From Streptomyces sp. NRRL B-24085 (GTDB lineage Bacteria > Actinomycetota > Actinomycetes > Streptomycetales > Streptomycetaceae): DNA of 64,000 nucleotides. Of this stretch, positions 1-64,000 are shown piece by piece. The notes beneath the pieces were generated by a model. It worked only from the letters and a program-made list of their open reading frames with translations, did no database searches and had not been told where the DNA came from. The stretch is taken from the NCBI RefSeq assembly GCF_001282115.1, contig NZ_LJBR01000040.1, forward strand, positions 62,001-126,000, in the 5' to 3' direction. Every line of letters starts with the position of its first letter. The first letter of the stretch is position 1. Both the position numbers and the translations under genes were made by a program.

Positions 1-430
1 GTGTTCTTGCGAGCACTTGTGCCCCGGACCACGGCAACCGTCGGAGTGAGGCCAGCCAATTAACTATTCGCGTCTTTCAATCGGTGTTTAAAGCAAGCGC
101 CCTGATGGATCGTCATAAGGTTCTTTACAGGAGCTTCACAAATCCTGATGCAACCTTGACGAAGTGTGATGGAGGTCATGAGTGGGGTGTGCGAATTGCC
201 ACGCTATGCGTGGCTTTCCGTGCTCGACCTAGGGCTGGCTTCGTGTTTGCATGATGAAGAGGATGGTGATCGCCGGGGTGAGGGCTTCTCGCTCTGGGCG
301 TAAGTAAGCCACTTCACGGGGGAGTTGGAACGCGCGCGTCAGAGCGATGCCGATAAGGCGTTCCTGTGCCCCCGAAAAGGCGAGACCGGTGACGACCGTC
401 CGGTCTTCAATGACGAATTGGGGGATTGCA
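1..430. other. Leading non-coding stretch
   Basis: No convincing gene ends or begins here. Bases 50-180 are clearly richer in A/T than the rest of the window, which fits an upstream regulatory region for the exported protein that starts at 431. Open frames crossing 229-430 show no recognisable domain and conflict with the coding bias of the gene at 431. Confidence 0.4.
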
Positions 431-976
431 GTGAAGAAATACGGCAGAATGCCCGCGCGGTCGCAGCGCGGGAGGATTGTGCTGCGCGCACTGGGTGCGG
501 CCGCGGTCGGCGCCCTGGCATGGATCACGGCGACCACGGGCATTCCCGGCGGGTCCTCGCAGGAGGCGGGCCCCGCCGCACTGGTCGCGGGGGAGACCCC
601 CGGTTACGCGGTGGAGGACTTCAACTACCCGCTGGCGGACAAGATCCTGGCCGAGAAGAAGATCCTCCTCAAGCGCGGGGACGGGCACATCACCCTGGCT
701 GACTGTGCGAGCGGGACCGGTCTGCTGGAGATCATGGCCCGTGACAAAGCGGACAAGATCTGCTTCAAGGTGGTGGGCAGCTCCGGCTGGCTGACCCTGG
801 AGATCCCCGCGGTCTACGCGATCAAGGGCAACGACTACACGACGGCGGTCGACATGACCGTGGGCACCGAGGAGAAGTCGTTCGACGTCCTCAAGAACTC
901 CTGGACGCCGGTGGGCGAGGCCGCGGACCCGGAGGGCCGAGATCACATGCTCGTCGAGATCAGGTCCTCCAAGTAA
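431..976 (+). CDS. Exported protein of unknown function
   Basis: This 181-residue protein starts at a GTG preceded by a G-rich ribosome-binding sequence (GGGGG about 7 bases upstream). An upstream in-frame ATG at 347 is possible but would add 28 residues of non-signal-like sequence. The N-terminus has several Arg/Lys residues followed by a hydrophobic Ala/Val/Leu stretch (about residues 19-38), which suggests a Sec signal peptide or membrane anchor. The mature part is mixed in composition and has two cysteines (in ADCASG and KICFK) that could form a disulfide. I recognise no family. It sits just upstream of two trypsin-fold proteins in the same direction and may belong to the same secreted set. 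Confidence 0.72.
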   Translation: MKKYGRMPARSQRGRIVLRALGAAAVGALAWITATTGIPGGSSQEAGPAALVAGETPGYAVEDFNYPLADKILAEKKILLKRGDGHITLADCASGTGLLEIMARDKADKICFKVVGSSGWLTLEIPAVYAIKGNDYTTAVDMTVGTEEKSFDVLKNSWTPVGEAADPEGRDHMLVEIRSSK

Positions 977-1059
977 ACGCAGCCAACATTGTCATGCTCA
1001 CCGCAGCGCAGCCCGATGCCCACGGGCCGCGTGGCCCTCGTGTCTAGGAATCAACACTC

Positions 1060-2607
1060 ATGCACCTCTTCAGACGTCACCGTCTCTCCACGTTCGCCGC
1101 TGCCCTTCTCGCAGCCCCCCTCGTGCTGGGTGCCGTACCGGTCGCTACCGGCTCGGCTTCGGCGTTGGGTGGGGTCGATGCTCCGGCGGAGCTGACCTTT
1201 GTTGCGAAGGTCAATGTGGGTGAGCAGTCTGCCTGTACGGGCACTCTCGTCGACCCGCAGTGGGTTCTGACGGCGGCCAGTTGCTTTGCCGCGGATGGCA
1301 AGCTTTCCGCGGGTAAGCCCGCTGTCGCTACCACGGTCACGGTCGGCCGCACCGACCTGGCGCAGACCGGTGGGAGTGTTCAGCAGGCTCTTTGGCTTGT
1401 TCCGCACGCCGACCGTGACCTGGTCCTGGTCAGGCTGGCCGCCCGGGTCACCGATCCCGCCGTCAAGCCCGTGCGGCTGGCGACGACGCCGACTGTCGCG
1501 GGGGAGGAGTTGGTGCAGGCCGGGTTCGGGCGTACGAAGACCGAGTGGGTGCCCGACAAGCTGCACACCGGCACCTTCACCGTCGCCGCCACCACGAGCA
1601 CGACGGTGGACCTCAACGGCTCCGACACCGCGACCGTCTGCAAGGGCGACGCCGGCGGCCCGGCCCTGCGCACGGTCAACGGCATTACGGAGCTCGTCGC
1701 CGTCAACTCCCGCTCCTCGCAGGGCGGATGTCTCGGCATCGACCCCGCCGAGACCCGTACCGGCGCCGTAGACACCCGCGTCGACGACCTGGGCACCTGG
1801 GTCAAGGAAGTCTTCAGCCGAGAGAAGATCACACCGGCGGACATCGACGGTGACGCCAAGGACGACCTGGTCCTGCAGCGCATCGACGGTTCCGTCGTCG
1901 TCCACCGCAACCTCGGCAGCAGCTTCGGTGCCGGCACCGTCATGTCCGCCGGATGGAGCCGTTTCCTCACCGGTACGGACATGGGTCGTCTGTACTTCGC
2001 TGACATCACGGGCGATGGCAAGGCTGACCTCATCGTTCATGGCACTGATGGCAATATCGCCGTTCGTAAGAACATGGGCACGTATTTTGATGGTGGCACG
2101 CACTGGAGCGCAGGTTGGGGTCGTTTCGTCACCGGTACGGACATGGGTCGTCTGTACTTCGCTGACATCACGGGCGATGGCAAGGCTGACCTCATCGTTC
2201 ATGGCACTGATGGCAATATCGCCGTTCGTAAGAACATGGGCACGTATTTTGATGGTGGCACGCACTGGAGCGCAGGTTGGGGTCGTTTCGTCACCGGTAC
2301 GGACATGGGGCGTCTGTACTTCGCTGACATCACGGGCGATGGCAAGGCCGATCTCATCGTTCATGGCACTGATGGCAATGTCTCGGTCCGTAAGAACATG
2401 GGCACGTATTTTGATGGCGGCACGCACTGGAGCGCAGGTTGGGGCCGATTCGTCACCGGTACCGACATGGGCCGCCTCCGCTTCGGCGATGCCACCGGTG
2501 ACGGCAAGGCCGACCTGTTCGTCCACACGATCGGGGACGGCAAAGTCGCCGTCCGCAAGAACATGGGCACCTACTTCGACGGCGGAACCGTGATGATCAC
2601 CCTCTGA
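1060..2607 (+). CDS. Secreted trypsin-fold pseudoprotease with FG-GAP/VCBS repeats
   Basis: This 515-residue protein has a Sec signal peptide (basic MHLFRRHR, hydrophobic core to about residue 30, Ala-rich cleavage region near 35). An S1-type trypsin-like domain spans about 37-265, and FG-GAP/VCBS-like repeats follow from about 270 to the end. In the S1 domain the normal TAAHC motif reads TAASC (Ser74 in place of His) and the normal GDSGGP reads GDAGGP (Ala198 in place of the nucleophile). Asp120 is retained in a DLVLVRL context. Loss of both His and Ser implies no normal proteolysis, so a binding or scaffold role is inferred. The repeats contain DxTGDGKAD-type calcium-binding loops typical of a beta-propeller. 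The N-terminal domain is almost identical to that of the next gene. Confidence 0.88.
   Translation: MHLFRRHRLSTFAAALLAAPLVLGAVPVATGSASALGGVDAPAELTFVAKVNVGEQSACTGTLVDPQWVLTAASCFAADGKLSAGKPAVATTVTVGRTDLAQTGGSVQQALWLVPHADRDLVLVRLAARVTDPAVKPVRLATTPTVAGEELVQAGFGRTKTEWVPDKLHTGTFTVAATTSTTVDLNGSDTATVCKGDAGGPALRTVNGITELVAVNSRSSQGGCLGIDPAETRTGAVDTRVDDLGTWVKEVFSREKITPADIDGDAKDDLVLQRIDGSVVVHRNLGSSFGAGTVMSAGWSRFLTGTDMGRLYFADITGDGKADLIVHGTDGNIAVRKNMGTYFDGGTHWSAGWGRFVTGTDMGRLYFADITGDGKADLIVHGTDGNIAVRKNMGTYFDGGTHWSAGWGRFVTGTDMGRLYFADITGDGKADLIVHGTDGNVSVRKNMGTYFDGGTHWSAGWGRFVTGTDMGRLRFGDATGDGKADLFVHTIGDGKVAVRKNMGTYFDGGTVMITL
1978..2594 (+). repeat. 162-bp tandem coding repeats (FG-GAP blades)
   Basis: A 162-bp unit (54 codons) begins at 1978, 2140, 2302 and 2464. 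The first two copies are essentially identical, the third has a few changes and the fourth is clearly diverged. Each unit encodes one propeller blade with a TGDGKAD loop. The inner copies use more T at wobble positions than the flanking sequence. Confidence 0.9.
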
Positions 2608-2814
2608 CAAGAGCGATTCCTCTGGCGCCACGCCGGAGAAACCGGCCACGGCCGCAGCTGACCCTGCTCCGCCCCACCGCCTCACCGCCCTCTGCACCGG
2701 AACCGACGCTCGACGCCGGTTCGCCCCACATCGGCGTTCCGGTTCGGAGGGCGGTCGCGCTCATCGCAGTCACAACCAGCCGACGTCACACGACACTTCA
2801 CCCCAGGGACCCCC

Positions 2815-4683
2815 ATGACCGTAAAACGTTCCCGATTGATGTGGGCGACCAGTACCGCGGTCGTCCTCGCCACCTTGGCGACCACCACCACGGCCTCGGC
2901 GTTGGGTGGGGTCGATGCTCCGGCGGAGCTGACCTTTGTTGCGAAGGTCAATGTGGGTGAGCAGTCTGCTTGTACTGGCACTCTCGTCGACCCGCAGTGG
3001 GTTCTGACGGCGGCCAGTTGCTTTGCCGCGGACGGCAAGCTTTCCGCGGGTAGGCCCGCTGTCGCCACCACGGTCACGGTCGGTCGCACCGACCTGGCGC
3101 AGACCGGTGGGAGTGTTCAGCAGGCTCTTTGGCTTGTTCCGCACGCCGACCGTGACCTGGTCCTGGTCAGGCTGGCCGCCCGGGTCACCGATCCCGCGGT
3201 CAAGCCCGTGCGGCTGGCGACGACGCCGGCTGTCGCGGGGGAGGAGTTGGTGCAGGCCGGGTTCGGGCGTACGAAGACCGAGTGGGTGCCGGACAAGCTG
3301 CACACCGGCACGTTCACCGTCGCCGCGACCGCGGCCACGACGGTGGACCTCAACGGCTCTGACACCGCGACCGTCTGCAAGGGCGACGCCGGCGGCCCCG
3401 CCCTGCGCACCGTCAACGGCACCACCGAGCTCGTCGCCGTCAACTCCCGCTCCTGGCAGGGCGGATGCCTCGGCATCGACCCAGCCGAGACCCGTACCGG
3501 TGCCGTCGACACCCGCGTCGACGACCTGAGCAACTGGGTGGCCTCCACCGTCGCCGTCCCCCACGTCACTGACCACACCGGCGACGGCAAGTCCGACGTC
3601 GCGTACCTGTACAACTCCGGGGCCAACGCCGACGGCACCAACCACACGGCCTTGTGGTTGCAGACCTCCACCGGCAGCGGCTTCAACGCGCCGGCGAAGT
3701 CATGGGATTCCGGCACTGGTTCCTGGGACTGGAACCGCAGCAAGACGGTGTCCGGCGATTTCAACGGAGACGGTCTCGCCGACGTCGGCGTGCTCTACAA
3801 GTACGCCAACACCTCCGACGGGCGCGGACACACCGCGCTCTGGACCTTCACTTCCACCAGCAGCGGATTCAAAGCACCGGTCAAGGTGTGGGATTCCGGT
3901 GACGGTTCGTGGACTTGGGACAGTTCCGCTCCGGTGGCGGGTGACTTCAACGGTGATGGTCTCGGCGATGTTGGTGTGCTCTATAAGTACGCGAGCACTT
4001 CTGACGGGCGGGGGCACACTGCGTTGTGGACGTTCACCTCGACCGGTTCTGGCATGAGTGCGCCGGTGAGGAAGTGGGATTCTGGTGACGGTTCGTGGAC
4101 TTGGGACAGTTCCGCTCCGGTGGCGGGTGACTTCAACGGTGACGGTCTCGGTGACGTTGGTGTGCTCTATAAGTACGCGAGCACTTCTGACGGGCGCGGT
4201 CACACCGCGCTGTGGACCTTCACTTCCACTGGTTCTGGCATGAGTGCACCGGTGAGGAAGTGGGATTCCGGTGATGGTTCGTGGACTTGGGACAGTTCCG
4301 CTCCGGTGGCGGGTGACTTCAACGGTGACGGTCTCGGCGATGTTGGTGTCCTCTACAAGTACGCCAACACCTCCGACGGACGTGGTCACACCGCGCTGTG
4401 GACGTTCACCTCGACCGGTTCTGGCGTGAGTGCGCCGGTGAGGAAGTGGGACTCTGGCGACGGTTCGTGGACCTGGGACAATTCCGCCTTGATCGCGGGT
4501 GACTTCAATGGTGACGGCAAGTCCGACGTCGGCGCCTTCTACAAGTACGCCAACACCTCCGACGGACGCGGTCACTCGGCCTTGTGGACCTTCACCTCCA
4601 CCGGCACCGGCATCAACGCACCCGTCAAGGTCTGGGACTCCGGCACCGGATCCTGGACCTGGGACCGGACCAAGGTCGCCTGA
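2815..4683 (+). CDS. Secreted trypsin-fold pseudoprotease with a second FG-GAP repeat type
   Basis: This 622-residue protein has a signal peptide (basic MTVKRSR, hydrophobic to about residue 22, TASA-type cleavage near 29), an S1-like domain over about 30-245, and a long tail of five or more FG-GAP repeats. As in the preceding gene, the catalytic motifs are TAASC (Ser68 for His) and GDAGGP (Ala192 for Ser), with Asp114 kept. The tail differs entirely from the preceding gene: its units carry GDFNGDGLGDVGVLYKY. The shared N-terminal region is nearly identical at DNA level (about 1160-1800 against 2900-3540), pointing to recent duplication or gene conversion with exchange of the C-terminal module. 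Substrate or ligand is unknown. Confidence 0.88.
   Translation: MTVKRSRLMWATSTAVVLATLATTTTASALGGVDAPAELTFVAKVNVGEQSACTGTLVDPQWVLTAASCFAADGKLSAGRPAVATTVTVGRTDLAQTGGSVQQALWLVPHADRDLVLVRLAARVTDPAVKPVRLATTPAVAGEELVQAGFGRTKTEWVPDKLHTGTFTVAATAATTVDLNGSDTATVCKGDAGGPALRTVNGTTELVAVNSRSWQGGCLGIDPAETRTGAVDTRVDDLSNWVASTVAVPHVTDHTGDGKSDVAYLYNSGANADGTNHTALWLQTSTGSGFNAPAKSWDSGTGSWDWNRSKTVSGDFNGDGLADVGVLYKYANTSDGRGHTALWTFTSTSSGFKAPVKVWDSGDGSWTWDSSAPVAGDFNGDGLGDVGVLYKYASTSDGRGHTALWTFTSTGSGMSAPVRKWDSGDGSWTWDSSAPVAGDFNGDGLGDVGVLYKYASTSDGRGHTALWTFTSTGSGMSAPVRKWDSGDGSWTWDSSAPVAGDFNGDGLGDVGVLYKYANTSDGRGHTALWTFTSTGSGVSAPVRKWDSGDGSWTWDNSALIAGDFNGDGKSDVGAFYKYANTSDGRGHSALWTFTSTGTGINAPVKVWDSGTGSWTWDRTKVA
3754..4683 (+). 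repeat. 186-bp tandem coding repeats (FG-GAP blades)
   Basis: Units of 186 bp (62 codons), each opening with codons for GDFNGDG, start at 3754, 3940, 4126, 4312 and 4498. The middle three are nearly identical; the outer two are more diverged. Each encodes a calcium-loop-containing blade with a WDSGDGSWTWD segment. Confidence 0.9.
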
Positions 4684-4833
4684 CCACGCGTCAGATCGCA
4701 CCGGCATCGTGAAGACGTGGTCCCGCGCGGCCGGCGAGGCCTCAAGGGACGCCATACCGTGTGCCAGGGACCACGCCTCCACTGAACTCATCAACCACTG
4801 ACGGCACTGGAAGCCTGGAAGTCCGCGTCGCGG

Positions 4834-4864
4834 GGTGTGCGGCCGCCTCTCACGGCCGCACACC
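4834..4864. terminator. Bidirectional hairpin between convergent genes
   Basis: A perfect 12-bp inverted repeat, GGTGTGCGGCCG and its complement, flanks a 7-base loop. It lies between the end of the FG-GAP protein gene (4683) and the end of the convergent protease gene (4919). There is no T-run, which is common for Streptomyces terminators. Confidence 0.7.
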
Positions 4865-4918
4865 GCACACCAGGCTGCCAGGTCCGGCGGCACGACACCG
4901 AACCGCGCGCACGAGCAC

Positions 4919-6514
4919 TCAACGCTCGCGACCACCAAAGGTGCTGCCGTGGTGAGCAGGGCGGGAGGGCGCGCCGGTGAGGGTGCAACCCGGCCGGGAC
5001 AGGTCCAGTTGTGACCCCGCCGTAAGGCAGTCGCCGAGCATATGAACCTGCTGGCCGTAACTACGGCCCTGCACGGATGTTACGGCTCCACCCTGATCCA
5101 CCTCACAGGGGTTGTTGTCGGTGCACTGCTCACCGGACTCGTTATGGGTGTTGTGGATGCCCACGACCGTGCTGCCATCAGGGGCGAGCAGCGCCGAACC
5201 TGAGGTGCCGTGCCAGGGGGCGCAGCCCTCGCCGGTGGCATAACGGATCGAGTGTTCCTGCTGGTAGCCGCCCTCGCGCAGGTGCGCCACCACGGCTTCG
5301 GCGGTGCAGTCGAGCCGACCGCCGCTGTAGGCCAAGGTCAGCGGATCACCTGCGCGTACGGCGGTTGAGGTGAGCCGGAAGACCTTCGCACGCTCGGCCT
5401 TCAGCTGTGCGTAGGTCTTGTCCAGGCGGTAGAGGGCGATGTCGGTTCCGGTCATCGTCGCGTACACCAACCGATCGGCACGGGCGATGGTCCGGGGATA
5501 ACCCTGAGGATCGGCGATCGGCACCTCACGGTCGGCGGGCTGGTCCACCAACGCGCCACCAGGTGCGGGCAGTTGTCCCTGCACGCAGTGACCGTTGGTC
5601 AGCAGCAACGCCCGGTCCTGCGGCCGGGACACCGCCGTAGTGATCACTGAACCCACGCAGTTGCCCAGATCCGTGGCACCTTCCACGTTCGGGATCTGGT
5701 CGTCAGGGGGCACGTCGGTGCCGCTGATGATGCCGTTGATCCAGTCGGTGTGCCGGGTGACATCGGTGTAGAGCGTCTTGCCGCTCTCGTCGGGACCGCT
5801 GACCACGCCGGCCACCGCCCACCGGCCCCCTTGGCGGACCAGCGCCGGTCCTCCGGAGTCCATGTTCGACGCGGCGACACGGCCGTCGGCGCTGCCGACG
5901 CACAACTCTCCGACGGACGCGGCTGACGGACACGCCGAGATCGGCTGCACCACGGTGTCAGCCTCTCGCAACCGGGTGGGGAAACACGCCACGTTGCCGC
6001 TGTCCTCGCAGGTCATACCCCACCCCATGATGCGTACGGGTGTGCCGGCCGGCGGTGTGGCCGACGCGATCGGCACCGGCTTGGCCCGAACCGGACTCCG
6101 TAGGTGCATCAACGCCGCGTCCCTGCCCCAGAAGCCTCCTTCATCGCGGCTGGTCGCGAGCCGGTAGTAATGATCGACCGCGGCGACCTCACCTCCGGAC
6201 GCGGTGTCCAGGGACCCGACCCGAACCTTCCAGCCGCGTGGAACGCCCACCTTCGCGTTGGTCGGGTTCTTACCGGCACAGTGGCTGGCGGTCAGTACCC
6301 ATTGCGGTGCGAGGACCATCACTCCGCACCCGTGCCCGTCCGGACGCGGCGGCGCCGGGTAGGCAGGCTGGAACGAGCCCATGAACGAGTACGCCCGGGT
6401 TGACTCGGTGCCACCCACGATGGCCTGCGCCGACGGGGCAGCCATCAGGGCCGCGGTCAGCGCGACCCCCGTCGCCAGGGCGGCAGCCGCCCTCACACCG
6501 ATGCACTTGAGCAC
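4919..6514 (-). CDS. Secreted serine protease with two tandem trypsin-like domains
   Basis: This 531-residue protein starts at a GTG with AAGGGAG eight bases upstream; ATGs at 6532 and 6565 are alternatives. A Sec signal peptide covers about residues 1-31. Domain 1 begins IVGG, the classical mature N-terminus of trypsins, and has TASHC (His78), DAALMHL (Asp132) and MDSGGP (Ser220). Domain 2 (about 280-500) has its own apparent triad in TNGHC (His309), TDIALY (Asp358) and GTSGSAL (Ser438), resembling the glutamyl-endopeptidase branch more than trypsin. Both domains therefore look catalytically complete. Two protease domains in one chain is unusual; an evolved fusion is likely, and autocatalytic activation is possible but not shown. 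It converges on the two pseudoprotease genes. Confidence 0.88.
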   Translation of the reverse strand: MLKCIGVRAAAALATGVALTAALMAAPSAQAIVGGTESTRAYSFMGSFQPAYPAPPRPDGHGCGVMVLAPQWVLTASHCAGKNPTNAKVGVPRGWKVRVGSLDTASGGEVAAVDHYYRLATSRDEGGFWGRDAALMHLRSPVRAKPVPIASATPPAGTPVRIMGWGMTCEDSGNVACFPTRLREADTVVQPISACPSAASVGELCVGSADGRVAASNMDSGGPALVRQGGRWAVAGVVSGPDESGKTLYTDVTRHTDWINGIISGTDVPPDDQIPNVEGATDLGNCVGSVITTAVSRPQDRALLLTNGHCVQGQLPAPGGALVDQPADREVPIADPQGYPRTIARADRLVYATMTGTDIALYRLDKTYAQLKAERAKVFRLTSTAVRAGDPLTLAYSGGRLDCTAEAVVAHLREGGYQQEHSIRYATGEGCAPWHGTSGSALLAPDGSTVVGIHNTHNESGEQCTDNNPCEVDQGGAVTSVQGRSYGQQVHMLGDCLTAGSQLDLSRPGCTLTGAPSRPAHHGSTFGGRER

Positions 6515-7020
6515 GCGTGCAACTCCCTTCATTTGCCGCCGGTTACCGCGCCGACGGGCCTGCACGGAGTGGCAGCACCGGGCCGCCCCCGTCCGGCCTC
6601 GATCTTCGGCCGAGCACTCTTCCGGTCGGCGTCATCCGCGTACCAGGCACACCTCGACAAGGGCTCGGTCGTGTATCAGCGGAACCTCACTCCAGAAATC
6701 GAGACTCGGAGCGGTGGTCAAGTCGGTCACTGAGGGTGCTCAGGGCCCACACCGAGACGCTGCGGGAACAGGTGAACCACCCAAGTTGGCTCGCGCCATG
6801 CGGACCAACGGGCTCGTCGTCCTGCACCTGCGCAGCAGAGGCATCGAACCTCGAACGGCGCCGTCATGAAGGCCACCGACCCCTGGCGGTGGTCGAGCGA
6901 ACCCGCGGCCGTCTCGACGCAGCCATGGCGCACACCAAACACAGTTCGCGCTCCAATAGGCATCACGTGATCACCGGCTCGCTGTGGAGAACGACGCAGT
7001 CCTGAGGCTGACTTGAGCGG
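6515..7020. other. Intergenic stretch, no supported gene
   Basis: This region lies between the divergently placed protease gene and the small membrane-protein gene at 7021. Several open frames cross it, but none has a recognisable domain or a convincing ribosome-binding site. It presumably carries the promoter of the protease on the minus strand. Confidence 0.4.
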
Positions 7021-7488
7021 GTGAATCAGCTCTGGGCGTCGTTGATCGGTGTCGTACTCGGCGGGAGCATGTCCTACCTGGCCCAGTTCACCACCGCACG
7101 CCAGGCTGCCCGCACCGAGGACAAGCGCCAGGCCACGCAACTGGCCGAGGCCCGTCGTGCCGAACGACTCGATGTCATAAGGGAATTCATCCGGCTCACT
7201 CAGCAAGGCATACGTCTCGCCGAGGACCGTTACGAGGCATCGGGCTGGTCCTCCGGCGGCACACCGGAGTGGCTCACTGCCGCGCGGGCCCTCATCGAAC
7301 GCCTCTGGATCTGCGAGCGGATGATCCTGGTCCTCACCGGCCCGGAGCTCCACCAGCTCGCCTGGAACTACGCGAGCGCGGTGAACCACGTCTTGTGGGA
7401 GGACCTCGGCGGACCCGACGCAGCGTGGGACCACCTGCGCGGTCCCATGAACGTCTTCCTCAACGCCGCTCACGGGAAGCTGGGCTGA
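7021..7488 (+). CDS. Small protein with one N-terminal membrane segment
   Basis: This 155-residue protein starts at GTG. Residues about 5-22 form a hydrophobic, Gly-rich segment, followed by a strongly charged helical region (about 25-60, rich in Ala, Arg, Glu and Gln) likely to be coiled coil. The C-terminal half is alpha-helical and Trp-containing. The layout resembles small actinobacterial membrane-anchored proteins of unknown function. Coding bias is good but no family is recognised. No partner gene is adjacent. Confidence 0.65.
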   Translation: MNQLWASLIGVVLGGSMSYLAQFTTARQAARTEDKRQATQLAEARRAERLDVIREFIRLTQQGIRLAEDRYEASGWSSGGTPEWLTAARALIERLWICERMILVLTGPELHQLAWNYASAVNHVLWEDLGGPDAAWDHLRGPMNVFLNAAHGKLG

Positions 7489-8162
7489 CCCGGCCCCGAA
7501 GCCGTGCCGGCCTCCGCCTCATCCCACATACTCAACCGTCGGCAGCTCGAGCTGCCCGAGCCCTCACCAAACCCGGGCACACTCCAAGAACGACGGAGCC
7601 TTGGGGGCAACGTCGTACATGCGGGTCCAGTCACAGGAAGGCCTCGGGGGATCAGCCAAGACGCCCTCGGGACGGGTCAACCGGCCCTCCGGGACTATCG
7701 CTCGCAGCACGGCATTGGCGGTGTGTGCGGAGGGGGGAGAGACGCGAAAGCGGGTCGTCGTCGCGCCGACCGGCCGACCGGAGGGCGACACGCTGGTCCG
7801 GCGGGGCTCCCGGATCGCCGCCCGGTCGGCTGGCGGCGATCTGCTGGTCCGGCTGACCTGCGAGAGCCACAGCCTGGGCCGTCCCGTCGCCGCGTACGTG
7901 CGCGAGGTCGCCACACCGGAACACGGCCACCCAGGTCGCCGTCCTGTGGCGCAGTCGTCGCCCACGCGGTGCGCAGAGAGATGGACACCGTGATCTGCGG
8001 CTGCGTTTCCGGCTGCTGTGACCCGCGCCTCCTACGGCGTCAGGGTCCCGTCAAAGGTGCGGGGGCCGCCGTAAGAGAGGCGTCAACGCCTGCGGAATCC
8101 GGCCAGAAGGGCGGTTTCCTCTAATCGTCCGTTCCACCCGAACCTCACTACAGGAGTTCGCG
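7489..8162. other. Non-coding stretch upstream of the kdp operon
   Basis: No intact gene is supported here. The stretch contains a short region with kdpD-like coding (see 7748-7855) and presumably the kdp promoter near 8050-8150. The AGGAG ribosome-binding site for the first small gene is at about 8151-8156. Confidence 0.5.
7748..7855 (+). pseudogene. Fragment of a kdpD-like gene (universal-stress-like region)
   Basis: About 36 codons read RVVVAPTGRPEGDTLVRR and continue to AARSAGGDLLVRL. They align in order with the intact KdpD in this window (IVVGLTGGPEGRTLIRR followed by LAEKGAGGEVLAVY, near 14320-14425). The open frame extends 50 codons upstream without KdpD similarity and degenerates downstream. 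It is best read as a remnant of a second kdpD or of a KdpD-like USP-domain protein, in the same orientation as the kdp operon. The similarity was found by eye only. Confidence 0.6.
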
Positions 8163-8246
8163 ATGGCCGATCTGGCCTTCGTCGTCACCACAGTCGCGGT
8201 GTTCGCGCTGGTGGCCCTCGTCGCCAAGGGGGTGACGAAGCTGTGA
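8163..8246 (+). CDS. 27-aa membrane peptide at the head of the kdp operon
   Basis: An ATG preceded by AGGAG opens a frame for a 27-residue peptide that is one hydrophobic helix ([20 protein letters not shown]) with a basic tail (KGVTKL). Its stop overlaps the GTG start of kdpF, so the two are translationally coupled. By position and size it could be a KdpF-like accessory peptide, but it lacks the KdpF ending (FPERF) seen in the next frame. Function is unknown; coupling and the good ribosome-binding site support expression. Confidence 0.7.
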
Positions 8247-8332
8247 CCGCCGAAAACGTCGTCGGCCTGATCGTGGCTGTCGCCCTGCTGGGCTATCTCG
8301 TCCTCGCCCTGATCTTCCCGGAGAGGTTCTGA
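8243..8332 (+). CDS. kdpF: K+-transporting ATPase subunit KdpF
   Basis: This 29-residue single-helix protein starts at a GTG overlapping the preceding stop. It has the KdpF layout: a short polar start, a helix ([20 protein letters not shown]) and a PERF end. KdpF is a small lipid-like stabilising subunit of the KdpFABC complex in the cytoplasmic membrane. kdpA begins nine bases after its stop. Confidence 0.9.
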
Positions 8333-8340
8333 GACACAGC

Positions 8341-10005
8341 ATGGGTCCCGTACTCGCCGGCGTGCTCCAGCTGCTCGCGCTCATAGCGGCGCTGGCTCTC
8401 GCCTACGTCCCCCTCGGCAACTACATGGCCAGGGTCTACTCCTCCGACAAGCACTGGCGCGTCGAGAAGTGGATCTACAAGGGCATCGGTGCTGATCCGA
8501 ACACCGAGATGCGCTGGCCTGCCTACCTGCGCGGCGTCCTCGCCTTCTCGGCCGTGAGCGTCGTCTTCCTCTACCTGCTCCAGCGGCTCCAGGGCCATCT
8601 GCCCGGCTCGCTCGGCTTCAAGGCGATCGACCCGGACCAGGCGTTCAACACCGCTGCGTCCTTCGTCACCAACACCAACTGGCAGTCGTACTACGGTGAG
8701 CAGGCCATGGGCCACGTCGTGCAGACCGCCGGGCTCGCGGTGCAGAACTTCGTATCGGCCGCAGTCGGTATCACCGTGGCCGTAGCGTTGGTGCGCGGAT
8801 TCGCCCGCTCCCGCACCGGGGAACTGGGCAACTTCTGGTCGGACCTGGTGCGCGGTGTGACCCGCATCCTGCTGCCGCTCTCCGTCGTCGCCGCGATCGT
8901 CCTGGTCGCCTGCGGCGCCATCCAGAACTTCTCCGGCATCCACGAGGTCGGCCAGTTCATGGGCGGCCACCAGCAGTGGAACGGCGGCGCGGTCGCCTCC
9001 CAGGAGGCCATCAAGGAGCTGGGCACGAACGGCGGCGGCTACTTCAACGCCAACTCCGCTCACCCCTTCGAGAACCCGACCCCGTTCACGAACCTCTTCG
9101 AGATCTTCCTGCTGCTGGTCATCCCGGTCGCGCTGACCCGCACCTTCGGCATCATGGTCGGCTCCCTCAAACAGGGCTACGCGATCCTGGCCACCATGGC
9201 CACCATCTGGGTCGGCTTCATCGCGCTCATGATGTGGACCGAGTTCGCCCACCACGGTCCGGCGCTCCAGATCGCGGGCGGGGCAATGGAAGGCAAGGAG
9301 CAGCGCATCGGAGTCGGCGCCTCGTCGATCTTCGCCGTGTCGACCACGCTCACCTCGACCGGAGCGGTGGACTCCTTCCACTCCTCGTTCACCGGCCTGG
9401 GCGGCGGGATCACCATGCTGGGCATGCAGTTGGGCGAGATCGCGCCCGGCGGCACCGGTTCCGGTCTCTACGGCATGCTGGTCATGGCGATCATCGCGGT
9501 GTTCATCGCCGGGCTGATGGTGGGCCGCACCCCCGAGTACCTGGGAAAGAAGATCGGCACCCGCGAGATCAAGTTCGCGGCCTGCTACATCCTCATCACC
9601 CCGGCGCTGGTGCTCATCTTCACCGCCGCCGCGATGGCCCTGCCCACCCCGGGCCACTCGATGACCAACAGCGGCGCGCACGGATTCTCCGAGATCCTGT
9701 ACGCCTACAGCTCGGCCGCGAACAACAACGGCTCCGCCTTCGCCGGTCTGAACGCCGACACCCAGTGGTTCAACAGCACGCTGGGGCTGGCCATGGTGCT
9801 GGGCCGTTTCCTGCCGATGGTGTTCGTACTGGCGCTGGCCGGTTCGCTCGCCGAGCAGAAGCCGGTGCCGGCCACCGCGGGCACCCTGCGCACCGAGAAG
9901 CCGCTGTTCACCGGCCTGCTGGTGGGCGCGATCCTGATCATCACCGGTCTGACCTACTTCCCGGCCCTCGCGCTGGGCCCGCTCGCCGAGGGGCTGGCGT
10001 CATGA
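8341..10005 (+). CDS. kdpA: K+-transporting ATPase subunit KdpA
   Basis: This 554-residue polytopic membrane protein is the K+-channel-like subunit of the KdpFABC pump. Recognisable selectivity-filter segments include [11 protein letters not shown] near residue 117, [19 protein letters not shown] near 230, [12 protein letters not shown] near 340, and [10 protein letters not shown] near 465. Length fits the family (about 550-560). Its stop overlaps the kdpB start (ATGA), indicating coupled translation of the pump subunits. Confidence 0.97.
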
Positions 10006-12128
10006 CGACCGACACGCACACGCAAGAGGACTCGATGTCCACAGCCACCCCGACCCGGGCACCCCACCAGGACGTCCCCACCGGTCACAAGGAGAGCCGT
10101 GTCGGCGCGGGCCTCTTCGACCCCAAGCAGCTGCTGAAGTCGCTGCCGGACTCCTGCCGCAAGCTCGACCCGCGGGTGATGGTCAAGTCGCCCGTGATGT
10201 TCGTGGTGTGGATCGGCTCGGTGCTGACCACCGTCTTCTCCTTCAAGGACCCGGGCGACTGGTTCGGCTGGACCATCAGTGCCTGGCTGTGGCTGACCGT
10301 CGTCTTCGCCAACCTGGCGGAGGCGGTCGCCGAGGGCCGCGGCAAGGCCCAGGCCGACACCCTGCGCAAGGCCAAGACCGACACGGTCGCCCGGCGCCTC
10401 GTGGGGGAGTCCGAGGAGCAGGTGCCCGGCACCGAGCTGAAGATCGGTGACCTGGTCGTCTGCGAGGCCGGCGACATCATCCCCGGCGACGGGGACGTCG
10501 TTGAGGGCGTGGCATCCGTGGACGAGTCGGCGATCACCGGGGAGTCGGCGCCGGTCATCCGGGAGTCCGGCGGTGACCGGTCCGCGGTGACCGGTGGCAC
10601 GAAGGTCCTCTCCGACCGCATCGTCGTCAAGATCACGACGAAGCCCGGTGAGACCTTCATCGACCGGATGATCAACCTGGTCGAGGGCGCGGCCCGGCAG
10701 AAGACGCCGAACGAGATCGCCCTGAACATCCTGCTCGCCTCGCTGACGATCGTGTTCCTGCTGGCAGTGGCGACCCTGCCGCCGTTCGCGGACTACGCGG
10801 GCACCCATCTGACGATGGTCGTGCTGGTCGCCCTGCTGGTCTGCCTCATCCCGACGACGATCGGGGCGCTGCTGTCCGCGATCGGCATCGCGGGCATGGA
10901 CCGGCTGGTGCAGCGCAACGTGCTGGCCATGTCCGGCCGTGCGGTCGAGGCCGCCGGTGACGTCTCCACCCTGCTGCTCGACAAGACCGGCACCATCACG
11001 CTCGGCAACCGTCAGGCGTCCGAGTTCGTTCCGGTGAGCGGGACCACGGAGGCCGAACTGGCCGACGCCGCCCAGCTGTCCTCGCTGGCCGACGAGACGC
11101 CCGAGGGCCGCTCCATCGTCGTCCTGGCGAAGGAGGCGTACGGCCTGCGCGAGCGCCACCAGGGCGAGGTGACCGGCGCGGAGTGGATCGCGTTCACCGC
11201 ACAGACCCGGATGTCCGGCGTGGACGTCGACGGTCGGAAGATCCGCAAGGGTGCGGCCGGCTCGGTTGTCGCCTGGGTCCGGGAGCAGGGCGGTGCGGTG
11301 TCCGAGGACGCTGCCGCGCTCACCGACCGGATCTCCGAGGCGGGCGGCACTCCCCTGCTGGTCGCGGTCGAGGACACCGAGGGTGCCCGCGTCCTGGGCG
11401 TCATCCACCTCAAGGACGTCGTCAAGGAGGGCATGCGGGAGCGGTTCGACGAGCTGCGCCGCATGGGCATCAAGACCGTCATGATCACCGGTGACAATCC
11501 GCTGACGGCGAAGGCGATCGCCGAGGAGGCCGGTGTCGACGACTTCCTCGCGGAGGCCACCCCCGAGGACAAGATGGCCCTGATCAAGCGGGAGCAGGCG
11601 GGCGGCAAGCTCGTCGCGATGACCGGGGACGGCACCAACGACGCCCCGGCCCTTGCGCAGGCGGACGTGGGCGTGGCGATGAACACGGGCACGTCGGCCG
11701 CGAAGGAGGCCGGCAACATGGTCGACCTCGACTCGAATCCGACCAAGCTCATCGAGATCGTCGAGATCGGCAAGCAGCTCCTCATCACCCGGGGCGCGTT
11801 GACGACGTTCTCCATAGCCAACGACGTGGCGAAGTACTTCGCGATCATCCCGGCGCTGTTCGCGGCGGTCTACCCGGGCCTGGACAGGCTCAACATCATG
11901 GGCCTGTCCTCGCCGGACTCCGCGATCCTGTCCGCCGTCATCTTCAATGCTTTGATCATCATCGCGCTGGTCCCGCTGTCCCTGCGGGGTGTGCAGTACC
12001 GGCCGGTCAGCGCTGACAAGATGCTCCGCCGCAACCTCACGATCTACGGCATCGGCGGCCTGATCGCCCCCTTCATCGGCATCAAGCTCATCGACCTGCT
12101 CATCTCCCTCATCCCCGGAATCGGCTGA
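10002..12128 (+). CDS. kdpB: K+-transporting P-type ATPase subunit KdpB
   Basis: This 708-residue P-type ATPase hydrolyses ATP to drive K+ import. The ATG overlaps the kdpA stop; a second in-frame ATG lies 11 codons on. The actuator motif TGES, the phosphorylation motif DKTGTIT and the hinge motif [12 protein letters not shown] are all present. Transmembrane segments flank the actuator domain and fill the C-terminus. The KdpB ending ([18 protein letters not shown]) is typical. Six bases separate it from kdpC. Confidence 0.97.
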
Positions 12129-12133
12129 TCCTC

Positions 12134-12802
12134 ATGAACAACTCGGTTATGAACACCGCCCGGTTGCTCTGGGCCGGCCTGCGCGCCCTGCTCGTGCTGA
12201 CCCTGGTGACCGGTGTCATCTACCCGCTGGTGGTGACCGGTATCGCCCAGGGGCTGTTCCGCGACCAGGCCAACGGCTCCGAGATCACATCGGACGGCGA
12301 GGTCGTCGGCTCGTCCCTGATCGGGCAGTCGTACAGCCTGCCGCAGAAGACAGGCCAGGAGACCCCGGAACCCGATCTGAAGTGGTTCCAGGGGCGCCCG
12401 CAGAACGGCCTCGGCAGCAACAGCGTCAACACCCAGTACAAGCTGATCCTCTCCGGCGCGACCAACCGGTCCGCCGACAACAAGGACCTGATCGACTGGG
12501 TGAGCGCCGCCAAGAAGGCCGTCATCGAGGACAACTCCGTGAACGGCTACACGGTCAAGCCGTCCGAGGTGCCCGCCGACGCGGTGACCTCCTCCGGTTC
12601 CGGCCTGGATCCGGACATCTCCCCGCAGTACGCGGACATCCAGGTCCACCGGATCGCCGAGAAGAACGGCCTGTCCGTGGCCCAGGTCCAGAAGCTGGTC
12701 GACGACCACACCGAGAGCCGCACCCTCGGCTTCATCGGCGAGCCGCGGGTGAACGTCCTCGAACTCAACATCGCGCTCAAGGAACTCGCGGCGAAGAGCT
12801 GA
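12134..12802 (+). CDS. kdpC: K+-transporting ATPase subunit KdpC
   Basis: This 222-residue protein has one N-terminal membrane helix (about residues 12-38, with VTGVIYPLVVTGIAQ) and an extracytoplasmic domain. Family hallmarks are GSSLIGQ, the SGSGLDPDISP segment and the closing VNVLELNIAL. KdpC stabilises the complex and raises apparent ATP affinity. It closes the structural part of the operon; a hairpin separates it from kdpE. Confidence 0.96.
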   Translation: MNNSVMNTARLLWAGLRALLVLTLVTGVIYPLVVTGIAQGLFRDQANGSEITSDGEVVGSSLIGQSYSLPQKTGQETPEPDLKWFQGRPQNGLGSNSVNTQYKLILSGATNRSADNKDLIDWVSAAKKAVIEDNSVNGYTVKPSEVPADAVTSSGSGLDPDISPQYADIQVHRIAEKNGLSVAQVQKLVDDHTESRTLGFIGEPRVNVLELNIALKELAAKS

Positions 12803-12823
12803 GGGCGTTACGCGACCCCACAG

Positions 12824-12866
12824 GGGAGTTGGCGGATCCAGGGAGAACCGGGTTCCGCCAACTCCC
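12824..12866 (+). terminator. Hairpin between kdpC and kdpE
   Basis: A perfect 13-bp inverted repeat (GGGAGTTGGCGGA and its complement) flanks a 17-base loop. With no T-run it may act as a partial terminator, an mRNA-stability element, or an attenuator lowering kdpED expression relative to kdpFABC. Confidence 0.6.
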
Positions 12867-12936
12867 GCACTCACAAGGTCGCCCGCAATATCTCCGGCAC
12901 TTACAGCCCGACGTATGACAGGAAAGGCGCACGCCC

Positions 12937-13620
12937 ATGACACGGGTGCTTGTGGTGGAGGACGACCCGCAGCTCGTACGGGCCCTCATCATCAATCTCC
13001 AGGCACGCCAGTACGGGGTCGACGCGGCACCCGACGGCACCACCGCGCTCCGGCTCGCGACCGCCCGTCAGCCCGACGTGGTCCTCCTCGACCTCGGGCT
13101 GCCCGACATGGACGGCGTCGACGTCATCAAGGGGCTGCGGGCCTGGACCAGGGTGCCGATCCTCGTCCTGTCCGCGCGGCAGGCGTCCGACGAGAAGGTC
13201 GCCGCGCTGGACGCCGGCGCCGACGACTACGTCACCAAGCCGTTCAGCATGAACGAACTCCTCGCCCGGCTGCGGGCCGCCGTCCGCCGCACCGAGGAAG
13301 TACCGCTCGCACCGGGGGCGACCCTGGTCGAGACGGCTGACTTCACCATCGACCTGCTCGCCAAGAAGGCCATACGGGGCGATCACGACGTACGGCTCAC
13401 ACCTACCGAGTGGCACCTGCTGGAGATCCTGGTCACCAGCCCGGGGCGGCTGATCACGCAGAAGCACCTGCTCCAGGAGGTCTGGGGCGTCTCCCAGACC
13501 AACAAGACCAACTACCTGCGCGTCTACATGGCCCAGCTGCGGCGCAAACTGGAAACAGACCCCGCTCACCCCCGCTATCTCATCACCGAGCCCGGCATGG
13601 GCTACCGCTTCGAAGGATGA
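12937..13620 (+). CDS. kdpE: Two-component response regulator KdpE
   Basis: This 227-residue OmpR-family regulator has a receiver domain (acidic pair ED at 8-9, phospho-acceptor Asp52 in LLDLGLPDMDG, Lys in VTKPFS) and a C-terminal winged helix with TPTEWHLLEIL and NYLRVYMAQLRRKLE. It is expected to activate kdpFABC under K+ limitation when phosphorylated by KdpD. AGGAAAG lies upstream of the ATG. The stop overlaps an ATG of kdpD. Confidence 0.95.
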   Translation: MTRVLVVEDDPQLVRALIINLQARQYGVDAAPDGTTALRLATARQPDVVLLDLGLPDMDGVDVIKGLRAWTRVPILVLSARQASDEKVAALDAGADDYVTKPFSMNELLARLRAAVRRTEEVPLAPGATLVETADFTIDLLAKKAIRGDHDVRLTPTEWHLLEILVTSPGRLITQKHLLQEVWGVSQTNKTNYLRVYMAQLRRKLETDPAHPRYLITEPGMGYRFEG

Positions 13621-13622
13621 AC

Positions 13623-16169
13623 ATGGCACGCGGCAAGCTCCGGATCTACCTCGGCGCGGCCCCCGGCGTCGGCAAGACCTACGCCATGCTGTCCGAGGCG
13701 CACCGCCGTGTGGAGCGGGGCACCGACTGCGTGGTCGCCTTCGTCGAGCACCACCACCGGCCGCGCACCGAGGTGATGCTGCACGGCCTGGAGCAGATTT
13801 CGCGCAGGGAACTGGCCTACCGGGACAGCATCTTCACGGAGATGGACGTGGACGCGGTCCTCGCGCGCCGCCCCGACGTGGCGCTGGTGGACGAACTCGC
13901 CCACACCAACATCCCCGGCTCACGCAACGAGAAACGCTGGCAGGACGTGGAGGAACTGCTGGCCGCGGGGATCGACGTCGTCTCCACGGTGAACATCCAG
14001 CACCTGGAGTCGCTGGGTGACGTCGTGGAGTCGATCACGGGCGTACGGCAGCGGGAGACCGTGCCGGACGAGGTCGTGCGCCGGGCCGACCAGATCGAGC
14101 TGGTCGACATGTCCCCGCAGGCGCTGCGCCGCCGTATGGCGCACGGCAACATCTACAAGCCGGACAAAGTCGACGCGGCCCTGTCCAACTACTTCAGGCC
14201 CGGCAACCTCACCGCGCTGCGGGAGCTGGCGCTGCTGTGGGTGGCCGACCGGGTCGACGCCTACCTGACCGAGTACCGCAGCGAACACCGCGTCTCCACG
14301 ATCTGGGGCTCGCGCGAGCGGATCGTGGTCGGGCTCACCGGCGGCCCCGAGGGCCGGACCCTCATCCGCCGTGCGGCCCGGCTGGCAGAGAAGGGCGCCG
14401 GCGGCGAGGTCCTCGCCGTCTACATATCCCGCAGCGACGGCCTGACCGCCGCGTCCCCAAAGGAACTGGCCGTCCAACGCACCCTCGTCGAGGACCTCGG
14501 CGGCACCTTCCACCACGTCGTCGGCGACGACATACCGGTCGCGCTGCTCGACTTCTCGCGCGGGGTCAACGCCACCCAGATCGTGCTGGGTGTCTCCCGC
14601 CGCAAGGGCTGGCAGTACGTCTTCGGCCCCGGCGTCGGCGCCACGGTCGCCCGCGGCTCCGGGCCCGACCTCGACGTCCACCTCATCACCCACGACGAGG
14701 CCGGCAAGGGGCGGGGACTCCCGGTCGCCCGGAGCGCCCGCCTGGGCCGGTCCCGCCTGATCTGGGGCTGGCTCGCCGGCCTGGGCGGACCCGTCCTGCT
14801 GACCTGGCTGCTGAGCAGCGTGTTCCCGGAGGTCGGGCTCGCCAACGACATGCTGCTGTTTTTGGCCATGACGGTGGCGGCGGCCCTGCTGGGCGGCCTC
14901 TTCCCCGCCCTGGCCTCGGCGGCGGCCGGTTCCCTCCTGCTGAACTGGTACTTCACCCCACCCGTCCACACCCTGACCATCGCCGACCCGAAGAACATCG
15001 TCGCCATCGCCATCTTCGTCCGAGTCGCGGTGTCCGTCGCCTCGGTCGTGGACCTGGCCGCCCGCCGCACCCACCAGGCGGCGCGTCTGCGCGCCGAGTC
15101 GGAGATCCTCTCCTTCCTCGCCGGCAACGTCCTGCGCGGCGAGACCACCCTGGAGGCGCTCCTCGAACGCGTCCGCGAGACCTTCGCCATGGAGTCGGTG
15201 GCGCTGCTGGAGCGCGAGAGCGACGTCGCGCCGTGGACCTGCGCCGGGAGCGTGGGCCCGCGGCCCTGTGCCGTCCCCGACGACGCGGACGTCGACGTAC
15301 CGGTCGGCGACCACATGGCGCTGGCCCTGACGGGACGGGTGCTGCCGGCCGAGGACCGGCGCGTCCTCGCGGCCTTCGCCGCCCAGGCCGTCGTCGTCCT
15401 GGACCGCCGAAGGTTGCAGGAGGAGGCGGACCAGGCGCGGGCGCTGGCCGAGGGCAACCGCATCCGCACCGCGCTGCTGGCCGCCGTCAGCCATGACCTG
15501 CGTACCCCGCTCGCCGGGATCAAGGCTGCGGTGACGTCCCTGCGCTCGGACGACGTCGAGTGGTCGGAGCAGGACCAGGCGGACCTGCTGGAGGCCATCG
15601 AGGAGGGCGCCGACCGCCTCGACCACCTCGTCGGCAACCTCCTCGACATGTCCCGCCTCCAGACCGGCACCGTCACCCCTCTCATCCGCGAGACGGACCT
15701 CGACGAAGTGATCCCGATGGCGCTCGGCGGCGTCCCCGAGGACAGTGTCGACATGGACGTGCCGGAGACCCTGCCGATGGTCGACGTCGACCGGGGCCTC
15801 CTGGAGCGGGCCGTGGCCAACGTGGTCGAGAACGCCGTCAAGTACAGCCCTGCGGACACCCGGGTGCTGGTGAAGGCGAGCGCCATCGCCGACCGGGTCG
15901 AGGTTCGGGTTGTGGACCGCGGCCCGGGCGTCCCGGACGAGGCCAAGGACCGCATCTTCGAACCCTTCCAGCGCTACGGCGACTCCCCGCGCGGCAACGG
16001 CGTCGGCCTCGGACTCGCCGTCGCCCGCGGCTTCACGGAGGCCATCGGCGGCACCCTGCACGCCGAGGACACACCGGGCGGCGGCCTCACCCTGGTGCTG
16101 ACCCTGTCCACGGCAAGGAGCCACCCGCCACCGCCGGAACCGGAGCTGTCTACTGCTGCGATCGCGTAG
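13623..16169 (+). CDS. kdpD: Sensor histidine kinase KdpD
   Basis: This 848-residue kinase has, in order, a KdpD domain with Walker-like GAAPGVGKT, a universal-stress-like domain (IVVGLTGGPEG onwards), four closely spaced transmembrane helices (about 375-480), a GAF-like region, and the kinase core. The core shows the H-box (AVSHDLRTPLAGIKAA), N-box (NVVENAVKYSP) and G-boxes (DRGPGVP, GVGLGLAVARGF). The start chosen is the ATG at 13623 because GAAGG lies six bases upstream. An ATG at 13617 overlapping the kdpE stop is also possible and adds two residues. Confidence 0.95.
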   Translation: MARGKLRIYLGAAPGVGKTYAMLSEAHRRVERGTDCVVAFVEHHHRPRTEVMLHGLEQISRRELAYRDSIFTEMDVDAVLARRPDVALVDELAHTNIPGSRNEKRWQDVEELLAAGIDVVSTVNIQHLESLGDVVESITGVRQRETVPDEVVRRADQIELVDMSPQALRRRMAHGNIYKPDKVDAALSNYFRPGNLTALRELALLWVADRVDAYLTEYRSEHRVSTIWGSRERIVVGLTGGPEGRTLIRRAARLAEKGAGGEVLAVYISRSDGLTAASPKELAVQRTLVEDLGGTFHHVVGDDIPVALLDFSRGVNATQIVLGVSRRKGWQYVFGPGVGATVARGSGPDLDVHLITHDEAGKGRGLPVARSARLGRSRLIWGWLAGLGGPVLLTWLLSSVFPEVGLANDMLLFLAMTVAAALLGGLFPALASAAAGSLLLNWYFTPPVHTLTIADPKNIVAIAIFVRVAVSVASVVDLAARRTHQAARLRAESEILSFLAGNVLRGETTLEALLERVRETFAMESVALLERESDVAPWTCAGSVGPRPCAVPDDADVDVPVGDHMALALTGRVLPAEDRRVLAAFAAQAVVVLDRRRLQEEADQARALAEGNRIRTALLAAVSHDLRTPLAGIKAAVTSLRSDDVEWSEQDQADLLEAIEEGADRLDHLVGNLLDMSRLQTGTVTPLIRETDLDEVIPMALGGVPEDSVDMDVPETLPMVDVDRGLLERAVANVVENAVKYSPADTRVLVKASAIADRVEVRVVDRGPGVPDEAKDRIFEPFQRYGDSPRGNGVGLGLAVARGFTEAIGGTLHAEDTPGGGLTLVLTLSTARSHPPPPEPELSTAAIA

Positions 16170-16399
16170 GACTGTCGGACGGAAACGCTGACGGAGAACG
16201 CCGCCGGGTGGCGTATGGAACCAGCCCGGCATAGCGTCTACCGAACCGCCGATGACTTGCGCCGAAGGCGCGGCCCGGCCCCGCCCCGCCGCCGGGATGG
16301 AAGCCGCAGGGCCGGCACGGCACAGGCACCGATGACCCGCCTGCCGGCGACCCTGCCATTACCCGGAGGTTCGCCTGACCCCGTCCCCACCCAGCACCT

Positions 16400-16439
16400 C
16401 GGAGGGGCCGCCGAAGCCGACGACGGCCAGGCCCCTCCG
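16400..16439. terminator. Hairpin between convergent kdpD and xdhC
   Basis: A 10-bp inverted repeat (CGGAGGGGCC and its complement) with a 20-base loop lies in the 306-bp gap between the two converging genes. The rest of this gap shows no gene. Confidence 0.6.
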
Positions 16440-16475
16440 CGTGTCCGCGGACGTGCTGCGGCTCCCAATTACCGC

Positions 16476-17600
16476 TCAAGCCATCTGCGGTTGTCCGTGA
16501 CGTCGGTGGATCGGGGCGGCCGTGCCCGTGAGCGGGGAGCCCGTGCCGCCGTGCCGCTGCGCGATGATCTCCGCCGCGATGGACACGGCGGTCTCCTCGG
16601 GCGTACGGGCGCCCAGGTCCAGCCCGATCGGTGACCTCAGCCGGGCCAGCTCGCGCTCGCCGACGCCCGCCTCCCGCAACCGCCGCTCGCGGTCCTCGTG
16701 GGTGCGGCGCGAACCCATCGCCCCGATGTACGCGGCGGGCCGGCGCAGCGCCTCCCGCAGCAGGGGCACGTCGAACTTCGCGTCGTGGGTCAGGACGCAC
16801 AGCACGGTCCGGTCGTCGGTGACCGTGCGCCGGAGATACCGGTCGGGCCAGTCGACGACGATCTCGTCGGCGTCCGGGAACCGGGCACGGGTGGCGAAGA
16901 CCGGCCGGGCGTCGCACACCGTGACGTGGTACCCGAGGAACCGTCCCGTCCGCACGAGCGCCGCCGCGAAGTCGATCGCACCGAAGACGACCATGCGGGG
17001 CGGCGGCACGGCCGACTCCACGAGCAGGGTGACGCCGCCGGGGCAGTGGGTGCCGTCCTCGGAGAGTTCCACCGTGCCGGTCCGGCCCGCCTCCAGCAGG
17101 GCGAGGGCCTCGGGGCGCGCGGTGCGGTCCAGCTCCGCGCCGCCGCCGAGGTGTCCCTCGTACGAGCCGTCGGGGCGGACCAGCAGGGACCGGCCGAGCA
17201 GCCCGTCGGGGCCTCGCGCGACCCTGGCCAGGGCCACCGGCTCACCGCGTGCCGCCGCGGAGAGCGCCGCGTCGTGCACCGACCGCCCGGCGGAGTACGG
17301 AACGACCAGCACGTCGATCGTGCCGCCGCAGGTCAGTCCCACCGCGAAGGCGTCCTCGTCGCTGTAGCCGAATCGCTCGGTCAGCGCCTCGCCGTCCCGC
17401 AGGGCCTGCTGGCACAGGTCGTACACGGCACCCTCGACGCAGCCGCCGGAGACCGAGCCGATCACCGTGCCGTCGGCGTCGACGGCCAGCGCCGCTCCGG
17501 GCGGGCGCGGGGCGCTGCCGCCGACGCCGACGACCGTGGCGACGGCGAAGTCCCGGCCCTCCTCGGCCCACCCGTGCAGGGCCGCCGCGAGATCAAGCAT
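16476..17600 (-). CDS. xdhC: XdhC/CoxI-family molybdenum hydroxylase maturation factor
   Basis: This 374-residue protein has an N-terminal XdhC/CoxI domain (with GGSAPRPPGA and GSVSGGCVEGAVYDL) and a C-terminal Rossmann-like domain (PPRMVVFGAIDFAAALVR, then GAMGSRRTHEDR). Members bind or sulfurate the molybdenum cofactor and insert it into the partner enzyme. The ATG lies inside the 3' end of the large-subunit gene (8-bp overlap), so it is the last gene of a four-gene operon and corresponds in role to PaoD. A GAGATC-type ribosome-binding site is not obvious; coupling probably serves initiation. Confidence 0.92.
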   Translation of the reverse strand: MLDLAAALHGWAEEGRDFAVATVVGVGGSAPRPPGAALAVDADGTVIGSVSGGCVEGAVYDLCQQALRDGEALTERFGYSDEDAFAVGLTCGGTIDVLVVPYSAGRSVHDAALSAAARGEPVALARVARGPDGLLGRSLLVRPDGSYEGHLGGGAELDRTARPEALALLEAGRTGTVELSEDGTHCPGGVTLLVESAVPPPRMVVFGAIDFAAALVRTGRFLGYHVTVCDARPVFATRARFPDADEIVVDWPDRYLRRTVTDDRTVLCVLTHDAKFDVPLLREALRRPAAYIGAMGSRRTHEDRERRLREAGVGERELARLRSPIGLDLGARTPEETAVSIAAEIIAQRHGGTGSPLTGTAAPIHRRHGQPQMA

Positions 17601-19725
17601 CGCCGGCCGCCGACAGGACGCGGTCCGGGCGGATCGGCAGGTCGCGGTGGCGTACGCCGGTGGCGTGCCAGACGGCGTTCGCGATCGCGGCGGCCGCGCC
17701 CACGATGCCGACCTCGCCGATGCCCTTGATGCCGACCGGGTCGTCGGGGTCGGGGTCGTCCACCCAGACGGCCTCGACGTGCGGGACGTCGGCGTGCGCG
17801 GCGACGTGGTAGCCGGACAGGTCGGCGCCGTGGACACCGCCGCTCGCCGGGTCCCGGACGGCTTCCTCGTGCAGGGCCATGGACAGGCCCCAGATCATGC
17901 CGCCGACGAGCTGGTTGCGGGCGGTGAGCGGATTGACGATCCGGCCGGCGGCGAAGACGCCCAGCATGCGGCGCACCCTGATCTCACCGGTGGCCGGGTC
18001 GACGGCGACCTCGGCGAACTGGGCCCCGAAGGAGTGCCGTTCCTTCTGTGCGAGCGCGCCGACGGCCTCGGTGGTGTCCGACCGTGCGGTGATGCCCTGC
18101 GGCGGGATGTCCGCGCCGGGGGCGAGGCCGCGGCGCAGTTCCTCCGCGGCGGCCGTGACGGCCCAGGCCCAGGAGCGGGTGCCCGCGGAGCCGCCGGCGA
18201 TCATCGCGGGACCGAGGTCGCTGTCACCGATCCGCACACGGACGCGGTCGGTGGACACCTCCAGGGCGTCGGCGGCCACCATCGTGAGTGCGGTGCGGGC
18301 TCCGGTGCCGATGTCGGCGGCGTTGACACGGACCGTGAAGGTGCCGTCCGCCTGAGCCGTCACGGAGGCCGTGGAGGGCATGGCCATCGCCGGGAAGGAC
18401 GCGGCCGCGGTGCCCGTGCCCAGCAGCCAGCGCCCTTCGCGGCGCACGCCCGGGCGCGGGTCCCGCCGGGCCCAGCCGAACCTGCGGGCGCCTTCCCGGA
18501 AGCAGGCGATGAGGCTCCGCCCGGCGAACGGCAGCCCGGAGACCGGGCCCACCGCGGGTTCGTTGCGCAGACGCAGGTCGATCGGGTCGATCCCGCACTT
18601 CTCGGCGAGTTCGTCGAGCGCGGACTCCAGCGCGAACGAGCCCGGCGCCTCGCCCGGGGCGCGCATCCACGTCGGGGTGGGCACGTCGAGCCGTACCAGC
18701 CGGCTGACCGTGTGGTGGGCGTCGGCGGCGTACATGGACCGCCCGGCCGCGGCGCTCGCCTCGACGAACTCGTGCACGGTCGAGGTCTGGTTCAGGGAGC
18801 GGTGCTCCAGGACGCGCAGCCGCCCGTCCGGATCGGCGCCGAGACGGACCCGCTGCGCGGTGGGACTGCGGTAGCCGGCGAGCGAGAACATCTGCCGGCG
18901 GGTCATGACGACCCGCACGGGCCGGTGCAGCACGGTCGCCGCCATCACGGCGGCCACCTGGTGGGCCCGTACGCCCTTGCTGCCGAAGCCGCCGCCGACG
19001 TGCTCGGAGCGCACGCGCACGGAGCCCGGGTCCAGGGAGAACAGGTTCGCCAGCTCTGCCGCGACCCAGCCGGTGCCCTGGTTGGAGTCGACGACCTCCA
19101 GCCGGCCGCCCTCCCACCGGGCGGTCGCCGCGTGCGGCTCCATCGGGTTGTGGTGCTCCTCCGGGGTGGTGTACCGCGCGTCCACCACCACGGCTGACGC
19201 CGCGAGTTGCCGGTCCAGGTCACCCTTCTCCACCGCGGCCGGCAGGTGTCCGTCGACCGGGTACGCCTCGGCTTCGCGCCCGGCCGAGAACGCCACGTCG
19301 TGCGGCTCCTCCTCGTAGTGCACGACGAGCGTCTCGGCGGCCTCGCGGGCCTGTTCGGACGTCTCGGCGACGACCAGGGCCACCGGCCAGCCCAGGTGGG
19401 GCACCCGGTCGTGCTGGAAGAGGGCGGTGCTCGGGTCCGGCGGGACGCCCATCATGCCGACGAAGTCGGTGTCGACGCGCGGGGCGTTGTGGTGCGTGAG
19501 CACGGTGAGCACGCCGGGCATCGCGAGGACGGCCTCGGTGTCCAGGGCGCGGATACGGCCGCGGGCGACGGTGGACAGCACCAGCCAGCCGTGGGCGAGT
19601 TCGGCGAAAGGTATCTCGCCCGCGTACCGGGCGGCGCCGGTGACCTTGTCGTATCCCTCCACCCGGGTGTGGGCGGTGCCGGTCGCGCGTCCGGTGGCGG
19701 ACCGGCCGGTGGTGGCGGTGGTCAT
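17593..19725 (-). CDS. Molybdenum hydroxylase large subunit (PaoC/YagR-like)
   Basis: This 710-residue protein belongs to the xanthine dehydrogenase molybdopterin-binding family. It has the N-terminal ald/xan hammerhead domain (TRVEGYDKVTGAARYAGEI) and Moco-binding domains with GGGFGSKG, RAPGEAPGSFALE, and the C-terminal GIGEVG that provides the catalytic Glu. With its partners it should oxidise an aldehyde or N-heterocycle in the cytoplasm; the substrate cannot be read from sequence. Its start overlaps the stop of the FAD subunit gene (ATGA). Confidence 0.93.
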   Translation of the reverse strand: MTTATTGRSATGRATGTAHTRVEGYDKVTGAARYAGEIPFAELAHGWLVLSTVARGRIRALDTEAVLAMPGVLTVLTHHNAPRVDTDFVGMMGVPPDPSTALFQHDRVPHLGWPVALVVAETSEQAREAAETLVVHYEEEPHDVAFSAGREAEAYPVDGHLPAAVEKGDLDRQLAASAVVVDARYTTPEEHHNPMEPHAATARWEGGRLEVVDSNQGTGWVAAELANLFSLDPGSVRVRSEHVGGGFGSKGVRAHQVAAVMAATVLHRPVRVVMTRRQMFSLAGYRSPTAQRVRLGADPDGRLRVLEHRSLNQTSTVHEFVEASAAAGRSMYAADAHHTVSRLVRLDVPTPTWMRAPGEAPGSFALESALDELAEKCGIDPIDLRLRNEPAVGPVSGLPFAGRSLIACFREGARRFGWARRDPRPGVRREGRWLLGTGTAAASFPAMAMPSTASVTAQADGTFTVRVNAADIGTGARTALTMVAADALEVSTDRVRVRIGDSDLGPAMIAGGSAGTRSWAWAVTAAAEELRRGLAPGADIPPQGITARSDTTEAVGALAQKERHSFGAQFAEVAVDPATGEIRVRRMLGVFAAGRIVNPLTARNQLVGGMIWGLSMALHEEAVRDPASGGVHGADLSGYHVAAHADVPHVEAVWVDDPDPDDPVGIKGIGEVGIVGAAAAIANAVWHATGVRHRDLPIRPDRVLSAAGDA

Positions 19726-20714
19726 CGGGTGGCCTCCTCGGCGAGTTCGCTGAGCACGGCCACGACGAGGTTGCGCATCAAGGTCACCTTGTATCCGTTG
19801 CGGGGCAGGGGCCGGGCGGCCGCCAGTTCGGCGTCCGCGGCGGCCGCGAAGGTCTCGGCGCCGGCCGGGGCGCCCATCAGCACACGTTCGGCCGCCCGGG
19901 CCCGCCAGGGCCGGGAGGCGACGGCACCGAAGGCCAGCCGCGCGTCGTGCACGACACCGTCCCTGAGGTCGAGGGCGGCGGCGACCGAGCCGATGGCGAA
20001 GGCGTACGAGGCCCGCTCGCGCACCTTGCGGTAGCGGGAGTTGACCGCCGTGGCACTGGGCGGCAGGGTGACGGCCGTGATGAGGGCGCCGTGCGGCAGG
20101 GCGGTCTCCCGGTGCGGTGTCTCCCCTACGGGCAGGTAGAGGTCGGTGAGCGGCAGTTCACCGGGGCCGTCGGCCGTTTCGTAGGACACGCGGGTGTCGA
20201 ACGCGGTGAGGGCCACGCCCATGTCGGAGGGGTGGGTGGCGACGCAGTGACCGGAGGCGCCGAGGATGGCGTGATTGTGGTGCTCGCCGGTGAGGGCGGG
20301 GCAGCCGCTGCCCGGATCGCGCTTGTTGCAGGGCGAGTTGACGTCGGTGAAGTAGCCGCAGCGGGTGCGCTGGAGCAGGTTGCCGCCGACGGTGGCCATG
20401 TTGCGCAGCTGCCCGGAGGCGCCGGCCAGTACCGCCTGGGCCAGGGCCGGGTAGCGCCGCCGGACCTCGGGGTGGGCGGCCAGGTCGCTGTTGGTGACGG
20501 TCGCACCGATGCGCAGTCCGCCGTCGGGCGTCGACTCGATCCCGTCCAGGGGCAGTTCGCGTACGTCGACGAGGCGGCCCGGCCGTTCGACACCGGTCTT
20601 CATCAGGTCGACCAGGTTGGTGCCGCCGCCCAGGAAGCGGGCGTCCGGGTCACCGTCGAGCAGTGCGACGGCGCCGGGGACGTCGTAGGCGCGGCTGTAG
20701 CCGAACTCCCTCAT
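19722..20714 (-). CDS. Molybdenum hydroxylase FAD-binding subunit (PaoB/YagS-like)
   Basis: This 330-residue protein has an FAD-binding PCMH-type N-terminus (FLGGGTNLVDLMK, then ATVGGNLLQRTRC) and a CO-dehydrogenase flavoprotein C-terminal domain. The cysteine-rich insert RCGYFTDVNSPCNKRD continuing to a further Cys matches the additional [4Fe-4S] site of PaoB-type subunits. It passes electrons between the 2Fe-2S subunit and the acceptor. The ATG overlaps the stop of the 2Fe-2S gene. Confidence 0.93.
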   Translation of the reverse strand: MREFGYSRAYDVPGAVALLDGDPDARFLGGGTNLVDLMKTGVERPGRLVDVRELPLDGIESTPDGGLRIGATVTNSDLAAHPEVRRRYPALAQAVLAGASGQLRNMATVGGNLLQRTRCGYFTDVNSPCNKRDPGSGCPALTGEHHNHAILGASGHCVATHPSDMGVALTAFDTRVSYETADGPGELPLTDLYLPVGETPHRETALPHGALITAVTLPPSATAVNSRYRKVRERASYAFAIGSVAAALDLRDGVVHDARLAFGAVASRPWRARAAERVLMGAPAGAETFAAAADAELAAARPLPRNGYKVTLMRNLVVAVLSELAEEATR

Positions 20715-21253
20715 GCCGCAGCTCCGTTCGCCTCGGCGGCGCGGGCCATGGCCTGGACGATGGACACGTACGCGCCGCAGCGGCACAGGTTTCCGCTCAT
20801 CCGCTCGCGGATCTCCTCGGGGGTCAGGGGCGGTGGTCCCGCCTCGGGCCGCAGGTCGGCGGTGGCCGCGCTCGGCCAGCCCGCGGCGTGCTCCTCGATG
20901 ACGGCGATGGCCGAACAGATCTGTCCGGGCGTGCAGTAGCCGCACTGGAAGCCGTCGAGTTCGAGGAACGCCTGCTGCACCGGGTGCAACCGGTCGCCGT
21001 CGGCCACGCCCTCGACGGTGGTGATCTCGCGTCCTTCTGCCGCTACCGCCAGTTGCAGGCAGGCCAGTCCGCGGCGGCCGTCGATCAGAACGGTGCAGGC
21101 GCCGCACTGCCCCTGGTCGCAGCCCTTCTTGGTGCCGGTCAGGTCGAGCCGTTCCCGCAGGGCGTCGAGCAGGGTGGTGCGGTGGTCGACGGTCAGCGTG
21201 TACTTCTCGCCGTTGACGGACAGGGTGAGGTCGCTGGACGTCGATGAGGCCAT
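20711..21253 (-). CDS. Molybdenum hydroxylase 2Fe-2S subunit (PaoA/YagT-like)
   Basis: This 180-residue subunit carries two [2Fe-2S] centres: a plant-ferredoxin type (GCDQGQCGACTVL, then Cys in LACL) and a helical domain (CGYCTPGQICSA, then CRCGAY). GAAGG lies upstream of the ATG. It lacks the long Tat leader of E. coli PaoA, so the complex is probably cytoplasmic here. It is the first gene of the operon, whose promoter region carries a large palindrome next to a divergent TetR gene. Confidence 0.94.
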   Translation of the reverse strand: MASSTSSDLTLSVNGEKYTLTVDHRTTLLDALRERLDLTGTKKGCDQGQCGACTVLIDGRRGLACLQLAVAAEGREITTVEGVADGDRLHPVQQAFLELDGFQCGYCTPGQICSAIAVIEEHAAGWPSAATADLRPEAGPPPLTPEEIRERMSGNLCRCGAYVSIVQAMARAAEANGAAA

Positions 21254-21411
21254 GGAAGCCTTCTCTCTCACGTGGTGAGGCGGTCGGTGTCGGGCAAGCG
21301 GCGCAGCGTCTGGCGCCGCCGGTGCGCGACCGTGCAGGATGCGGGGCAGGCGGGCAGCTTCTGGCCGCCCCGGGCTGTCCCGCACGGACGGCACGCCGAT
21401 ACGATGGGACA

Positions 21412-21459
21412 AGCGGACAGTTGTCCGTTACCCGGAAACGTAACGGACAACTGTCCGCT
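21412..21459. promoter_or_regulatory. Double palindromic operator between oxidase operon and tetR
   Basis: A perfect 20-bp inverted repeat (AGCGGACAGTTGTCCGTTAC and its complement) flanks 8 bases. Each arm itself contains GGACA-NN-TGTCC, so the element holds two copies of one dyad. Placed between the divergent operon (start 21253) and tetR (start 21501), it is very likely the binding site of that TetR protein. Confidence 0.85.
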
Positions 21460-21500
21460 CAACAAGGACCGGGTTTCGGCCATCACCGCGAGGAGGGCCC

Positions 21501-22091
21501 ATGGGCCAGAACAGGGACGTGCCCCTGCGCTCGGACGCGCAGCGCAACCGCGCGCGCATCCTGGAGGTGGCACTGGCCGAACTGACCCGCTCGGCCGACA
21601 CCCCGCTGAGCACCATCGCCAAGAAGGCCGGGGTCGGGCAGGGCACGTTCTACCGCCACTTCCCCACCCGTGAGGCCCTGGTCCTGGAGATCTACCGCCA
21701 CGAGATGCAGCAGGTCGCCGACACCGCGGCGCGACTGCTGTGCAGCCGGGAACCCGACGTGGCGCTGCGCGAGTGGATGGACGGGCTCGCCCGGTTCGCC
21801 ATGACCAAGGCGGGGCTGGCCGACGCGATCCGGCAGGCGACCGGCGCGCCAGGCGTACAGAAGCCGGGCCACGCCCCGGTGACCGAGGCGGCCGAGTGCC
21901 TGCTCCGCGCCGCTGAGCAGGCCGGCGTCATCCGCCCCGGGATCACGGTCGACGACCTGTTTCTCGCCATCGGAGGCCTGTGGACGCTCGACCCGCACGG
22001 CGACTGGCAGTCCCGGGCGACCCGCCTCCTGGACCTCGTCATGGACGCGCTCCGCGCCGGAGCGCCCGGTCGGCCGGAAGAAGGGCCCTGA
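21501..22091 (+). CDS. TetR-family repressor, divergent from the molybdenum hydroxylase operon
   Basis: This 196-residue regulator has an N-terminal helix-turn-helix (TPLSTIAKKAGVGQGTFYRH) and a C-terminal effector domain rich in Ala and Leu. GAGGAGG lies upstream of the ATG. It is expected to repress its own gene and the divergent oxidase operon through the 20-bp inverted repeat at 21412-21459; the inducer may be an enzyme substrate. Confidence 0.92.
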   Translation: MGQNRDVPLRSDAQRNRARILEVALAELTRSADTPLSTIAKKAGVGQGTFYRHFPTREALVLEIYRHEMQQVADTAARLLCSREPDVALREWMDGLARFAMTKAGLADAIRQATGAPGVQKPGHAPVTEAAECLLRAAEQAGVIRPGITVDDLFLAIGGLWTLDPHGDWQSRATRLLDLVMDALRAGAPGRPEEGP

Positions 22092-22169
22092 CGGCGGACA
22101 CGGTCCGGCCGACCGGGATTTGCCCACCCCACCGGACGGCCCGCGCACCCTGCCGCCGGAACACCCTGG

Positions 22170-22194
22170 AGCCCAGCCGGCGTGCGGCTGGGCT
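22170..22194. terminator. Hairpin between convergent tetR and arabinofuranosidase genes
   Basis: A perfect 10-bp stem (AGCCCAGCCG and its complement) closes a 5-base loop GCGTG. It can serve both converging genes. Confidence 0.75.
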
Positions 22195-22224
22195 GCGGGG
22201 GGCCGTGGGTGTCGGCCGGGTGTG

Positions 22225-24360
<2,136 letters not shown>

Positions 24361-25389
24361 TCAGGGGACGTCGGGGTTGAGGAGGCCTTGCTGGGTGAGG
24401 AGGACTCCGAGTTGGAACCGGCTCTCCGCTCCGGTGGACTCCATCATGTCGGCGATGTGGCGGCGGACGCTGCGCAGGGACATGCCGAGGCGGCGGGCGA
24501 TGGTCTCGTCCTTGAGGCCGGCGCCCATGAGTTTGACGATGGTGCGGTCTATGTCCTTGGAGACCGCTTCGAGTCCGTCGATCGCGGCCTCGGAGAAGGG
24601 CTGCGCCAGGCTCCAGGTCTGCTCGAAGATGTCGCACAGGTACCGGACGATCGAGGGTTCCCTGATCAGCACGGCTCCCCAGGCGTGGGAGGCGTCGGGG
24701 ATGAAGGCGACCTCGCGGTCGTAGACGATCAGTCGTCCGAAGAGTTCGTGCGCGGTGCGGTACTGCGCGCCCAGCGCCGACACGGCGGCGACGTAGGACT
24801 GGCTCGGTCCGTTGAACCGTGCGGTGTGGTGGTAGAGCGTGCGCATCTGCACGCCCCGGCGCAGCAGTGCCGTGTCGCGGGCCAGCGCGTCGGCCAGCGC
24901 TTCCGGGTCGCGGCTGCCGCCCGGCTGGCTGGTCAGCAGCTCCCGCCGGCACTGCGCGGAGGCGCGGTTGAGCGCAACCCGCACCTCGTCGACCCGCGGG
25001 ATCAGCTCGAGGAGCGCGTTCCGTCGGCTCAGACCATTGACGTAGTGCTCGCGCAGACCGGCGAAGCGCTCGCGCACTTCTTCCAGCAGCCTCTTCTGGT
25101 TCCTGATCTTCTCTTCGATCGAGCTGGTCGCCACCGCGGCCAGCAGATCAGGATCCACCGCTCGCAACAGGACGGGATCCTCGCCCGACCGGTGCACCAA
25201 CCGCCGCTCCAGCAGCGCCTCCAGCGCCTCCTTGACCTCCTGAGGCGTTAAGTCCAGTTCGGCGGAGGCGGCGTCGACATCCATTCGCTCATGCACCGCG
25301 ACCCAGCCGTACACACTCGCCTCGGCTTTCGACGGGCGAGTGATCCCCGTCACGCCCAGGGCTCCGCCACCCGAAGAGATCTGCACCAC
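24361..25389 (-). CDS. TrmB/LuxR-type transcriptional regulator
   Basis: The protein is 342 residues from the GTG at 25389, where GAGAAAGG lies five bases upstream. The frame stays open to a TTG at 25479. The N-terminal region (about 10-70, with ASVYGWVAVHERMDVDAASAEL split over a winged helix) resembles TrmB-like DNA-binding domains. The middle is helical. The C-terminus is a LuxR-type helix-turn-helix (LKDETIARRLGMSLRSVRRHI) ending MMESTGAESRFQLG. Such two-headed regulators are common in Streptomyces, often near secondary-metabolite genes. Its target is unknown. Confidence 0.85.
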   Translation of the reverse strand: MVQISSGGGALGVTGITRPSKAEASVYGWVAVHERMDVDAASAELDLTPQEVKEALEALLERRLVHRSGEDPVLLRAVDPDLLAAVATSSIEEKIRNQKRLLEEVRERFAGLREHYVNGLSRRNALLELIPRVDEVRVALNRASAQCRRELLTSQPGGSRDPEALADALARDTALLRRGVQMRTLYHHTARFNGPSQSYVAAVSALGAQYRTAHELFGRLIVYDREVAFIPDASHAWGAVLIREPSIVRYLCDIFEQTWSLAQPFSEAAIDGLEAVSKDIDRTIVKLMGAGLKDETIARRLGMSLRSVRRHIADMMESTGAESRFQLGVLLTQQGLLNPDVP

Positions 25390-25575
25390 CAAGGCCTTTC
25401 TCACAGCGCCGACCAACTCGTCGGGGCACACACGGCAACGCCACCCAGCTTCCCCCACCTGTCCACAGAAGATCGACAAGTGGTTGCGCCTTTAACAAAC
25501 TTTGGCGGAGGCGTGTCGTACATCAACCCTTCGAGTCTCGCCCTCGGGCGTCATCCACGGACGAGGGACGACCGG

Positions 25576-26124
25576 TCACAGAGTCGTCCGCGGAGCGGCG
25601 GGGACCAGGCCCAGTTGCAGCACCGTCGAGGGCGATCGCCCGCCGGTGAGGGAGAACGGGTAACTGCGAGGCACGTACAGGACCTCACCCACGCGCATGC
25701 GCAGCGTCAACGGCAGATGGCGCCTCGGCGGGGCCGCCGAGGCGGACCGCACCGAGCACTCCAGCCCGCCCCGGATCGTGATCAGCAGGGTGTCGGCGTC
25801 CGCCAGCAGGCCCTCCCGGGTCTCCCCGGCGGCCAGGTCCTGGAAGGCGACTCGCACGGCCGAGGCTCCGACCAGTGTCCGTAGCCGTTCGGCCACCAGG
25901 CGCACCAAGGGCCGGGTGTCTTCGTTCGTGTGCCGGTCGGCGGGCCGGTCCGGTGCGGTGCCGGCCGCGAGGGCGCGCTCATGCTCCGTCCTCAGCCGCC
26001 TGAGCACTCCGTCGGCGTTGCGCGGCCAGACCAGGGCCGGACCCACCTCTTGATGGGTGGCCACACACTCGGCCATGTCGCGGAAGAACATGTCCTCGTC
26101 TTCGTTCTCGCCGGGAGCGGGCAT
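25576..26124 (-). CDS. Degenerate JmjC-like cupin protein
   Basis: This 182-residue protein aligns by eye with the JmjC-like protein encoded at 27932. LLADADTLLITIRGGLECSV matches HRDDADVLVVQIEGSKQWSV, and VGEVLYVPRSYPF matches AGEVLYIPRGFAH. The Fe(II) ligands are replaced: the HxD motif becomes LADA-like and the distal His becomes Phe. It is probably a non-catalytic paralogue or a partner of the intact protein. An upstream start at 26262 is possible; the ATG at 26124 fits the expected length better. It is divergent from the small peptide gene at 26487. Confidence 0.6.
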   Translation of the reverse strand: MPAPGENEDEDMFFRDMAECVATHQEVGPALVWPRNADGVLRRLRTEHERALAAGTAPDRPADRHTNEDTRPLVRLVAERLRTLVGASAVRVAFQDLAAGETREGLLADADTLLITIRGGLECSVRSASAAPPRRHLPLTLRMRVGEVLYVPRSYPFSLTGGRSPSTVLQLGLVPAAPRTTL

Positions 26125-26259
26125 CGTCGCAGCAATCCTTGGCCGTCGAGGTGGGTATGTGACGGAAGCACCGATCGTCGCTCGGGGCTCGAAGTACGCA
26201 GCCGCGTCCGGCAGATGGGAGCCGCCCCATGGTCGTCGAGAGGCCGGGCACACACGAGT

Positions 26260-26285
26260 CACGTGTTCCCGGTACCGGACACGTG
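26260..26285. promoter_or_regulatory. Inverted CACGTGT / ACACGTG element
   Basis: CACGTGT at 26260 and its complement at 26279 flank a central CCGGTACCGG palindrome, giving a nearly symmetric element. It lies in the 362-bp gap between the divergent cupin gene and small peptide gene and may be a regulator site. The rest of the gap shows no gene. Confidence 0.4.
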
Positions 26286-26486
26286 TCCTGCCGGGCGATG
26301 TCCCCGCGGTCCCAGGATTCGAGCTCTATGTCCCTTTCCTGGGCCGTAGCCGGATTTTTCTCCGCGACGCCTTGTTGCGTGGCAACTTGGTGACAGCTCT
26401 GGTCGTTGGAGCGGCCGCTGTCGGCACGGCAATCTGGTGGCACGACAACGGTCGCCTCTCGGCACGAACAAGTACAGGAGTCAGTA

Positions 26487-26666
26487 ATGCGTCACGCGCT
26501 CGCCACCGTGATGATGGTCGCCGCAGCCCTCGGGTTGCTCGGTCAAGTGACGGGTGCCACCCCGTTCGGCGAGGCAGGTCCACAGGACGCGCAGCACGTG
26601 GCCACGCTGGCGGGCGGCGGCAACGGCGGCGCCGGCGGCAACGACGACTCGGGCTGGGGCGGCTGA
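26487..26666 (+). CDS. Small secreted Gly-rich peptide
   Basis: A 59-residue frame starts at ATG with AGGAG nine bases upstream. The first about 23 residues form a signal peptide (MRHALATVMMVAAALGLLG, cleavage after TGA or thereabouts). The mature part is short and ends in a Gly-Asn-Asp-rich tail (GGGNGGAGGNDDSGWGG). I recognise no family. The tail resembles flexible Gly-rich peptides or a small modified-peptide core. It lies between two JmjC/cupin genes and next to an LmbU-type regulator, at the left edge of the biosynthetic cluster. Confidence 0.65.
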   Translation: MRHALATVMMVAAALGLLGQVTGATPFGEAGPQDAQHVATLAGGGNGGAGGNDDSGWGG

Positions 26667-26829
26667 TCCAGGGACCTGCCTCTGGTCTCCGGCCGGGTGA
26701 TCAACTGCGGGGCTTCGTCCCGCACACCACGGGCCCACGGCGTACGGCCGGGGCCCGTGTCCCCCACCGGACCGGCCAGGCGGGTGGCCTCTACACCGGC
26801 ACGTACCCGTGAAGCGAAGGACACGCCCC

Positions 26830-27537
26830 ATGCCCCATGGTTCCGGCGCAGGCCCGCTCCAACCGCAGACGGCTGCACCGCCGACGGCTCGCCGACGCGC
26901 CCGTCCGGAGGCGCCGGCCCACGCAGGACACCACCGCGAACCCCGGCAACCCGGCACCAGGCCCGTCGGGGCATCGGCTGCCGGCGCGGGGCTCGGCATC
27001 GGCCAGACACGGCGCACCGCGCTGCTTCTGCCCGACGGCCTGTCCTTCTCGGCGTGGTCGCAGCTCGGCCACCGGCTGCACCGCCTCGCGGACTCCGCCG
27101 CCTGGTGGGCGGGGGACTGGCTGGTGTACGGCAGCACGGCGTTCCCCGACCGCTACCGGCAGGCGGCCGAGGCGACAGCACTCGACTACCAGACGCTGCG
27201 CAACTACGCCTGGGTGGCACGCAAGGTCGAAGTCGGCCGCCGCCGGGCCGAACTGAGCTTCCAGCACCATCAGGAAGTGGCCGCCCTGGCACCCGACGAC
27301 CAGGACCACTGGCTGGGCCAGGCCGCCGAGCACGGCTGGTCGAAGGCCGAACTCCGGCACCGTCTGCGTGCGGTGAACGGAAGCACCTCTTCCCGCCCCA
27401 GACCCTCCACGCGCCTGCTGCTGGACGTGGACGGCGAGCGCTGGGGCAGGTGGCAGCGTGCGGCCGCCGCGGAGGACGGTGACGTCGCGGCATGGCTGCG
27501 CCGGTTGGCGGACCGGGCGGCGGACGCGAGCCGCTGA
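26830..27537 (+). CDS. LmbU-family pathway regulator
   Basis: This 235-residue protein starts at an ATG with GAAGGA eight bases upstream. After a disordered Ala/Pro/Arg-rich N-terminus (about 1-60) it has the family block: LPDGLSFSAWSQLGHRL, AWWAGDWLVYGS, YRQAAEATALDYQTLRNYAW and FQHHQEVAAL. LmbU is the DNA-binding activator of lincomycin biosynthesis and relatives occur in many actinobacterial clusters. An exact CTCGCCGGCGAG palindrome, containing the core reported for LmbU, lies downstream at 28982 before the precursor-peptide operon. The long N-terminal extension is unusual. Confidence 0.88.
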   Translation: MPHGSGAGPLQPQTAAPPTARRRARPEAPAHAGHHREPRQPGTRPVGASAAGAGLGIGQTRRTALLLPDGLSFSAWSQLGHRLHRLADSAAWWAGDWLVYGSTAFPDRYRQAAEATALDYQTLRNYAWVARKVEVGRRRAELSFQHHQEVAALAPDDQDHWLGQAAEHGWSKAELRHRLRAVNGSTSSRPRPSTRLLLDVDGERWGRWQRAAAAEDGDVAAWLRRLADRAADASR

Positions 27538-27640
27538 AGCGTTCCACCGCCGGCGTTCCGTCACCGTCGCCAGAACGCCGCCGTCCCACCGGTCCGGAGA
27601 GTCGTCCGACGCGCACGCGCACGCGGGGCGGCGGGCCGAC

Positions 27641-27800
27641 CGCGTCGGGGGTCACGCCTGTGGCGCCGCGCCCCGGCCGGTGGCACTGTCCCGGCGGACC
27701 GCGTCGGCGGTCACGCCTGTGGCGCCGTGCCCCGGCCGGTGGCACTGTCCCGGCCGACCGCGTCGGCGGTCACGCCTGTGACGCCACGCCCCGGCCGACA
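27641..27800. repeat. 59-bp tandem repeat, about 2.7 copies
   Basis: A unit beginning CGCGTCGG and continuing GTCACGCCTGTGGCGCCG starts at 27641, 27700 and 27759, exactly 59 bases apart, with few mismatches; the third copy is truncated. It lies in the 394-bp gap between the LmbU and JmjC genes. No gene is supported there. Confidence 0.85.
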
Positions 27801-27931
27801 CCACCGGCCTGCCTGCGCACCGCGGTCAGGTGCGAAGGCGAGGTGCCGGTCCCGAGAACCTGTGACTGTTCGCCCGGTGATGACCGGGAGAGCCTTGAGG
27901 GGACAAGCCTGTCCCGGCCAGGAGGATGCAT

Positions 27932-28852
27932 GTGAACCGTCCGACTCTCGCTCGGTGGGTCGGTGACACCGACCGCTTCATGACGTCGTACTGGCGCAGG
28001 AAGCCGGCTGTCTTCCGGCCACCGGGAGGCGCACCCAGCCCGTTCGGGCTGGCCGACGCCGACGGCGCGCTCGCCAGTGGGTTCCTGCGCACGCCCTACG
28101 TCGAGATGGCGCGCGCGGAGGATCCCCTGGGCAGTGAGGCCTATACGACGGCACGCACCGTCCACTTCTCCTCCCACGAGGGATTCGCCGACGAGGCGAA
28201 GATCGGCAAGGCGCTGGCGGACGGTGCCACCCTGCTCCTGCGATGCATCGACCAGTGGCACGCGCCCACCGGTGAGACGGTCGCCGCGCTGTCGGGTGAA
28301 CTGGGTCTGGCCGTCGAGGCCTTCTGCTTCGTCACTCCGGCCGGACGGCAGGGCCTGCCCCTTCACCGCGACGATGCCGACGTACTCGTCGTACAGATCG
28401 AGGGAAGCAAGCAGTGGTCCGTCCACGAAGGCCCGGCCGACGGGGACTGGAAACCGGGCCCCTGCACGGGGGCCGAGCCCGCCGAGGTGTTGCGCGCGAC
28501 GGTGCGGGCCGGTGAAGTCCTGTACATACCGCGGGGGTTCGCCCACCAGGCGGTGGGAGACGGCGGTCTGTCGGCGCACCTGTCCCTGACGATCCGGGAG
28601 GTGGGCGTGGTCGAGCTGTTCCGTACGCTCCAGCGCACGGCCTTCGAGGGACTGAAGATGGCCCCCCGTCCCTTGGACGACCGGTCGATCACCGACGCTG
28701 CGGCCGAACTGATCGAGCGAGCCCGCGGCAGGCTTGCCGAGCTGACCCCTGAGCAGCTGGTGGACCTCGCACGGGCCTCCCAGCGGGCCAGAATGCCCGC
28801 ACCGCGACATGTGATCTCCCTGTCCGACATGGCTGCCGCTAACAAGAGCTGA
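27932..28852 (+). CDS. JmjC/cupin-type Fe(II)/2-oxoglutarate hydroxylase
   Basis: This 306-residue protein resembles the ribosomal-oxygenase branch of JmjC enzymes. Residues about 145-215 form the cupin with the HxD pair (LPLHRDDADVLVVQ) and distal His (VLYIPRGFAHQAV). A C-terminal helical and winged region follows. The family uses Fe(II) and 2-oxoglutarate to hydroxylate protein or peptide side chains. The GTG at 27932 is preferred because AGGAGG lies six bases upstream; the ATG at 27926 abuts that sequence. In this cluster a peptide or pathway intermediate is a plausible substrate, but this is inference. Confidence 0.85.
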   Translation: MNRPTLARWVGDTDRFMTSYWRRKPAVFRPPGGAPSPFGLADADGALASGFLRTPYVEMARAEDPLGSEAYTTARTVHFSSHEGFADEAKIGKALADGATLLLRCIDQWHAPTGETVAALSGELGLAVEAFCFVTPAGRQGLPLHRDDADVLVVQIEGSKQWSVHEGPADGDWKPGPCTGAEPAEVLRATVRAGEVLYIPRGFAHQAVGDGGLSAHLSLTIREVGVVELFRTLQRTAFEGLKMAPRPLDDRSITDAAAELIERARGRLAELTPEQLVDLARASQRARMPAPRHVISLSDMAAANKS

Positions 28853-28920
28853 CCCGAGCCGACCCGATCAGATGCGGGACGTGTCAGCGTAGACGTTCTC
28901 CAGCGCGGAATCTCTTTTCA

Positions 28921-28979
28921 GGCGCCGAAATGCGCGCGAAAACCAACTGTGGTTTTCGCGCGCATTTCGGCGCCTTTTT
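28921..28979. terminator. Strong rho-independent terminator, 25-bp stem
   Basis: A perfect 25-bp inverted repeat beginning GGCGCCGAAATGCGCGCG closes a 4-base loop ACTG and is followed by TTTTT. It ends the JmjC transcription unit and isolates the precursor-peptide operon downstream. Confidence 0.95.
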
Positions 28980-28981
28980 GT

Positions 28982-28993
28982 CTCGCCGGCGAG
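28982..28993. promoter_or_regulatory. Candidate LmbU-binding palindrome
   Basis: CTCGCCGGCGAG is a perfect 12-bp palindrome with the CGCCGGCG core that I recall being reported for LmbU binding in the lincomycin cluster. It lies directly after the terminator and about 245 bases before the precursor gene, in a non-coding stretch, with an LmbU-family gene 1.5 kb away. The core is common by chance in such GC-rich DNA. Confidence 0.5.
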
Positions 28994-29099
28994 ACGGAAA
29001 AGAGGGGGAGGGGAGGCCTATATGTCTGGATTGCTATGAATTTTTGCCCGGTATGTCAGCAGTTATTCTCGCTGATTTGCAAGATGGATAAGTGAGCTG

Positions 29100-29129
29100 T
29101 TGATCAGGGCGGGAAAGGCGGGCTAGCGT
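29100..29129 (+). promoter_or_regulatory. Possible promoter of the precursor-peptide operon
   Basis: TTGATC and TAGCGT are separated by 18 bases, about 110 bases upstream of the precursor start, in an AT-rich stretch (29025-29105) that stands out from its surroundings. This is a weak consensus match only. Confidence 0.3.
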
Positions 29130-29236
29130 TCTTCTCAACGGCACGCCGCGGAATGCGGATGCCGAATCGGACCCGTTCGGCAGCCGGTCTCCGCCCTGGT
29201 TTCCGGTGCGTTCGGGAAGACAAGAAGGGAAATGAC

Positions 29237-29332
29237 ATGGAGAACAACCAGGTCGACATCACCGCCCTGACCGACGAGGAGCTCGACGACATCGTCGGCG
29301 GTGCGCTCGCGGTTCCGGCCAACTGCATCTGA
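29237..29332 (+). CDS. 31-aa precursor peptide with double-glycine leader
   Basis: The ATG has AAGGGA upstream. The acidic leader (DITALTDEELDDIVGG) has the LTDEELDxxxGG form recognised by C39 peptidase-containing ABC transporters, one of which is encoded next. Cleavage after GG would leave only ALAVPANCI, a nine-residue tail with a penultimate Cys. This is very short for a bacteriocin. It could be a modified-peptide core, a scaffold extended at its C-terminus, or a signal peptide. A stable hairpin begins 12 bases after the stop. Confidence 0.85.
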   Translation: MENNQVDITALTDEELDDIVGGALAVPANCI

Positions 29333-29343
29333 CGGCCGCCGCT

Positions 29344-29388
29344 CCGGGCGGTCCCGTCGGCCGGTTCGCCGGCCAAGGGACCGCCCGG
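29344..29388 (+). terminator. Compound hairpin with TTCG tetraloop after the precursor gene
   Basis: An outer 12-bp stem (CCGGGCGGTCCC and its complement) encloses an inner 6-bp stem GGCCGG-TTCG-CCGGCC. The position between precursor and transporter genes suits a partial terminator or mRNA-protecting structure that raises precursor expression relative to the enzymes. The 150-bp gap contains no gene. Confidence 0.8.
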
Positions 29389-29482
29389 GCATGGAAGCGC
29401 CACGTTTCCCCCGCAGTACCGAGAGTGGGCCGGGGACCGTTCCCCGGCCCACCGCCGCGGCTCCCAAGGACAGAGCTGAACG

Positions 29483-31771
29483 ATGAGTGAACAACGCTTC
29501 CGCACCCAGGCTCTCGAGCACCACCACGGACGGGACGGTCTCGGCCCCGTGTTCGGTCACGAACCGCAGACGTGGCAGCCCGACCGGAGCCCCGCCGCAC
29601 GCGTCCGGGCCCTGGGCGCGGCCCTGCGAGACCTGCGCCGCAGGCGGAACGTCCCGGTCTGCTTCCAGACCCAGGTCAGCGACTGCGGGCCGGCCTGTCT
29701 GGTCATGACGCTCCGCCACCACGGGATCGACGTGCATCTGGACGAGGTCCGTGACCAGGTGAACTCCGGACGCAACGGCGCCTCCGCCCGCACGCTGCTC
29801 GACCTGGCCCGCAGCCACGGTCTCGACGGGCGGGGAGTGCGCACCGATGTCGAGGGGCTGCGGAAGCTGCCGCCGGGGAGCATCCTGTTCTGGAACTTCA
29901 ACCACTTCGTCGTGCTCGAACGGGCCACCGAGGCGTTCACGGACATCGTCGATCCCGCGTTCGGCCGGCGTCGGCTCAGCCATGACGCGGTCTCCACCGC
30001 GTTCACCGGCGTGGCGCTGGAGTTCACGGCCCCCCTTGGCGAGACAAGGCGCCCGCTGTCCGGCGGGTTCGGCTCGGCCGGTCCCTGGCACCGGATGCGG
30101 CATTTCCTGCCCAGCGCCAGGGAGTTCGGTCGCATCGGAGCGCTGTCCGTCGTTCTCATGGGCCTGGAAGCCGCCCTGCCGGCAGCGCTCAGCTTCCTCG
30201 TCGGGCACGTCATGACCGGCGGACGGCAGCACATGCTGTCGCTCACCGCCCTGGTGCTGGCCCTGGTGACCATGGTGTTCCTGACGGCACAGCTGACCCG
30301 TGCCTTCGTCCTGACCCGACGGCAGTCGCTGGTCGAGAAACGTATGACATGGGGTGTCGTAGCCCATCTGACGTCCCTGCCCTACGACTTCTTCACCCTG
30401 CACAACTCCGGTGACCTGGCGATGCGGGCACGCACCAGCAGCACCCTCACCCAGGTGCTGAGCCTGTCCGCGCTGTCGGCCGTCTTCGACAGCCTCCTCA
30501 TCGCGGGTTACCTGGTGGCGGTCCTGATCGTCGACCCGGTCCTCGCCTCGGTCGTCGTGGCTCTGATCACCGTCCAGATCGGTGTCATGGTGACGGCCTG
30601 GCGACGGCAGGTCCGGCTGAGCCACGAAGTACTGGAACGCCAGACCCGTACCCAGAACGAACTGGTGCAGCTGCTGGAGAGCATGACCTCCCTCAAGGCG
30701 GCCGGAGCGGAGGGCGCGGCCGCGGAACGCTGGTCACACGCCCTGATCCACGAGATCAACAAGCGGCAGGACGCCCGCCGTTCGCTGTCCGTGTCCACCG
30801 CCCTCAGCCGCACCCTGCAGTTCGCCGCGCCGCTCGCCGTGGTGGTGATCGGCATCTGGCGCGTGCTGTCGGAACACGGATCGCTCGGCGGAACCCTGGC
30901 CTTCATGGCGCTGACCACCGCGCTGTTCGCCCCGCTGGAGAGCGTCTTCGACACGGCCGCCCAGCTCGCCGCCGTCCGCCCCGCACTGGCCCGCCTCGAC
31001 GACGTCCTGCGGGCCGAGCCCGAACCCCGGGGCACACTCGGCGCCCCGTCGACGCCCGGACAGCCGGCCGCCGTCTCCGTCGAGAACGTGTCCTTCACCT
31101 ACCGGGGCGCCTCCCGGCCGGCCCTGTCCGACGCCCGACTCCAGGTACAGCCCGGGCAGTTCGTCGCCGTGCTGGGCCGGTCCGGCTCGGGCAAGTCCAC
31201 GCTCGGCATGCTGCTGGCCGGGCTGTACGAGCCAGGCTCCGGCACGATCCGCGTCGACGGACGCGACCTCGCCGCAGTGGACCGTTCCGCCTACCGGCGC
31301 CAGATCGGCTACGTCAACCAGAACGCCCACCTCTTCGGCGCCTCCATCCGCGACAACATCGCCTTCGGCGCCGACGACCTCGACCACGACGACCTGGTGG
31401 AGGCGGTCCGGCTCGCCCGGATCCACGAGGAGATCACCGCGCTCCCCATGGGCTACGAAACCCTGGTGAACCCGGGCGGGCACGGACTGTCGGGCGGCCA
31501 GCGCCAACGGATCGTCCTGGCACGGGCGCTGGCCCGCAAACCCAACCTGCTCATCCTCGACGAGGCCACCAGCGCCCTCGACCCCGCCCTGGAGGAAGAG
31601 ATCTTCGACGGACTGCTGCGGGCGGGCATCACGGTGATCGCCATCGCGCACCGGCTCACCGTGCTGGACCGGGCCGACCAGGTGTTCGTGGTCCGTGACG
31701 GCAGGATCGTGGAGTCGGGCTCCCCGGCTTCGCTCAGGGCGGCGGGAGGCGAGTTCCTGTGCCTGGCCTGA
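29483..31771 (+). CDS. Peptidase-containing ABC transporter (C39, PCAT type)
   Basis: This 762-residue fusion has three parts. The first is an N-terminal C39 peptidase (about 55-180) with catalytic Cys68 in QVSDCGPACLVM, His141 in NHFVVLE and Asp157 in VDPAF. The second is a six-helix ABC membrane domain (about 210-500). The third is an ATPase domain with Walker A GRSGSGKST, signature LSGGQRQRI and Walker B LLILDEATS. It should cleave the double-glycine leader of the upstream peptide in the cytoplasm and export the product. An extra about 50 residues precede the peptidase. The downstream condensation-like gene overlaps its end by 13 bp. Confidence 0.93.
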   Translation: MSEQRFRTQALEHHHGRDGLGPVFGHEPQTWQPDRSPAARVRALGAALRDLRRRRNVPVCFQTQVSDCGPACLVMTLRHHGIDVHLDEVRDQVNSGRNGASARTLLDLARSHGLDGRGVRTDVEGLRKLPPGSILFWNFNHFVVLERATEAFTDIVDPAFGRRRLSHDAVSTAFTGVALEFTAPLGETRRPLSGGFGSAGPWHRMRHFLPSAREFGRIGALSVVLMGLEAALPAALSFLVGHVMTGGRQHMLSLTALVLALVTMVFLTAQLTRAFVLTRRQSLVEKRMTWGVVAHLTSLPYDFFTLHNSGDLAMRARTSSTLTQVLSLSALSAVFDSLLIAGYLVAVLIVDPVLASVVVALITVQIGVMVTAWRRQVRLSHEVLERQTRTQNELVQLLESMTSLKAAGAEGAAAERWSHALIHEINKRQDARRSLSVSTALSRTLQFAAPLAVVVIGIWRVLSEHGSLGGTLAFMALTTALFAPLESVFDTAAQLAAVRPALARLDDVLRAEPEPRGTLGAPSTPGQPAAVSVENVSFTYRGASRPALSDARLQVQPGQFVAVLGRSGSGKSTLGMLLAGLYEPGSGTIRVDGRDLAAVDRSAYRRQIGYVNQNAHLFGASIRDNIAFGADDLDHDDLVEAVRLARIHEEITALPMGYETLVNPGGHGLSGGQRQRIVLARALARKPNLLILDEATSALDPALEEEIFDGLLRAGITVIAIAHRLTVLDRADQVFVVRDGRIVESGSPASLRAAGGEFLCLA

Positions 31772-33114
31772 ACTCCGCGACGCCCGGCCCGCAGACGGCG
31801 GAGGCCGTGCCGTTCACCTACGAACAGGAGTGGTACGACGCCAACGTCCGGCAGACCTATGTCCACAGGAACGTACGCCTGTCGTACGAGATCCTCGGTC
31901 GGCTGGACCGGAACCTGTTCGAGCAGGCCGTGCACCGTTTCGTCGCTCGCCACGACGCCGTGCGCATGGAGGTCCTGCCGCTGAACGAGCGCACCCCGAT
32001 GGCTGCGCAGCGGGTCCGCCCCCTGGGGCCGGACGAGCGCGTCGTGCACCACCAGGAGGTCAAGGCGGCCTCCGCCGAGCAGTTCGGCGTCTACGCCGCG
32101 GCCGTGCTGACACGCGACTTCCTGCAACCGTGGACCACGGGCCACCGCCCGTACGCCCTGCGCCTGTTGAGGTATTCGAGCGAACACCACGCCTTCCTGG
32201 CGACCTTCCAGAACCTCGTCTTCGACGGCCGTGCCCACCACCTGTTCGCGCAGGAGATCTGGCGCGACTACGAAGCGCTGCGCCGGCGCCAGGAGATCCC
32301 CGGCACGGCCCCCTCCTTCGCCGCGGCGGCCCTGCGCCAGCGCACCGCCTTCGGACCGAGACACCTGCGACGGGCGCGGGACAGCTGGTACGACCGGGCC
32401 GGCTTCGCCGGACTCAACCCCTGGCACCGCCCCGACCACGCGGCGGCCAGTGAGGACGGCGCCGTCCCCGCCGAACTGGGTGCCGCCCAGGTGGCCGCGT
32501 TGCGGCAGGCCTGCGAGCGTGAGCACTGCACCCTGTTGCAGTGGGTCGTGGCGGCCTTCGCCCGCGCCATCGCCCAGTGCACCGGCCGCAGGCGGCTGAG
32601 CCTGTGGACGTCCATGGACTCCCGGCGCGCCGCCGAGCGGGACGTCGTCGGGATGTTCGCCGGTGTCGCCCCGCTCAAGGTGGAGCACGCCTCGGCCCCG
32701 CTCCCCGACGTCAGGGCCGAGGTGAGCGGACAGATCCTCGAGGCGCTGCGCTACCAGCAGCTCAGCGGGCGGCAGTTGCGCACGATGCTGCGCGAGCTGG
32801 CTCCCGACGAGGGGTGGCTGGGGCGGGACATCCACATCAACCTGCGCCGGTTCGAAGGGGACCACCAGCAGACCCGGCACGACGGCGACCTGCGGGTGAC
32901 GGCCGACGCCTATCCGCTGCGGCGCGTCACCTTCGCCAACGCGTCCGCGCTGCAACTGCGATGCGACGAATACCGCGACCGCCTGTTCATCAACCTGCTG
33001 TTCGACGGACACCGTGTGGGCCGGCAACTGGCCCAGGCCATCCTGGGATGCCTCACGGCCGACCTCACCGTCGACTGCGGCACGGACGTCCGCACACCGA
33101 GGAAGTCATCATGA
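31759..33114 (+). CDS. Stand-alone condensation-domain-like protein with altered active-site motif
   Basis: This 451-residue protein has the condensation/acyltransferase fold. Its start overlaps the transporter gene, with GGGAGG upstream of the GTG. The N-terminal part (VPFTYEQEWYDA, RHDAVRMEV) and later segments (SMDSRRAAE, MFAGVAPL) match the C-domain layout. The catalytic HHxxxDG appears as QNLVFDG, with Asp-Gly kept but both His replaced. It may be a non-canonical amide or ester-forming enzyme or a recruitment protein. The carrier-protein gene overlaps its stop, so the acyl donor probably comes from that carrier. Confidence 0.82.
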   Translation: MPGLNSATPGPQTAEAVPFTYEQEWYDANVRQTYVHRNVRLSYEILGRLDRNLFEQAVHRFVARHDAVRMEVLPLNERTPMAAQRVRPLGPDERVVHHQEVKAASAEQFGVYAAAVLTRDFLQPWTTGHRPYALRLLRYSSEHHAFLATFQNLVFDGRAHHLFAQEIWRDYEALRRRQEIPGTAPSFAAAALRQRTAFGPRHLRRARDSWYDRAGFAGLNPWHRPDHAAASEDGAVPAELGAAQVAALRQACEREHCTLLQWVVAAFARAIAQCTGRRRLSLWTSMDSRRAAERDVVGMFAGVAPLKVEHASAPLPDVRAEVSGQILEALRYQQLSGRQLRTMLRELAPDEGWLGRDIHINLRRFEGDHQQTRHDGDLRVTADAYPLRRVTFANASALQLRCDEYRDRLFINLLFDGHRVGRQLAQAILGCLTADLTVDCGTDVRTPRKSS

Positions 33115-33416
33115 GCGAACCCACGCCCCCGAGCGCACCGGACGCCGACGCACTGCTCGCCCTGGTCCTGGCCACCGCCGGGGAGGTGTTCGGGCACCAG
33201 GTCGTCGCCACGGACGACTTCTTCGCCCTGGGCGGCGACTCCGTGGCGGCCGTGGAACTGGCCACCAGCCTCGAAGAACGGCTCGACCTCGACGTCGACT
33301 CCCGGCTGATCTTCAGCACCGACAGCATCGGCGACCTCGCGCACCACCTCTTGCGGGCGGCCGGGGAGACGGCTACGACCGCGGACCGGGGCCCGGCCGT
33401 GGGGGAGGACCGGTGA
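33111..33416 (+). CDS. Acyl/peptidyl carrier protein
   Basis: This 101-residue protein has the phosphopantetheine site FFALGGDSVAAVEL, with Ser44 as the attachment residue. The GGDS form is typical of peptidyl carrier proteins. The ATG overlaps the stop of the condensation-like gene, and its own stop overlaps the next GTG. It likely carries the acyl or aminoacyl group loaded by one of the two AMP-forming ligases that follow. Confidence 0.92.
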   Translation: MSEPTPPSAPDADALLALVLATAGEVFGHQVVATDDFFALGGDSVAAVELATSLEERLDLDVDSRLIFSTDSIGDLAHHLLRAAGETATTADRGPAVGEDR

Positions 33417-34828
33417 AGCCCTACCTGTGGGACCCCTGGCAGACCGCCGCCGAACTGCCCAGCCGCACGGCGGTCGTGGCCGACGGGGAGCACTGCACGT
33501 TCGCCGAGCTGACCGCCCGCGCCGACGCGCTCGGCCGTGGGCTGCGCTCGGCCGGAGTCCAGGACGGCGCGGTCCTCACCACGGACCTGCCCACCGGCCC
33601 CCGCTTCTTCGCCCTCGCCCTCGCCGCCCTGCGGTACGGCTACGGCCTGCTGCCCGTCGCCCCCTCCCTGTTCGCCTCCTCAACGGCTGCCCGGCTGATG
33701 ACCGACGCCCGAGCCGTCCTGCACGTCGGCGGCACGGACCTGGGCCCGGCTGCCGCCACCGCAGCACTGCCCGTCCCCTCCCTGACCGACGAGGCACTGG
33801 CGTCCACCGCCAACCTCGGCCCGCTGCCGTTGGCTGCCCGCGCCGGCCACCTGGCCTACGCCACCTCCGGCACCACCGGCGAACCGCAGGCCGTGCCGCG
33901 CGCCCGCCCACCGCGTCCCTACCGCGGTGTCGCCGTCGACCACCGGTACGCGGCGGGCCTCGTCTTCGGAGCGCACGTGATGGGCAACCCCGCCTACCAC
34001 CTCGGCACCCTCGGCCCCGCCCTGTACGCCCTCCAGGCCGGCAGCACGGTCGTCGTGCAACGCACCTGGTCCGCCGACGGATTCGCTGAGCTCGTGGACC
34101 GGCACGGCGCCGACAGCGCGTTCCTCGGCATCGACCAGCTCGTCGACGCCGTGGTGGCGGACCGGTCCCCGGCCCGGCGGCTGCGCGTCCTCTTCCACGG
34201 CGGTTCCGCCTGCCCACCCGCCGTGAAACGATCCGCGATCGACCTGTTCGGCCCGGTCCTGCACGAGTACTACGGCACTTCCAAGAGCACCCTCACCCAG
34301 ATCACCACCCCCGAATGGCTGCGGCACCCGGGCTCCGTCGGCCGGCCGCTGCCCGGCATCCGCATCGAGATCGCCGAGGACGGCCGCCCCCTGCCACCCG
34401 GCGAGCCCGGTGAGATCTGCGTGAGGCTGCGGACGGCCGACCGCGACAGCGCCGACCCGGAGTTGCTGCACACCGGGGACCTGGGCTTCCTCGACGACGA
34501 CGGCTACCTGTTCGTCGTCGGACGCAAGACGGGCTTGCAGCAGGACAGCCTGGACACCGCACACCTCGAGTACCAGATCCGCATGCTGCCGGGTGTCGCC
34601 GACGTCGCGGTCACCGGCGACCCCGTTCCGGTGTGCTACGTGGAGACCCTGCCGGGCCAACAGGAGCGCACCGCACGGAAGGTCGTGAGGGCGGCGGAAC
34701 TGCTGGGCTTCCCCCGGCCCACGACCAGGATCGTCACCCAGGGCACCCTGCCCAGGACCCCCAGCGGGAAGATACGGCGGGCCGGACTTGACACCTGGTG
34801 GGCGGCCACGGGGGAAGCGACGGCGTGA
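33413..34828 (+). CDS. AMP-forming acyl/amino-acid ligase (ANL superfamily)
   Basis: This 471-residue enzyme is short for the ANL family. It has the phosphate-binding loop YATSGTTGEPQAV (Gln in place of the usual Lys in the G-x-P-K part), HEYYGTSKSTLTQI, HTGDLGFLDDDGYLFVVGR and the C-terminal catalytic Lys in LPRTPSGKIRR. GGGGGAGG precedes the GTG. It probably adenylates a carboxylic acid and loads the adjacent carrier protein. Substrate specificity cannot be read by eye. Confidence 0.88.
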   Translation: MKPYLWDPWQTAAELPSRTAVVADGEHCTFAELTARADALGRGLRSAGVQDGAVLTTDLPTGPRFFALALAALRYGYGLLPVAPSLFASSTAARLMTDARAVLHVGGTDLGPAAATAALPVPSLTDEALASTANLGPLPLAARAGHLAYATSGTTGEPQAVPRARPPRPYRGVAVDHRYAAGLVFGAHVMGNPAYHLGTLGPALYALQAGSTVVVQRTWSADGFAELVDRHGADSAFLGIDQLVDAVVADRSPARRLRVLFHGGSACPPAVKRSAIDLFGPVLHEYYGTSKSTLTQITTPEWLRHPGSVGRPLPGIRIEIAEDGRPLPPGEPGEICVRLRTADRDSADPELLHTGDLGFLDDDGYLFVVGRKTGLQQDSLDTAHLEYQIRMLPGVADVAVTGDPVPVCYVETLPGQQERTARKVVRAAELLGFPRPTTRIVTQGTLPRTPSGKIRRAGLDTWWAATGEATA

Positions 34829-36609
34829 GCGGCGCGATCCGCAGACCGCAGGCGACGGCGTACGACTGGCTGCGACAGCACGCACACGCCCGCCCGCAGG
34901 CCGCGGCCGTCACCGAATGGCGGGAGGGCGCCGTCGTCCGCACGGTCACGTTCGCCGAACTCCTGACGCTCGCCGATCGAACAGCCGCGGCCCTGACCGA
35001 ACGGGGCGCACGGCACGGTGACCGGGTCGTCCTCCTGCTGCCCAACGCCTTGTCCTTCCCCGCGACCCTGCTCGCCGCGTTCGCCGCCGGGCTGATCGCC
35101 GTGCCGGCCCCGCCGCTCGCCGGGTCCGGCACGGCCGCGGTGCACCGGCTGCGGGGTATCGCCGCCGACTGCGAGGCCCGCTGGGTCGTCACCACGCAGC
35201 CGTGGGCGCAGCAGACGGAGGGCGTGCTCCGCGAGACAGGGCCGTCGTTCGGGGCCGGACAGGTCCCGCCGGCGACGGTGCACACCTGGGAGGACCTGTC
35301 CGCTCCGGCGCCGCCCGGTGGCCCGCCCCTCCGGCGCCCACCCGGGCCGACGGCGGACACGGTGGCCTTCCTCCAGTACACGTCGGGCTCGACCGGGCGG
35401 CCCAAAGGCGCCGTGATCACCCATCGGGCGGTCGCCGCGCAGTGCGCGCAGGCAGCCCGCGCCTACCGGGAGAGGAGCGAGGACACAGCCGTCACCTGGG
35501 TGCCGCTCTCCCACGACATGGGCCTGGTCACCGGCGTGCTGCGGCCCCTGCACAGCGGATACGCCTCGGTGCTGCTGGCTTCGCGCGAGTTCGCCCGCTC
35601 ACCGCTGTCCTGGCTGACCGCGCTGTCCGAGCTGCGCGGAACGCTCTCCAGCGCACCCGACTTCGCCTACGGCCACTGCGTCCGCAAGATTCCCGCCGCC
35701 GCGGCGGCCTCGCTCGACCTGAGCCACTGGCGCGTCGCGCGCGACGCCGGAGAGGTCGTCCGGGCGGACACACTCGACCGGTTCACCGCGCACTTCGCTC
35801 CCGCCGGCTTCCGCGCACACTGCCTGTGCCCTTCCTACGGCATGGCGGAGGCGACACTCACGGTCACCACGGCCACTCCACGACGTCCGGCCCGGCGCCT
35901 GGCGGTGCGCAGGGGCGCTCTGCAGGCCGGGAACATCCGGCCGGTCACCGGTCCGCACGACGCCGAGGGCGGGAAGGTCACCACGCTGCTGTCCTCCGGA
36001 ACGCCGCTGGACGACACCGAGGTGGTGGTGCGGGACCGCGACGGGCGGCGCTTGCCGGACGGACACATCGGCGATGTGTGGATCGCCGGACCCCAGCTCT
36101 TCGAAGGCTACTGGGGGAGGAGAGCGCACCCCCGCGACATCCGGCGGCTGCATCAGACCGGGGACCGCGGCTTCCTCCACGAAGGGCACCTGTTCGTCCT
36201 CGGACGCGTGGACGACACGGTCGTACACCAGGGGCGCAACTACTACGCGGCGGACATCGCGGACGCCCTCGCCGATCTGCCCGGGCTGCGCCCCGGACGC
36301 ACCGCGGTCTTCCAGACGGCCGGACCTCCGCGGTCCGAGCCCTGCGGTCGGTCGAGCGCCACCTACGGGCCGCAAGCCGTGCCGGCCGCGCACATGTGTC
36401 TGGTGGCCGAGCGCGACCACGCCGCCCCCACTGAGGAGCGCAGCACCGAGACCGCCCGCGCCGCGCGGCAGCGCCTGGCCGGAGTGCTCGGCCTGTTCGT
36501 CAAGGAGGTCGTCCTGGTCCCGCCGGGGACGCTCCCGGTGACGACCAGCGGCAAGGTCCGCGTCAACGAGACCCGACGCCGCTATGAGGCGGGTCTGCTG
36601 GGGCGTTGA
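34825..36609 (+). CDS. Fatty acyl-AMP ligase-like enzyme (FAAL type)
   Basis: This 594-residue ANL enzyme has the A3 loop LQYTSGSTGRPKGAV, the FAAL-type WVPLSHDMGLV, CPSYGMAEATLTV, and LGRVDDTVVHQGRNYYAADI, where GRNYY is characteristic of FAALs. SGKVRVNETRRRYE holds the C-terminal Lys. FAALs activate fatty acids and pass them to carrier proteins rather than CoA. Coupling to the preceding gene (GTGA overlap) suggests lipid or acyl loading onto the small carrier protein. It is the last gene of this plus-strand block. Confidence 0.9.
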   Translation: MSGAIRRPQATAYDWLRQHAHARPQAAAVTEWREGAVVRTVTFAELLTLADRTAAALTERGARHGDRVVLLLPNALSFPATLLAAFAAGLIAVPAPPLAGSGTAAVHRLRGIAADCEARWVVTTQPWAQQTEGVLRETGPSFGAGQVPPATVHTWEDLSAPAPPGGPPLRRPPGPTADTVAFLQYTSGSTGRPKGAVITHRAVAAQCAQAARAYRERSEDTAVTWVPLSHDMGLVTGVLRPLHSGYASVLLASREFARSPLSWLTALSELRGTLSSAPDFAYGHCVRKIPAAAAASLDLSHWRVARDAGEVVRADTLDRFTAHFAPAGFRAHCLCPSYGMAEATLTVTTATPRRPARRLAVRRGALQAGNIRPVTGPHDAEGGKVTTLLSSGTPLDDTEVVVRDRDGRRLPDGHIGDVWIAGPQLFEGYWGRRAHPRDIRRLHQTGDRGFLHEGHLFVLGRVDDTVVHQGRNYYAADIADALADLPGLRPGRTAVFQTAGPPRSEPCGRSSATYGPQAVPAAHMCLVAERDHAAPTEERSTETARAARQRLAGVLGLFVKEVVLVPPGTLPVTTSGKVRVNETRRRYEAGLLGR

Positions 36610-36703
36610 CCTTGCCGTCGCCCCGACGTGACCTGCCGACCGCGCAGGGACCACCAGGCGATGAACCCCGGAGGACCACGTCACGCAGGGGGTCGCATAC
36701 GCG

Positions 36704-36741
36704 CTCGGGGTGCCGGCGCAGTCGTACGCCGACACCCCGAG
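36704..36741. terminator. Hairpin between convergent FAAL and P450 genes
   Basis: CTCGGGGTG and its complement form a 9-bp outer stem with a further 5 bp after one mismatch and an 8-base loop. It lies between the stops at 36609 and 36783 and can serve both transcripts. Confidence 0.65.
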
Positions 36742-36782
36742 CACCAGGAGCGCCGTCCACAGGCCGACCGGAGAGGCAGCTC

Positions 36783-38081
36783 CTAGACCGGTCGCAGAGG
36801 GCAGGTGCGGAACGACGTCATGCCGAAGTCGGGGATGCGCTCCACGGCTGCGGCGTCGACGCGCTCCAGCACCCGCGCCTCCGCCAGGGCCGACCACGCC
36901 ATGCGCAGATGGAGCCGGGCCAGCGACGCGCCAAGGCAGTAATGGCGGCCACGTCCGAAGGCCAGGTGCCCCGCCGCTTGCTCGCCCGTCGCCACCGGCG
37001 GCCGGCCCGCGCTGTCTGACACCGCCGTCGCTCCCGCCGCGCCTGTCACCGGGCAGCGGGACATCGCCTCGCCGCCTGCCGTGTCATGCCCGGCGGAGGC
37101 CAGGATCAGCACCACCCGCTGCCCGGTGACGAAGGGGTGCCCGCGGTAGTCGAAGTCCGCCTTCACCTCCCGGGGCGCGAAGTGGAACGGAGGATCGAAA
37201 CGCAACGCCTCCTCCACCTGGGCGTCCGCCCACACCTCCGGGTCCGCAAACGCGGCGCCGGCGCTGTGGTCCGTACCGGGCGCGGGCATCTCCCGGGACT
37301 GCGCATGCCGCAGGGCCATGACGCAGGTGGCGGTCGCGGTGGGCTCGACACCGCCGGTGACCAACTGCGCCACCATCGCCACCACGTCGTCCAGTTCGAC
37401 CGTCTGCTCCTCAACGAGGGCCCGCGCCAGAGCCTGGGCGACCGGGGTGACGGGATCGTCCAGCATGCGCGAGACGACGTAGCCGGTCAGTTCCTCCACC
37501 GCGACGCGCGCGGCCCCGGCCAGCCGTACGTCGACCCCGGTGCTGCCCAGATAGCGCACCAGAGCGTCCGACCACCGCACGAGCCGGGGGCCGTCCTCGT
37601 CGGGGGAGGTACCGAGCAGACGGCTCAGTGTCCAGGTCGCCGCGGGCCGGGCGAAGCCGGTCAGCAGATCGGCGGGCCCCGCGCCGAGCCCGCGGGCCAG
37701 CGAGCGGGTGACCTCCCTGATGGCGTCACCCATCGGGGCGACGGCCGTGCGGGACAAGGCGGGTTGCAGCCGTCGGCGCAGCAGCTGCTGCGCCGGCCGG
37801 TCGGAGAAGACCGGCCACCGGGCGAGGTGGTCCTCCACCGGTACGACGTCGCGACGCTCGGGCAGCGGAAGGCTGTGCACCCAGTCCGGGTAGGTGTGCG
37901 CCCCGAGTCGTGGATCGCGCAGCAGCTCGACCGTGTCGTCGCGGCGGCTGACGTACCAGGATCGGGTCTCCTCGTCCCAGTGCACCGGGCTGCGCTCCCG
38001 GAGCAGGCGGTACAGCGGGTACGGGTCGAGCCGGCTGGCGGGGGTGACGACGGGCGGCAGGGCCTGGTCGCGGACGGTCAT
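36783..38081 (-). CDS. Cytochrome P450 with atypical I-helix
   Basis: This 432-residue P450 has the K-helix ExxR (EEALRFDPP) and the haem loop HLAFGRGRHYCLGASLARL with Cys382. The I-helix segment reads LVTGGVEPTATA: the usual acid-alcohol pair (E/D-T) is Glu-Pro. The stretch before the haem loop carries an uncommon insert with CPVTGAAGATAVS. Both features suggest unusual oxygen activation or a non-standard reaction. The ATG overlaps the stop of the radical SAM gene, so the two enzymes are co-expressed. Confidence 0.9.
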   Translation of the reverse strand: MTVRDQALPPVVTPASRLDPYPLYRLLRERSPVHWDEETRSWYVSRRDDTVELLRDPRLGAHTYPDWVHSLPLPERRDVVPVEDHLARWPVFSDRPAQQLLRRRLQPALSRTAVAPMGDAIREVTRSLARGLGAGPADLLTGFARPAATWTLSRLLGTSPDEDGPRLVRWSDALVRYLGSTGVDVRLAGAARVAVEELTGYVVSRMLDDPVTPVAQALARALVEEQTVELDDVVAMVAQLVTGGVEPTATATCVMALRHAQSREMPAPGTDHSAGAAFADPEVWADAQVEEALRFDPPFHFAPREVKADFDYRGHPFVTGQRVVLILASAGHDTAGGEAMSRCPVTGAAGATAVSDSAGRPPVATGEQAAGHLAFGRGRHYCLGASLARLHLRMAWSALAEARVLERVDAAAVERIPDFGMTSFRTCPLRPV

Positions 38082-39127
38082 CGCGCACCGGCGCTCTCGT
38101 ACTCGATGCTCTCCATGGCCTGGCAGTCCGTCCAGCAGATCGCGCAGTCGTTGCGCCTGATCCGGTCCCTGGCCTGCTGGGCGAGGCTGCCCGTCCACAG
38201 GGGCAGGATGTCGTAGCCGGTGTCCCGCACGTTGCCGATGACGTCCTCGGTCATGGTGACGCAGGGGGCGATGCCGCCGTAGGGGTCGATCCACAGCGAC
38301 GCGAACATGGCGTAGCACGGAACGATCATCTCGTTCGGTGAGTTGACGCTCTGCGGGATGCGCTCGACGAAGGGCAGCGTCCGCTCGAAACGGTACTCCC
38401 GGTTCAGCTGCTCCACCGTGCGGATCAGCTTCTGCCTGCCCTCCAGGGTGTTGTTCTTCGCGTAGTAGTGACCGGAGGCGACGGGCCGGAAGGCGAAGTC
38501 GTCCGGTTCCCTGACAAGGCCGGTGCGCAGTGCGTCGGCCATGAGGGCCGGCAGCTCGTCGACGTTGTCGTCCATGATGGTGAAGCTGATCTGCTGGCTC
38601 AACTGCGGGTAGGACTGCCGCAGTTCAGCGAGGTCCCGCAGCAGGGCGCGGGCGCGGTCGTAACCGTTCCTGACCCCGCGGATCCGGCCGTAGGTGTCGG
38701 AGAAGCCGTCCAGGGAGACGCTCACCACGAACAGCGAGTCCTCCGGGGCCTCGGTGAGGATCTTCCGCACCATGCCCAGAATCCGTTTCGGCTGGAGCCC
38801 GTTGGTGGTGACCGCGACGAAACCGGTCCTTCGGAGAACCATGCTCAGAAGTTCCACCACGCCTTCCTTGAGGAAGGGTTCGCCGCCGGTCACGTCAATG
38901 GACGTGACGCCCTGGCTGAGGGCGGATTCGGTGACCCGCAGCCATTCCTCGCCGGTCAGTTCGGTGCTGTAGAGCCCCTTTTCCTTCCGGTATATCTCCC
39001 AGATCGAGCACATGGTGCACCGGGAGTTGCACAGATTCGTGATCTGCATGCTCATGCGTCGCGGAACGGGACGCGGAAGCCCGGACTGGCGAAGTCGTCG
39101 CACGTCAGCGGCCATTGGATCCATCAT
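38078..39127 (-). CDS. Radical SAM enzyme with SPASM-like C-terminus
   Basis: The protein is 349 residues if the ATG at 39127 is used; ATGs at 39124, 39115 and 39055 are alternatives and no strong ribosome-binding site decides. The cluster motif CxxxCxxC is CNSRCTMC (Cys33, 37, 40). The SAM-binding GGEPF follows in VTGGEPFLKEG. The C-terminal part has spaced cysteines (VPCYAMF, APCVTMTEDVIGN, CAICWTDCQ) like a SPASM or twitch domain binding further Fe-S clusters. Such enzymes modify peptides, sugars or amino acids. The gene is divergent from the SAM synthetase gene, a fitting source of its cosubstrate. Confidence 0.9.
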   Translation of the reverse strand: MMDPMAADVRRLRQSGLPRPVPRRMSMQITNLCNSRCTMCSIWEIYRKEKGLYSTELTGEEWLRVTESALSQGVTSIDVTGGEPFLKEGVVELLSMVLRRTGFVAVTTNGLQPKRILGMVRKILTEAPEDSLFVVSVSLDGFSDTYGRIRGVRNGYDRARALLRDLAELRQSYPQLSQQISFTIMDDNVDELPALMADALRTGLVREPDDFAFRPVASGHYYAKNNTLEGRQKLIRTVEQLNREYRFERTLPFVERIPQSVNSPNEMIVPCYAMFASLWIDPYGGIAPCVTMTEDVIGNVRDTGYDILPLWTGSLAQQARDRIRRNDCAICWTDCQAMESIEYESAGAR

Positions 39128-39193
39128 GGTCAACACGCTAGGCGGCGCCGGTATATTCGCGGAATACAAAGAATCCGCCCCTCGCTCTCGTGC

Positions 39194-39224
39194 TTGACAC
39201 CCTCCTCGGGCCGCTGCCAACAAT
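39194..39224 (+). promoter_or_regulatory. Promoter-like sequence of the SAM synthetase operon
   Basis: A consensus TTGACA lies 19 bases before AACAAT, about 65 bases upstream of the SAM synthetase start, in the 162-bp divergent gap with the radical SAM gene. This could drive the long plus-strand operon 39290-48774. Confidence 0.5.
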
Positions 39225-39289
39225 TGGCCTGTGTTCGGGGCCACTTGGCCCGGACGCCCTCCCATTCGCCTTGCCATAGGAGAGCAGTC

Positions 39290-40501
39290 ATGCGGTTCAA
39301 CCTCATCGAGGCCGGCCCCGTCGCCGATATCGAGGTCGTCGAGCGGAAAGGGACGGGCCACCCGGACTCGCTTTCCGACGGACTGGCGGAAGCACTCTCT
39401 GTCGCGTATTCCCGTTACACGCGGGAACGCTTCGGTGCGGTCCTGCACCACAACTTCGACAAGGTGGGTCTCCTCGGCGGCCGCAGCGAGGTGGACTTCG
39501 GCCGCGGCCGCATGACCTCGCCCATCCGCGTCCTGGTCAACGGCCGGACGAGCAACCGTTTCGGTGACGAGGACATCCCCGTCGAGGACATCATCGTCAG
39601 CGCCACCCGGGAGTTCCTCGGAGCAAGGCTGCCGAAGATCGACCCGGAGCAGGACCTGACCTTCCTGTGGAACCTCAGCAGCGGCAGCAGCCCGGGCCAG
39701 GTCGACGCCTCCTCCGACAAGGAGTCCTACCGCCGGCACTGGTTCGCGCCGCGCGACCTGTCCGACCTGCGCGAACTGACGCACCTGGTCTGCAACGACA
39801 CGTCGATCGGCACCGCCTACGCACCGCTGAGCCCGCTGGAGACCTTCGTGCTCCAGGTCGAGAAGGAACTCCACGAGGAACACGAACTGCCGTGGCTCGG
39901 CACCGACATCAAGGTGCTCGCCGTACGCAGGGGCACGAGTCTCGACCTGACGATGTGCCTGCCCCAGATCGCCGACGAGGTCCCGGACCTCGAGGCGTAC
40001 GCGGCGAACATCGAGACCGCCCGCGGCATCGTCTCGGACCTCGCCGCGCGGATGCTGCCCGGACACACCGTCGAGCTGTTCACCAACACCCGCGACAAGT
40101 ACGACATCCCGGAGCTGTACCTCACCGCCACCGGCTCCTCCATCGAGAGCGGCGACGAGGGGCTGGTCGGCCGCGGCAACCGCGCCAACGGACTGATCGC
40201 CACCGCCCGTCCGTACACCATGGAAGGCGTCTGCGGGAAGAACCCGGTCTACCACACCGGCAAGATCTACACCGTGGCCGCGCAGCGCATCGCGGACGAA
40301 CTCGCCGCGGCCTTCGACACCGGATTCCGCGTCTGGGTCATCGGGCAGGCCGGGCGTGCTCTCGACGACCCCTGGGAGGTCGTGGTCGCCCACGAGGGTC
40401 CCGTCGACGCCAACCTGGTGGAGGTCACCGTCAAGTCGGTCCTGTCCAACATCACCAGCATCACCGACGACCTCCTCTCCGCCTCGATCCGGCTCTACTG
40501 A
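39290..40501 (+). CDS. Archaeal-type S-adenosylmethionine synthetase
   Basis: This 403-residue enzyme belongs to the archaeal-type methionine adenosyltransferase family, unlike the usual bacterial MetK. Motifs include ERKGTGHPDSLSDGLAE, HHNFDKVGLLGG, CNDTSIGTAYAPLSPLE, GRGNRANGLI and GKNPVYHTGKIY. AGGAG precedes the ATG. It makes SAM from methionine and ATP. A dedicated copy heading an operon beside a radical SAM gene suggests extra SAM demand, or SAM as a building block (for example an aminocarboxypropyl donor); the latter is speculation. Confidence 0.93.
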   Translation: MRFNLIEAGPVADIEVVERKGTGHPDSLSDGLAEALSVAYSRYTRERFGAVLHHNFDKVGLLGGRSEVDFGRGRMTSPIRVLVNGRTSNRFGDEDIPVEDIIVSATREFLGARLPKIDPEQDLTFLWNLSSGSSPGQVDASSDKESYRRHWFAPRDLSDLRELTHLVCNDTSIGTAYAPLSPLETFVLQVEKELHEEHELPWLGTDIKVLAVRRGTSLDLTMCLPQIADEVPDLEAYAANIETARGIVSDLAARMLPGHTVELFTNTRDKYDIPELYLTATGSSIESGDEGLVGRGNRANGLIATARPYTMEGVCGKNPVYHTGKIYTVAAQRIADELAAAFDTGFRVWVIGQAGRALDDPWEVVVAHEGPVDANLVEVTVKSVLSNITSITDDLLSASIRLY

Positions 40502-40503
40502 CG

Positions 40504-41670
40504 ATGCGCACCGATACGGCATCCGCAAGGGCCGTGACGCCTCCCGCCACGGCAACGGCCCTGGCGGACTGGCTCCTTGACCGCCCCCGCGTCACCACCG
40601 GCCCGCACGCCGGCGGGGTACGGGGGAGCGTCCGCGGCCCGGACCACGACTACGTCTATCCGGAGATCGCCGGGTACTACCTGACCTGGCTGTCCTTCCT
40701 CGAAGCCACCGGCGCGCCGCAGGCCGCGCAGGCCGACGCCGTCCGGGCCGGGGTGATCGGCTGGCTGGCACGGGAACTGGCCGCGGAGCACGGCCCGCGC
40801 ACGCGCCGCTACCTCCGCCCCGCGGCCGAACCGGCCGACGAGTGGCGCAACCACGCCCTGTTCGCCTTCGACCTGGGCATGGTGCACCGGGGACTCGCGG
40901 CCGCGCTTCCGGCGGGCGCCGGGGCCGAGCAGTCGGACGCCCGGGCGCCGTTGGCCAGGACCGCCGCGTTGCTGGACCGGCTGCGGGACCGCGACGGCAG
41001 CTGGCTGGCGTGCCTGCCCCACCCCGGGGCCCCGGCACCGCCACCGCGCTGGTCGACCACCGCGGGCCCGCATCTGCTCAAGGTCGCCGGGGGAGTGCTG
41101 GCGCTGGCGCACGGGACCGGGACGCCGTCCCTCACCGCGGCGGCGACGGCCACCCTGCACCGCCACGCGCCCGGCCTCGTGGCGGGACTGCCCGCGATGA
41201 GCCACCCGGCGCTGTACGCACTGGAAGGACTCCTCCAGGCGGAGCTGGCCGGACACCACGCCTACCGGGGGCAGTTGGAGGAGTCCTACGCCCTGCTGCT
41301 GGCACAGGTCACCGACGGCGTCCTGCCCGAGTACGCCCGGCAGCCGGACAGCCGGGTACGCAGCGACGTCATCGCCCAGATGCTGCGCGTCGGATCCGTA
41401 CTCGCCGCGCAGGACCGGCTGGACACCGCGGGCAGGCACACGCTCCCCCTGCTCGCCCGGCGGCTGACGGCGATGGTCTCGCCCCTGGGTGCACTGCCGT
41501 TCGAGGACGGCGGCACCGGTCCCGCCGAGCCCGCCGTGTCCCGTGCGTCCGCGGTGGCCGGCCACGGCAACACCTGGTGCGCGATGTTCGCCCATCAGGC
41601 CCTGACCTTCCACGACCGGGTGGCCCGCGGGCAGCCCCTGCCCCGGGAGTGGATCCGGCTGCTGGTGTGA
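40504..41670 (+). CDS. Alpha/alpha-toroid-like protein of unknown function
   Basis: This 388-residue protein starts two bases after the SAM synthetase stop. It is helical and rich in Ala and Leu, with features of the six-hairpin alpha/alpha-barrel group (YVYPEIAGYYLTWLSFLEAT, RDRDGSWLAC, HPALYALEGLL, GHGNTWCAMFAHQAL). Proteins of this shape include terpenoid cyclases, prenyltransferase-like and glycan-processing enzymes. No DxDD, zinc or clear catalytic motif is visible, so the function is unassigned. Its position between SAM synthetase and a sugar epimerase gives no decisive clue. Confidence 0.7.
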   Translation: MRTDTASARAVTPPATATALADWLLDRPRVTTGPHAGGVRGSVRGPDHDYVYPEIAGYYLTWLSFLEATGAPQAAQADAVRAGVIGWLARELAAEHGPRTRRYLRPAAEPADEWRNHALFAFDLGMVHRGLAAALPAGAGAEQSDARAPLARTAALLDRLRDRDGSWLACLPHPGAPAPPPRWSTTAGPHLLKVAGGVLALAHGTGTPSLTAAATATLHRHAPGLVAGLPAMSHPALYALEGLLQAELAGHHAYRGQLEESYALLLAQVTDGVLPEYARQPDSRVRSDVIAQMLRVGSVLAAQDRLDTAGRHTLPLLARRLTAMVSPLGALPFEDGGTGPAEPAVSRASAVAGHGNTWCAMFAHQALTFHDRVARGQPLPREWIRLLV

Positions 41671-41725
41671 AGCCGGCGGAGCAAGACGCCCGGGCGCACG
41701 GCCCCATCGCGAAGGAGTGACCCAC

Positions 41726-42904
41726 ATGCAGCGGCGGACCGTCGCGCTCGTCTTCGGCACCCGGCCGGAGGCCATCAAGATGGCTCCCCTGATCAAGGGA
41801 TTCGCCGCACGCGAGGAGTTCCGCGCGCTGGTGGTGACCACAGGACAGCACACCGACATGGTCGAACAGGCGCTGGCGGAGTTCGGTGTCGAAGCCGACA
41901 TCACCCTCGGCGTGCGACGCGAGCGGCACACCCTCGCCGAGCTCACGGGCGCCGTCCTCGCCGGCGTCGACGAGGTGCTGTCCCGGTACCGCCCGCAGGC
42001 ACTGCTCACCCACGGGGACACCACCACCACCCTGGGCGCCAGCCTGGCGGCGTTCTACCGGATGGTGCCCCTGGTCCACGTCGAGGCCGGCCTGCGCTCG
42101 GGCAACCGCTGGGCCCCCTACCCGGAGGAGATCAACCGCCGGGTCACCTCCCTGGTGACCAACCTCCACCTCGCTCCGACCCCCCAGGCCCGCGACAACC
42201 TCCTCGGCGAGGGCGTGGACCCGTCCACCGTGGTGGTCACCGGCAACACCGTGCTGGACGCCATGCACCTCCAGCTCGGCTCGGCCGACGCCTGGGCCGA
42301 TCCCGCGCTGGACGTCCTCGACCGCGATCCCCGCCGCATGGTGCTCCTGACCGTCCACCGCCGTGAGTCGTGGGGCACCGCGATGAGCAGGATCGCCCGC
42401 ACCTTCGCCGAACTCGCCGACCGGCATCCCGACATGCTGATCGTCGCCTGCGTACACCCCAACCCGCGGGTCCGCGACGCGCTGCTGCCCGCACTGCGCG
42501 GGCGGCCCAACATCGTGACCGTGGGGCCCCAGCCGTACTCCACCTTCCTGCGCCTGATCCGCAGGGCGCACATCGTGGTGACGGACTCCGGGGGAGTGCA
42601 GGAGGAGTGCACCGGCCTGCACACGCCGGCGCTGGTGCTGCGGGAGGTGACGGAGCGGCAGGAAGCCACCGCCACGGGCGGGGTGGCGCTGGTGGGCACG
42701 GAACCGCACCAGGTGCGCGCCGCCGTGGAAGCCCTGTGGGACGACCCCCACCGGCACGCACGGATGGCGGCCGCGGTCAGCCCGTTCGGTGACGGGCGCG
42801 CCACCGACCGCTGCGTCGCCGCGGTCGCCGGACTGCTGGGGCTCGGCGACGGGCCACTGAGCGAGTACGAACCCCTGCTGACGAACGAAGGAACACCGCG
42901 ATGA
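41726..42904 (+). CDS. wecB: UDP-N-acetylglucosamine 2-epimerase (non-hydrolysing)
   Basis: This 392-residue enzyme has the family motifs GTRPEAIKMAPLIK, HGDTTTTLGASLAAFY, HVEAGLRSGNRWAPYPEE, TVHRRES and DSGGVQEE. It interconverts UDP-GlcNAc and UDP-ManNAc. The ATG at 41726 has AAGGAG eight bases upstream and is preferred to the GTG at 41717. With the glycosyltransferase further down, it indicates that the product or a cell-wall factor carries a ManNAc-derived sugar. The stop overlaps the next start. Confidence 0.93.
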   Translation: MQRRTVALVFGTRPEAIKMAPLIKGFAAREEFRALVVTTGQHTDMVEQALAEFGVEADITLGVRRERHTLAELTGAVLAGVDEVLSRYRPQALLTHGDTTTTLGASLAAFYRMVPLVHVEAGLRSGNRWAPYPEEINRRVTSLVTNLHLAPTPQARDNLLGEGVDPSTVVVTGNTVLDAMHLQLGSADAWADPALDVLDRDPRRMVLLTVHRRESWGTAMSRIARTFAELADRHPDMLIVACVHPNPRVRDALLPALRGRPNIVTVGPQPYSTFLRLIRRAHIVVTDSGGVQEECTGLHTPALVLREVTERQEATATGGVALVGTEPHQVRAAVEALWDDPHRHARMAAAVSPFGDGRATDRCVAAVAGLLGLGDGPLSEYEPLLTNEGTPR

Positions 42905-43530
42905 CCTCCGCCAGGCACACCACCTACCTCGTCCGGCACGCGCGGACGGCGTACAGCGCCCGTCACGTCGTCAACGGTTCCCTGAAGGTGGACGTGCCCC
43001 TCGACGCGGCGGGCACGGCCTCCTGCCACGCCCTGTCCGCCCCGTGGCTGGACACCGTCGCCACCTGCGTCACCAGCGGCTTCACCCGCACCCGGCAGAC
43101 GGCGCACGCACTCCTCGGCGACCGGCACGTCGTCCTGCACAGCGACCACCGGCTCGACGAGATCGACTACGGCGTCTTCGAAGGGGGCCCGTGGACCCGG
43201 TACGGGGACTGGCTCGCCGAAGCGGGCCGGGACGCCACCCCGCCGGGCGCCGGCGAGTCCTGGAGCGGGGCGGTCGCGCGGATGCTGAGCGGCCTGTCCG
43301 CCTGTCTCGAGGTGCCCGGTCCCCGTCTGGTGGTGGGCCACGGCCTGCTGGGTTCGGTGGTGCGCTGGCTGATGACGGCGCCTCCCGGGGAGCGTCTGTC
43401 CCGGCCCTTCCTGCCGGAAGCCCCCTGTCTGGAGCCGGTCGTCCTGGACGACGACGAGCTGACGCGCCTCCTGAGCGACGCCGGTGAGCGCCTCGGTCTC
43501 GCGGCGGTGTCCGAGGCGGCCGGGCGATGA
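42901..43530 (+). CDS. Histidine phosphatase superfamily protein
   Basis: This 209-residue protein has the phosphoglycerate-mutase-like core with LVRHARTAYS (catalytic Arg12-His13; the common RHG reads RHA), TSGFTRTRQTA, LDEIDYGVFEGGP and the second His in VVGHGLLG. It likely dephosphorylates a small intermediate, possibly a sugar or nucleotide phosphate of the pathway. ATGA-type overlaps join it to both neighbours. Confidence 0.9.
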   Translation: MTSARHTTYLVRHARTAYSARHVVNGSLKVDVPLDAAGTASCHALSAPWLDTVATCVTSGFTRTRQTAHALLGDRHVVLHSDHRLDEIDYGVFEGGPWTRYGDWLAEAGRDATPPGAGESWSGAVARMLSGLSACLEVPGPRLVVGHGLLGSVVRWLMTAPPGERLSRPFLPEAPCLEPVVLDDDELTRLLSDAGERLGLAAVSEAAGR

Positions 43531-45080
43531 GCGACACGGACGACTACGACGCGATCGTCGTCGGTTCGGGGGCCGCGGGCGGTTGGGCCGCCCGCACGCT
43601 CGCCGAACGGGGCGCGCGCGTGCTGGTCCTGGAGGCCGGCCCGCTGCTGCCCGGCGACCACCGGGTGGACCGGGCCGTGCACAGCGCGCGCCGTCAGTCG
43701 GTGCAGTCACTGTGCTCGGCCTACGAGCCCATGACGGCCCACCTCTTCGTCGACGACGCCGACCACCCGTACCAGACGGACGAGGACGCGCCCTTCCACT
43801 GGTTCAGGGGCCGGCAGCTCGGCGGCCGGCTTCACCTGTGGGCCGGCGTGAGCCTGCGCATGTCGGACCGTGAGTTCACCGCCCGTCCCGCGCCCGGGGA
43901 CACGCCACGGGCCTGGCCTCTCGGACACCGGGACCTGGCCCCCTTCTACGAACGGGTCGAGTCCTTCATGCGGGTCACGGGCGGGGCTGAGCACTCCCCG
44001 GCCGCGCCGGCTCCCCGGAGCGTCGACGACCGGCGGCCCTCGCACGCGGAGCGGCTGCTCGCCGACACGCTCGCCGCCCGGTGGCCGCAACGACAGGTCC
44101 TGGCCGGGCGCGTGGCCCGCGCGGACGCCGACGCGGTGCTGACGGCCGCCCTGGACACCGGACGGACCGCGCTGCGCACCAACGCCGTCGTCTCCCACCT
44201 GGAACTCGACCCGGCCGGGGGACGCGCGCGGGGGGTCGTCTTCGCCGACCGGCTCACCGGCCGCTGGCACCGGCGGCGGGCCCGGGCGATCCTCCTGTGC
44301 GCCTCCGCGGTGGAGTCCGTGCGCATCCTGCTGAACACCCGCACCCCACAGCACCCCGACGGCCTGGGCAATCGGCACGACCTGCTGGGACGCTACTTCT
44401 GCGACCACCTCAGCGGCCCGTCCGTCAGCGGCACGCTGCCGGGGGCCGGCACCGCGCCGCAGCCGTCGGCCGCCCCCGGGTTCGTGCCGGTGAGTCACGT
44501 GCCCCACTTCGGTGACGAGCGGGAACGGCCCGGCTACGGCATCACCCTCCTGGCCCCCGAAGTCCTGCCCCTGAGCGCCCGCAGCGCCGACTGGGCGGCG
44601 TCCGCGGCGGCCGGCACCACACCGTTTCGCCTGTGGTCCTGCGGGGAGATCCCCGCCCGCCGGGACAACCGCGTCCAGCTCGCCGACGCCCCCGACGCCT
44701 GGGGCATCCCCCAGGCCCACATCCGCCTGCGCCACGGCGCCGAGGAACGTGAACTGGCCGCCGAACAGGCCGCCACGATGGCCGAGATGGCCGCGGCGGC
44801 GGGCTGGGACGTCACCGACGTCACGGACACGCCCGCCGTGCCCGGCACGTCCGTCCACGAACTGGGCGGCGCGGCCATGGGCACCACCCCCGACCGTTCC
44901 GTGACCGATGCCGCCAACCGGCTGTGGGAAGCCCCGAACGTGCTCGTCGCGGACGGGGCCGCCTTCACCACCCCCGGCTGGCAGAACCCGACCCTGACGA
45001 TCATGGCCCTGGCCACCCGCGCCGCCCACTTGCTGGCCGACGCCGCCCGCGCCGGCCGACTGGAGCACCCCATCCCATGA
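43527..45080 (+). CDS. GMC-family FAD oxidoreductase
   Basis: This 517-residue enzyme has the N-terminal Rossmann motif AIVVGSGAAGGWAARTLAE with VLVLEAGP. The C-terminal GMC part has VHELGGAAMG (likely catalytic His), NVLVADGAAFTTPGWQNP and TLTIMALATRAAH. It resembles glucose/sorbosone-dehydrogenase-type GMC enzymes and may oxidise a sugar or alcohol group during tailoring. The ATG overlaps the phosphatase stop. Confidence 0.92.
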   Translation: MSDTDDYDAIVVGSGAAGGWAARTLAERGARVLVLEAGPLLPGDHRVDRAVHSARRQSVQSLCSAYEPMTAHLFVDDADHPYQTDEDAPFHWFRGRQLGGRLHLWAGVSLRMSDREFTARPAPGDTPRAWPLGHRDLAPFYERVESFMRVTGGAEHSPAAPAPRSVDDRRPSHAERLLADTLAARWPQRQVLAGRVARADADAVLTAALDTGRTALRTNAVVSHLELDPAGGRARGVVFADRLTGRWHRRRARAILLCASAVESVRILLNTRTPQHPDGLGNRHDLLGRYFCDHLSGPSVSGTLPGAGTAPQPSAAPGFVPVSHVPHFGDERERPGYGITLLAPEVLPLSARSADWAASAAAGTTPFRLWSCGEIPARRDNRVQLADAPDAWGIPQAHIRLRHGAEERELAAEQAATMAEMAAAAGWDVTDVTDTPAVPGTSVHELGGAAMGTTPDRSVTDAANRLWEAPNVLVADGAAFTTPGWQNPTLTIMALATRAAHLLADAARAGRLEHPIP

Positions 45081-46321
45081 GAATCATGCTGATCAGCGAC
45101 GTGGACGTGGAGAGCGGCCGTGGACCCGTGACCCGCCTGGCCCACGTACTGCCCCATCTCGCGCGGCGGGCCGAGGTCTCGCTCATCGCGCTGGGCCCGG
45201 CCGACGCCGTCTGCGGCCGCGCCCTGGCGGACAGTGAGGTGTCCACCCGCGTGGTGCCGTTCGCCCTCGACGGCTGGCGGGTCAGGGACCTGCCCGCGCT
45301 GGTGGACCGGATCCGTGAAGCGGTTGCGCAGGACCGGCCCGACCTGGTGGTCCTCTACCGCGAGATCTGGGACCTGATGCACGCGCTGCCACCGGTCCTG
45401 GCCCGACTCGGCGTGCCCTTCGCGGTCATGCCGCACTCGGTCCCGTTCCTGGACGCGGTGTCCCGGCCCACCCGGTCGTTCACCTGGGACCTGGTGCGCC
45501 GCCTGCCCGGTGAGCGCCGCGGCCACGCCTGGCGGTACCTGCTCACCCACGTCCACCAGGTCGGCCTGATGCGCACCCTGCCCCGGGTCGTCATCAACGA
45601 GACCGTCGACCACTACCTGGAGGGCTACTTCCCCGGAGCCCCGACCGCACGGGCCATCCCGGGCTACGCGGTGGACCTGTCCGCGATCACCGCCGCACAA
45701 CCCGCCGAAACCCGCTACGACGTCGCCTTCATGGCCAAACTCACCAAGGGCAAAGGGCTTTTCGACACCCTCCGGGTGATGCGGCACCTGCGCAGGGTCC
45801 GCCCCGGAGCGCGCATGGTGGTGATCGGCTCCTTCGAGAGCCGCCGCGTCGAGCGCGCCTACCTCGCCGCCCGTGACCGGCTCGGCCTGCGCGACGCGAT
45901 CCACCTGGCCGGCTGGCTCACCGGTGACGAGAAGTACCGGCTCCTGGGCTCGGCCCGGACCTTCTGCTACCCCTCGCGATCGGCCGACACCTTCTCGCTG
46001 TGCCTGCTGGAAGCTCTCGGCTGCGGCCTTCCGGCGGTCTGCTACGACGTTCCCTTCGCCCGACTGGTGTACGGGGACACACTCGCGGTGAGTACGGTGC
46101 GCTACGGATCGGCCCGGGCCATGGCCCGACGACTTGACCAACTCCTTACCGACGAGGCGCAGTTGAGAGGGTCGGAAGAAGCCCTCCGTTTCGCCAGCCG
46201 TTACTGTTCTTGGAGCACCGTGGCTGATGCGGAGTACGCCGCCTACCAGGCCTTGCTGGCTCCGAGGCATGGTGCCTCAGCCCACGGCCAGAGAAACAAT
46301 GTGAGGAATTCCCGTGCTTGA
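45077..46321 (+). CDS. Glycosyltransferase, GT4-like
   Basis: This 414-residue GT-B enzyme has an N-terminal acceptor domain beginning [18 protein letters not shown] and a C-terminal donor domain ([42 protein letters not shown]). The E-x7-E-like region is [16 protein letters not shown]. It would transfer a sugar from a nucleotide donor, plausibly the UDP-ManNAc made by the epimerase two genes upstream. The start overlaps the GMC stop, and its own end overlaps the SerRS start by 8 bp. Confidence 0.9.
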
Positions 46322-47582
46322 CCTGAACTACGTGCTCCAGCACCAGGACGAGGTCGTCCGAAACTGCGCCGACCGGGGCTACGACATCGACATCGAGCGC
46401 ATCGTCCGCCTCGACCGCGAGCGCCGCGCCGCCATCGGACGGCTCGACGAGACACGGCACGAGATCACCGTGCTCGGCCAGCAGTGGAAGAACGCCACCG
46501 ACAAGGACGAACACCGCCGTCGTGCCGTCGCCCTGAAGGAAGAACGGTCCCGACGCGAGGCCGAGGCGGAGAAGGCCGAAGCCGAACTGCGCGAAGTCCT
46601 CTCCTGGCTGCCGAACATGCTCGACGAGCGGGTCCCCGTCGGAGGGGAGGAGGACAACCAGATCGTCCGCAAGGTCGGCGAGCCGCCCGCCCTGGGCTTC
46701 GAGCCGCGCCCCCACGAGGAGATCGGCCGGCTCACCGCCACGATCGACATCCCGCACGGGGTCAACGTCGCCGGCTCCCGCTTCTACCTGCTCATGAACG
46801 AGGCCGTGCAGATGCGCTACGCGCTCACCGACCTCTTCGTCAAGCGGGCCCGCCAACAGGGGTTCGAGCTGGTCTCCCCGCCCTACCTGGCCCGCCGGGA
46901 GACCCTCTTCGCCTCCGGCTACCTGCCCTTCCAGAGCAAGGACAACTTCGCCGTCGACGACGACCTGACGCTGATCGGCACGAGCGAGCAGGCGCTGCTG
47001 GGCATGCACGTCGGCGAGACCCTCGACCGGCTTCCGCTGCTCTACCTGGGCGACTCCATGTGCTTCCGCACCGAGGCCGGCTCCTACGGCCGCGACACCG
47101 CCGGCATCCTGCGCGTCCACCAGTTCTACAAGCTCGAACAGTTCATCTACTGCCGCCCGGAGGACAGCGAGCACTACCACCAGCTGTGCCTCGAGAACGA
47201 GGAATGGCTGATGACGGAGCTCGGCATCCCCTACCAGGTCGTGCTCACCGGCTCCAAGGACCTCGGCGCGCCCGGCCGGATCAAGTACGACACCGAGGCG
47301 TGGCTGCCGTCCCAGGGCCGGTACCGCGAGATGACGTCCAACACCAACATGGGTGACTACCAGGCCCGTCGAGGACGCATCCGCTTCAAGATCGGCGGGG
47401 AGAAGGGCTTCCCCCACACCATCTCCGCCACCGGGTTCTGCGACCGTCTCATCCTGGCCATCCTGGAGAACTGCCAGCAGGAGGACGGCTCCGTCCGCGT
47501 CCCCGAACTCCTGGTGCCCTACCTCGGCACCGAGGTGATCACCGTCCGTCCCGTGCAGGAACAGCGCCCGAAGGTCCACTGA
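46314..47582 (+). CDS. Divergent seryl-tRNA synthetase
   Basis: This 422-residue class II synthetase has the N-terminal coiled-coil arm (about 30-100), motif 2 ([19 protein letters not shown]) and motif 3 ([19 protein letters not shown]). The TSE serine-binding segment is kept ([10 protein letters not shown]). Two pocket regions differ from common bacterial Ser[16 protein letters not shown] where SSCSNCTDFQARR is usual, and [11 protein letters not shown] where HTLNGSG is usual. It starts at GTG with GAGGAA upstream, overlapping the glycosyltransferase gene. It could supply seryl-tRNA or activated Ser to the pathway (as VlmL does for valanimycin) or give self-resistance (as the albomycin SerRS does). 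Confidence 0.93.
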
Positions 47583-47583
47583 C

Positions 47584-48774
47584 ATGACACGTCCGCCCGC
47601 AGCCGCCTTCGCCCGCGCCCTCGCGGAATACCTGGGCCCACGCAACTGGCGGCAGAGCCGGTGTACGCACTGCGGACGCCGGTACTTCGCCAAGAAGGCG
47701 GCGGCGTGCGGCAGCCCGTGGTGTCCGGGCACGGCGTCCGTCCCCGGGGCGGACGCCGCCCGCCCGCCGGCCCGTCCGGTCCCGGCCCAGTGGCAGCGGA
47801 TGCACGCTGTCTTCCGCGGCAGGGGCCTGACGCCCTTCGCCATCGACCCCACCGGCGTGGCCCGCGACACCGACCTGATCGTCTCCGCACTGCAGTACCT
47901 CGACCCCGTCGTCCACGACGGGGCCCCGCCGCCCCGGGGCACCCAGATCCTTTCCCAGCCGTGCGTCCGGTGGCGTTACCTTCCCGGCGCCGGCCGGGAA
48001 GAGGGCGTCTCCTCGTCCTTCGTCAACCTCTCCTCCCTGGAGACAGGGGAGGGGGACCTGGTGGACCGCGTGCCCGCACACCTCGACCTGTGGCTGGACG
48101 GGCTGTCGGCCATCGGCCTGCACGCCCGTGAGATCACCGTCGCGCTCACCGACGAGGAGTGCGCGTACGGTCCCTACCGGGGGATCCGAGCCGATGTGAA
48201 CAGCGGCGGCATCGAACTCGGCGAGATCAACTGGTACTTCGAGGTGGACGGCCCGACCGCCCCGGCCTTCTCGGTCATAGACTGCGGCTTCTCGTTCGAG
48301 CGGATGGCCTGGGCGGCGGCCGGAGGGCAGGAGGCGTACCACGACCTGCTGTCACCCCTGTACCTGGTCGGCGTCGCGGACGGGGGCGTGCTCAACGACC
48401 GCTGCCGCACCCTCGCCCTGCTCGCCCTCAGCGGGGTGCGGCCGGGCAGTCGTGGCCCGCGTCGGCATGTCCGCCAGCTCACCGACGAGCTTGTGGCGCC
48501 CTTCCTGCGCGGTGTGAACGTACGGGGCTGCCTGCACCACGCGGCGCGCTTCTGGGAGCAGTTCCTGCCGGCCGGGAGCCTCGTGCCCAACGCGGTGGAC
48601 GAAGCGAGCGCAGCGGTCGAGCGGCGTGCCCTGGACCTGCTCGCGCGCGCCCTGCGGCAGCCCGCCCCGCCACAGCAGCTGGAGTTCAGTGAAGCCGCGG
48701 ACGTGCTTGCCGCCCGCTCGGGAGGGCGTGTCGTGCTCTCGCGAGCCGTGAGCAGTCTCGCCGGAGTCGTGTGA
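47584..48774 (+). CDS. Alanyl-tRNA synthetase-like protein with N-terminal Zn ribbon
   Basis: This 396-residue protein matches the AlaRS catalytic core in order: LSQPCVRWRYL (as QKCVR), NSGGIELGEINWYFEVDG, VIDCGFSFERMAWA (as VDTGMGLER), and VLNDRCRTLALLALSGVRPG (as VIADHIRACSFLI). An N-terminal four-Cys ribbon (CTHC at 27-30, Cys42, Cys47) is added. The tRNA-recognition, editing and C-Ala domains of normal AlaRS (about 875 residues) are absent. It might activate Ala or another amino acid for a carrier protein or pathway acceptor. It begins one base after the SerRS stop and ends the operon. Confidence 0.82.
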   Translation: MTRPPAAAFARALAEYLGPRNWRQSRCTHCGRRYFAKKAAACGSPWCPGTASVPGADAARPPARPVPAQWQRMHAVFRGRGLTPFAIDPTGVARDTDLIVSALQYLDPVVHDGAPPPRGTQILSQPCVRWRYLPGAGREEGVSSSFVNLSSLETGEGDLVDRVPAHLDLWLDGLSAIGLHAREITVALTDEECAYGPYRGIRADVNSGGIELGEINWYFEVDGPTAPAFSVIDCGFSFERMAWAAAGGQEAYHDLLSPLYLVGVADGGVLNDRCRTLALLALSGVRPGSRGPRRHVRQLTDELVAPFLRGVNVRGCLHHAARFWEQFLPAGSLVPNAVDEASAAVERRALDLLARALRQPAPPQQLEFSEAADVLAARSGGRVVLSRAVSSLAGVV

Positions 48775-48788
48775 ACCGGCGGGAACGC

Positions 48789-48839
48789 CACGGGCGGCAC
48801 GCGCGCTGCCGGCTCGACCAGCGCACGTGCCGCCCCGTG
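48789..48839. terminator. Hairpin ending the long biosynthetic operon
   Basis: CACGGGCGGCACGCGCGCTG pairs with a downstream complement ending GTGCCGCCCCGTG, with one bulge and a 10-base loop. It lies in the 72-bp gap between the AlaRS-like gene and the convergent LuxR gene. Confidence 0.75.
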
Positions 48840-48846
48840 TCAGGCG

Positions 48847-49077
48847 TCATGCATCGATGTCGCTACCGGCCACCGACAGGGCCAGCAGCAGGAGCTGCGC
48901 GCGGTTGTTCACACCGGTCTTGAGGCGGATCCGGCGCAGATAGGTGTCGACGGTGTGCGGGCTGATCTGCATTCTCCGGGCGGTCGCCGAATAGGTCCTG
49001 CCCTGCACCAGGTTCTTGAGCACCTCGATCTCTCGAGCGCTGAGCGCGGACGCGTTCATGGTGACCTGACTGCTCAC
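48847..49077 (-). CDS. Small LuxR-type DNA-binding regulator
   Basis: This protein of about 76 residues is almost only a LuxR helix-turn-helix: LSAREIEVLKNLVQGRTYS, RRMQISPHTVDTYLRRIRLK and a closing NRAQLLLLAL. There is no receiver or ATPase domain. The start is uncertain (GTG at 49077, ATG at 49059, or upstream to 49155). It is divergent from the SARP gene and probably regulates the cluster. Confidence 0.82.
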   Translation of the reverse strand: MSSQVTMNASALSAREIEVLKNLVQGRTYSATARRMQISPHTVDTYLRRIRLKTGVNNRAQLLLLALSVAGSDIDA

Positions 49078-49464
49078 AAGCTCCCCATTTCCTCTCTGGC
49101 CGTCTCCCGGTGGCAGGGGAACCAAGGGAGACCGCAACCACCGGCGCCCGCACACGGTGACCGGAGCGAACGTGTGCCTTCATTGTTGGCCGTGAGGGAT
49201 ACGGGAACGGGGAGGGAAGCCCGTCACCAAGTTGCCCTGCATCAAGCGCCTCCGGGGCATGAACCTCCCAAGTCGCCTCAAACCGACACTGGTTCGTGGC
49301 GGCGAAGGACACCCGTCCCCCCACCGGTACCGGGGACGGAGCAGGTGAGGCGGCGAGGCCGACAGGAGGCGGATTCTCGTGACTTAATTCCAGGGGCGAT
49401 GTCGCTACGGTGGAATGAGCGCAGACCAATTCTCCTGCGCTGGGACCGGCGACGGAGATGCGAG
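49078..49464. other. Divergent regulator intergenic region
   Basis: This 387-bp gap between the LuxR and SARP genes should hold both promoters. I see no clear operator or further gene in it. Confidence 0.4.
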
Positions 49465-50364
49465 ATGACGTGGATGCCTCCTGCGGAACTTCGTGGGTGC
49501 ACAGAGGCCGACGGGAATGACGCTCAATTCCTGTTGCTCGGACCTTTGTCGGTCCTCCACCAGGAGAAAAGCATTCCTCTCGGTCCGGGAAAGCAGCGGA
49601 CGTTGCTGGCGCATTTCCTGCTCAACGCGAACCGACCCGTTTCGGTGAGCAGTTCGCTGGAGGCTCTGTGGGACGACCCGCCGCCGTCCGCGGTGAAGAA
49701 CGTCCAGCTGTACGTGGGCCGCATCCGGCGCATGCTCGCCGGAGTCGAATCGGTCTGCCGCCTGCACACGGTGGGCCGCGGCTATCAACTCGACGTCGAC
49801 GCAGAACGGGTGGACACCGAAGTGTTCCGCCGGCTGGTCCGTGACGCCTCGCGTGCCCGCCGGGACCGCCGCCTCGATCAGGCGGTCGCGCTGTTCGGGG
49901 ACGCATTGAAGCTCTGGCGCGGCAAGCCGCTGGAGACGCTGGCCGGCACGGTCGCCCTGGACGCCGAGGTCGGAGTGCTGGAAGACATGCGTCTGATGGC
50001 GTGCGAAGAGTACTTCGGACTGATGCTGGAGACCGGTCACCACCGTGCGGCCATCCCCGAGCTGCGGCGGATGGTGGCCGCCTACCCCCGCCAGGAACTG
50101 CTGCGCTACCAGCTGATGCTGGCCCTCAGCAGAGCCGGTGACCGCTCGGCCGCACTGTCGACCTACCGCAGCGGCTACCGGCTGCTGGTCGAGGACCTGG
50201 GCATCGAACCGTCGCGTCCCCTGCGCGAGTTGCACGACGCCATCCTGGCGGACACCGCCCCCACCCGCACGACCTCCCACGCCACCGCACCCCTGCGGGG
50301 CACCACTCCGGTCCGGACCGCACGACCGGGCGGTCGCCGCGGCGCACTGCAGCGCGCCTCCTGA
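49465..50364 (+). CDS. SARP-family transcriptional activator
   Basis: This 299-residue protein has an OmpR-like winged-helix domain (LLGPLSVLHQEKSIPLG, LWDDPPPSAVKNVQLYVGRIRR, HTVGRGYQLDV) and a bacterial transcriptional activation domain (VDTEVFRRLVRDA, LGIEPSRPLRELHDAIL). This is the AfsR/DnrI/RedD type that activates pathway operons by binding heptameric repeats. GGAG lies seven bases before the ATG. It probably activates the adjacent cluster. Confidence 0.92.
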   Translation: MTWMPPAELRGCTEADGNDAQFLLLGPLSVLHQEKSIPLGPGKQRTLLAHFLLNANRPVSVSSSLEALWDDPPPSAVKNVQLYVGRIRRMLAGVESVCRLHTVGRGYQLDVDAERVDTEVFRRLVRDASRARRDRRLDQAVALFGDALKLWRGKPLETLAGTVALDAEVGVLEDMRLMACEEYFGLMLETGHHRAAIPELRRMVAAYPRQELLRYQLMLALSRAGDRSAALSTYRSGYRLLVEDLGIEPSRPLRELHDAILADTAPTRTTSHATAPLRGTTPVRTARPGGRRGALQRAS

Positions 50365-50434
50365 CGCGACAGTCCGGCACCGGTCCACTTCACCCCCCGG
50401 CACTTCCCTGCCGCACGCCCTGGAGGCCACCCCT

Positions 50435-51241
50435 ATGCCCTTCATCTTCGTCGGAGGGTCGGCTCGTTCCGGCACTTCCCTGGTTCAAAAGCTCCTGGTG
50501 AGCCACTCCGCCATCGCGGGTGGACCGGAGTTCGACCACACCGGCGCCATCATCGACCTGTACCGGCGCATGTCCGAGCCCTGGCGCCTGGACCGCCAGG
50601 CCTTCTACTACACGGCCGGTCAACTGGCCGACGGTTTCCGGGCCTTCTACGAGGGCTTCTTCACGCAGGTGACCGAACGCGACCCGGACGCCGCGTTCCT
50701 GTCGGAGAAGACACCCAGCAACATCCTCGCCGCCGAGACCCTGCTCGAACTGTGGCCGGACGCGGTGTTCGTCAACGTGGTCCGGGACGGACGCGACGTG
50801 GTGCTCTCCCACCTGGACGTCAACCGCCGCTACCGCGCCCGTGGCGAGCGCAACCCGGAGCGGGACACGCTCCTCAGCGTCTGCCGGCACTGGAACGCCT
50901 GCATCTCGGCGTACTTCGACCTGATGGCCCGGCCCGACCTGCGTGAACGGGTCCACCACGTCGTCTTCGAAGACCTCGTCACCCGCCCCGAGGACGAAGT
51001 CCGCCGTCTTTTCGAGTTCCTCGGACTGAAGACGGAGGAACGGCAGATGCACCCGGAGAACATCACCGAGCAGGAAGTCGGCGTAGTGCTGGAAGGAGCC
51101 TATTTCACCCAGCAGCTGTACCGGCAGCCTTTCAACGCGGCGAAGACGAATCGCTGGCGTCAGGAGATGAACCCGCTGCAGAAAGCCGCAGCCACCCGCC
51201 TCATGAAGTCCAACCTCCAGAGGCTCGGCTACCCGACGTGA
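50435..51241 (+). CDS. PAPS-dependent sulfotransferase
   Basis: This 268-residue enzyme has the 5'-phosphosulfate loop FVGGSARSGTSLVQKLL near the N-terminus and the 3'-phosphate motif VVRDGRDVVLSHL near residue 115. Family-like LFEFLGL and a C-terminal WRQEM are also present. GGAGG precedes the ATG. It could add sulfate to a hydroxyl or sugar of the cluster product. It lies 70 bp after the SARP gene in the same direction and is taken as the right edge of the cluster. Confidence 0.88.
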   Translation: MPFIFVGGSARSGTSLVQKLLVSHSAIAGGPEFDHTGAIIDLYRRMSEPWRLDRQAFYYTAGQLADGFRAFYEGFFTQVTERDPDAAFLSEKTPSNILAAETLLELWPDAVFVNVVRDGRDVVLSHLDVNRRYRARGERNPERDTLLSVCRHWNACISAYFDLMARPDLRERVHHVVFEDLVTRPEDEVRRLFEFLGLKTEERQMHPENITEQEVGVVLEGAYFTQQLYRQPFNAAKTNRWRQEMNPLQKAAATRLMKSNLQRLGYPT

Positions 51242-51451
51242 CGGATGCCGGGGAGACCTCCAACGTGCATCAGGACGGTCGCGCCGCCGGGGCGGAACTC
51301 TCCGTCCCGACGGCCCGGCCGGCGTGAACGGGGTCGTCGGCAGTGACATGACACACCCCTGGGTCCATCGCAGGGATCGCGACCTGCGAAGATCGGTCCG
51401 CAGATGTGCACCCCCTGTGAGAAAGGGGTGGCAACGGTTGGGGGAGCCCGG

Positions 51452-52267
51452 GTGACGACGATCGACGAGTACCAGCGGCGCTGCGAGCAGCTGTTCATGG
51501 CCGGAGGAAACGCGGCCGTGAGGCGGACCGCCCAGGCAGCTCTGGACGAGCTCGGCCCCCACCCCGATCTGTACTGCTGGCTGGCCCTCGGGCACGCCGC
51601 CGAGGACGACGACGAACACGACGACCGCGCGGAGGAAGCCTTCCGGGCCGGACTCGCTCTCGACGGTGACCACCTGGGGCTGCTGGCCGGTTACGCCGAA
51701 CTGTGCCTTCGTGCCGACTCCTTCGATTACCCGGGCCGGGCCGCGCGAGCCGTCACTTTGTCCAAGCGCCTCAAGCAGCTCGCACCGCAGTCCGCCGAAG
51801 CCGACCGGCTCGCGGCAGCAGAACGCTGGGCGCGGCGCGGCTACTGGGACGACCTGCGGATGAGAGCGGCGGCCGCCGCGGTCGCGGGCCGCGACACCGA
51901 GGCACAGGCGCGTGCCCTGGCCGTGGATCTCCGGCACGGCGACGAAGCGGCGACCGGGGACATGAACGTCGAGGACCGCGAGGCCGTCGTACGCGCCGCT
52001 ACCGTCAAGGCGCTGTCCGGGCCGTGGAACGCCCCCGTACGCTTCCTGGGCCGGCATCGCACGGCCGTCTGGGTCCTCAGCGGCATCCTGTGCGTCCTGA
52101 CCAACACGGTGTTGCGCCAGACCGGAGTCGTCGACACCTTCAGCGCCTGGGGCTTCCTCTGGGGCCTCCCCGTCCTTATGGTCGACCGCCGTTTCGCCGC
52201 CATCCGCAAACAAGCCGAGGCACACCACATCGCCACCCTTGAGACGGCGCTCGGCGAACGGAGTTGA
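51452..52267 (+). CDS. TPR-like protein with C-terminal membrane anchor
   Basis: The protein is 271 residues from the GTG at 51452, where GGGGGAG lies five bases upstream; an ATG at 51404 is an alternative. The first about 150 residues are helical with TPR-like spacing (ELGPHPDLYCWLALGHAAE, AFRAGLALDGDHLGLLAGYAEL). Two hydrophobic segments (about 210-228 and 236-252) place the C-terminus in the membrane. Function is unknown. It is separate from the cluster upstream by a 210-bp gap. Confidence 0.72.
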   Translation: MTTIDEYQRRCEQLFMAGGNAAVRRTAQAALDELGPHPDLYCWLALGHAAEDDDEHDDRAEEAFRAGLALDGDHLGLLAGYAELCLRADSFDYPGRAARAVTLSKRLKQLAPQSAEADRLAAAERWARRGYWDDLRMRAAAAAVAGRDTEAQARALAVDLRHGDEAATGDMNVEDREAVVRAATVKALSGPWNAPVRFLGRHRTAVWVLSGILCVLTNTVLRQTGVVDTFSAWGFLWGLPVLMVDRRFAAIRKQAEAHHIATLETALGERS

Positions 52268-52347
52268 GCCCTTTGGCGCAGGCCAACGGTGTACCAGGTG
52301 GCGCGGCTATCGTCGCGGAGGCCGTTCGGCAAGGATGATGACGGGTC

Positions 52348-53475
52348 ATGACGATCGTGTTCCGGGTCCCTGCCGGCGGTGCGGAGCGGGTGGGGTTCGC
52401 CTATTCGCCGACGATGGAGGCCGTACTGAGTCTCCATGTGCTGGTGGAGCCCAAGCACCATCCCGTCCAGCACGGCTGGGTGCGTGCGATGCGCAAGCTG
52501 TCCCCAGGGCTGAAGCGGGAGATCGAGGCGTTCTCCTATGCGGTGCGCTCGTACTTCCCCGAGTTCCTGTTTCCGATGCCGACCGGCGGTCTGGCGGGCT
52601 TCGAGGAGGAACTGGCGGGATTGCGCGGGGCGGATCCGGAGCTGGTCCGCTTTGAGTTCGCCGTCCCTCTGCTCACGCCCTGGCCGGGCGGGGGCGAGGG
52701 CAGGGATCCGCAGGTGCTGGACGAACCGGAGGTACGCCGGCTGCTGCGGGAGCGCCTTGCACGGGACAGCGACGAAGCGATGGCCGCGATGCTCCTCGAC
52801 GACCCCCGCGCGCTGCTGGAGCGGTTTTTGAGCATGCTGGAGCGCTACTGGCGGGAGGCGTTCGAGGAGGAATGGGCACGGCTCGAACCCGAACTCGCCG
52901 CCGGCGTCAGCGAGGCCGGCCACCAGATCGAGCAGCGCGGCCTGTACGGGATGCTGCGCGGCCTGTGGCCGGAGGTGCGCAGCGATCCGCAGGCCGAACG
53001 CTTCTGGCTGGAGCGGCCGCACGACCACGAGGTCGCCATCGGCCCGGCCGACACACTCGTACTCGCCCCCAGTGCCTATGTGTGGCCACACGTACGCGTC
53101 AACTGCGACGGCCCGTGGCCCCTCGGCCTCGTCTTCCCCCTCTCCTCGATCGTCCGGGAAGCCCGCCCGAGGATTCCACCCACCCAGCTCGTCGGCACCC
53201 TCCGCGCGCTCGCCGACGACACCCGGCTGCGCGCCCTGCGACTTCTCGCCGAACGTCCGCGCAGCACACAGGAGTTGGCCCCGCTCGTCGGTGTCAGCGA
53301 GGCCGCCCTGTCCAAGCACCTGAGGGTGCTGGCGAACGCGGGCCTGCTGGAGCGCCGCCGCGAGGGCTACTACGTCCTGTACCGGCTCGCGCCCGGACAG
53401 GTGGCGGGCCTGACCCCCAGCCTGGAGAGCTTCCTGCACGGCGAAGGCGCCGGTGAGGTGTCCGAGTACGACTGA
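52348..53475 (+). CDS. ArsR-family regulator with N-terminal DUF5937-like domain
   Basis: This 375-residue protein has a long N-terminal domain (about 1-270) typical of DUF5937 and a C-terminal ArsR winged helix (LRALADDTRLRALRLLAE, TQELAPLVGVSEAALSKHL, RREGYYVLYRL). Such proteins often sit beside an MFS exporter gene, as here (35 bp downstream), and probably control it. The effector is unknown. Confidence 0.9.
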   Translation: MTIVFRVPAGGAERVGFAYSPTMEAVLSLHVLVEPKHHPVQHGWVRAMRKLSPGLKREIEAFSYAVRSYFPEFLFPMPTGGLAGFEEELAGLRGADPELVRFEFAVPLLTPWPGGGEGRDPQVLDEPEVRRLLRERLARDSDEAMAAMLLDDPRALLERFLSMLERYWREAFEEEWARLEPELAAGVSEAGHQIEQRGLYGMLRGLWPEVRSDPQAERFWLERPHDHEVAIGPADTLVLAPSAYVWPHVRVNCDGPWPLGLVFPLSSIVREARPRIPPTQLVGTLRALADDTRLRALRLLAERPRSTQELAPLVGVSEAALSKHLRVLANAGLLERRREGYYVLYRLAPGQVAGLTPSLESFLHGEGAGEVSEYD

Positions 53476-53492
53476 TTAGCCATCTGCCTAAT
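53475..53492. promoter_or_regulatory. ATTAG-CTAAT dyad before the MFS gene
   Basis: ATTAG and CTAAT flank eight bases at the stop of the arsR-like gene, 19 bases before the MFS start. An AT-rich dyad in this DNA is conspicuous and fits an ArsR-type operator or promoter element. Confidence 0.45.
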
Positions 53493-53510
53493 AAGTGGAT
53501 CAGAGGCCGG

Positions 53511-54800
53511 ATGGGACCCGACAGTGGCCGCATGCCACTGCTGAAGGACCGCAACTTCCTGCTTCTCTTCGTCGGCCAGGGCATCTCACGCTTCGGCGAC
53601 GGCCTGTACACCGCCGCGACCGCCTGGCTGGCCTGGTCCCTGACGAAGGACCCCACGGCCGTCGCCGTGGTCAGTGTCTCCGCGTTCGCGCCCGCGTTCG
53701 TGGCCACGTTCGTCGTCGCCTCGTACGCCGACCGTCGCGACCGTCGGAAGCTGATGATCGCCACCGACCTGGCCCGGGTCGCCGTGGTGGCCGCGGCTTC
53801 CCTCCTGCTCGCCCTCGACCTGCTGGACCTGCCCCTGCTCGTGACGACCACGGCACTGCTGGCGCTGATCGGCGCCCCGTTCGCCCCGGCTCGCAACGCC
53901 ATCGTCACGCAGATCGTGCCGGACGACCGACTGCAACAGGCCAACGGACTGCTGCAAGTCGCCTTCCGAGCCGCCTTCTTCGTCGGCCCGCTCATGCTGG
54001 CACCGCTGCTGGCCTTCGGCTCACTGCAATCGGTGCTGGTGGTGAATGGAGTCACCTTCCTGGGTTCGGCGGCCGCTGTGGCCGCCATCCGCGTGACCCG
54101 CCCCGCTCCGACCGGCGCTCAGGCGGGACTGTGGTGCGATCTCAGCGCCGGGCTGCGGGCAGTGCTGGCTGCTCCCGACGTACTCGTGGTCATCGTGACG
54201 TTCGTGCTCGCCCTCGCCCTGACCAACGGATTCCTGACCGTCGGGCTGGTCGCAGTCGTGGGACAGGGCGGCCAGTACGGCCTGCTGCTCGGCGTCGCCG
54301 GGGTCGCCGAAGTGGTCGGCGCCCTGCTCCTGGCCGGCCTGCGCATCCGCAGACTCGCCCTGGCCGCTGTGCTGGCGTGGGCCCTGCTCGGGATCTTCCG
54401 GGCTCCGCTGGGAACGGTCACCTCCCCTGTTGTGGCGGCGGCATTCCTGACCGCCACAGGGTTGGCCTCGGCCCTCACGGACATTCCGTTGATCGCACTG
54501 GTGCAGCAGCGCATACCGAGCCATCACCTGGCGAAGGCACTCGGGCTGTGGGAAGCCGGGGTGGCGGGAGCCCTGGCGATCTCCCCCTTTGTGGCCTCCA
54601 CCGCCATCACTCTCGCCGGAGTGGGGAGCGCCTTCCTGCTCTCGGGAGCCGCCGTCGTCGTCCTGGCCGTCACCGCCGCGCTCACCCTCGCATGCGTAGG
54701 CGTAGGGCAGGCCGGTCAGAAGCCCTTCGCCTCGGCCGACGGCACGGCATGTGTCGCGGCGGCGGAAGAAACGGCGGTGATCACGGCCACATCGGAGTGA
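53511..54800 (+). CDS. MFS transporter
   Basis: This 429-residue membrane protein has about 12 hydrophobic segments and the loop motif SYADRRDRRKLM between helices 2 and 3, typical of MFS drug exporters of the enterobactin-exporter-like group. GAGG precedes the ATG; a second ATG lies seven codons on. It is paired with the ArsR-type regulator and probably exports a small toxic compound. Confidence 0.9.
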   Translation: MGPDSGRMPLLKDRNFLLLFVGQGISRFGDGLYTAATAWLAWSLTKDPTAVAVVSVSAFAPAFVATFVVASYADRRDRRKLMIATDLARVAVVAAASLLLALDLLDLPLLVTTTALLALIGAPFAPARNAIVTQIVPDDRLQQANGLLQVAFRAAFFVGPLMLAPLLAFGSLQSVLVVNGVTFLGSAAAVAAIRVTRPAPTGAQAGLWCDLSAGLRAVLAAPDVLVVIVTFVLALALTNGFLTVGLVAVVGQGGQYGLLLGVAGVAEVVGALLLAGLRIRRLALAAVLAWALLGIFRAPLGTVTSPVVAAAFLTATGLASALTDIPLIALVQQRIPSHHLAKALGLWEAGVAGALAISPFVASTAITLAGVGSAFLLSGAAVVVLAVTAALTLACVGVGQAGQKPFASADGTACVAAAEETAVITATSE

Positions 54801-55304
54801 CTGCGCGGATCATCGCTGGGCGCAGGCAGTACCAGACGCTGCCCGACGGGCCCGCACCGCCCGGCGGGTGGGGCAGCCCAGGTGTGCGGATCCGGTGGGG
54901 TCCGCAACCGAGCCTCAAGTGGCGGAGCCGACTCGCCGCCTCCCTGCCGGCGCCCGCTCCGGGCCCGGCGGAACCCGCCGCCCTCAGTCCCCGCGAGATC
55001 GACAACCTGCGGCTCACGGCTGCCCCGCAAGGCCACATCTTGACTTCCGCGGCGCCCCGAACTCGCAGACAATGCAGTGCTGTTGCCTGTCCGACGGAGG
55101 CTCGCCCACCTGGCCGAGCCGGCCTCCCTCCCTCACTCTCCTCCTGACCTCCTGCCAGCTGTATCCGCGTCAGCCGCTCCACGTTCCATGACGACCTCCA
55201 CCGACAAGAGGCAAGGATCTGCTCGTGCGAGTCCCGGCAGGCGAGGTCGACTGAGTTCAGCGCGCAGGCCACGGTGAAGCCTCCGACCCCCACAAGGAGT
55301 CCAC
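54801..55304. other. Gap with possible decayed LuxR fragment
   Basis: No intact gene is supported in these 504 bases. Around 54980-55035 the plus strand reads AALSPREIDNLRLTA, resembling the start of a LuxR helix-turn-helix, but it does not continue. It may be a remnant, or chance. The last 60 bases carry the leader and AAGGAG site of the next gene. Confidence 0.3.
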
Positions 55305-56579
55305 ATGGCACCACGTATCAGCCGTCGCACCCTTCTGGCCGCAGGCGCGGGCGCCGCCGGTCTGTCCTTACCAGGCGTCACCGCGCACGCCGCCGACCGT
55401 GCGCCCGCCGGCGTGAGATTCACCCTGAACGCCCAAGTGCTCGACGGCGGTGAACAGGTCACCTCGATCACCCTGGAGACCGCCCGGCTCGGCCCGATCG
55501 ACCCGGCCTGTCTGACCACCGCCACCTTCGGCGTGCACGCCAAGGGCACCAGGCCGTTTGCCACCGCTCCCGACGGCGGCGTTGTCACCGACTACGACCT
55601 CGACCGCACGGTGACCGCTGTCCGGCTCGACCACAACGGCAACATCGTGCTCGAACTGAGCTACGGCGAAGGCCTGATCGGAGGCAGCACGCTCAGCTAC
55701 CTGCCGGCCGAGGGTCGCAACGTGATGCTCGACCTCGTCTACACCCTCACGCAGCACGCCCCGATCGTCCTGCGCAACCACCGATCCGTCGTCATCGACA
55801 AGTTCGTGCAGAATCCTCGGCTCTCGGACCCTGAGGTGGACGCGTTCAGCTCACACATCTCCGGCTCGGGAATGAAGTACCGGCTGTACTCGCCCACCGG
55901 GTCACACTCCTCCCGGCACAAGAAGCGCCCGCTGATCGTCTGGTTGCACGGCGGAGGCGAGGGCGCCTCACTGCCCAACAACTACTACGACAACGAGACC
56001 CCGCTACGAGCCAACCGCGGCGCCCTGGGCTTCACCACCCCCCAGGCGCAGCGCATCTTCGAAGGCGCCTACGTCGTCGCCCCACAGAGCACCTCGTACT
56101 GGATGGAAGACGGTCCCCGCTTCGCCCCCCTGATCCACGAGATCGTCAACGACGTGGCGCGCAGGAACCGCGTCGACCGCGACCGTATCTACGTGGCCGG
56201 TTGCAGTAACGGTGGCTACATGAGCATGAAGATGACCGCCGCCTATCCCACCCTGTTCGCCGCGTCCGTGCCGATCTGCGGGATCGTCGCGCCTTTCCCG
56301 TCCGGAGACACACCGCTGATCCCCGACAGCGAGCTGGCACAGATCAGCACCCCCAGCTGGCTCGTCACCTCCGCCGACGACCCCGTAGTGGACGTGCAGG
56401 CCAACACCGTCCACGCGCACGACGTGATCCCCGGCTCGCTGATGACGCTCTACGACCACGTCATCTGGAACGGCCACCAGTTCAACGGCCACTTTTCGTG
56501 GATCTACGTCGCGCACAACGACCCCAGCATCGACGGGACGCATGTCTGGCAGTGGATGGCCGCTCAGCGTCGGCGCTGA
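55305..56579 (+). CDS. Tat-exported alpha/beta-hydrolase (esterase/peptidase-like)
   Basis: This 424-residue protein has a twin-arginine signal (RISRRTLLAAGAGAAGLSL) with cleavage near AHA-AD. An N-terminal beta-rich domain of about 140 residues precedes an alpha/beta-hydrolase domain with the oxyanion segment VWLHGGGEG and nucleophile elbow AGCSNGGYMS. The likely acid is in TSADDPVVD and the His in NGHQFNGH. The layout resembles predicted secreted esterases and PHB-depolymerase-like peptidases. AAGGAG lies upstream of the ATG. Substrate unknown. Confidence 0.9.
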   Translation: MAPRISRRTLLAAGAGAAGLSLPGVTAHAADRAPAGVRFTLNAQVLDGGEQVTSITLETARLGPIDPACLTTATFGVHAKGTRPFATAPDGGVVTDYDLDRTVTAVRLDHNGNIVLELSYGEGLIGGSTLSYLPAEGRNVMLDLVYTLTQHAPIVLRNHRSVVIDKFVQNPRLSDPEVDAFSSHISGSGMKYRLYSPTGSHSSRHKKRPLIVWLHGGGEGASLPNNYYDNETPLRANRGALGFTTPQAQRIFEGAYVVAPQSTSYWMEDGPRFAPLIHEIVNDVARRNRVDRDRIYVAGCSNGGYMSMKMTAAYPTLFAASVPICGIVAPFPSGDTPLIPDSELAQISTPSWLVTSADDPVVDVQANTVHAHDVIPGSLMTLYDHVIWNGHQFNGHFSWIYVAHNDPSIDGTHVWQWMAAQRRR

Positions 56580-56705
56580 GGGGCGGTATCCGGAATCGTC
56601 GGCGGCTGGAGCTGCCGGCGGTTCGTGCTCGCCGTCCGCTACGAGGCGACCGTGTTGGTCGCAGTCCTCAACGAGCGGCTGTAACCATCACCTTCCCAAC
56701 AAACC

Positions 56706-57671
56706 CTAGTGGACCCTGACCACGTACTTGCCCCGTACCCCGCCCGCCTCAAGAGCCCGGTGCGCCAATGCTGTCTCTTCCAGCGGGAAGACCGTGTCCA
56801 CCGCCGGCCGCAGCCTCCCCTCCGTCACCTCGCGGGCGACATCGTCGAAGAGCGCACGTTCGGGGTTGTCGCTGAAGAATCGCACCCGGCCGCGTCCGTG
56901 GACGGCGCTGACCGCGATGTAGCCCAGCGAGGCGGCGGGCCGCGTCAGGTCGAAGGCGATGGTGACCATGCGACCGCCGGGCTTCAGCAACCGCCGTACG
57001 GTACGCAGGTCGGTGCCCACCGTGTCGAGGACCACGTCGAACGATCCCAGTTCCGCAGGGGACACGGTCCGGTGGTCGGCGGCGTGGTGGGCACCGAGCC
57101 CACGGACGAAGTCGAGGTTGGCGGCGCGGGCCAGGGCCGTGACCTCGGCGCCGTACGCCTGTCCGAGCTGGACGGCGGCGTTGCCGACGCCGCCCGCCGC
57201 GCCCCGTACGAGCAGCCGTTCGCCAGGGCCCAGTGCCGCCTTGTCGCGGAGAGCCGTGACGGCCGTGGTGGCCACCGGCAGCGCGGCGGCGGCCACGAGG
57301 TCCAGCCCGTCCGGGACCCGGCCCAGCCGCTCGGGCCGTACCGTCACGTACTCGGCGGCGCTGCCGAATCCGGAGCTGCGGCCCAGGACGCCCCACACCC
57401 GATCGCCGACCGCTACGCCCGTCGCGCCGGTGCCGAGTGCGGCGATTTCGCCAGTGAAGTCCAGCCCGATGCGCTGCGGGAACTTTCGGCCGGTGATGAG
57501 GCGGACCCGACCGGAACGGGCAGCCAGTTCGCCGCCGTTCACGCTGAACGCGCGCACCCGCACGAGAACCTCGCCGGGTGCCGGTGCGGGACGTGGCACC
57601 CGGCCCACATACAGCACCTCGGGGCCGCCGAAGCGGTCGAACAGTACGGCTTTCATCGTGCGGTCGTCCAT
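56706..57671 (-). CDS. NADPH:quinone-type oxidoreductase (MDR, zinc-free)
   Basis: This 321-residue protein is of the medium-chain dehydrogenase family. It has an N-terminal GroES-like domain (MKAVLFDRFGGPEVL, GLDFTGEIAALG) and a Rossmann domain with RGAAGGVGNAAVQLG. No structural zinc cysteines are seen, fitting quinone reductases. An ATG at 57656 is an alternative start. The divergent TetR gene and the dyad between them suggest repression by that regulator. Confidence 0.92.
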   Translation of the reverse strand: MDDRTMKAVLFDRFGGPEVLYVGRVPRPAPAPGEVLVRVRAFSVNGGELAARSGRVRLITGRKFPQRIGLDFTGEIAALGTGATGVAVGDRVWGVLGRSSGFGSAAEYVTVRPERLGRVPDGLDLVAAAALPVATTAVTALRDKAALGPGERLLVRGAAGGVGNAAVQLGQAYGAEVTALARAANLDFVRGLGAHHAADHRTVSPAELGSFDVVLDTVGTDLRTVRRLLKPGGRMVTIAFDLTRPAASLGYIAVSAVHGRGRVRFFSDNPERALFDDVAREVTEGRLRPAVDTVFPLEETALAHRALEAGGVRGKYVVRVH

Positions 57672-57741
57672 CGCCTGTGTTCTCACCTTCGCCACCAGTG
57701 GCCTTGCGGGGGATCGTGGCGCCGAGCGTAGGCTGGCAAAC

Positions 57742-57755
57742 GGACGAGATCGTCC
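57742..57755. promoter_or_regulatory. Operator-like dyad between oxidoreductase and tetR genes
   Basis: GGACGA-GA-TCGTCC is a perfect 6-bp dyad in the 109-bp divergent gap, a typical placement for a TetR site. Confidence 0.6.
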
Positions 57756-57780
57756 AGTTGACCGGAGGTGAGAGACAGCG

Positions 57781-58461
57781 GTGGGGGAATCCTCTCGGAT
57801 CGGGGGGCAGGACAGTCTGCGGGCGGACGCCCTGCGCAACCGAAGGCGCATCCTCTCTGCTGCCCGCGTAGTTTTCGCCGAGCACGGCATCGACGCGCCC
57901 ATGGCGACCGTGGCCCGACGGGCGGGGGTCGGCGTGGCGACGCTGTACCGGCGTTTCCCGACGCGGGACGCCCTGGTGCGGGCCACGTTCGCGCACCAGA
58001 TGGACACCTGTGCTCAGGCGCTCACCGACGCGCTGGCCGACCCCGATCCGTGGCAGGGCTTCCAGCGGCTGGTCGAGACGGTCTGCGAACTGCAACGGGA
58101 GGAACGAGGCTTCCCGGCCGCGTTCGTCGCGGCCTTTCCAGACACCACGCGAGAACATGCGCGAGTACGGGAACAGGCCGAGCGGGATTTCATGACCCTG
58201 GTCCGCAGGGCTCAGGCGGCGGGCGCGCTGCGGGCCGACTTCCACCCCTCCGACCTTGCCGTAGCCCTGTTGTCCCACTGCGGTCTGGTCACCGCACTTC
58301 CGGGTGACCGTGCGGCGTCCCGGCGTCTGGTGGCCTACTTGCTCCAGTCGTTCCGCGCCGAGGCGGCCCACGGAGTGCTGCCGGCGCCGAGCGCACTGTC
58401 GCTGCGCAGTCTTCCACTCGCGGCCGACGGCTCCCGGGGACAGCAACCCTCCAGAGACTGA
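57781..58461 (+). CDS. TetR-family regulator
   Basis: This 226-residue regulator has the helix-turn-helix PMATVARRAGVGVATLYRRFP and a larger effector domain. It starts at GTG with GGAGG about 12 bases upstream, a long spacing, so the exact start is uncertain. It is divergent from the quinone-oxidoreductase gene, its likely target. Confidence 0.9.
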   Translation: MGESSRIGGQDSLRADALRNRRRILSAARVVFAEHGIDAPMATVARRAGVGVATLYRRFPTRDALVRATFAHQMDTCAQALTDALADPDPWQGFQRLVETVCELQREERGFPAAFVAAFPDTTREHARVREQAERDFMTLVRRAQAAGALRADFHPSDLAVALLSHCGLVTALPGDRAASRRLVAYLLQSFRAEAAHGVLPAPSALSLRSLPLAADGSRGQQPSRD

Positions 58462-58524
58462 TACGGAACAGCGCCTACCGCCTGGCCCGCTCTTCGGGCG
58501 ACCGTGCCCCTGTCGCAACAGGAC

Positions 58525-59484
58525 CTAGCCCAAGAGGCGTGCGAGCCAGTCGATGCGGGTGCGGCGGGCTGTGGTCGAGATGTGCGCCTGCGGGTACAGG
58601 GCGTCGAACCCGTGGAAACCGCCCGCCCACACATGGAGTTCGGCCTGACCGCCCGCCGCCCAGATACGGGTGGCGTAGTCGGTGTCCTCGTCGCGGAAGA
58701 CCTCTGCGGAGCCGGTGTCGATGTAGGTGGTCGGCAGGTCGGAGAGGTCCTGGGCCAGTGACGGCGACATGAAGGGGGAGACCTCGGAGTCGCGGAGGTC
58801 TCCGAGGAGCGAGCGCCATCCGAACGCGTTCATCTCACTGGTCCACACGCCGGGGGTCATGGAGTACTGGCGGCTGGAGGTGGAGGTGTTGCGGTGGTCG
58901 AGCATGGGGCAGATCAGCATCTGCGCGGCGATCGCGGGACCGCCCCGGTCGCGGGCGAGCAGGCTGACACCGGCGGCGAGGCCGCCTCCCGCGCTGACGC
59001 CCGCGACGACGATCCGGGCGGGGTCGATGCGCAGCTCGGCGGCGTGCTGGGCGACCCACAGCAGTCCGCGGTAGCAGTCGTCGACCGGGACGGAGCCGTT
59101 GGCCTCCGGCGCGAGCCGGTAGTCCACCGAGACCACGACAGCGCCGAACCGTTCGAGCCACTCCAGTGGGATGTCGATCTGGGAGTGGCGGTCACCCATG
59201 ACCATCCCGCCGCCGTGCATCCAGTAGATGCAGGGAGCGGCGGTGTCGTTGTCGGCGCCGATGTGCGCGGGGCTGAGGACCGACAGGGGGATCGGGGTGC
59301 CGTCTGTGGCCGGCACGGTGATCTCGCGCCGCTCGACCTGTCGGTGCGCGAGGAGGGACTCGATGGGTGTCGAGGGCAGTTGGCGCAGGTGCGCGAGGAT
59401 TTCCGGGGTGAGCTCGGACATGAGGGGCATGTCGGCCAGGAGGTCACGCAGTTCGGGGTCCAGAGCGGGGCGTGCCGTGGTCAT
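58525..59484 (-). CDS. Alpha/beta-hydrolase, hormone-sensitive-lipase family
   Basis: This 319-residue esterase has the HSL oxyanion motif YWMHGGGMVMG, nucleophile elbow VAGVSAGGGLAAG, the acidic residue region DTGSAEVFRDED and the His in GGFHGFD. It hydrolyses short acyl esters in the cytoplasm. It follows the monooxygenase-like gene by 58 bp in the same direction, likely in one operon facing an AraC gene. Confidence 0.92.
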   Translation of the reverse strand: MTTARPALDPELRDLLADMPLMSELTPEILAHLRQLPSTPIESLLAHRQVERREITVPATDGTPIPLSVLSPAHIGADNDTAAPCIYWMHGGGMVMGDRHSQIDIPLEWLERFGAVVVSVDYRLAPEANGSVPVDDCYRGLLWVAQHAAELRIDPARIVVAGVSAGGGLAAGVSLLARDRGGPAIAAQMLICPMLDHRNTSTSSRQYSMTPGVWTSEMNAFGWRSLLGDLRDSEVSPFMSPSLAQDLSDLPTTYIDTGSAEVFRDEDTDYATRIWAAGGQAELHVWAGGFHGFDALYPQAHISTTARRTRIDWLARLLG

Positions 59485-59542
59485 GGTCGTTGCCTTTCGC
59501 GGGGTGCCGGACAGTCAGGGGAGAGCGGGCGGGGGGGCTTGC

Positions 59543-59869
59543 TCAGGGCTTTCCGAGAACGGCTTTGCCGCCGACGGGGACGTGGTCGCTGTACTCCGGC
59601 TCCTTGGCCAGCAGCGGTCCGATCCGCGCCACGATGGCCTGGGCGGTCTCACCGGCGAAGACCCGGTGATGGTCCTCCTCACTGGTCCAGCCCTCGATGA
59701 CATGGACGACGTCGGGGTCGGACGCGGAGCGGGAGACCAGGTAGACGAGGCAGTGCTCACTCGCACCGGGGCTGCCCTCCTCCATGCCGGTCAGCAGCAG
59801 GTCGATCAGCCGGTCCCCCGCACCGGGCTCGGCAGTCAGGGTGGCGCTGAAGCCATACGTGGCGATCAT
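59543..59869 (-). CDS. Antibiotic-biosynthesis-monooxygenase-domain protein
   Basis: This 108-residue protein starts at the ATG at 59869 (GAGGA upstream). The ABM-type ferredoxin-like fold is suggested by ATYGFSATLTAEPGAGDRLI, CLVYLVSRSASDP and VIEGWTSEEDHHRVF. Members act as small monooxygenases or as catabolic accessory proteins. It heads the operon with the esterase gene. Confidence 0.85.
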   Translation of the reverse strand: MIATYGFSATLTAEPGAGDRLIDLLLTGMEEGSPGASEHCLVYLVSRSASDPDVVHVIEGWTSEEDHHRVFAGETAQAIVARIGPLLAKEPEYSDHVPVGGKAVLGKP

Positions 59870-60014
59870 GGTCGTCCTCTCGGTCGGCTGTGTAGTGGAG
59901 CGACTTCCATTCAAGCGGCCTGACCTGCGGAAACGTTAGAACGATGCTGGCGGGTACTTGCACGATCCTCCCGAACACGGGAGCGTCGGACTGCCACGGT
60001 GGTGCAATGTCCCC

Positions 60015-60920
60015 ATGCATCTCGAAGAGCTCCGCACCCTGCTGGCCCGGCACGCCAAGCCCGACTGGACCACTGCCATCGACGGCGTGCTCGTCTCCAA
60101 GGTCGACCGCTCGGACCCGCCGGAGCTGTCCATGTCCGGCATGGTGCTCGCGGTCATCGCGCAGGGCGCCAAACGACTCGCTCTGGGCGACCGGGTCTAC
60201 GAGTACGGTCCCGGGCAGTTCCTGGTCGCGTCCGTCGACCTCCCCGTCACCGGACAGTTCACCCAGGCCGATCCCGAACAGCCGGCCCTCGGCTTCGGAC
60301 TCACTCTGGAGCCGTCCGCCGTAGCCGAGTTGCTCCTCCAGGCCGGCCCCGGTGACACCCCGCGCACCGGTGCGGGCGCGCCCTCGGCGATCGCCGTCAG
60401 CGATGCCCCGCCCGCGTTGCTCGACGCGGTGGTACGGCTGCTGCGGCTGCTGGACGAACCCCGCGACCGGGCCGTACTGGCGCCGCTCGTCAAGCGCGAG
60501 ATCCTGTGGCGGCTGATCACCAGTGAGCAGGGCGCGACGGTACGTCAGCTGGGCCTCGCGGACAGCAGCCTCAGCCACGTCTCCCGGGCCGTGCGCTGGA
60601 TCCGCGAGAACTACGCGCAGCCCTTCCGGGTCGAGGACGTGGCCCGGATGTCCGGCATGAGCGCCTCGGCCTTCTACCGCAACTTCCAGGCGGTGACCGC
60701 GATGAGCCCCATCCAGTTCCAGAAGCAGATCCGCCTCCAGGAGGCCCGGCTGCTGCTCGCCACCCACCCGGGCGATGTCACCGGAGTGGGCCAGCGCGTC
60801 GGCTACGACAATCCCTCCCAGTTCAGCCGGGAGTACCGCCGCCAGTTCGGCGCGCCGCCCAGCCAGGATGCCGCGCGCCTGCGTGATGCGGTGCGCGCCC
60901 CCAGCGGTCTCCTGCCCTGA
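60015..60920 (+). CDS. AraC-family regulator with AraC_N cupin domain
   Basis: This 301-residue protein has an N-terminal cupin-type domain (MVLAVIAQGAKRLALGDRVY, GQFLVASVDLPVTG) and two C-terminal helix-turn-helix motifs (FRVEDVARMSGMSASAFYR, GVGQRVGYDNPSQFSREYRR). The ATG at 60015 gives the family's usual length. It is divergent from the monooxygenase/esterase operon and may also affect the SDR gene downstream. Confidence 0.92.
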   Translation: MHLEELRTLLARHAKPDWTTAIDGVLVSKVDRSDPPELSMSGMVLAVIAQGAKRLALGDRVYEYGPGQFLVASVDLPVTGQFTQADPEQPALGFGLTLEPSAVAELLLQAGPGDTPRTGAGAPSAIAVSDAPPALLDAVVRLLRLLDEPRDRAVLAPLVKREILWRLITSEQGATVRQLGLADSSLSHVSRAVRWIRENYAQPFRVEDVARMSGMSASAFYRNFQAVTAMSPIQFQKQIRLQEARLLLATHPGDVTGVGQRVGYDNPSQFSREYRRQFGAPPSQDAARLRDAVRAPSGLLP

Positions 60921-61001
60921 GCGGCACGGCGGTCACGAAGGAGGATCAGACAAGGAGGCGCGAGGATCGTTCTACCGTTCCCGCAGGTCAGAGCGGTCCA
61001 A

Positions 61002-61015
61002 TGGGATTGATCCCA
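61002..61015. promoter_or_regulatory. TGGGAT-TG-ATCCCA dyad before the SDR gene
   Basis: A perfect 6-bp dyad with two central bases lies 22 bases before the SDR start. It suggests an operator over the promoter or leader. Confidence 0.5.
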
Positions 61016-61037
61016 CCACATCGCCGAGGGGCACACC

Positions 61038-61787
61038 ATGAACACTGTTCTGATCACGGGTACGTCGTCCGGATACGGTCGGGCCACCGCCCTCCACTTC
61101 CACGAGCAGGGGTGGAACGTCATCGCCACGATGCGCACGCCGCGCGCAGGCGTTCTGCCGGAGTCGGACCGGCTGCGCGTCGTCGAACTCGACGTGACCG
61201 AGCCCGCGAGCATCACGGCCGCGTTCGAGGCGGCGGGACCCATTGACGTCCTGGTCAACAACGCGGGGGTGCCCTCGATCGGCGTCTTCGAGGGCACCCC
61301 CATGGCCCGGGTTCGGGAAGTGTTCGAAGCCAACACCTTCGGTGTCATGGCGACCACGCAGGCGGTGCTGCCCCGCTTCCGCGAACGCGGCTCAGGTGTG
61401 GTGGTCAACGTGACCTCCAGCGTGGTGCTCGGTCACATGCCGCTCTCAGCCGTCTACAAGGCGAGCAAGATGGCGGTCGAGGGATTCACCGCGTCCCTCG
61501 CGCTCGAACTCGCGCCCTTCGGTGTGCGGGCGAAGACGGTCCAACCGGGAGCCTGTCTGACGACGAACTTCGCCGTTCGCGCCACGAACGGCGCCGCACC
61601 GGACGAAATGGTCCCCGAACCGTACGCAGCGTGGGCGAAGAAGGCCATGGACTCCTTCACCGCCCAGGAGCTGTTCACCGAGGAGACCGATGTCGCCGAG
61701 GCGGTATGGCGAGCCGTCCACGACACGACCGGCCAACTGCGCTTCCCCGCCGGTCCCGACGCGCACTGGCTCGCCCAGGCGAAGTGA
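61038..61787 (+). CDS. Short-chain dehydrogenase/reductase
   Basis: This 249-residue SDR has the cofactor motif ITGTSSGYGRA, the NNAG motif (VLVNNAGVPS), catalytic Ser in NVTSSVVLG and YKASK as the YxxxK site. It oxidises or reduces a small alcohol or ketone with NAD(P). The ATG follows GAGGGGC. It is 117 bp after the AraC gene. Confidence 0.93.
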   Translation: MNTVLITGTSSGYGRATALHFHEQGWNVIATMRTPRAGVLPESDRLRVVELDVTEPASITAAFEAAGPIDVLVNNAGVPSIGVFEGTPMARVREVFEANTFGVMATTQAVLPRFRERGSGVVVNVTSSVVLGHMPLSAVYKASKMAVEGFTASLALELAPFGVRAKTVQPGACLTTNFAVRATNGAAPDEMVPEPYAAWAKKAMDSFTAQELFTEETDVAEAVWRAVHDTTGQLRFPAGPDAHWLAQAK

Positions 61788-61852
61788 CGAACTACCGGTG
61801 CCGTGGCCACGCGCTGACGTCGGATTCGGTTTCGTTCAGCGACGGAAACGTG

Positions 61853-62503
61853 TCAGCAGTCCACCGTGCGGCTGTCGAGGACCAGGGGTGCGTCCGTGTG
61901 CTCCGCCACGTCCTCGACGGTGACGCCGGGAGCCGTCTCGACGAGCGCGAGTCCGGCCGGTGTGACGTCGAGGACGGCGAGGTCGGTGATGATCCGGTGG
62001 ACGCAGCGCTCGCCGGTGAGCGGCAGGGTGCACTCCTTGAGGATCTTGGGGCTGCCGTCCTTGGCGGTGTGTTCCATCAGGACGATGACGCGGCGGGCGC
62101 CGTGGACCAGGTCCATCGCCCCGCCCATGCCCTTGACCATCTTGCCGGGGATCATCCAGTTCGCCAGGTCCCCGCTCCGCGACACCTGCATCGCGCCCAG
62201 GACGGCGGTGTCGATGTGGCCGCCGCGGATCATGCCGAAGGACAGCGCCGAGTCGAAGAACGACGCCCCCGGCAGCACGGTGACCGTCTCCTTGCCGGCG
62301 TTGATGAGATCCGGGTCGACCTCGTCCTCCGTCGGGTAGGGCCCGGTGCCGAGGATGCCGTTCTCGGAGTGCAGGACGACCTGGACGCCGGGCGCGAGAT
62401 GGCCGGGGATCAGGGTGGGCAGGCCGATGCCGAGGTTGACGTAGGAGCCGTCGGTGAGTTCGGCTGCCGCTCGGGCGGCCATCTGGTCGCGGGTCCAGGC
62501 CAT
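61853..62503 (-). CDS. 3-oxoacid CoA-transferase subunit B
   Basis: This 216-residue subunit has the catalytic-glutamate motif HSENGILG and the family segments [26 protein letters not shown] and [14 protein letters not shown]. With subunit A it transfers CoA from succinyl-CoA or acetyl-CoA to a 3-oxoacid. One base overlaps the subunit A stop, so the two are coupled. Confidence 0.94.
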
Positions 62504-63258
62504 CAGGAACGTACCGTCCTCTTCTCGATCTGCTTGTCGGCGGTCTCGTCGGCGCTGAGCGCCACGACCCATTGGACGTAGATGCCGGGCAGGTGAAAGG
62601 CGTCGGGCGCCAGTTCGCCCGGTTCGACCAGTTCCTCGACCTCGGCGACGGTCACCTTGCCCGCCATGGCCGCCAGGGGGTTGAAGTTGGCAGCGGCCCT
62701 GCGGAAGACGAGGTTTCCGTGGCGGTCGCCGCGCCAGGCCCGTACGAGGGCGAAGTCGGTGGTGATGCCGTGCTCCAGGACGTGCGGGCGGCCGGCGAAG
62801 TCGCGGGTCTCCTTGGGCGGCGAGGCCACCGCCACGGAGCCGTCCGGGGCATGGCGCCAGGGCAGACCACCGCCTGCGACCTGGGTGCCCACACCGGCCG
62901 GGGTGTAGAAGGCGGGGATGCCTGCGCCGCCGGCCCGCAGGCGTTCGGCGAGGGTGCCCTGCGGGGTGAGTTCGACCTCCAGCTCGCCGGACAGGTACTG
63001 GCGGGCGAACTCCTTGTTCTCGCCCACGTAGGAGCCCGTCACGCGGGTGATACGGCCGGCGGCCAGCAGGACGCCCAGGCCCCGGCCGTCCACGCCACAG
63101 TTGTTGGAGACGACCTCCAGACCCTGCGCGCCTTGCTCGTACAGGGCGCGGATGAGGACCTCCGGTACGCCGCTGAGACCGAAGCCGCCTACGGCGAGTG
63201 ACGCGCCGTCGGTGATGTCGCAGACGGCGTCTGCGGCGCTGCCGCGGACCTTGTTCAC
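62503..63258 (-). CDS. 3-oxoacid CoA-transferase subunit A
   Basis: This 251-residue subunit has the glycine-rich [32 protein letters not shown] and [16 protein letters not shown] motifs of the CoA-transferase alpha family. It acts with subunit B in ketone-body or aromatic-acid catabolism. The gene follows the SDR gene at the window's edge by 15 bp, suggesting one operon. Confidence 0.94.
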
Positions 63259-63273
63259 GTGCGGGGTTTCCTT

Positions 63274-64000
63274 TCAGGAGGTCGCGTCGGGGACGGCACC
63301 GGGCAGGACGGTCGACCAGCCGCCGTTGACGACGAGGTTGGCGCCCGTGATGTACGACGCCTCGGCGGAAGCCAGGAACACGGCCGCGTTGACCACGTCG
63401 TCCGGTGTGCCGGTGCGGCCGAGGGGGATGTGCCGGGCGATGGAGCGCATCGGGTGGTCGGCGGCGAGGAGGTTGGCGCGGGAGCCGTCCGTGTCGATCA
63501 TCCCGGGGCTGACGCAGTTGGCGCGGATGCCGTACGGGGCGCCCTCGGCGGCCAGTTGCCGGGTCAGGGCGATCACGCCGCCCTTGGAGGCGATGGGGGC
63601 ACCTCCCGGCTCGAGCGCAGCCGAGAGCTGGGGGAGCGCGGTGCGCTGGTTGGTGAGCGAACCGGTGAGGCCGGCGGTGGAGCCGACGGTGAGGACGCAG
63701 CCGCGGCTGCCGATCAGGTGCGCCCAGGCGGCCCGGACGGTGAGCCATACCGAATCGAGTTCGGCGCGCATGGTGAAGGCGTAGTCCTCGTACGGCTGAC
63801 CGGCGATGCCGCCGAAGCGGACCGCGCCGGCGTTGGCGTAGACGATGTCGATGGCGCCGAAGGCGTCGACGGCCTCCGCCACCCAGGAGCGCACCGACGC
63901 CTCATCGGTGACGTCCAGGGGACCGGGGGTGAGTGCGGTGCCGCCCTCGCGGGCGATCAGCCGTTGCGTCTCGACGGCTTCCTCGTGCTGGAGGTCGCCG
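63274..64000 (-). CDS. Short-chain dehydrogenase, partial at right edge, catalytic site altered
   Basis: The reading frame continues past the window end without a stop, so the N-terminal cofactor motif is missing here. Visible are [11 protein letters not shown] (NNAG variant), the [29 protein letters not shown] core and a C-terminal [12 protein letters not shown]. The YxxxK site reads PIASK, with Pro where Tyr is expected. A 42-bp palindromic element (63595-63636) encodes the residues just before it. The protein may be inactive or use another residue. It probably precedes the CoA-transferase genes in one operon, as a 3-hydroxyacyl or 3-hydroxybutyrate-type dehydrogenase. Confidence 0.82.
63595..63636. 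repeat. Palindromic element inserted in an SDR gene
   Basis: GGGGGCACCTCCCGGCTCGA and the imperfect reverse complement (CAGCCGAGAGCTGGGGGAG) form a hairpin. Sequences of this form (CTCTCGGCT-GCTCGAGCCGGGAGG) are familiar as dispersed short palindromes in Streptomyces. The length, 42 bp or 14 codons, keeps the reading frame. Confidence 0.6.

What the first reader, a model, noticed from the sequence alone, without database searches (positions are those of the whole stretch)
29237..29332. Double-glycine precursor with a nine-residue tail ALAVPANCI
The leader is canonical, but the predicted mature peptide is only nine residues with a penultimate Cys. That is far shorter than bacteriocins and atypical for C39 export. 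It may be a scaffold for C-terminal extension, a modified core, or a pheromone.
Basis: partly seen in the sequence, partly recalled or inferred. Interest (0 to 1): 0.85.

Follow-up and report, generated by a model that had tools for sequence, protein, structure and literature searches.

The report
Short peptide in synthetase-inhibitor gene cluster
A Streptomyces gene encodes a tiny peptide whose last nine residues are predicted to be cut off and exported; its relatives sit in a reusable gene cassette, often beside genes that look like antibiotic pathways aimed at protein synthesis, so the peptide may be a ribosome-made carrier for such an antibiotic.

Summary
Window 29237-29332 encodes MENNQVDITALTDEELDDIVGG/ALAVPANCI, directly upstream of a complete C39 peptidase-ABC exporter. 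It is not a truncated bacteriocin: 13 distinct close precursors (14 genomes) and 12 more distant ones (10 loci) all have cores of 7-15 residues. The leader is conserved and the core variable; Cys is in 13 of 13 close and 8 of 12 distant cores. The close precursors travel with a cassette: C39-ABC, a standalone condensation-domain protein lacking the canonical HH motif, a carrier protein, a near-invariant acyl-adenylating enzyme, and often a FAAL and a JmjC oxygenase. Neighbours outside the cassette vary, but in 8 of 14 genomes they include an aminoacyl-tRNA synthetase or paralogue (here a second SerRS plus an AlaRS-like protein; GlyRS, or AsnRS-like with an MccF-like hydrolase, elsewhere). Such neighbour sets also occur without the cassette. 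Best reading: a ribosomal peptide modified by a mini-NRPS and used to carry or export aaRS-inhibiting payloads, Trojan-horse-like. Precursor family, cassette and modularity are shown; conjugation, attachment site, payload and target are inferred. A modified pheromone is the main rival. Seven searches of an open-access library found no description of the family.

The parts
29237..29332 (+). Precursor peptide gene: leader MENNQVDITALTDEELDDIVGG, core ALAVPANCI
29333..29432 (+). Strong stem-loop directly after the precursor stop (GGGCGGTCCC...GGGACCGCCC), possibly separating precursor and exporter expression
   Evidence: -62.9 kcal/mol; z -3.5 against 100 dinucleotide shuffles; z below -2 in 16 of 24 distinct homologous stretches, not in G293, G105b, G159, G058, G758 or three of four G171 copies
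29483..31771 (+). C39 peptidase / ABC exporter (predicted to cleave after GG and export the core)
31759..33114 (+). Standalone condensation-domain protein; HHxxxDG motif reads FQNLVFDG
33111..33416 (+). Peptidyl/acyl carrier protein with GGDS site
33413..34828 (+). Acyl-adenylating ligase 1 (closest to acyl-CoA synthetases)
34798..36609 (+). Fatty acyl-AMP ligase-like protein (FAAL); no match in three relatives; start uncertain
27926..28852 (+). JmjC-type oxygenase, matched in 11 of 14 close-type genomes
36783..38081 (-). Cytochrome P450; P450s at 28-37% identity lie within the fetched stretches of 8 of 13 other close-type genomes; orthology not tested
38078..39136 (-). Radical SAM/SPASM protein, overlapping the P450 gene
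39290..40501 (+). S-adenosylmethionine synthetase (PF01941), first gene of the putative payload operon
40504..41670 (+). Protein of unknown family
   Evidence: no match
41717..42904 (+). UDP-GlcNAc 2-epimerase family
42901..43530 (+). Histidine phosphatase superfamily
43527..45080 (+). GMC oxidoreductase
45077..46321 (+). Group 1 glycosyltransferase
46314..47582 (+). Second seryl-tRNA synthetase; a better-scoring SerRS lies elsewhere in the genome
47584..48774 (+). Short AlaRS-like protein
24361..25479 (-). GerE/LuxR-type regulator with homologues (47-50% identity) near three other cassettes (G105, G131, G159)
26809..27537 (+). Small protein shared with three other cassette loci (LmbU-like regulator, from memory); start uncertain
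49510..50364 (+). SARP-type regulator (BTAD)

Best explanation
The gene encodes the precursor of a short ribosomal peptide. Its leader is removed by the adjacent C39-ABC exporter, leaving a core of about nine residues. Before export the core is modified by the co-encoded mini-NRPS: ligase 1 activates an acid that is probably the same in all close family members, the carrier protein holds it, and the condensation-domain protein transfers it to the core, in the close type most likely at the conserved Cys. FAAL, JmjC and P450 are optional further steps. The cassette is a module attached to different small-molecule pathways. In this window that pathway (SAM synthetase to AlaRS-like protein, with a second SerRS) probably makes a seryl-tRNA synthetase inhibitor, and the peptide carries it out of the producer and into target cells, in the manner of microcin C or albomycin. 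Shown: the precursor family, short cores, Cys in all close cores, gene overlap, cassette conservation, variable neighbours, a second SerRS, and neighbour sets that exist without the cassette. Inferred: the chemistry, the attachment site, that peptide and payload are joined, and the target.
For: 13 distinct close precursors with cores of 9-15 residues, Cys in 13 of 13, mean leader identity 72% (last 18 residues) against 25% for the core. Overlapping genes from exporter to FAAL. Exporter, condensation, carrier and ligase 1 genes found with the precursor in all 14 close-type genomes, four of which were found through the condensation gene itself; in G105 they are split over two places on one contig, in G131 the contig ends inside ligase 1. 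Ligase 1 nearly invariant around the presumed pocket in 12 full sequences (pocket assigned from memory of the superfamily). Second SerRS in this genome, 40% identical to the other copy, with a different motif-3 loop. Relatives: fused alpha-beta GlyRS beside the cassette in G272, S. shenzhenensis and G758, while G272 and G758 have a dimeric GlyRS elsewhere; AsnRS-like protein and an S66 peptidase in G058, G293 and G105, the G058 peptidase having MccF entries as its best solved relatives; a SerRS near the Kutzneria cassette. The MAT-HisPhos-SerRS-AlaRS-like set occurs without cassette genes in 7 of 7 fetched 20-kb loci.
Against: No chemistry is shown. No MccB/ThiF-type or MccF-like protein among the 20 window proteins scanned. 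Conservation of ligase 1 argues against it activating the varied payloads themselves. Six of 14 close-type and all 10 distant-type loci gave no synthetase match with the queries used. Four of 12 distant-type cores lack Cys. Whether the synthetase is an additional copy was tested only in G000, G272 and G758, not in Kutzneria or S. shenzhenensis; the AsnRS-like and AlaRS-like proteins are short and may be biosynthetic rather than resistance enzymes. The condensation protein lacks the canonical catalytic His. Nothing proves that peptide and neighbours make one molecule.
Confidence: 0.45

Rival explanations
1. A modified peptide pheromone: the short core is acylated by the mini-NRPS, exported and cleaved, and regulates the neighbouring biosynthetic genes, which explains why one cassette sits beside different pathways.
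For: Short, largely hydrophobic cores; regulators near several cassettes: GerE/LuxR-type, SARP and LmbU-like (from memory) here and in relatives, an XRE-like regulator beside the Kutzneria cassette (by eye).
Against: Several modifying enzymes are a heavy investment for a signal; I saw no receptor constant across the loci, though none was searched for systematically; the recurring synthetases and MccF-like hydrolase are not explained.
Confidence: 0.2
2. An independent modified (acylated) antimicrobial peptide; the neighbouring synthetase-linked pathway is a separate cluster.
For: The cassette is self-contained and the neighbour set occurs without it; ligase 1 conservation is independent of the neighbours.
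Against: A synthetase or synthetase-like gene beside 8 of 14 cassettes in four different neighbour contexts is hard to reconcile with unrelated clusters, though the loci are not independent and no formal enrichment test was made.
Confidence: 0.18
3. The core is a scaffold on which a small molecule is built or extended and from which it is later released.
For: Variable core; carrier and adenylating enzymes; synthetase-like proteins could supply activated amino acids.
Against: No PEARL/LanB-type ligase recognised among the 20 window proteins scanned; C39 export would carry the core out with the product.
Confidence: 0.12
4. A chance ORF or the remnant of a longer bacteriocin precursor.
For: Very short core; two weak leader matches with long cores exist (G814, G847).
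Against: All 25 related rows have cores of 7-15 residues; tandem copies in Kutzneria and G171; the two long-core matches lack cassette genes.
Confidence: 0.02

Closest known systems
Microcin C-type peptide-nucleotide antibiotics
   Same: Very short ribosomal peptide, suspected aminoacyl-tRNA synthetase inhibitor payload, MccF-like hydrolase in three relatives
   Different: Double-glycine leader and C39 exporter; mini-NRPS instead of an MccB/ThiF adenylyltransferase; core does not end in Asn; found here in actinobacteria
Albomycin (sideromycin inhibiting SerRS)
   Same: Second SerRS gene beside a biosynthetic cluster in a Streptomyces; possible Trojan-horse delivery
   Different: Carrier would be a ribosomal peptide, not a siderophore; different biosynthetic genes (comparison from memory and listed abstracts)
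C39-exported double-glycine bacteriocins and lanthipeptides
   Same: Leader ending GG, C39-ABC exporter next to the precursor
   Different: Core of nine residues; no lanthionine enzyme among the scanned proteins; condensation, carrier and ligase genes instead
Lipidated RiPPs (lipolanthines, goadvionins, selidamides; recalled)
   Same: Ribosomal peptide with probable acyl modification
   Different: Here a condensation-domain protein, carrier protein and adenylating ligases rather than GNAT-type acyltransferases

Membership tests
Double-glycine (C39-exported) peptides | Short acidic leader ending in GG | tested here: met
Double-glycine (C39-exported) peptides | Adjacent C39 peptidase-ABC exporter | tested here: met
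Double-glycine (C39-exported) peptides | Cleavage after GG by that exporter | not testable with these tools
   needs an in vitro or culture experiment
Microcin C-type | MccB (ThiF-like) adenylyltransferase | tested here: not met
   no ThiF match among the 20 window proteins scanned; other window genes not scanned
Microcin C-type | Precursor of about seven residues without leader, ending in Asn | tested here: not met
   leader present, core ends in Ile; the definition is recalled and from abstracts listed
Microcin C-type | MccF-like immunity hydrolase | tested here: not met
   no Peptidase_S66 among the 20 window proteins scanned; present in G058, G293 and G105
SerRS-inhibitor producers such as albomycin | Second SerRS encoded beside the cluster | tested here: met
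SerRS-inhibitor producers such as albomycin | Product inhibits SerRS and the second copy resists it | not testable with these tools
   needs purified product and enzyme assays
Lanthipeptides | Lanthionine synthetase in the cluster | tested here: not met
   none among the 20 window proteins scanned
PEARL / tRNA-dependent peptide extension | LanB-like peptide aminoacyl-tRNA ligase | tested here: not met
   none among the 20 window proteins scanned; 40504-41670 and 47584-48774 have no Pfam match, so an unrecognised enzyme is possible

The most novel reading that the evidence does not exclude
A modular ribosomal-nonribosomal cassette that fuses a gene-encoded peptide of about ten residues to interchangeable aminoacyl-tRNA synthetase inhibitors, giving an actinobacterial family of peptide Trojan-horse antibiotics assembled by a mini-NRPS rather than by MccB.
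Probability: 0.35. Interest if true: 0.92.

Novelty: new variant of a known kind. Interest (0 to 1): 0.74.

Why it matters
If right, it names a searchable family of RiPP/NRPS hybrids whose neighbouring synthetase genes predict the target (SerRS, GlyRS and others), and gives a gene-encoded, exchangeable carrier peptide. It would also ask how a condensation-domain protein without the usual catalytic His works on a ribosomal peptide. Even if the peptide proves to be a signal, a modified ribosomal pheromone tied to Streptomyces antibiotic clusters would be new to me.

Tried and rejected
Truncated long bacteriocin: rejected (25 of 25 family rows short). The two weak matches with similar leaders and long cores, G814 and G847, had no cassette match in 20 kb. 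Payload acid as the substrate of ligase 1: weakened by its conservation. C-terminal activation of the peptide by ligase 1: not excluded, but C-termini vary (I, S, A, C in the close type). Cys as a universal attachment site: weakened, 4 of 12 distant cores lack it. Hairpin after the stop codon: z below -2 in 16 of 24 distinct stretches, so not universal. AlphaFold models: condensation protein pLDDT 52.8, 414-aa neighbour in G058 pLDDT 38.5; the Foldseek ProRS matches of the latter come from a poor model and agree only with my reading of motifs, sequence searches gave nothing useful, so 'ProRS-like' is tentative. The 40504-41670 protein: no match. Synthetase counts near cassettes rest on a limited query set, Pfam on chosen proteins and reading by eye; loci are not independent. 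One search found no C39 exporter at E 1e-100 in nine genomes with AsnRS-like genes, without a positive control. Precursor searches: 62 of 394 family genomes at E 1, 7 of 394 class and 16 of 392 genus genomes at E 0.01; followed beyond the stated members were G730, G814, G847, G091, G136 and G087: none is a member by exporter plus condensation gene (G087 has a short GG peptide near C39-like exporters but no condensation match); the remaining weak matches were not examined. Stretches L073-L075, L077 and L078 were only listed or searched with the query set. Literature: (search listings and abstract starts; passages of PMC12707348 only) held nothing on this family.

Full report
Observation. The ORF at 29237-29332 is as described: 31 residues, leader MENNQVDITALTDEELDDIVGG, tail ALAVPANCI, with a Shine-Dalgarno-like sequence upstream. 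A complete C39 peptidase-ABC exporter starts 150 bases downstream.

Family, close type. A search of 394 family genomes with the peptide gave 62 genomes at E 1 or better, most of them noise; members were taken as those with leader, short tail and nearby exporter. A genus search added G758. This makes 13 distinct precursors in 14 genomes. Cores: ALAVPANCI, FTVITPNCSAA, QFAIAAHCVI, QFSIAAHCVI, QFSVSASCVI, QFGISLTCVI, HGVHVDKACI, GAVTTNKACI, TLPVNAHCVS, TFHVDSKCVI, AFSVDPACVI (three identical tandem copies in Kutzneria), AGTVTPDGCPAS, SATVPYGCCIVLDGC. Cys is in 13 of 13; mean pairwise identity is 72% for the last 18 leader residues and 25% for the core.

Family, distant type. Seven rows from five loci: AKVNGHCVA (G179), AAGRCVM (G064), GSVAPMTAICG (G195), HAVVVPANLSA (twice), HAVVVPACVSC and HALAVQPAMSVAP (G171, four tandem copies), SAAPSGVLCLTSCL (second locus of G058). 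On checking the weaker matches I found five more, each with an exporter or condensation match within the fetched stretch: AVINRGCVS (G197), GLAINGSVKFP (G155), SGGFVTPLGKP (G209), NGTLEPLRNCI (G314, with a JmjC match at 51% but no exporter match) and NALVARPARCVS (G149, contig end). Cys is in 8 of these 12 rows. All 25 rows have cores of 7-15 residues. Two weak model matches, G814 and G847, have similar leaders and long cores but no cassette match in 20 kb.

Hairpin. The 100 bases after the stop fold at -62.9 kcal/mol here, z -3.5 against 100 dinucleotide shuffles; z is below -2 in 16 of 24 distinct homologous stretches.

Cassette. Exporter, condensation protein, carrier, ligase 1 and FAAL genes overlap head to tail. 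The first four accompany the precursor in all 14 close-type genomes, with G105 split over two places on one contig and G131 cut by the contig end. FAAL matched in 10 of 13 assessable genomes (not in the fetched flanks of Kutzneria, Actinoplanes or G758), JmjC in 11 of 14 (not in G293, Actinoplanes or G131, the last cut by the contig end). The condensation motif reads FQNLVFDG here, with QN, NN or DN in place of HH in the nine close-type sequences aligned. Ligase 1 scores best against acyl-CoA synthetases, and below cut-off and lower against amino-acid adenylation domains; the region I take as its pocket is nearly invariant in 12 full sequences, so its acid is probably the same whatever the neighbours make. 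Distant-type G179 also has ligase, carrier, condensation and exporter genes around the precursor.

Neighbours. Here overlapping or closely spaced genes run from a SAM synthetase at 39290 to an AlaRS-like protein at 48774 and contain a second SerRS. Its motif-3 loop (motif recalled) differs from that of the other SerRS, 40% identical. Relatives carry a fused GlyRS (G272, S. shenzhenensis, G758), an AsnRS-like protein with an S66 peptidase (G058, G293, G105; the G058 peptidase matches MccF best) or a SerRS (Kutzneria): with the window, 8 of 14 close-type genomes. The GlyRS is additional to a dimeric enzyme in G272 and G758; for Kutzneria and S. shenzhenensis this was not tested. The other six close-type and the ten distant-type loci gave no match to the synthetase queries used and, where read, show sugar, radical-SAM, cyclitol-like or NRPS genes.

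Modularity. The AlaRS-like protein has relatives in 21 other of 295 Streptomyces genomes; 7 of the 21 were fetched (20 kb each) and all 7 carry MAT, His phosphatase, SerRS and AlaRS-like genes in that order, with no cassette match apart from one weak ATPase-region match to the exporter. The AsnRS-like protein has relatives in 14 of 295, G293 among them; of 5 others fetched, S66 was found in 2, with a fused GlyRS in one and a second PheRS in the other. Nine of these genomes gave no C39 exporter match at E 1e-100, without a positive control in that run.

Interpretation. The model that covers the short core, the mini-NRPS, the exporter, the changing neighbours and the recurring synthetases is a ribosomal carrier peptide joined to synthetase-inhibiting payloads. 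The join is not shown. A modified pheromone controlling the neighbouring genes, or an independent acylated peptide, remain possible.

Literature. Seven searches of an open-access library gave, among others, microcin C and albomycin papers, seen as listings and abstract starts, and nothing on this family; most subscription journals are absent. PMC12707348 was read in passages only: there a JmjC-domain protein of a RiPP cluster is treated as an ornithine hydroxylase, a precedent for a JmjC enzyme acting on a ribosomal peptide.

Searches added five distant-type members, a shuffle control for the hairpin and a cassette search around the two long-core matches; the Cys statement was weakened accordingly.

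Noticed in passing
window 39290-48774: SAM synthetase, His phosphatase, SerRS and AlaRS-like genes form a set that recurs without the peptide cassette in other Streptomyces (7 of 7 loci inspected).
   Followed up: partly
L104:7693-15175, L105:1075-10747: Loci with an AsnRS-like protein and an S66 peptidase also hold a second PheRS or a fused GlyRS: likely synthetase-inhibitor pathways.
   Followed up: partly
L032 (G171) about 10.1-10.9 kb: Four tandem short-core precursors beside NRPS genes and a C39 exporter; three of the four cores lack Cys.
   Followed up: partly
L041:7158-7634: Three tandem precursors with identical core AFSVDPACVI in Kutzneria.
   Followed up: no
L019 and L021 (G105): The cassette is split over two places on one contig, each with its own precursor.
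   Followed up: no
L028, L043: Cassettes of G199 and Actinoplanes rectilineatus lie beside NRPS genes with a similar formyltransferase-like start (by eye).
   Followed up: no
L106 (G760) 2881-12338: AsnRS-like gene followed by a P450 and the start of a JmjC gene at the contig end, with a ThrRS-like gene nearby (by eye); no exporter match in that genome.
   Followed up: partly
L112 (G314) 7505-11212: Short precursor ending RNCI with a condensation match and a JmjC match but no C39 exporter match in 16 kb.
   Followed up: no
L113 (G087) about 7.9 kb: A GG peptide with nine-residue tail AVHPVSQRY near C39-like exporters but no condensation match.
   Followed up: no
window 50342-51241: Sulfotransferase gene right after the SARP regulator; role in the cluster unknown.
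   Followed up: no
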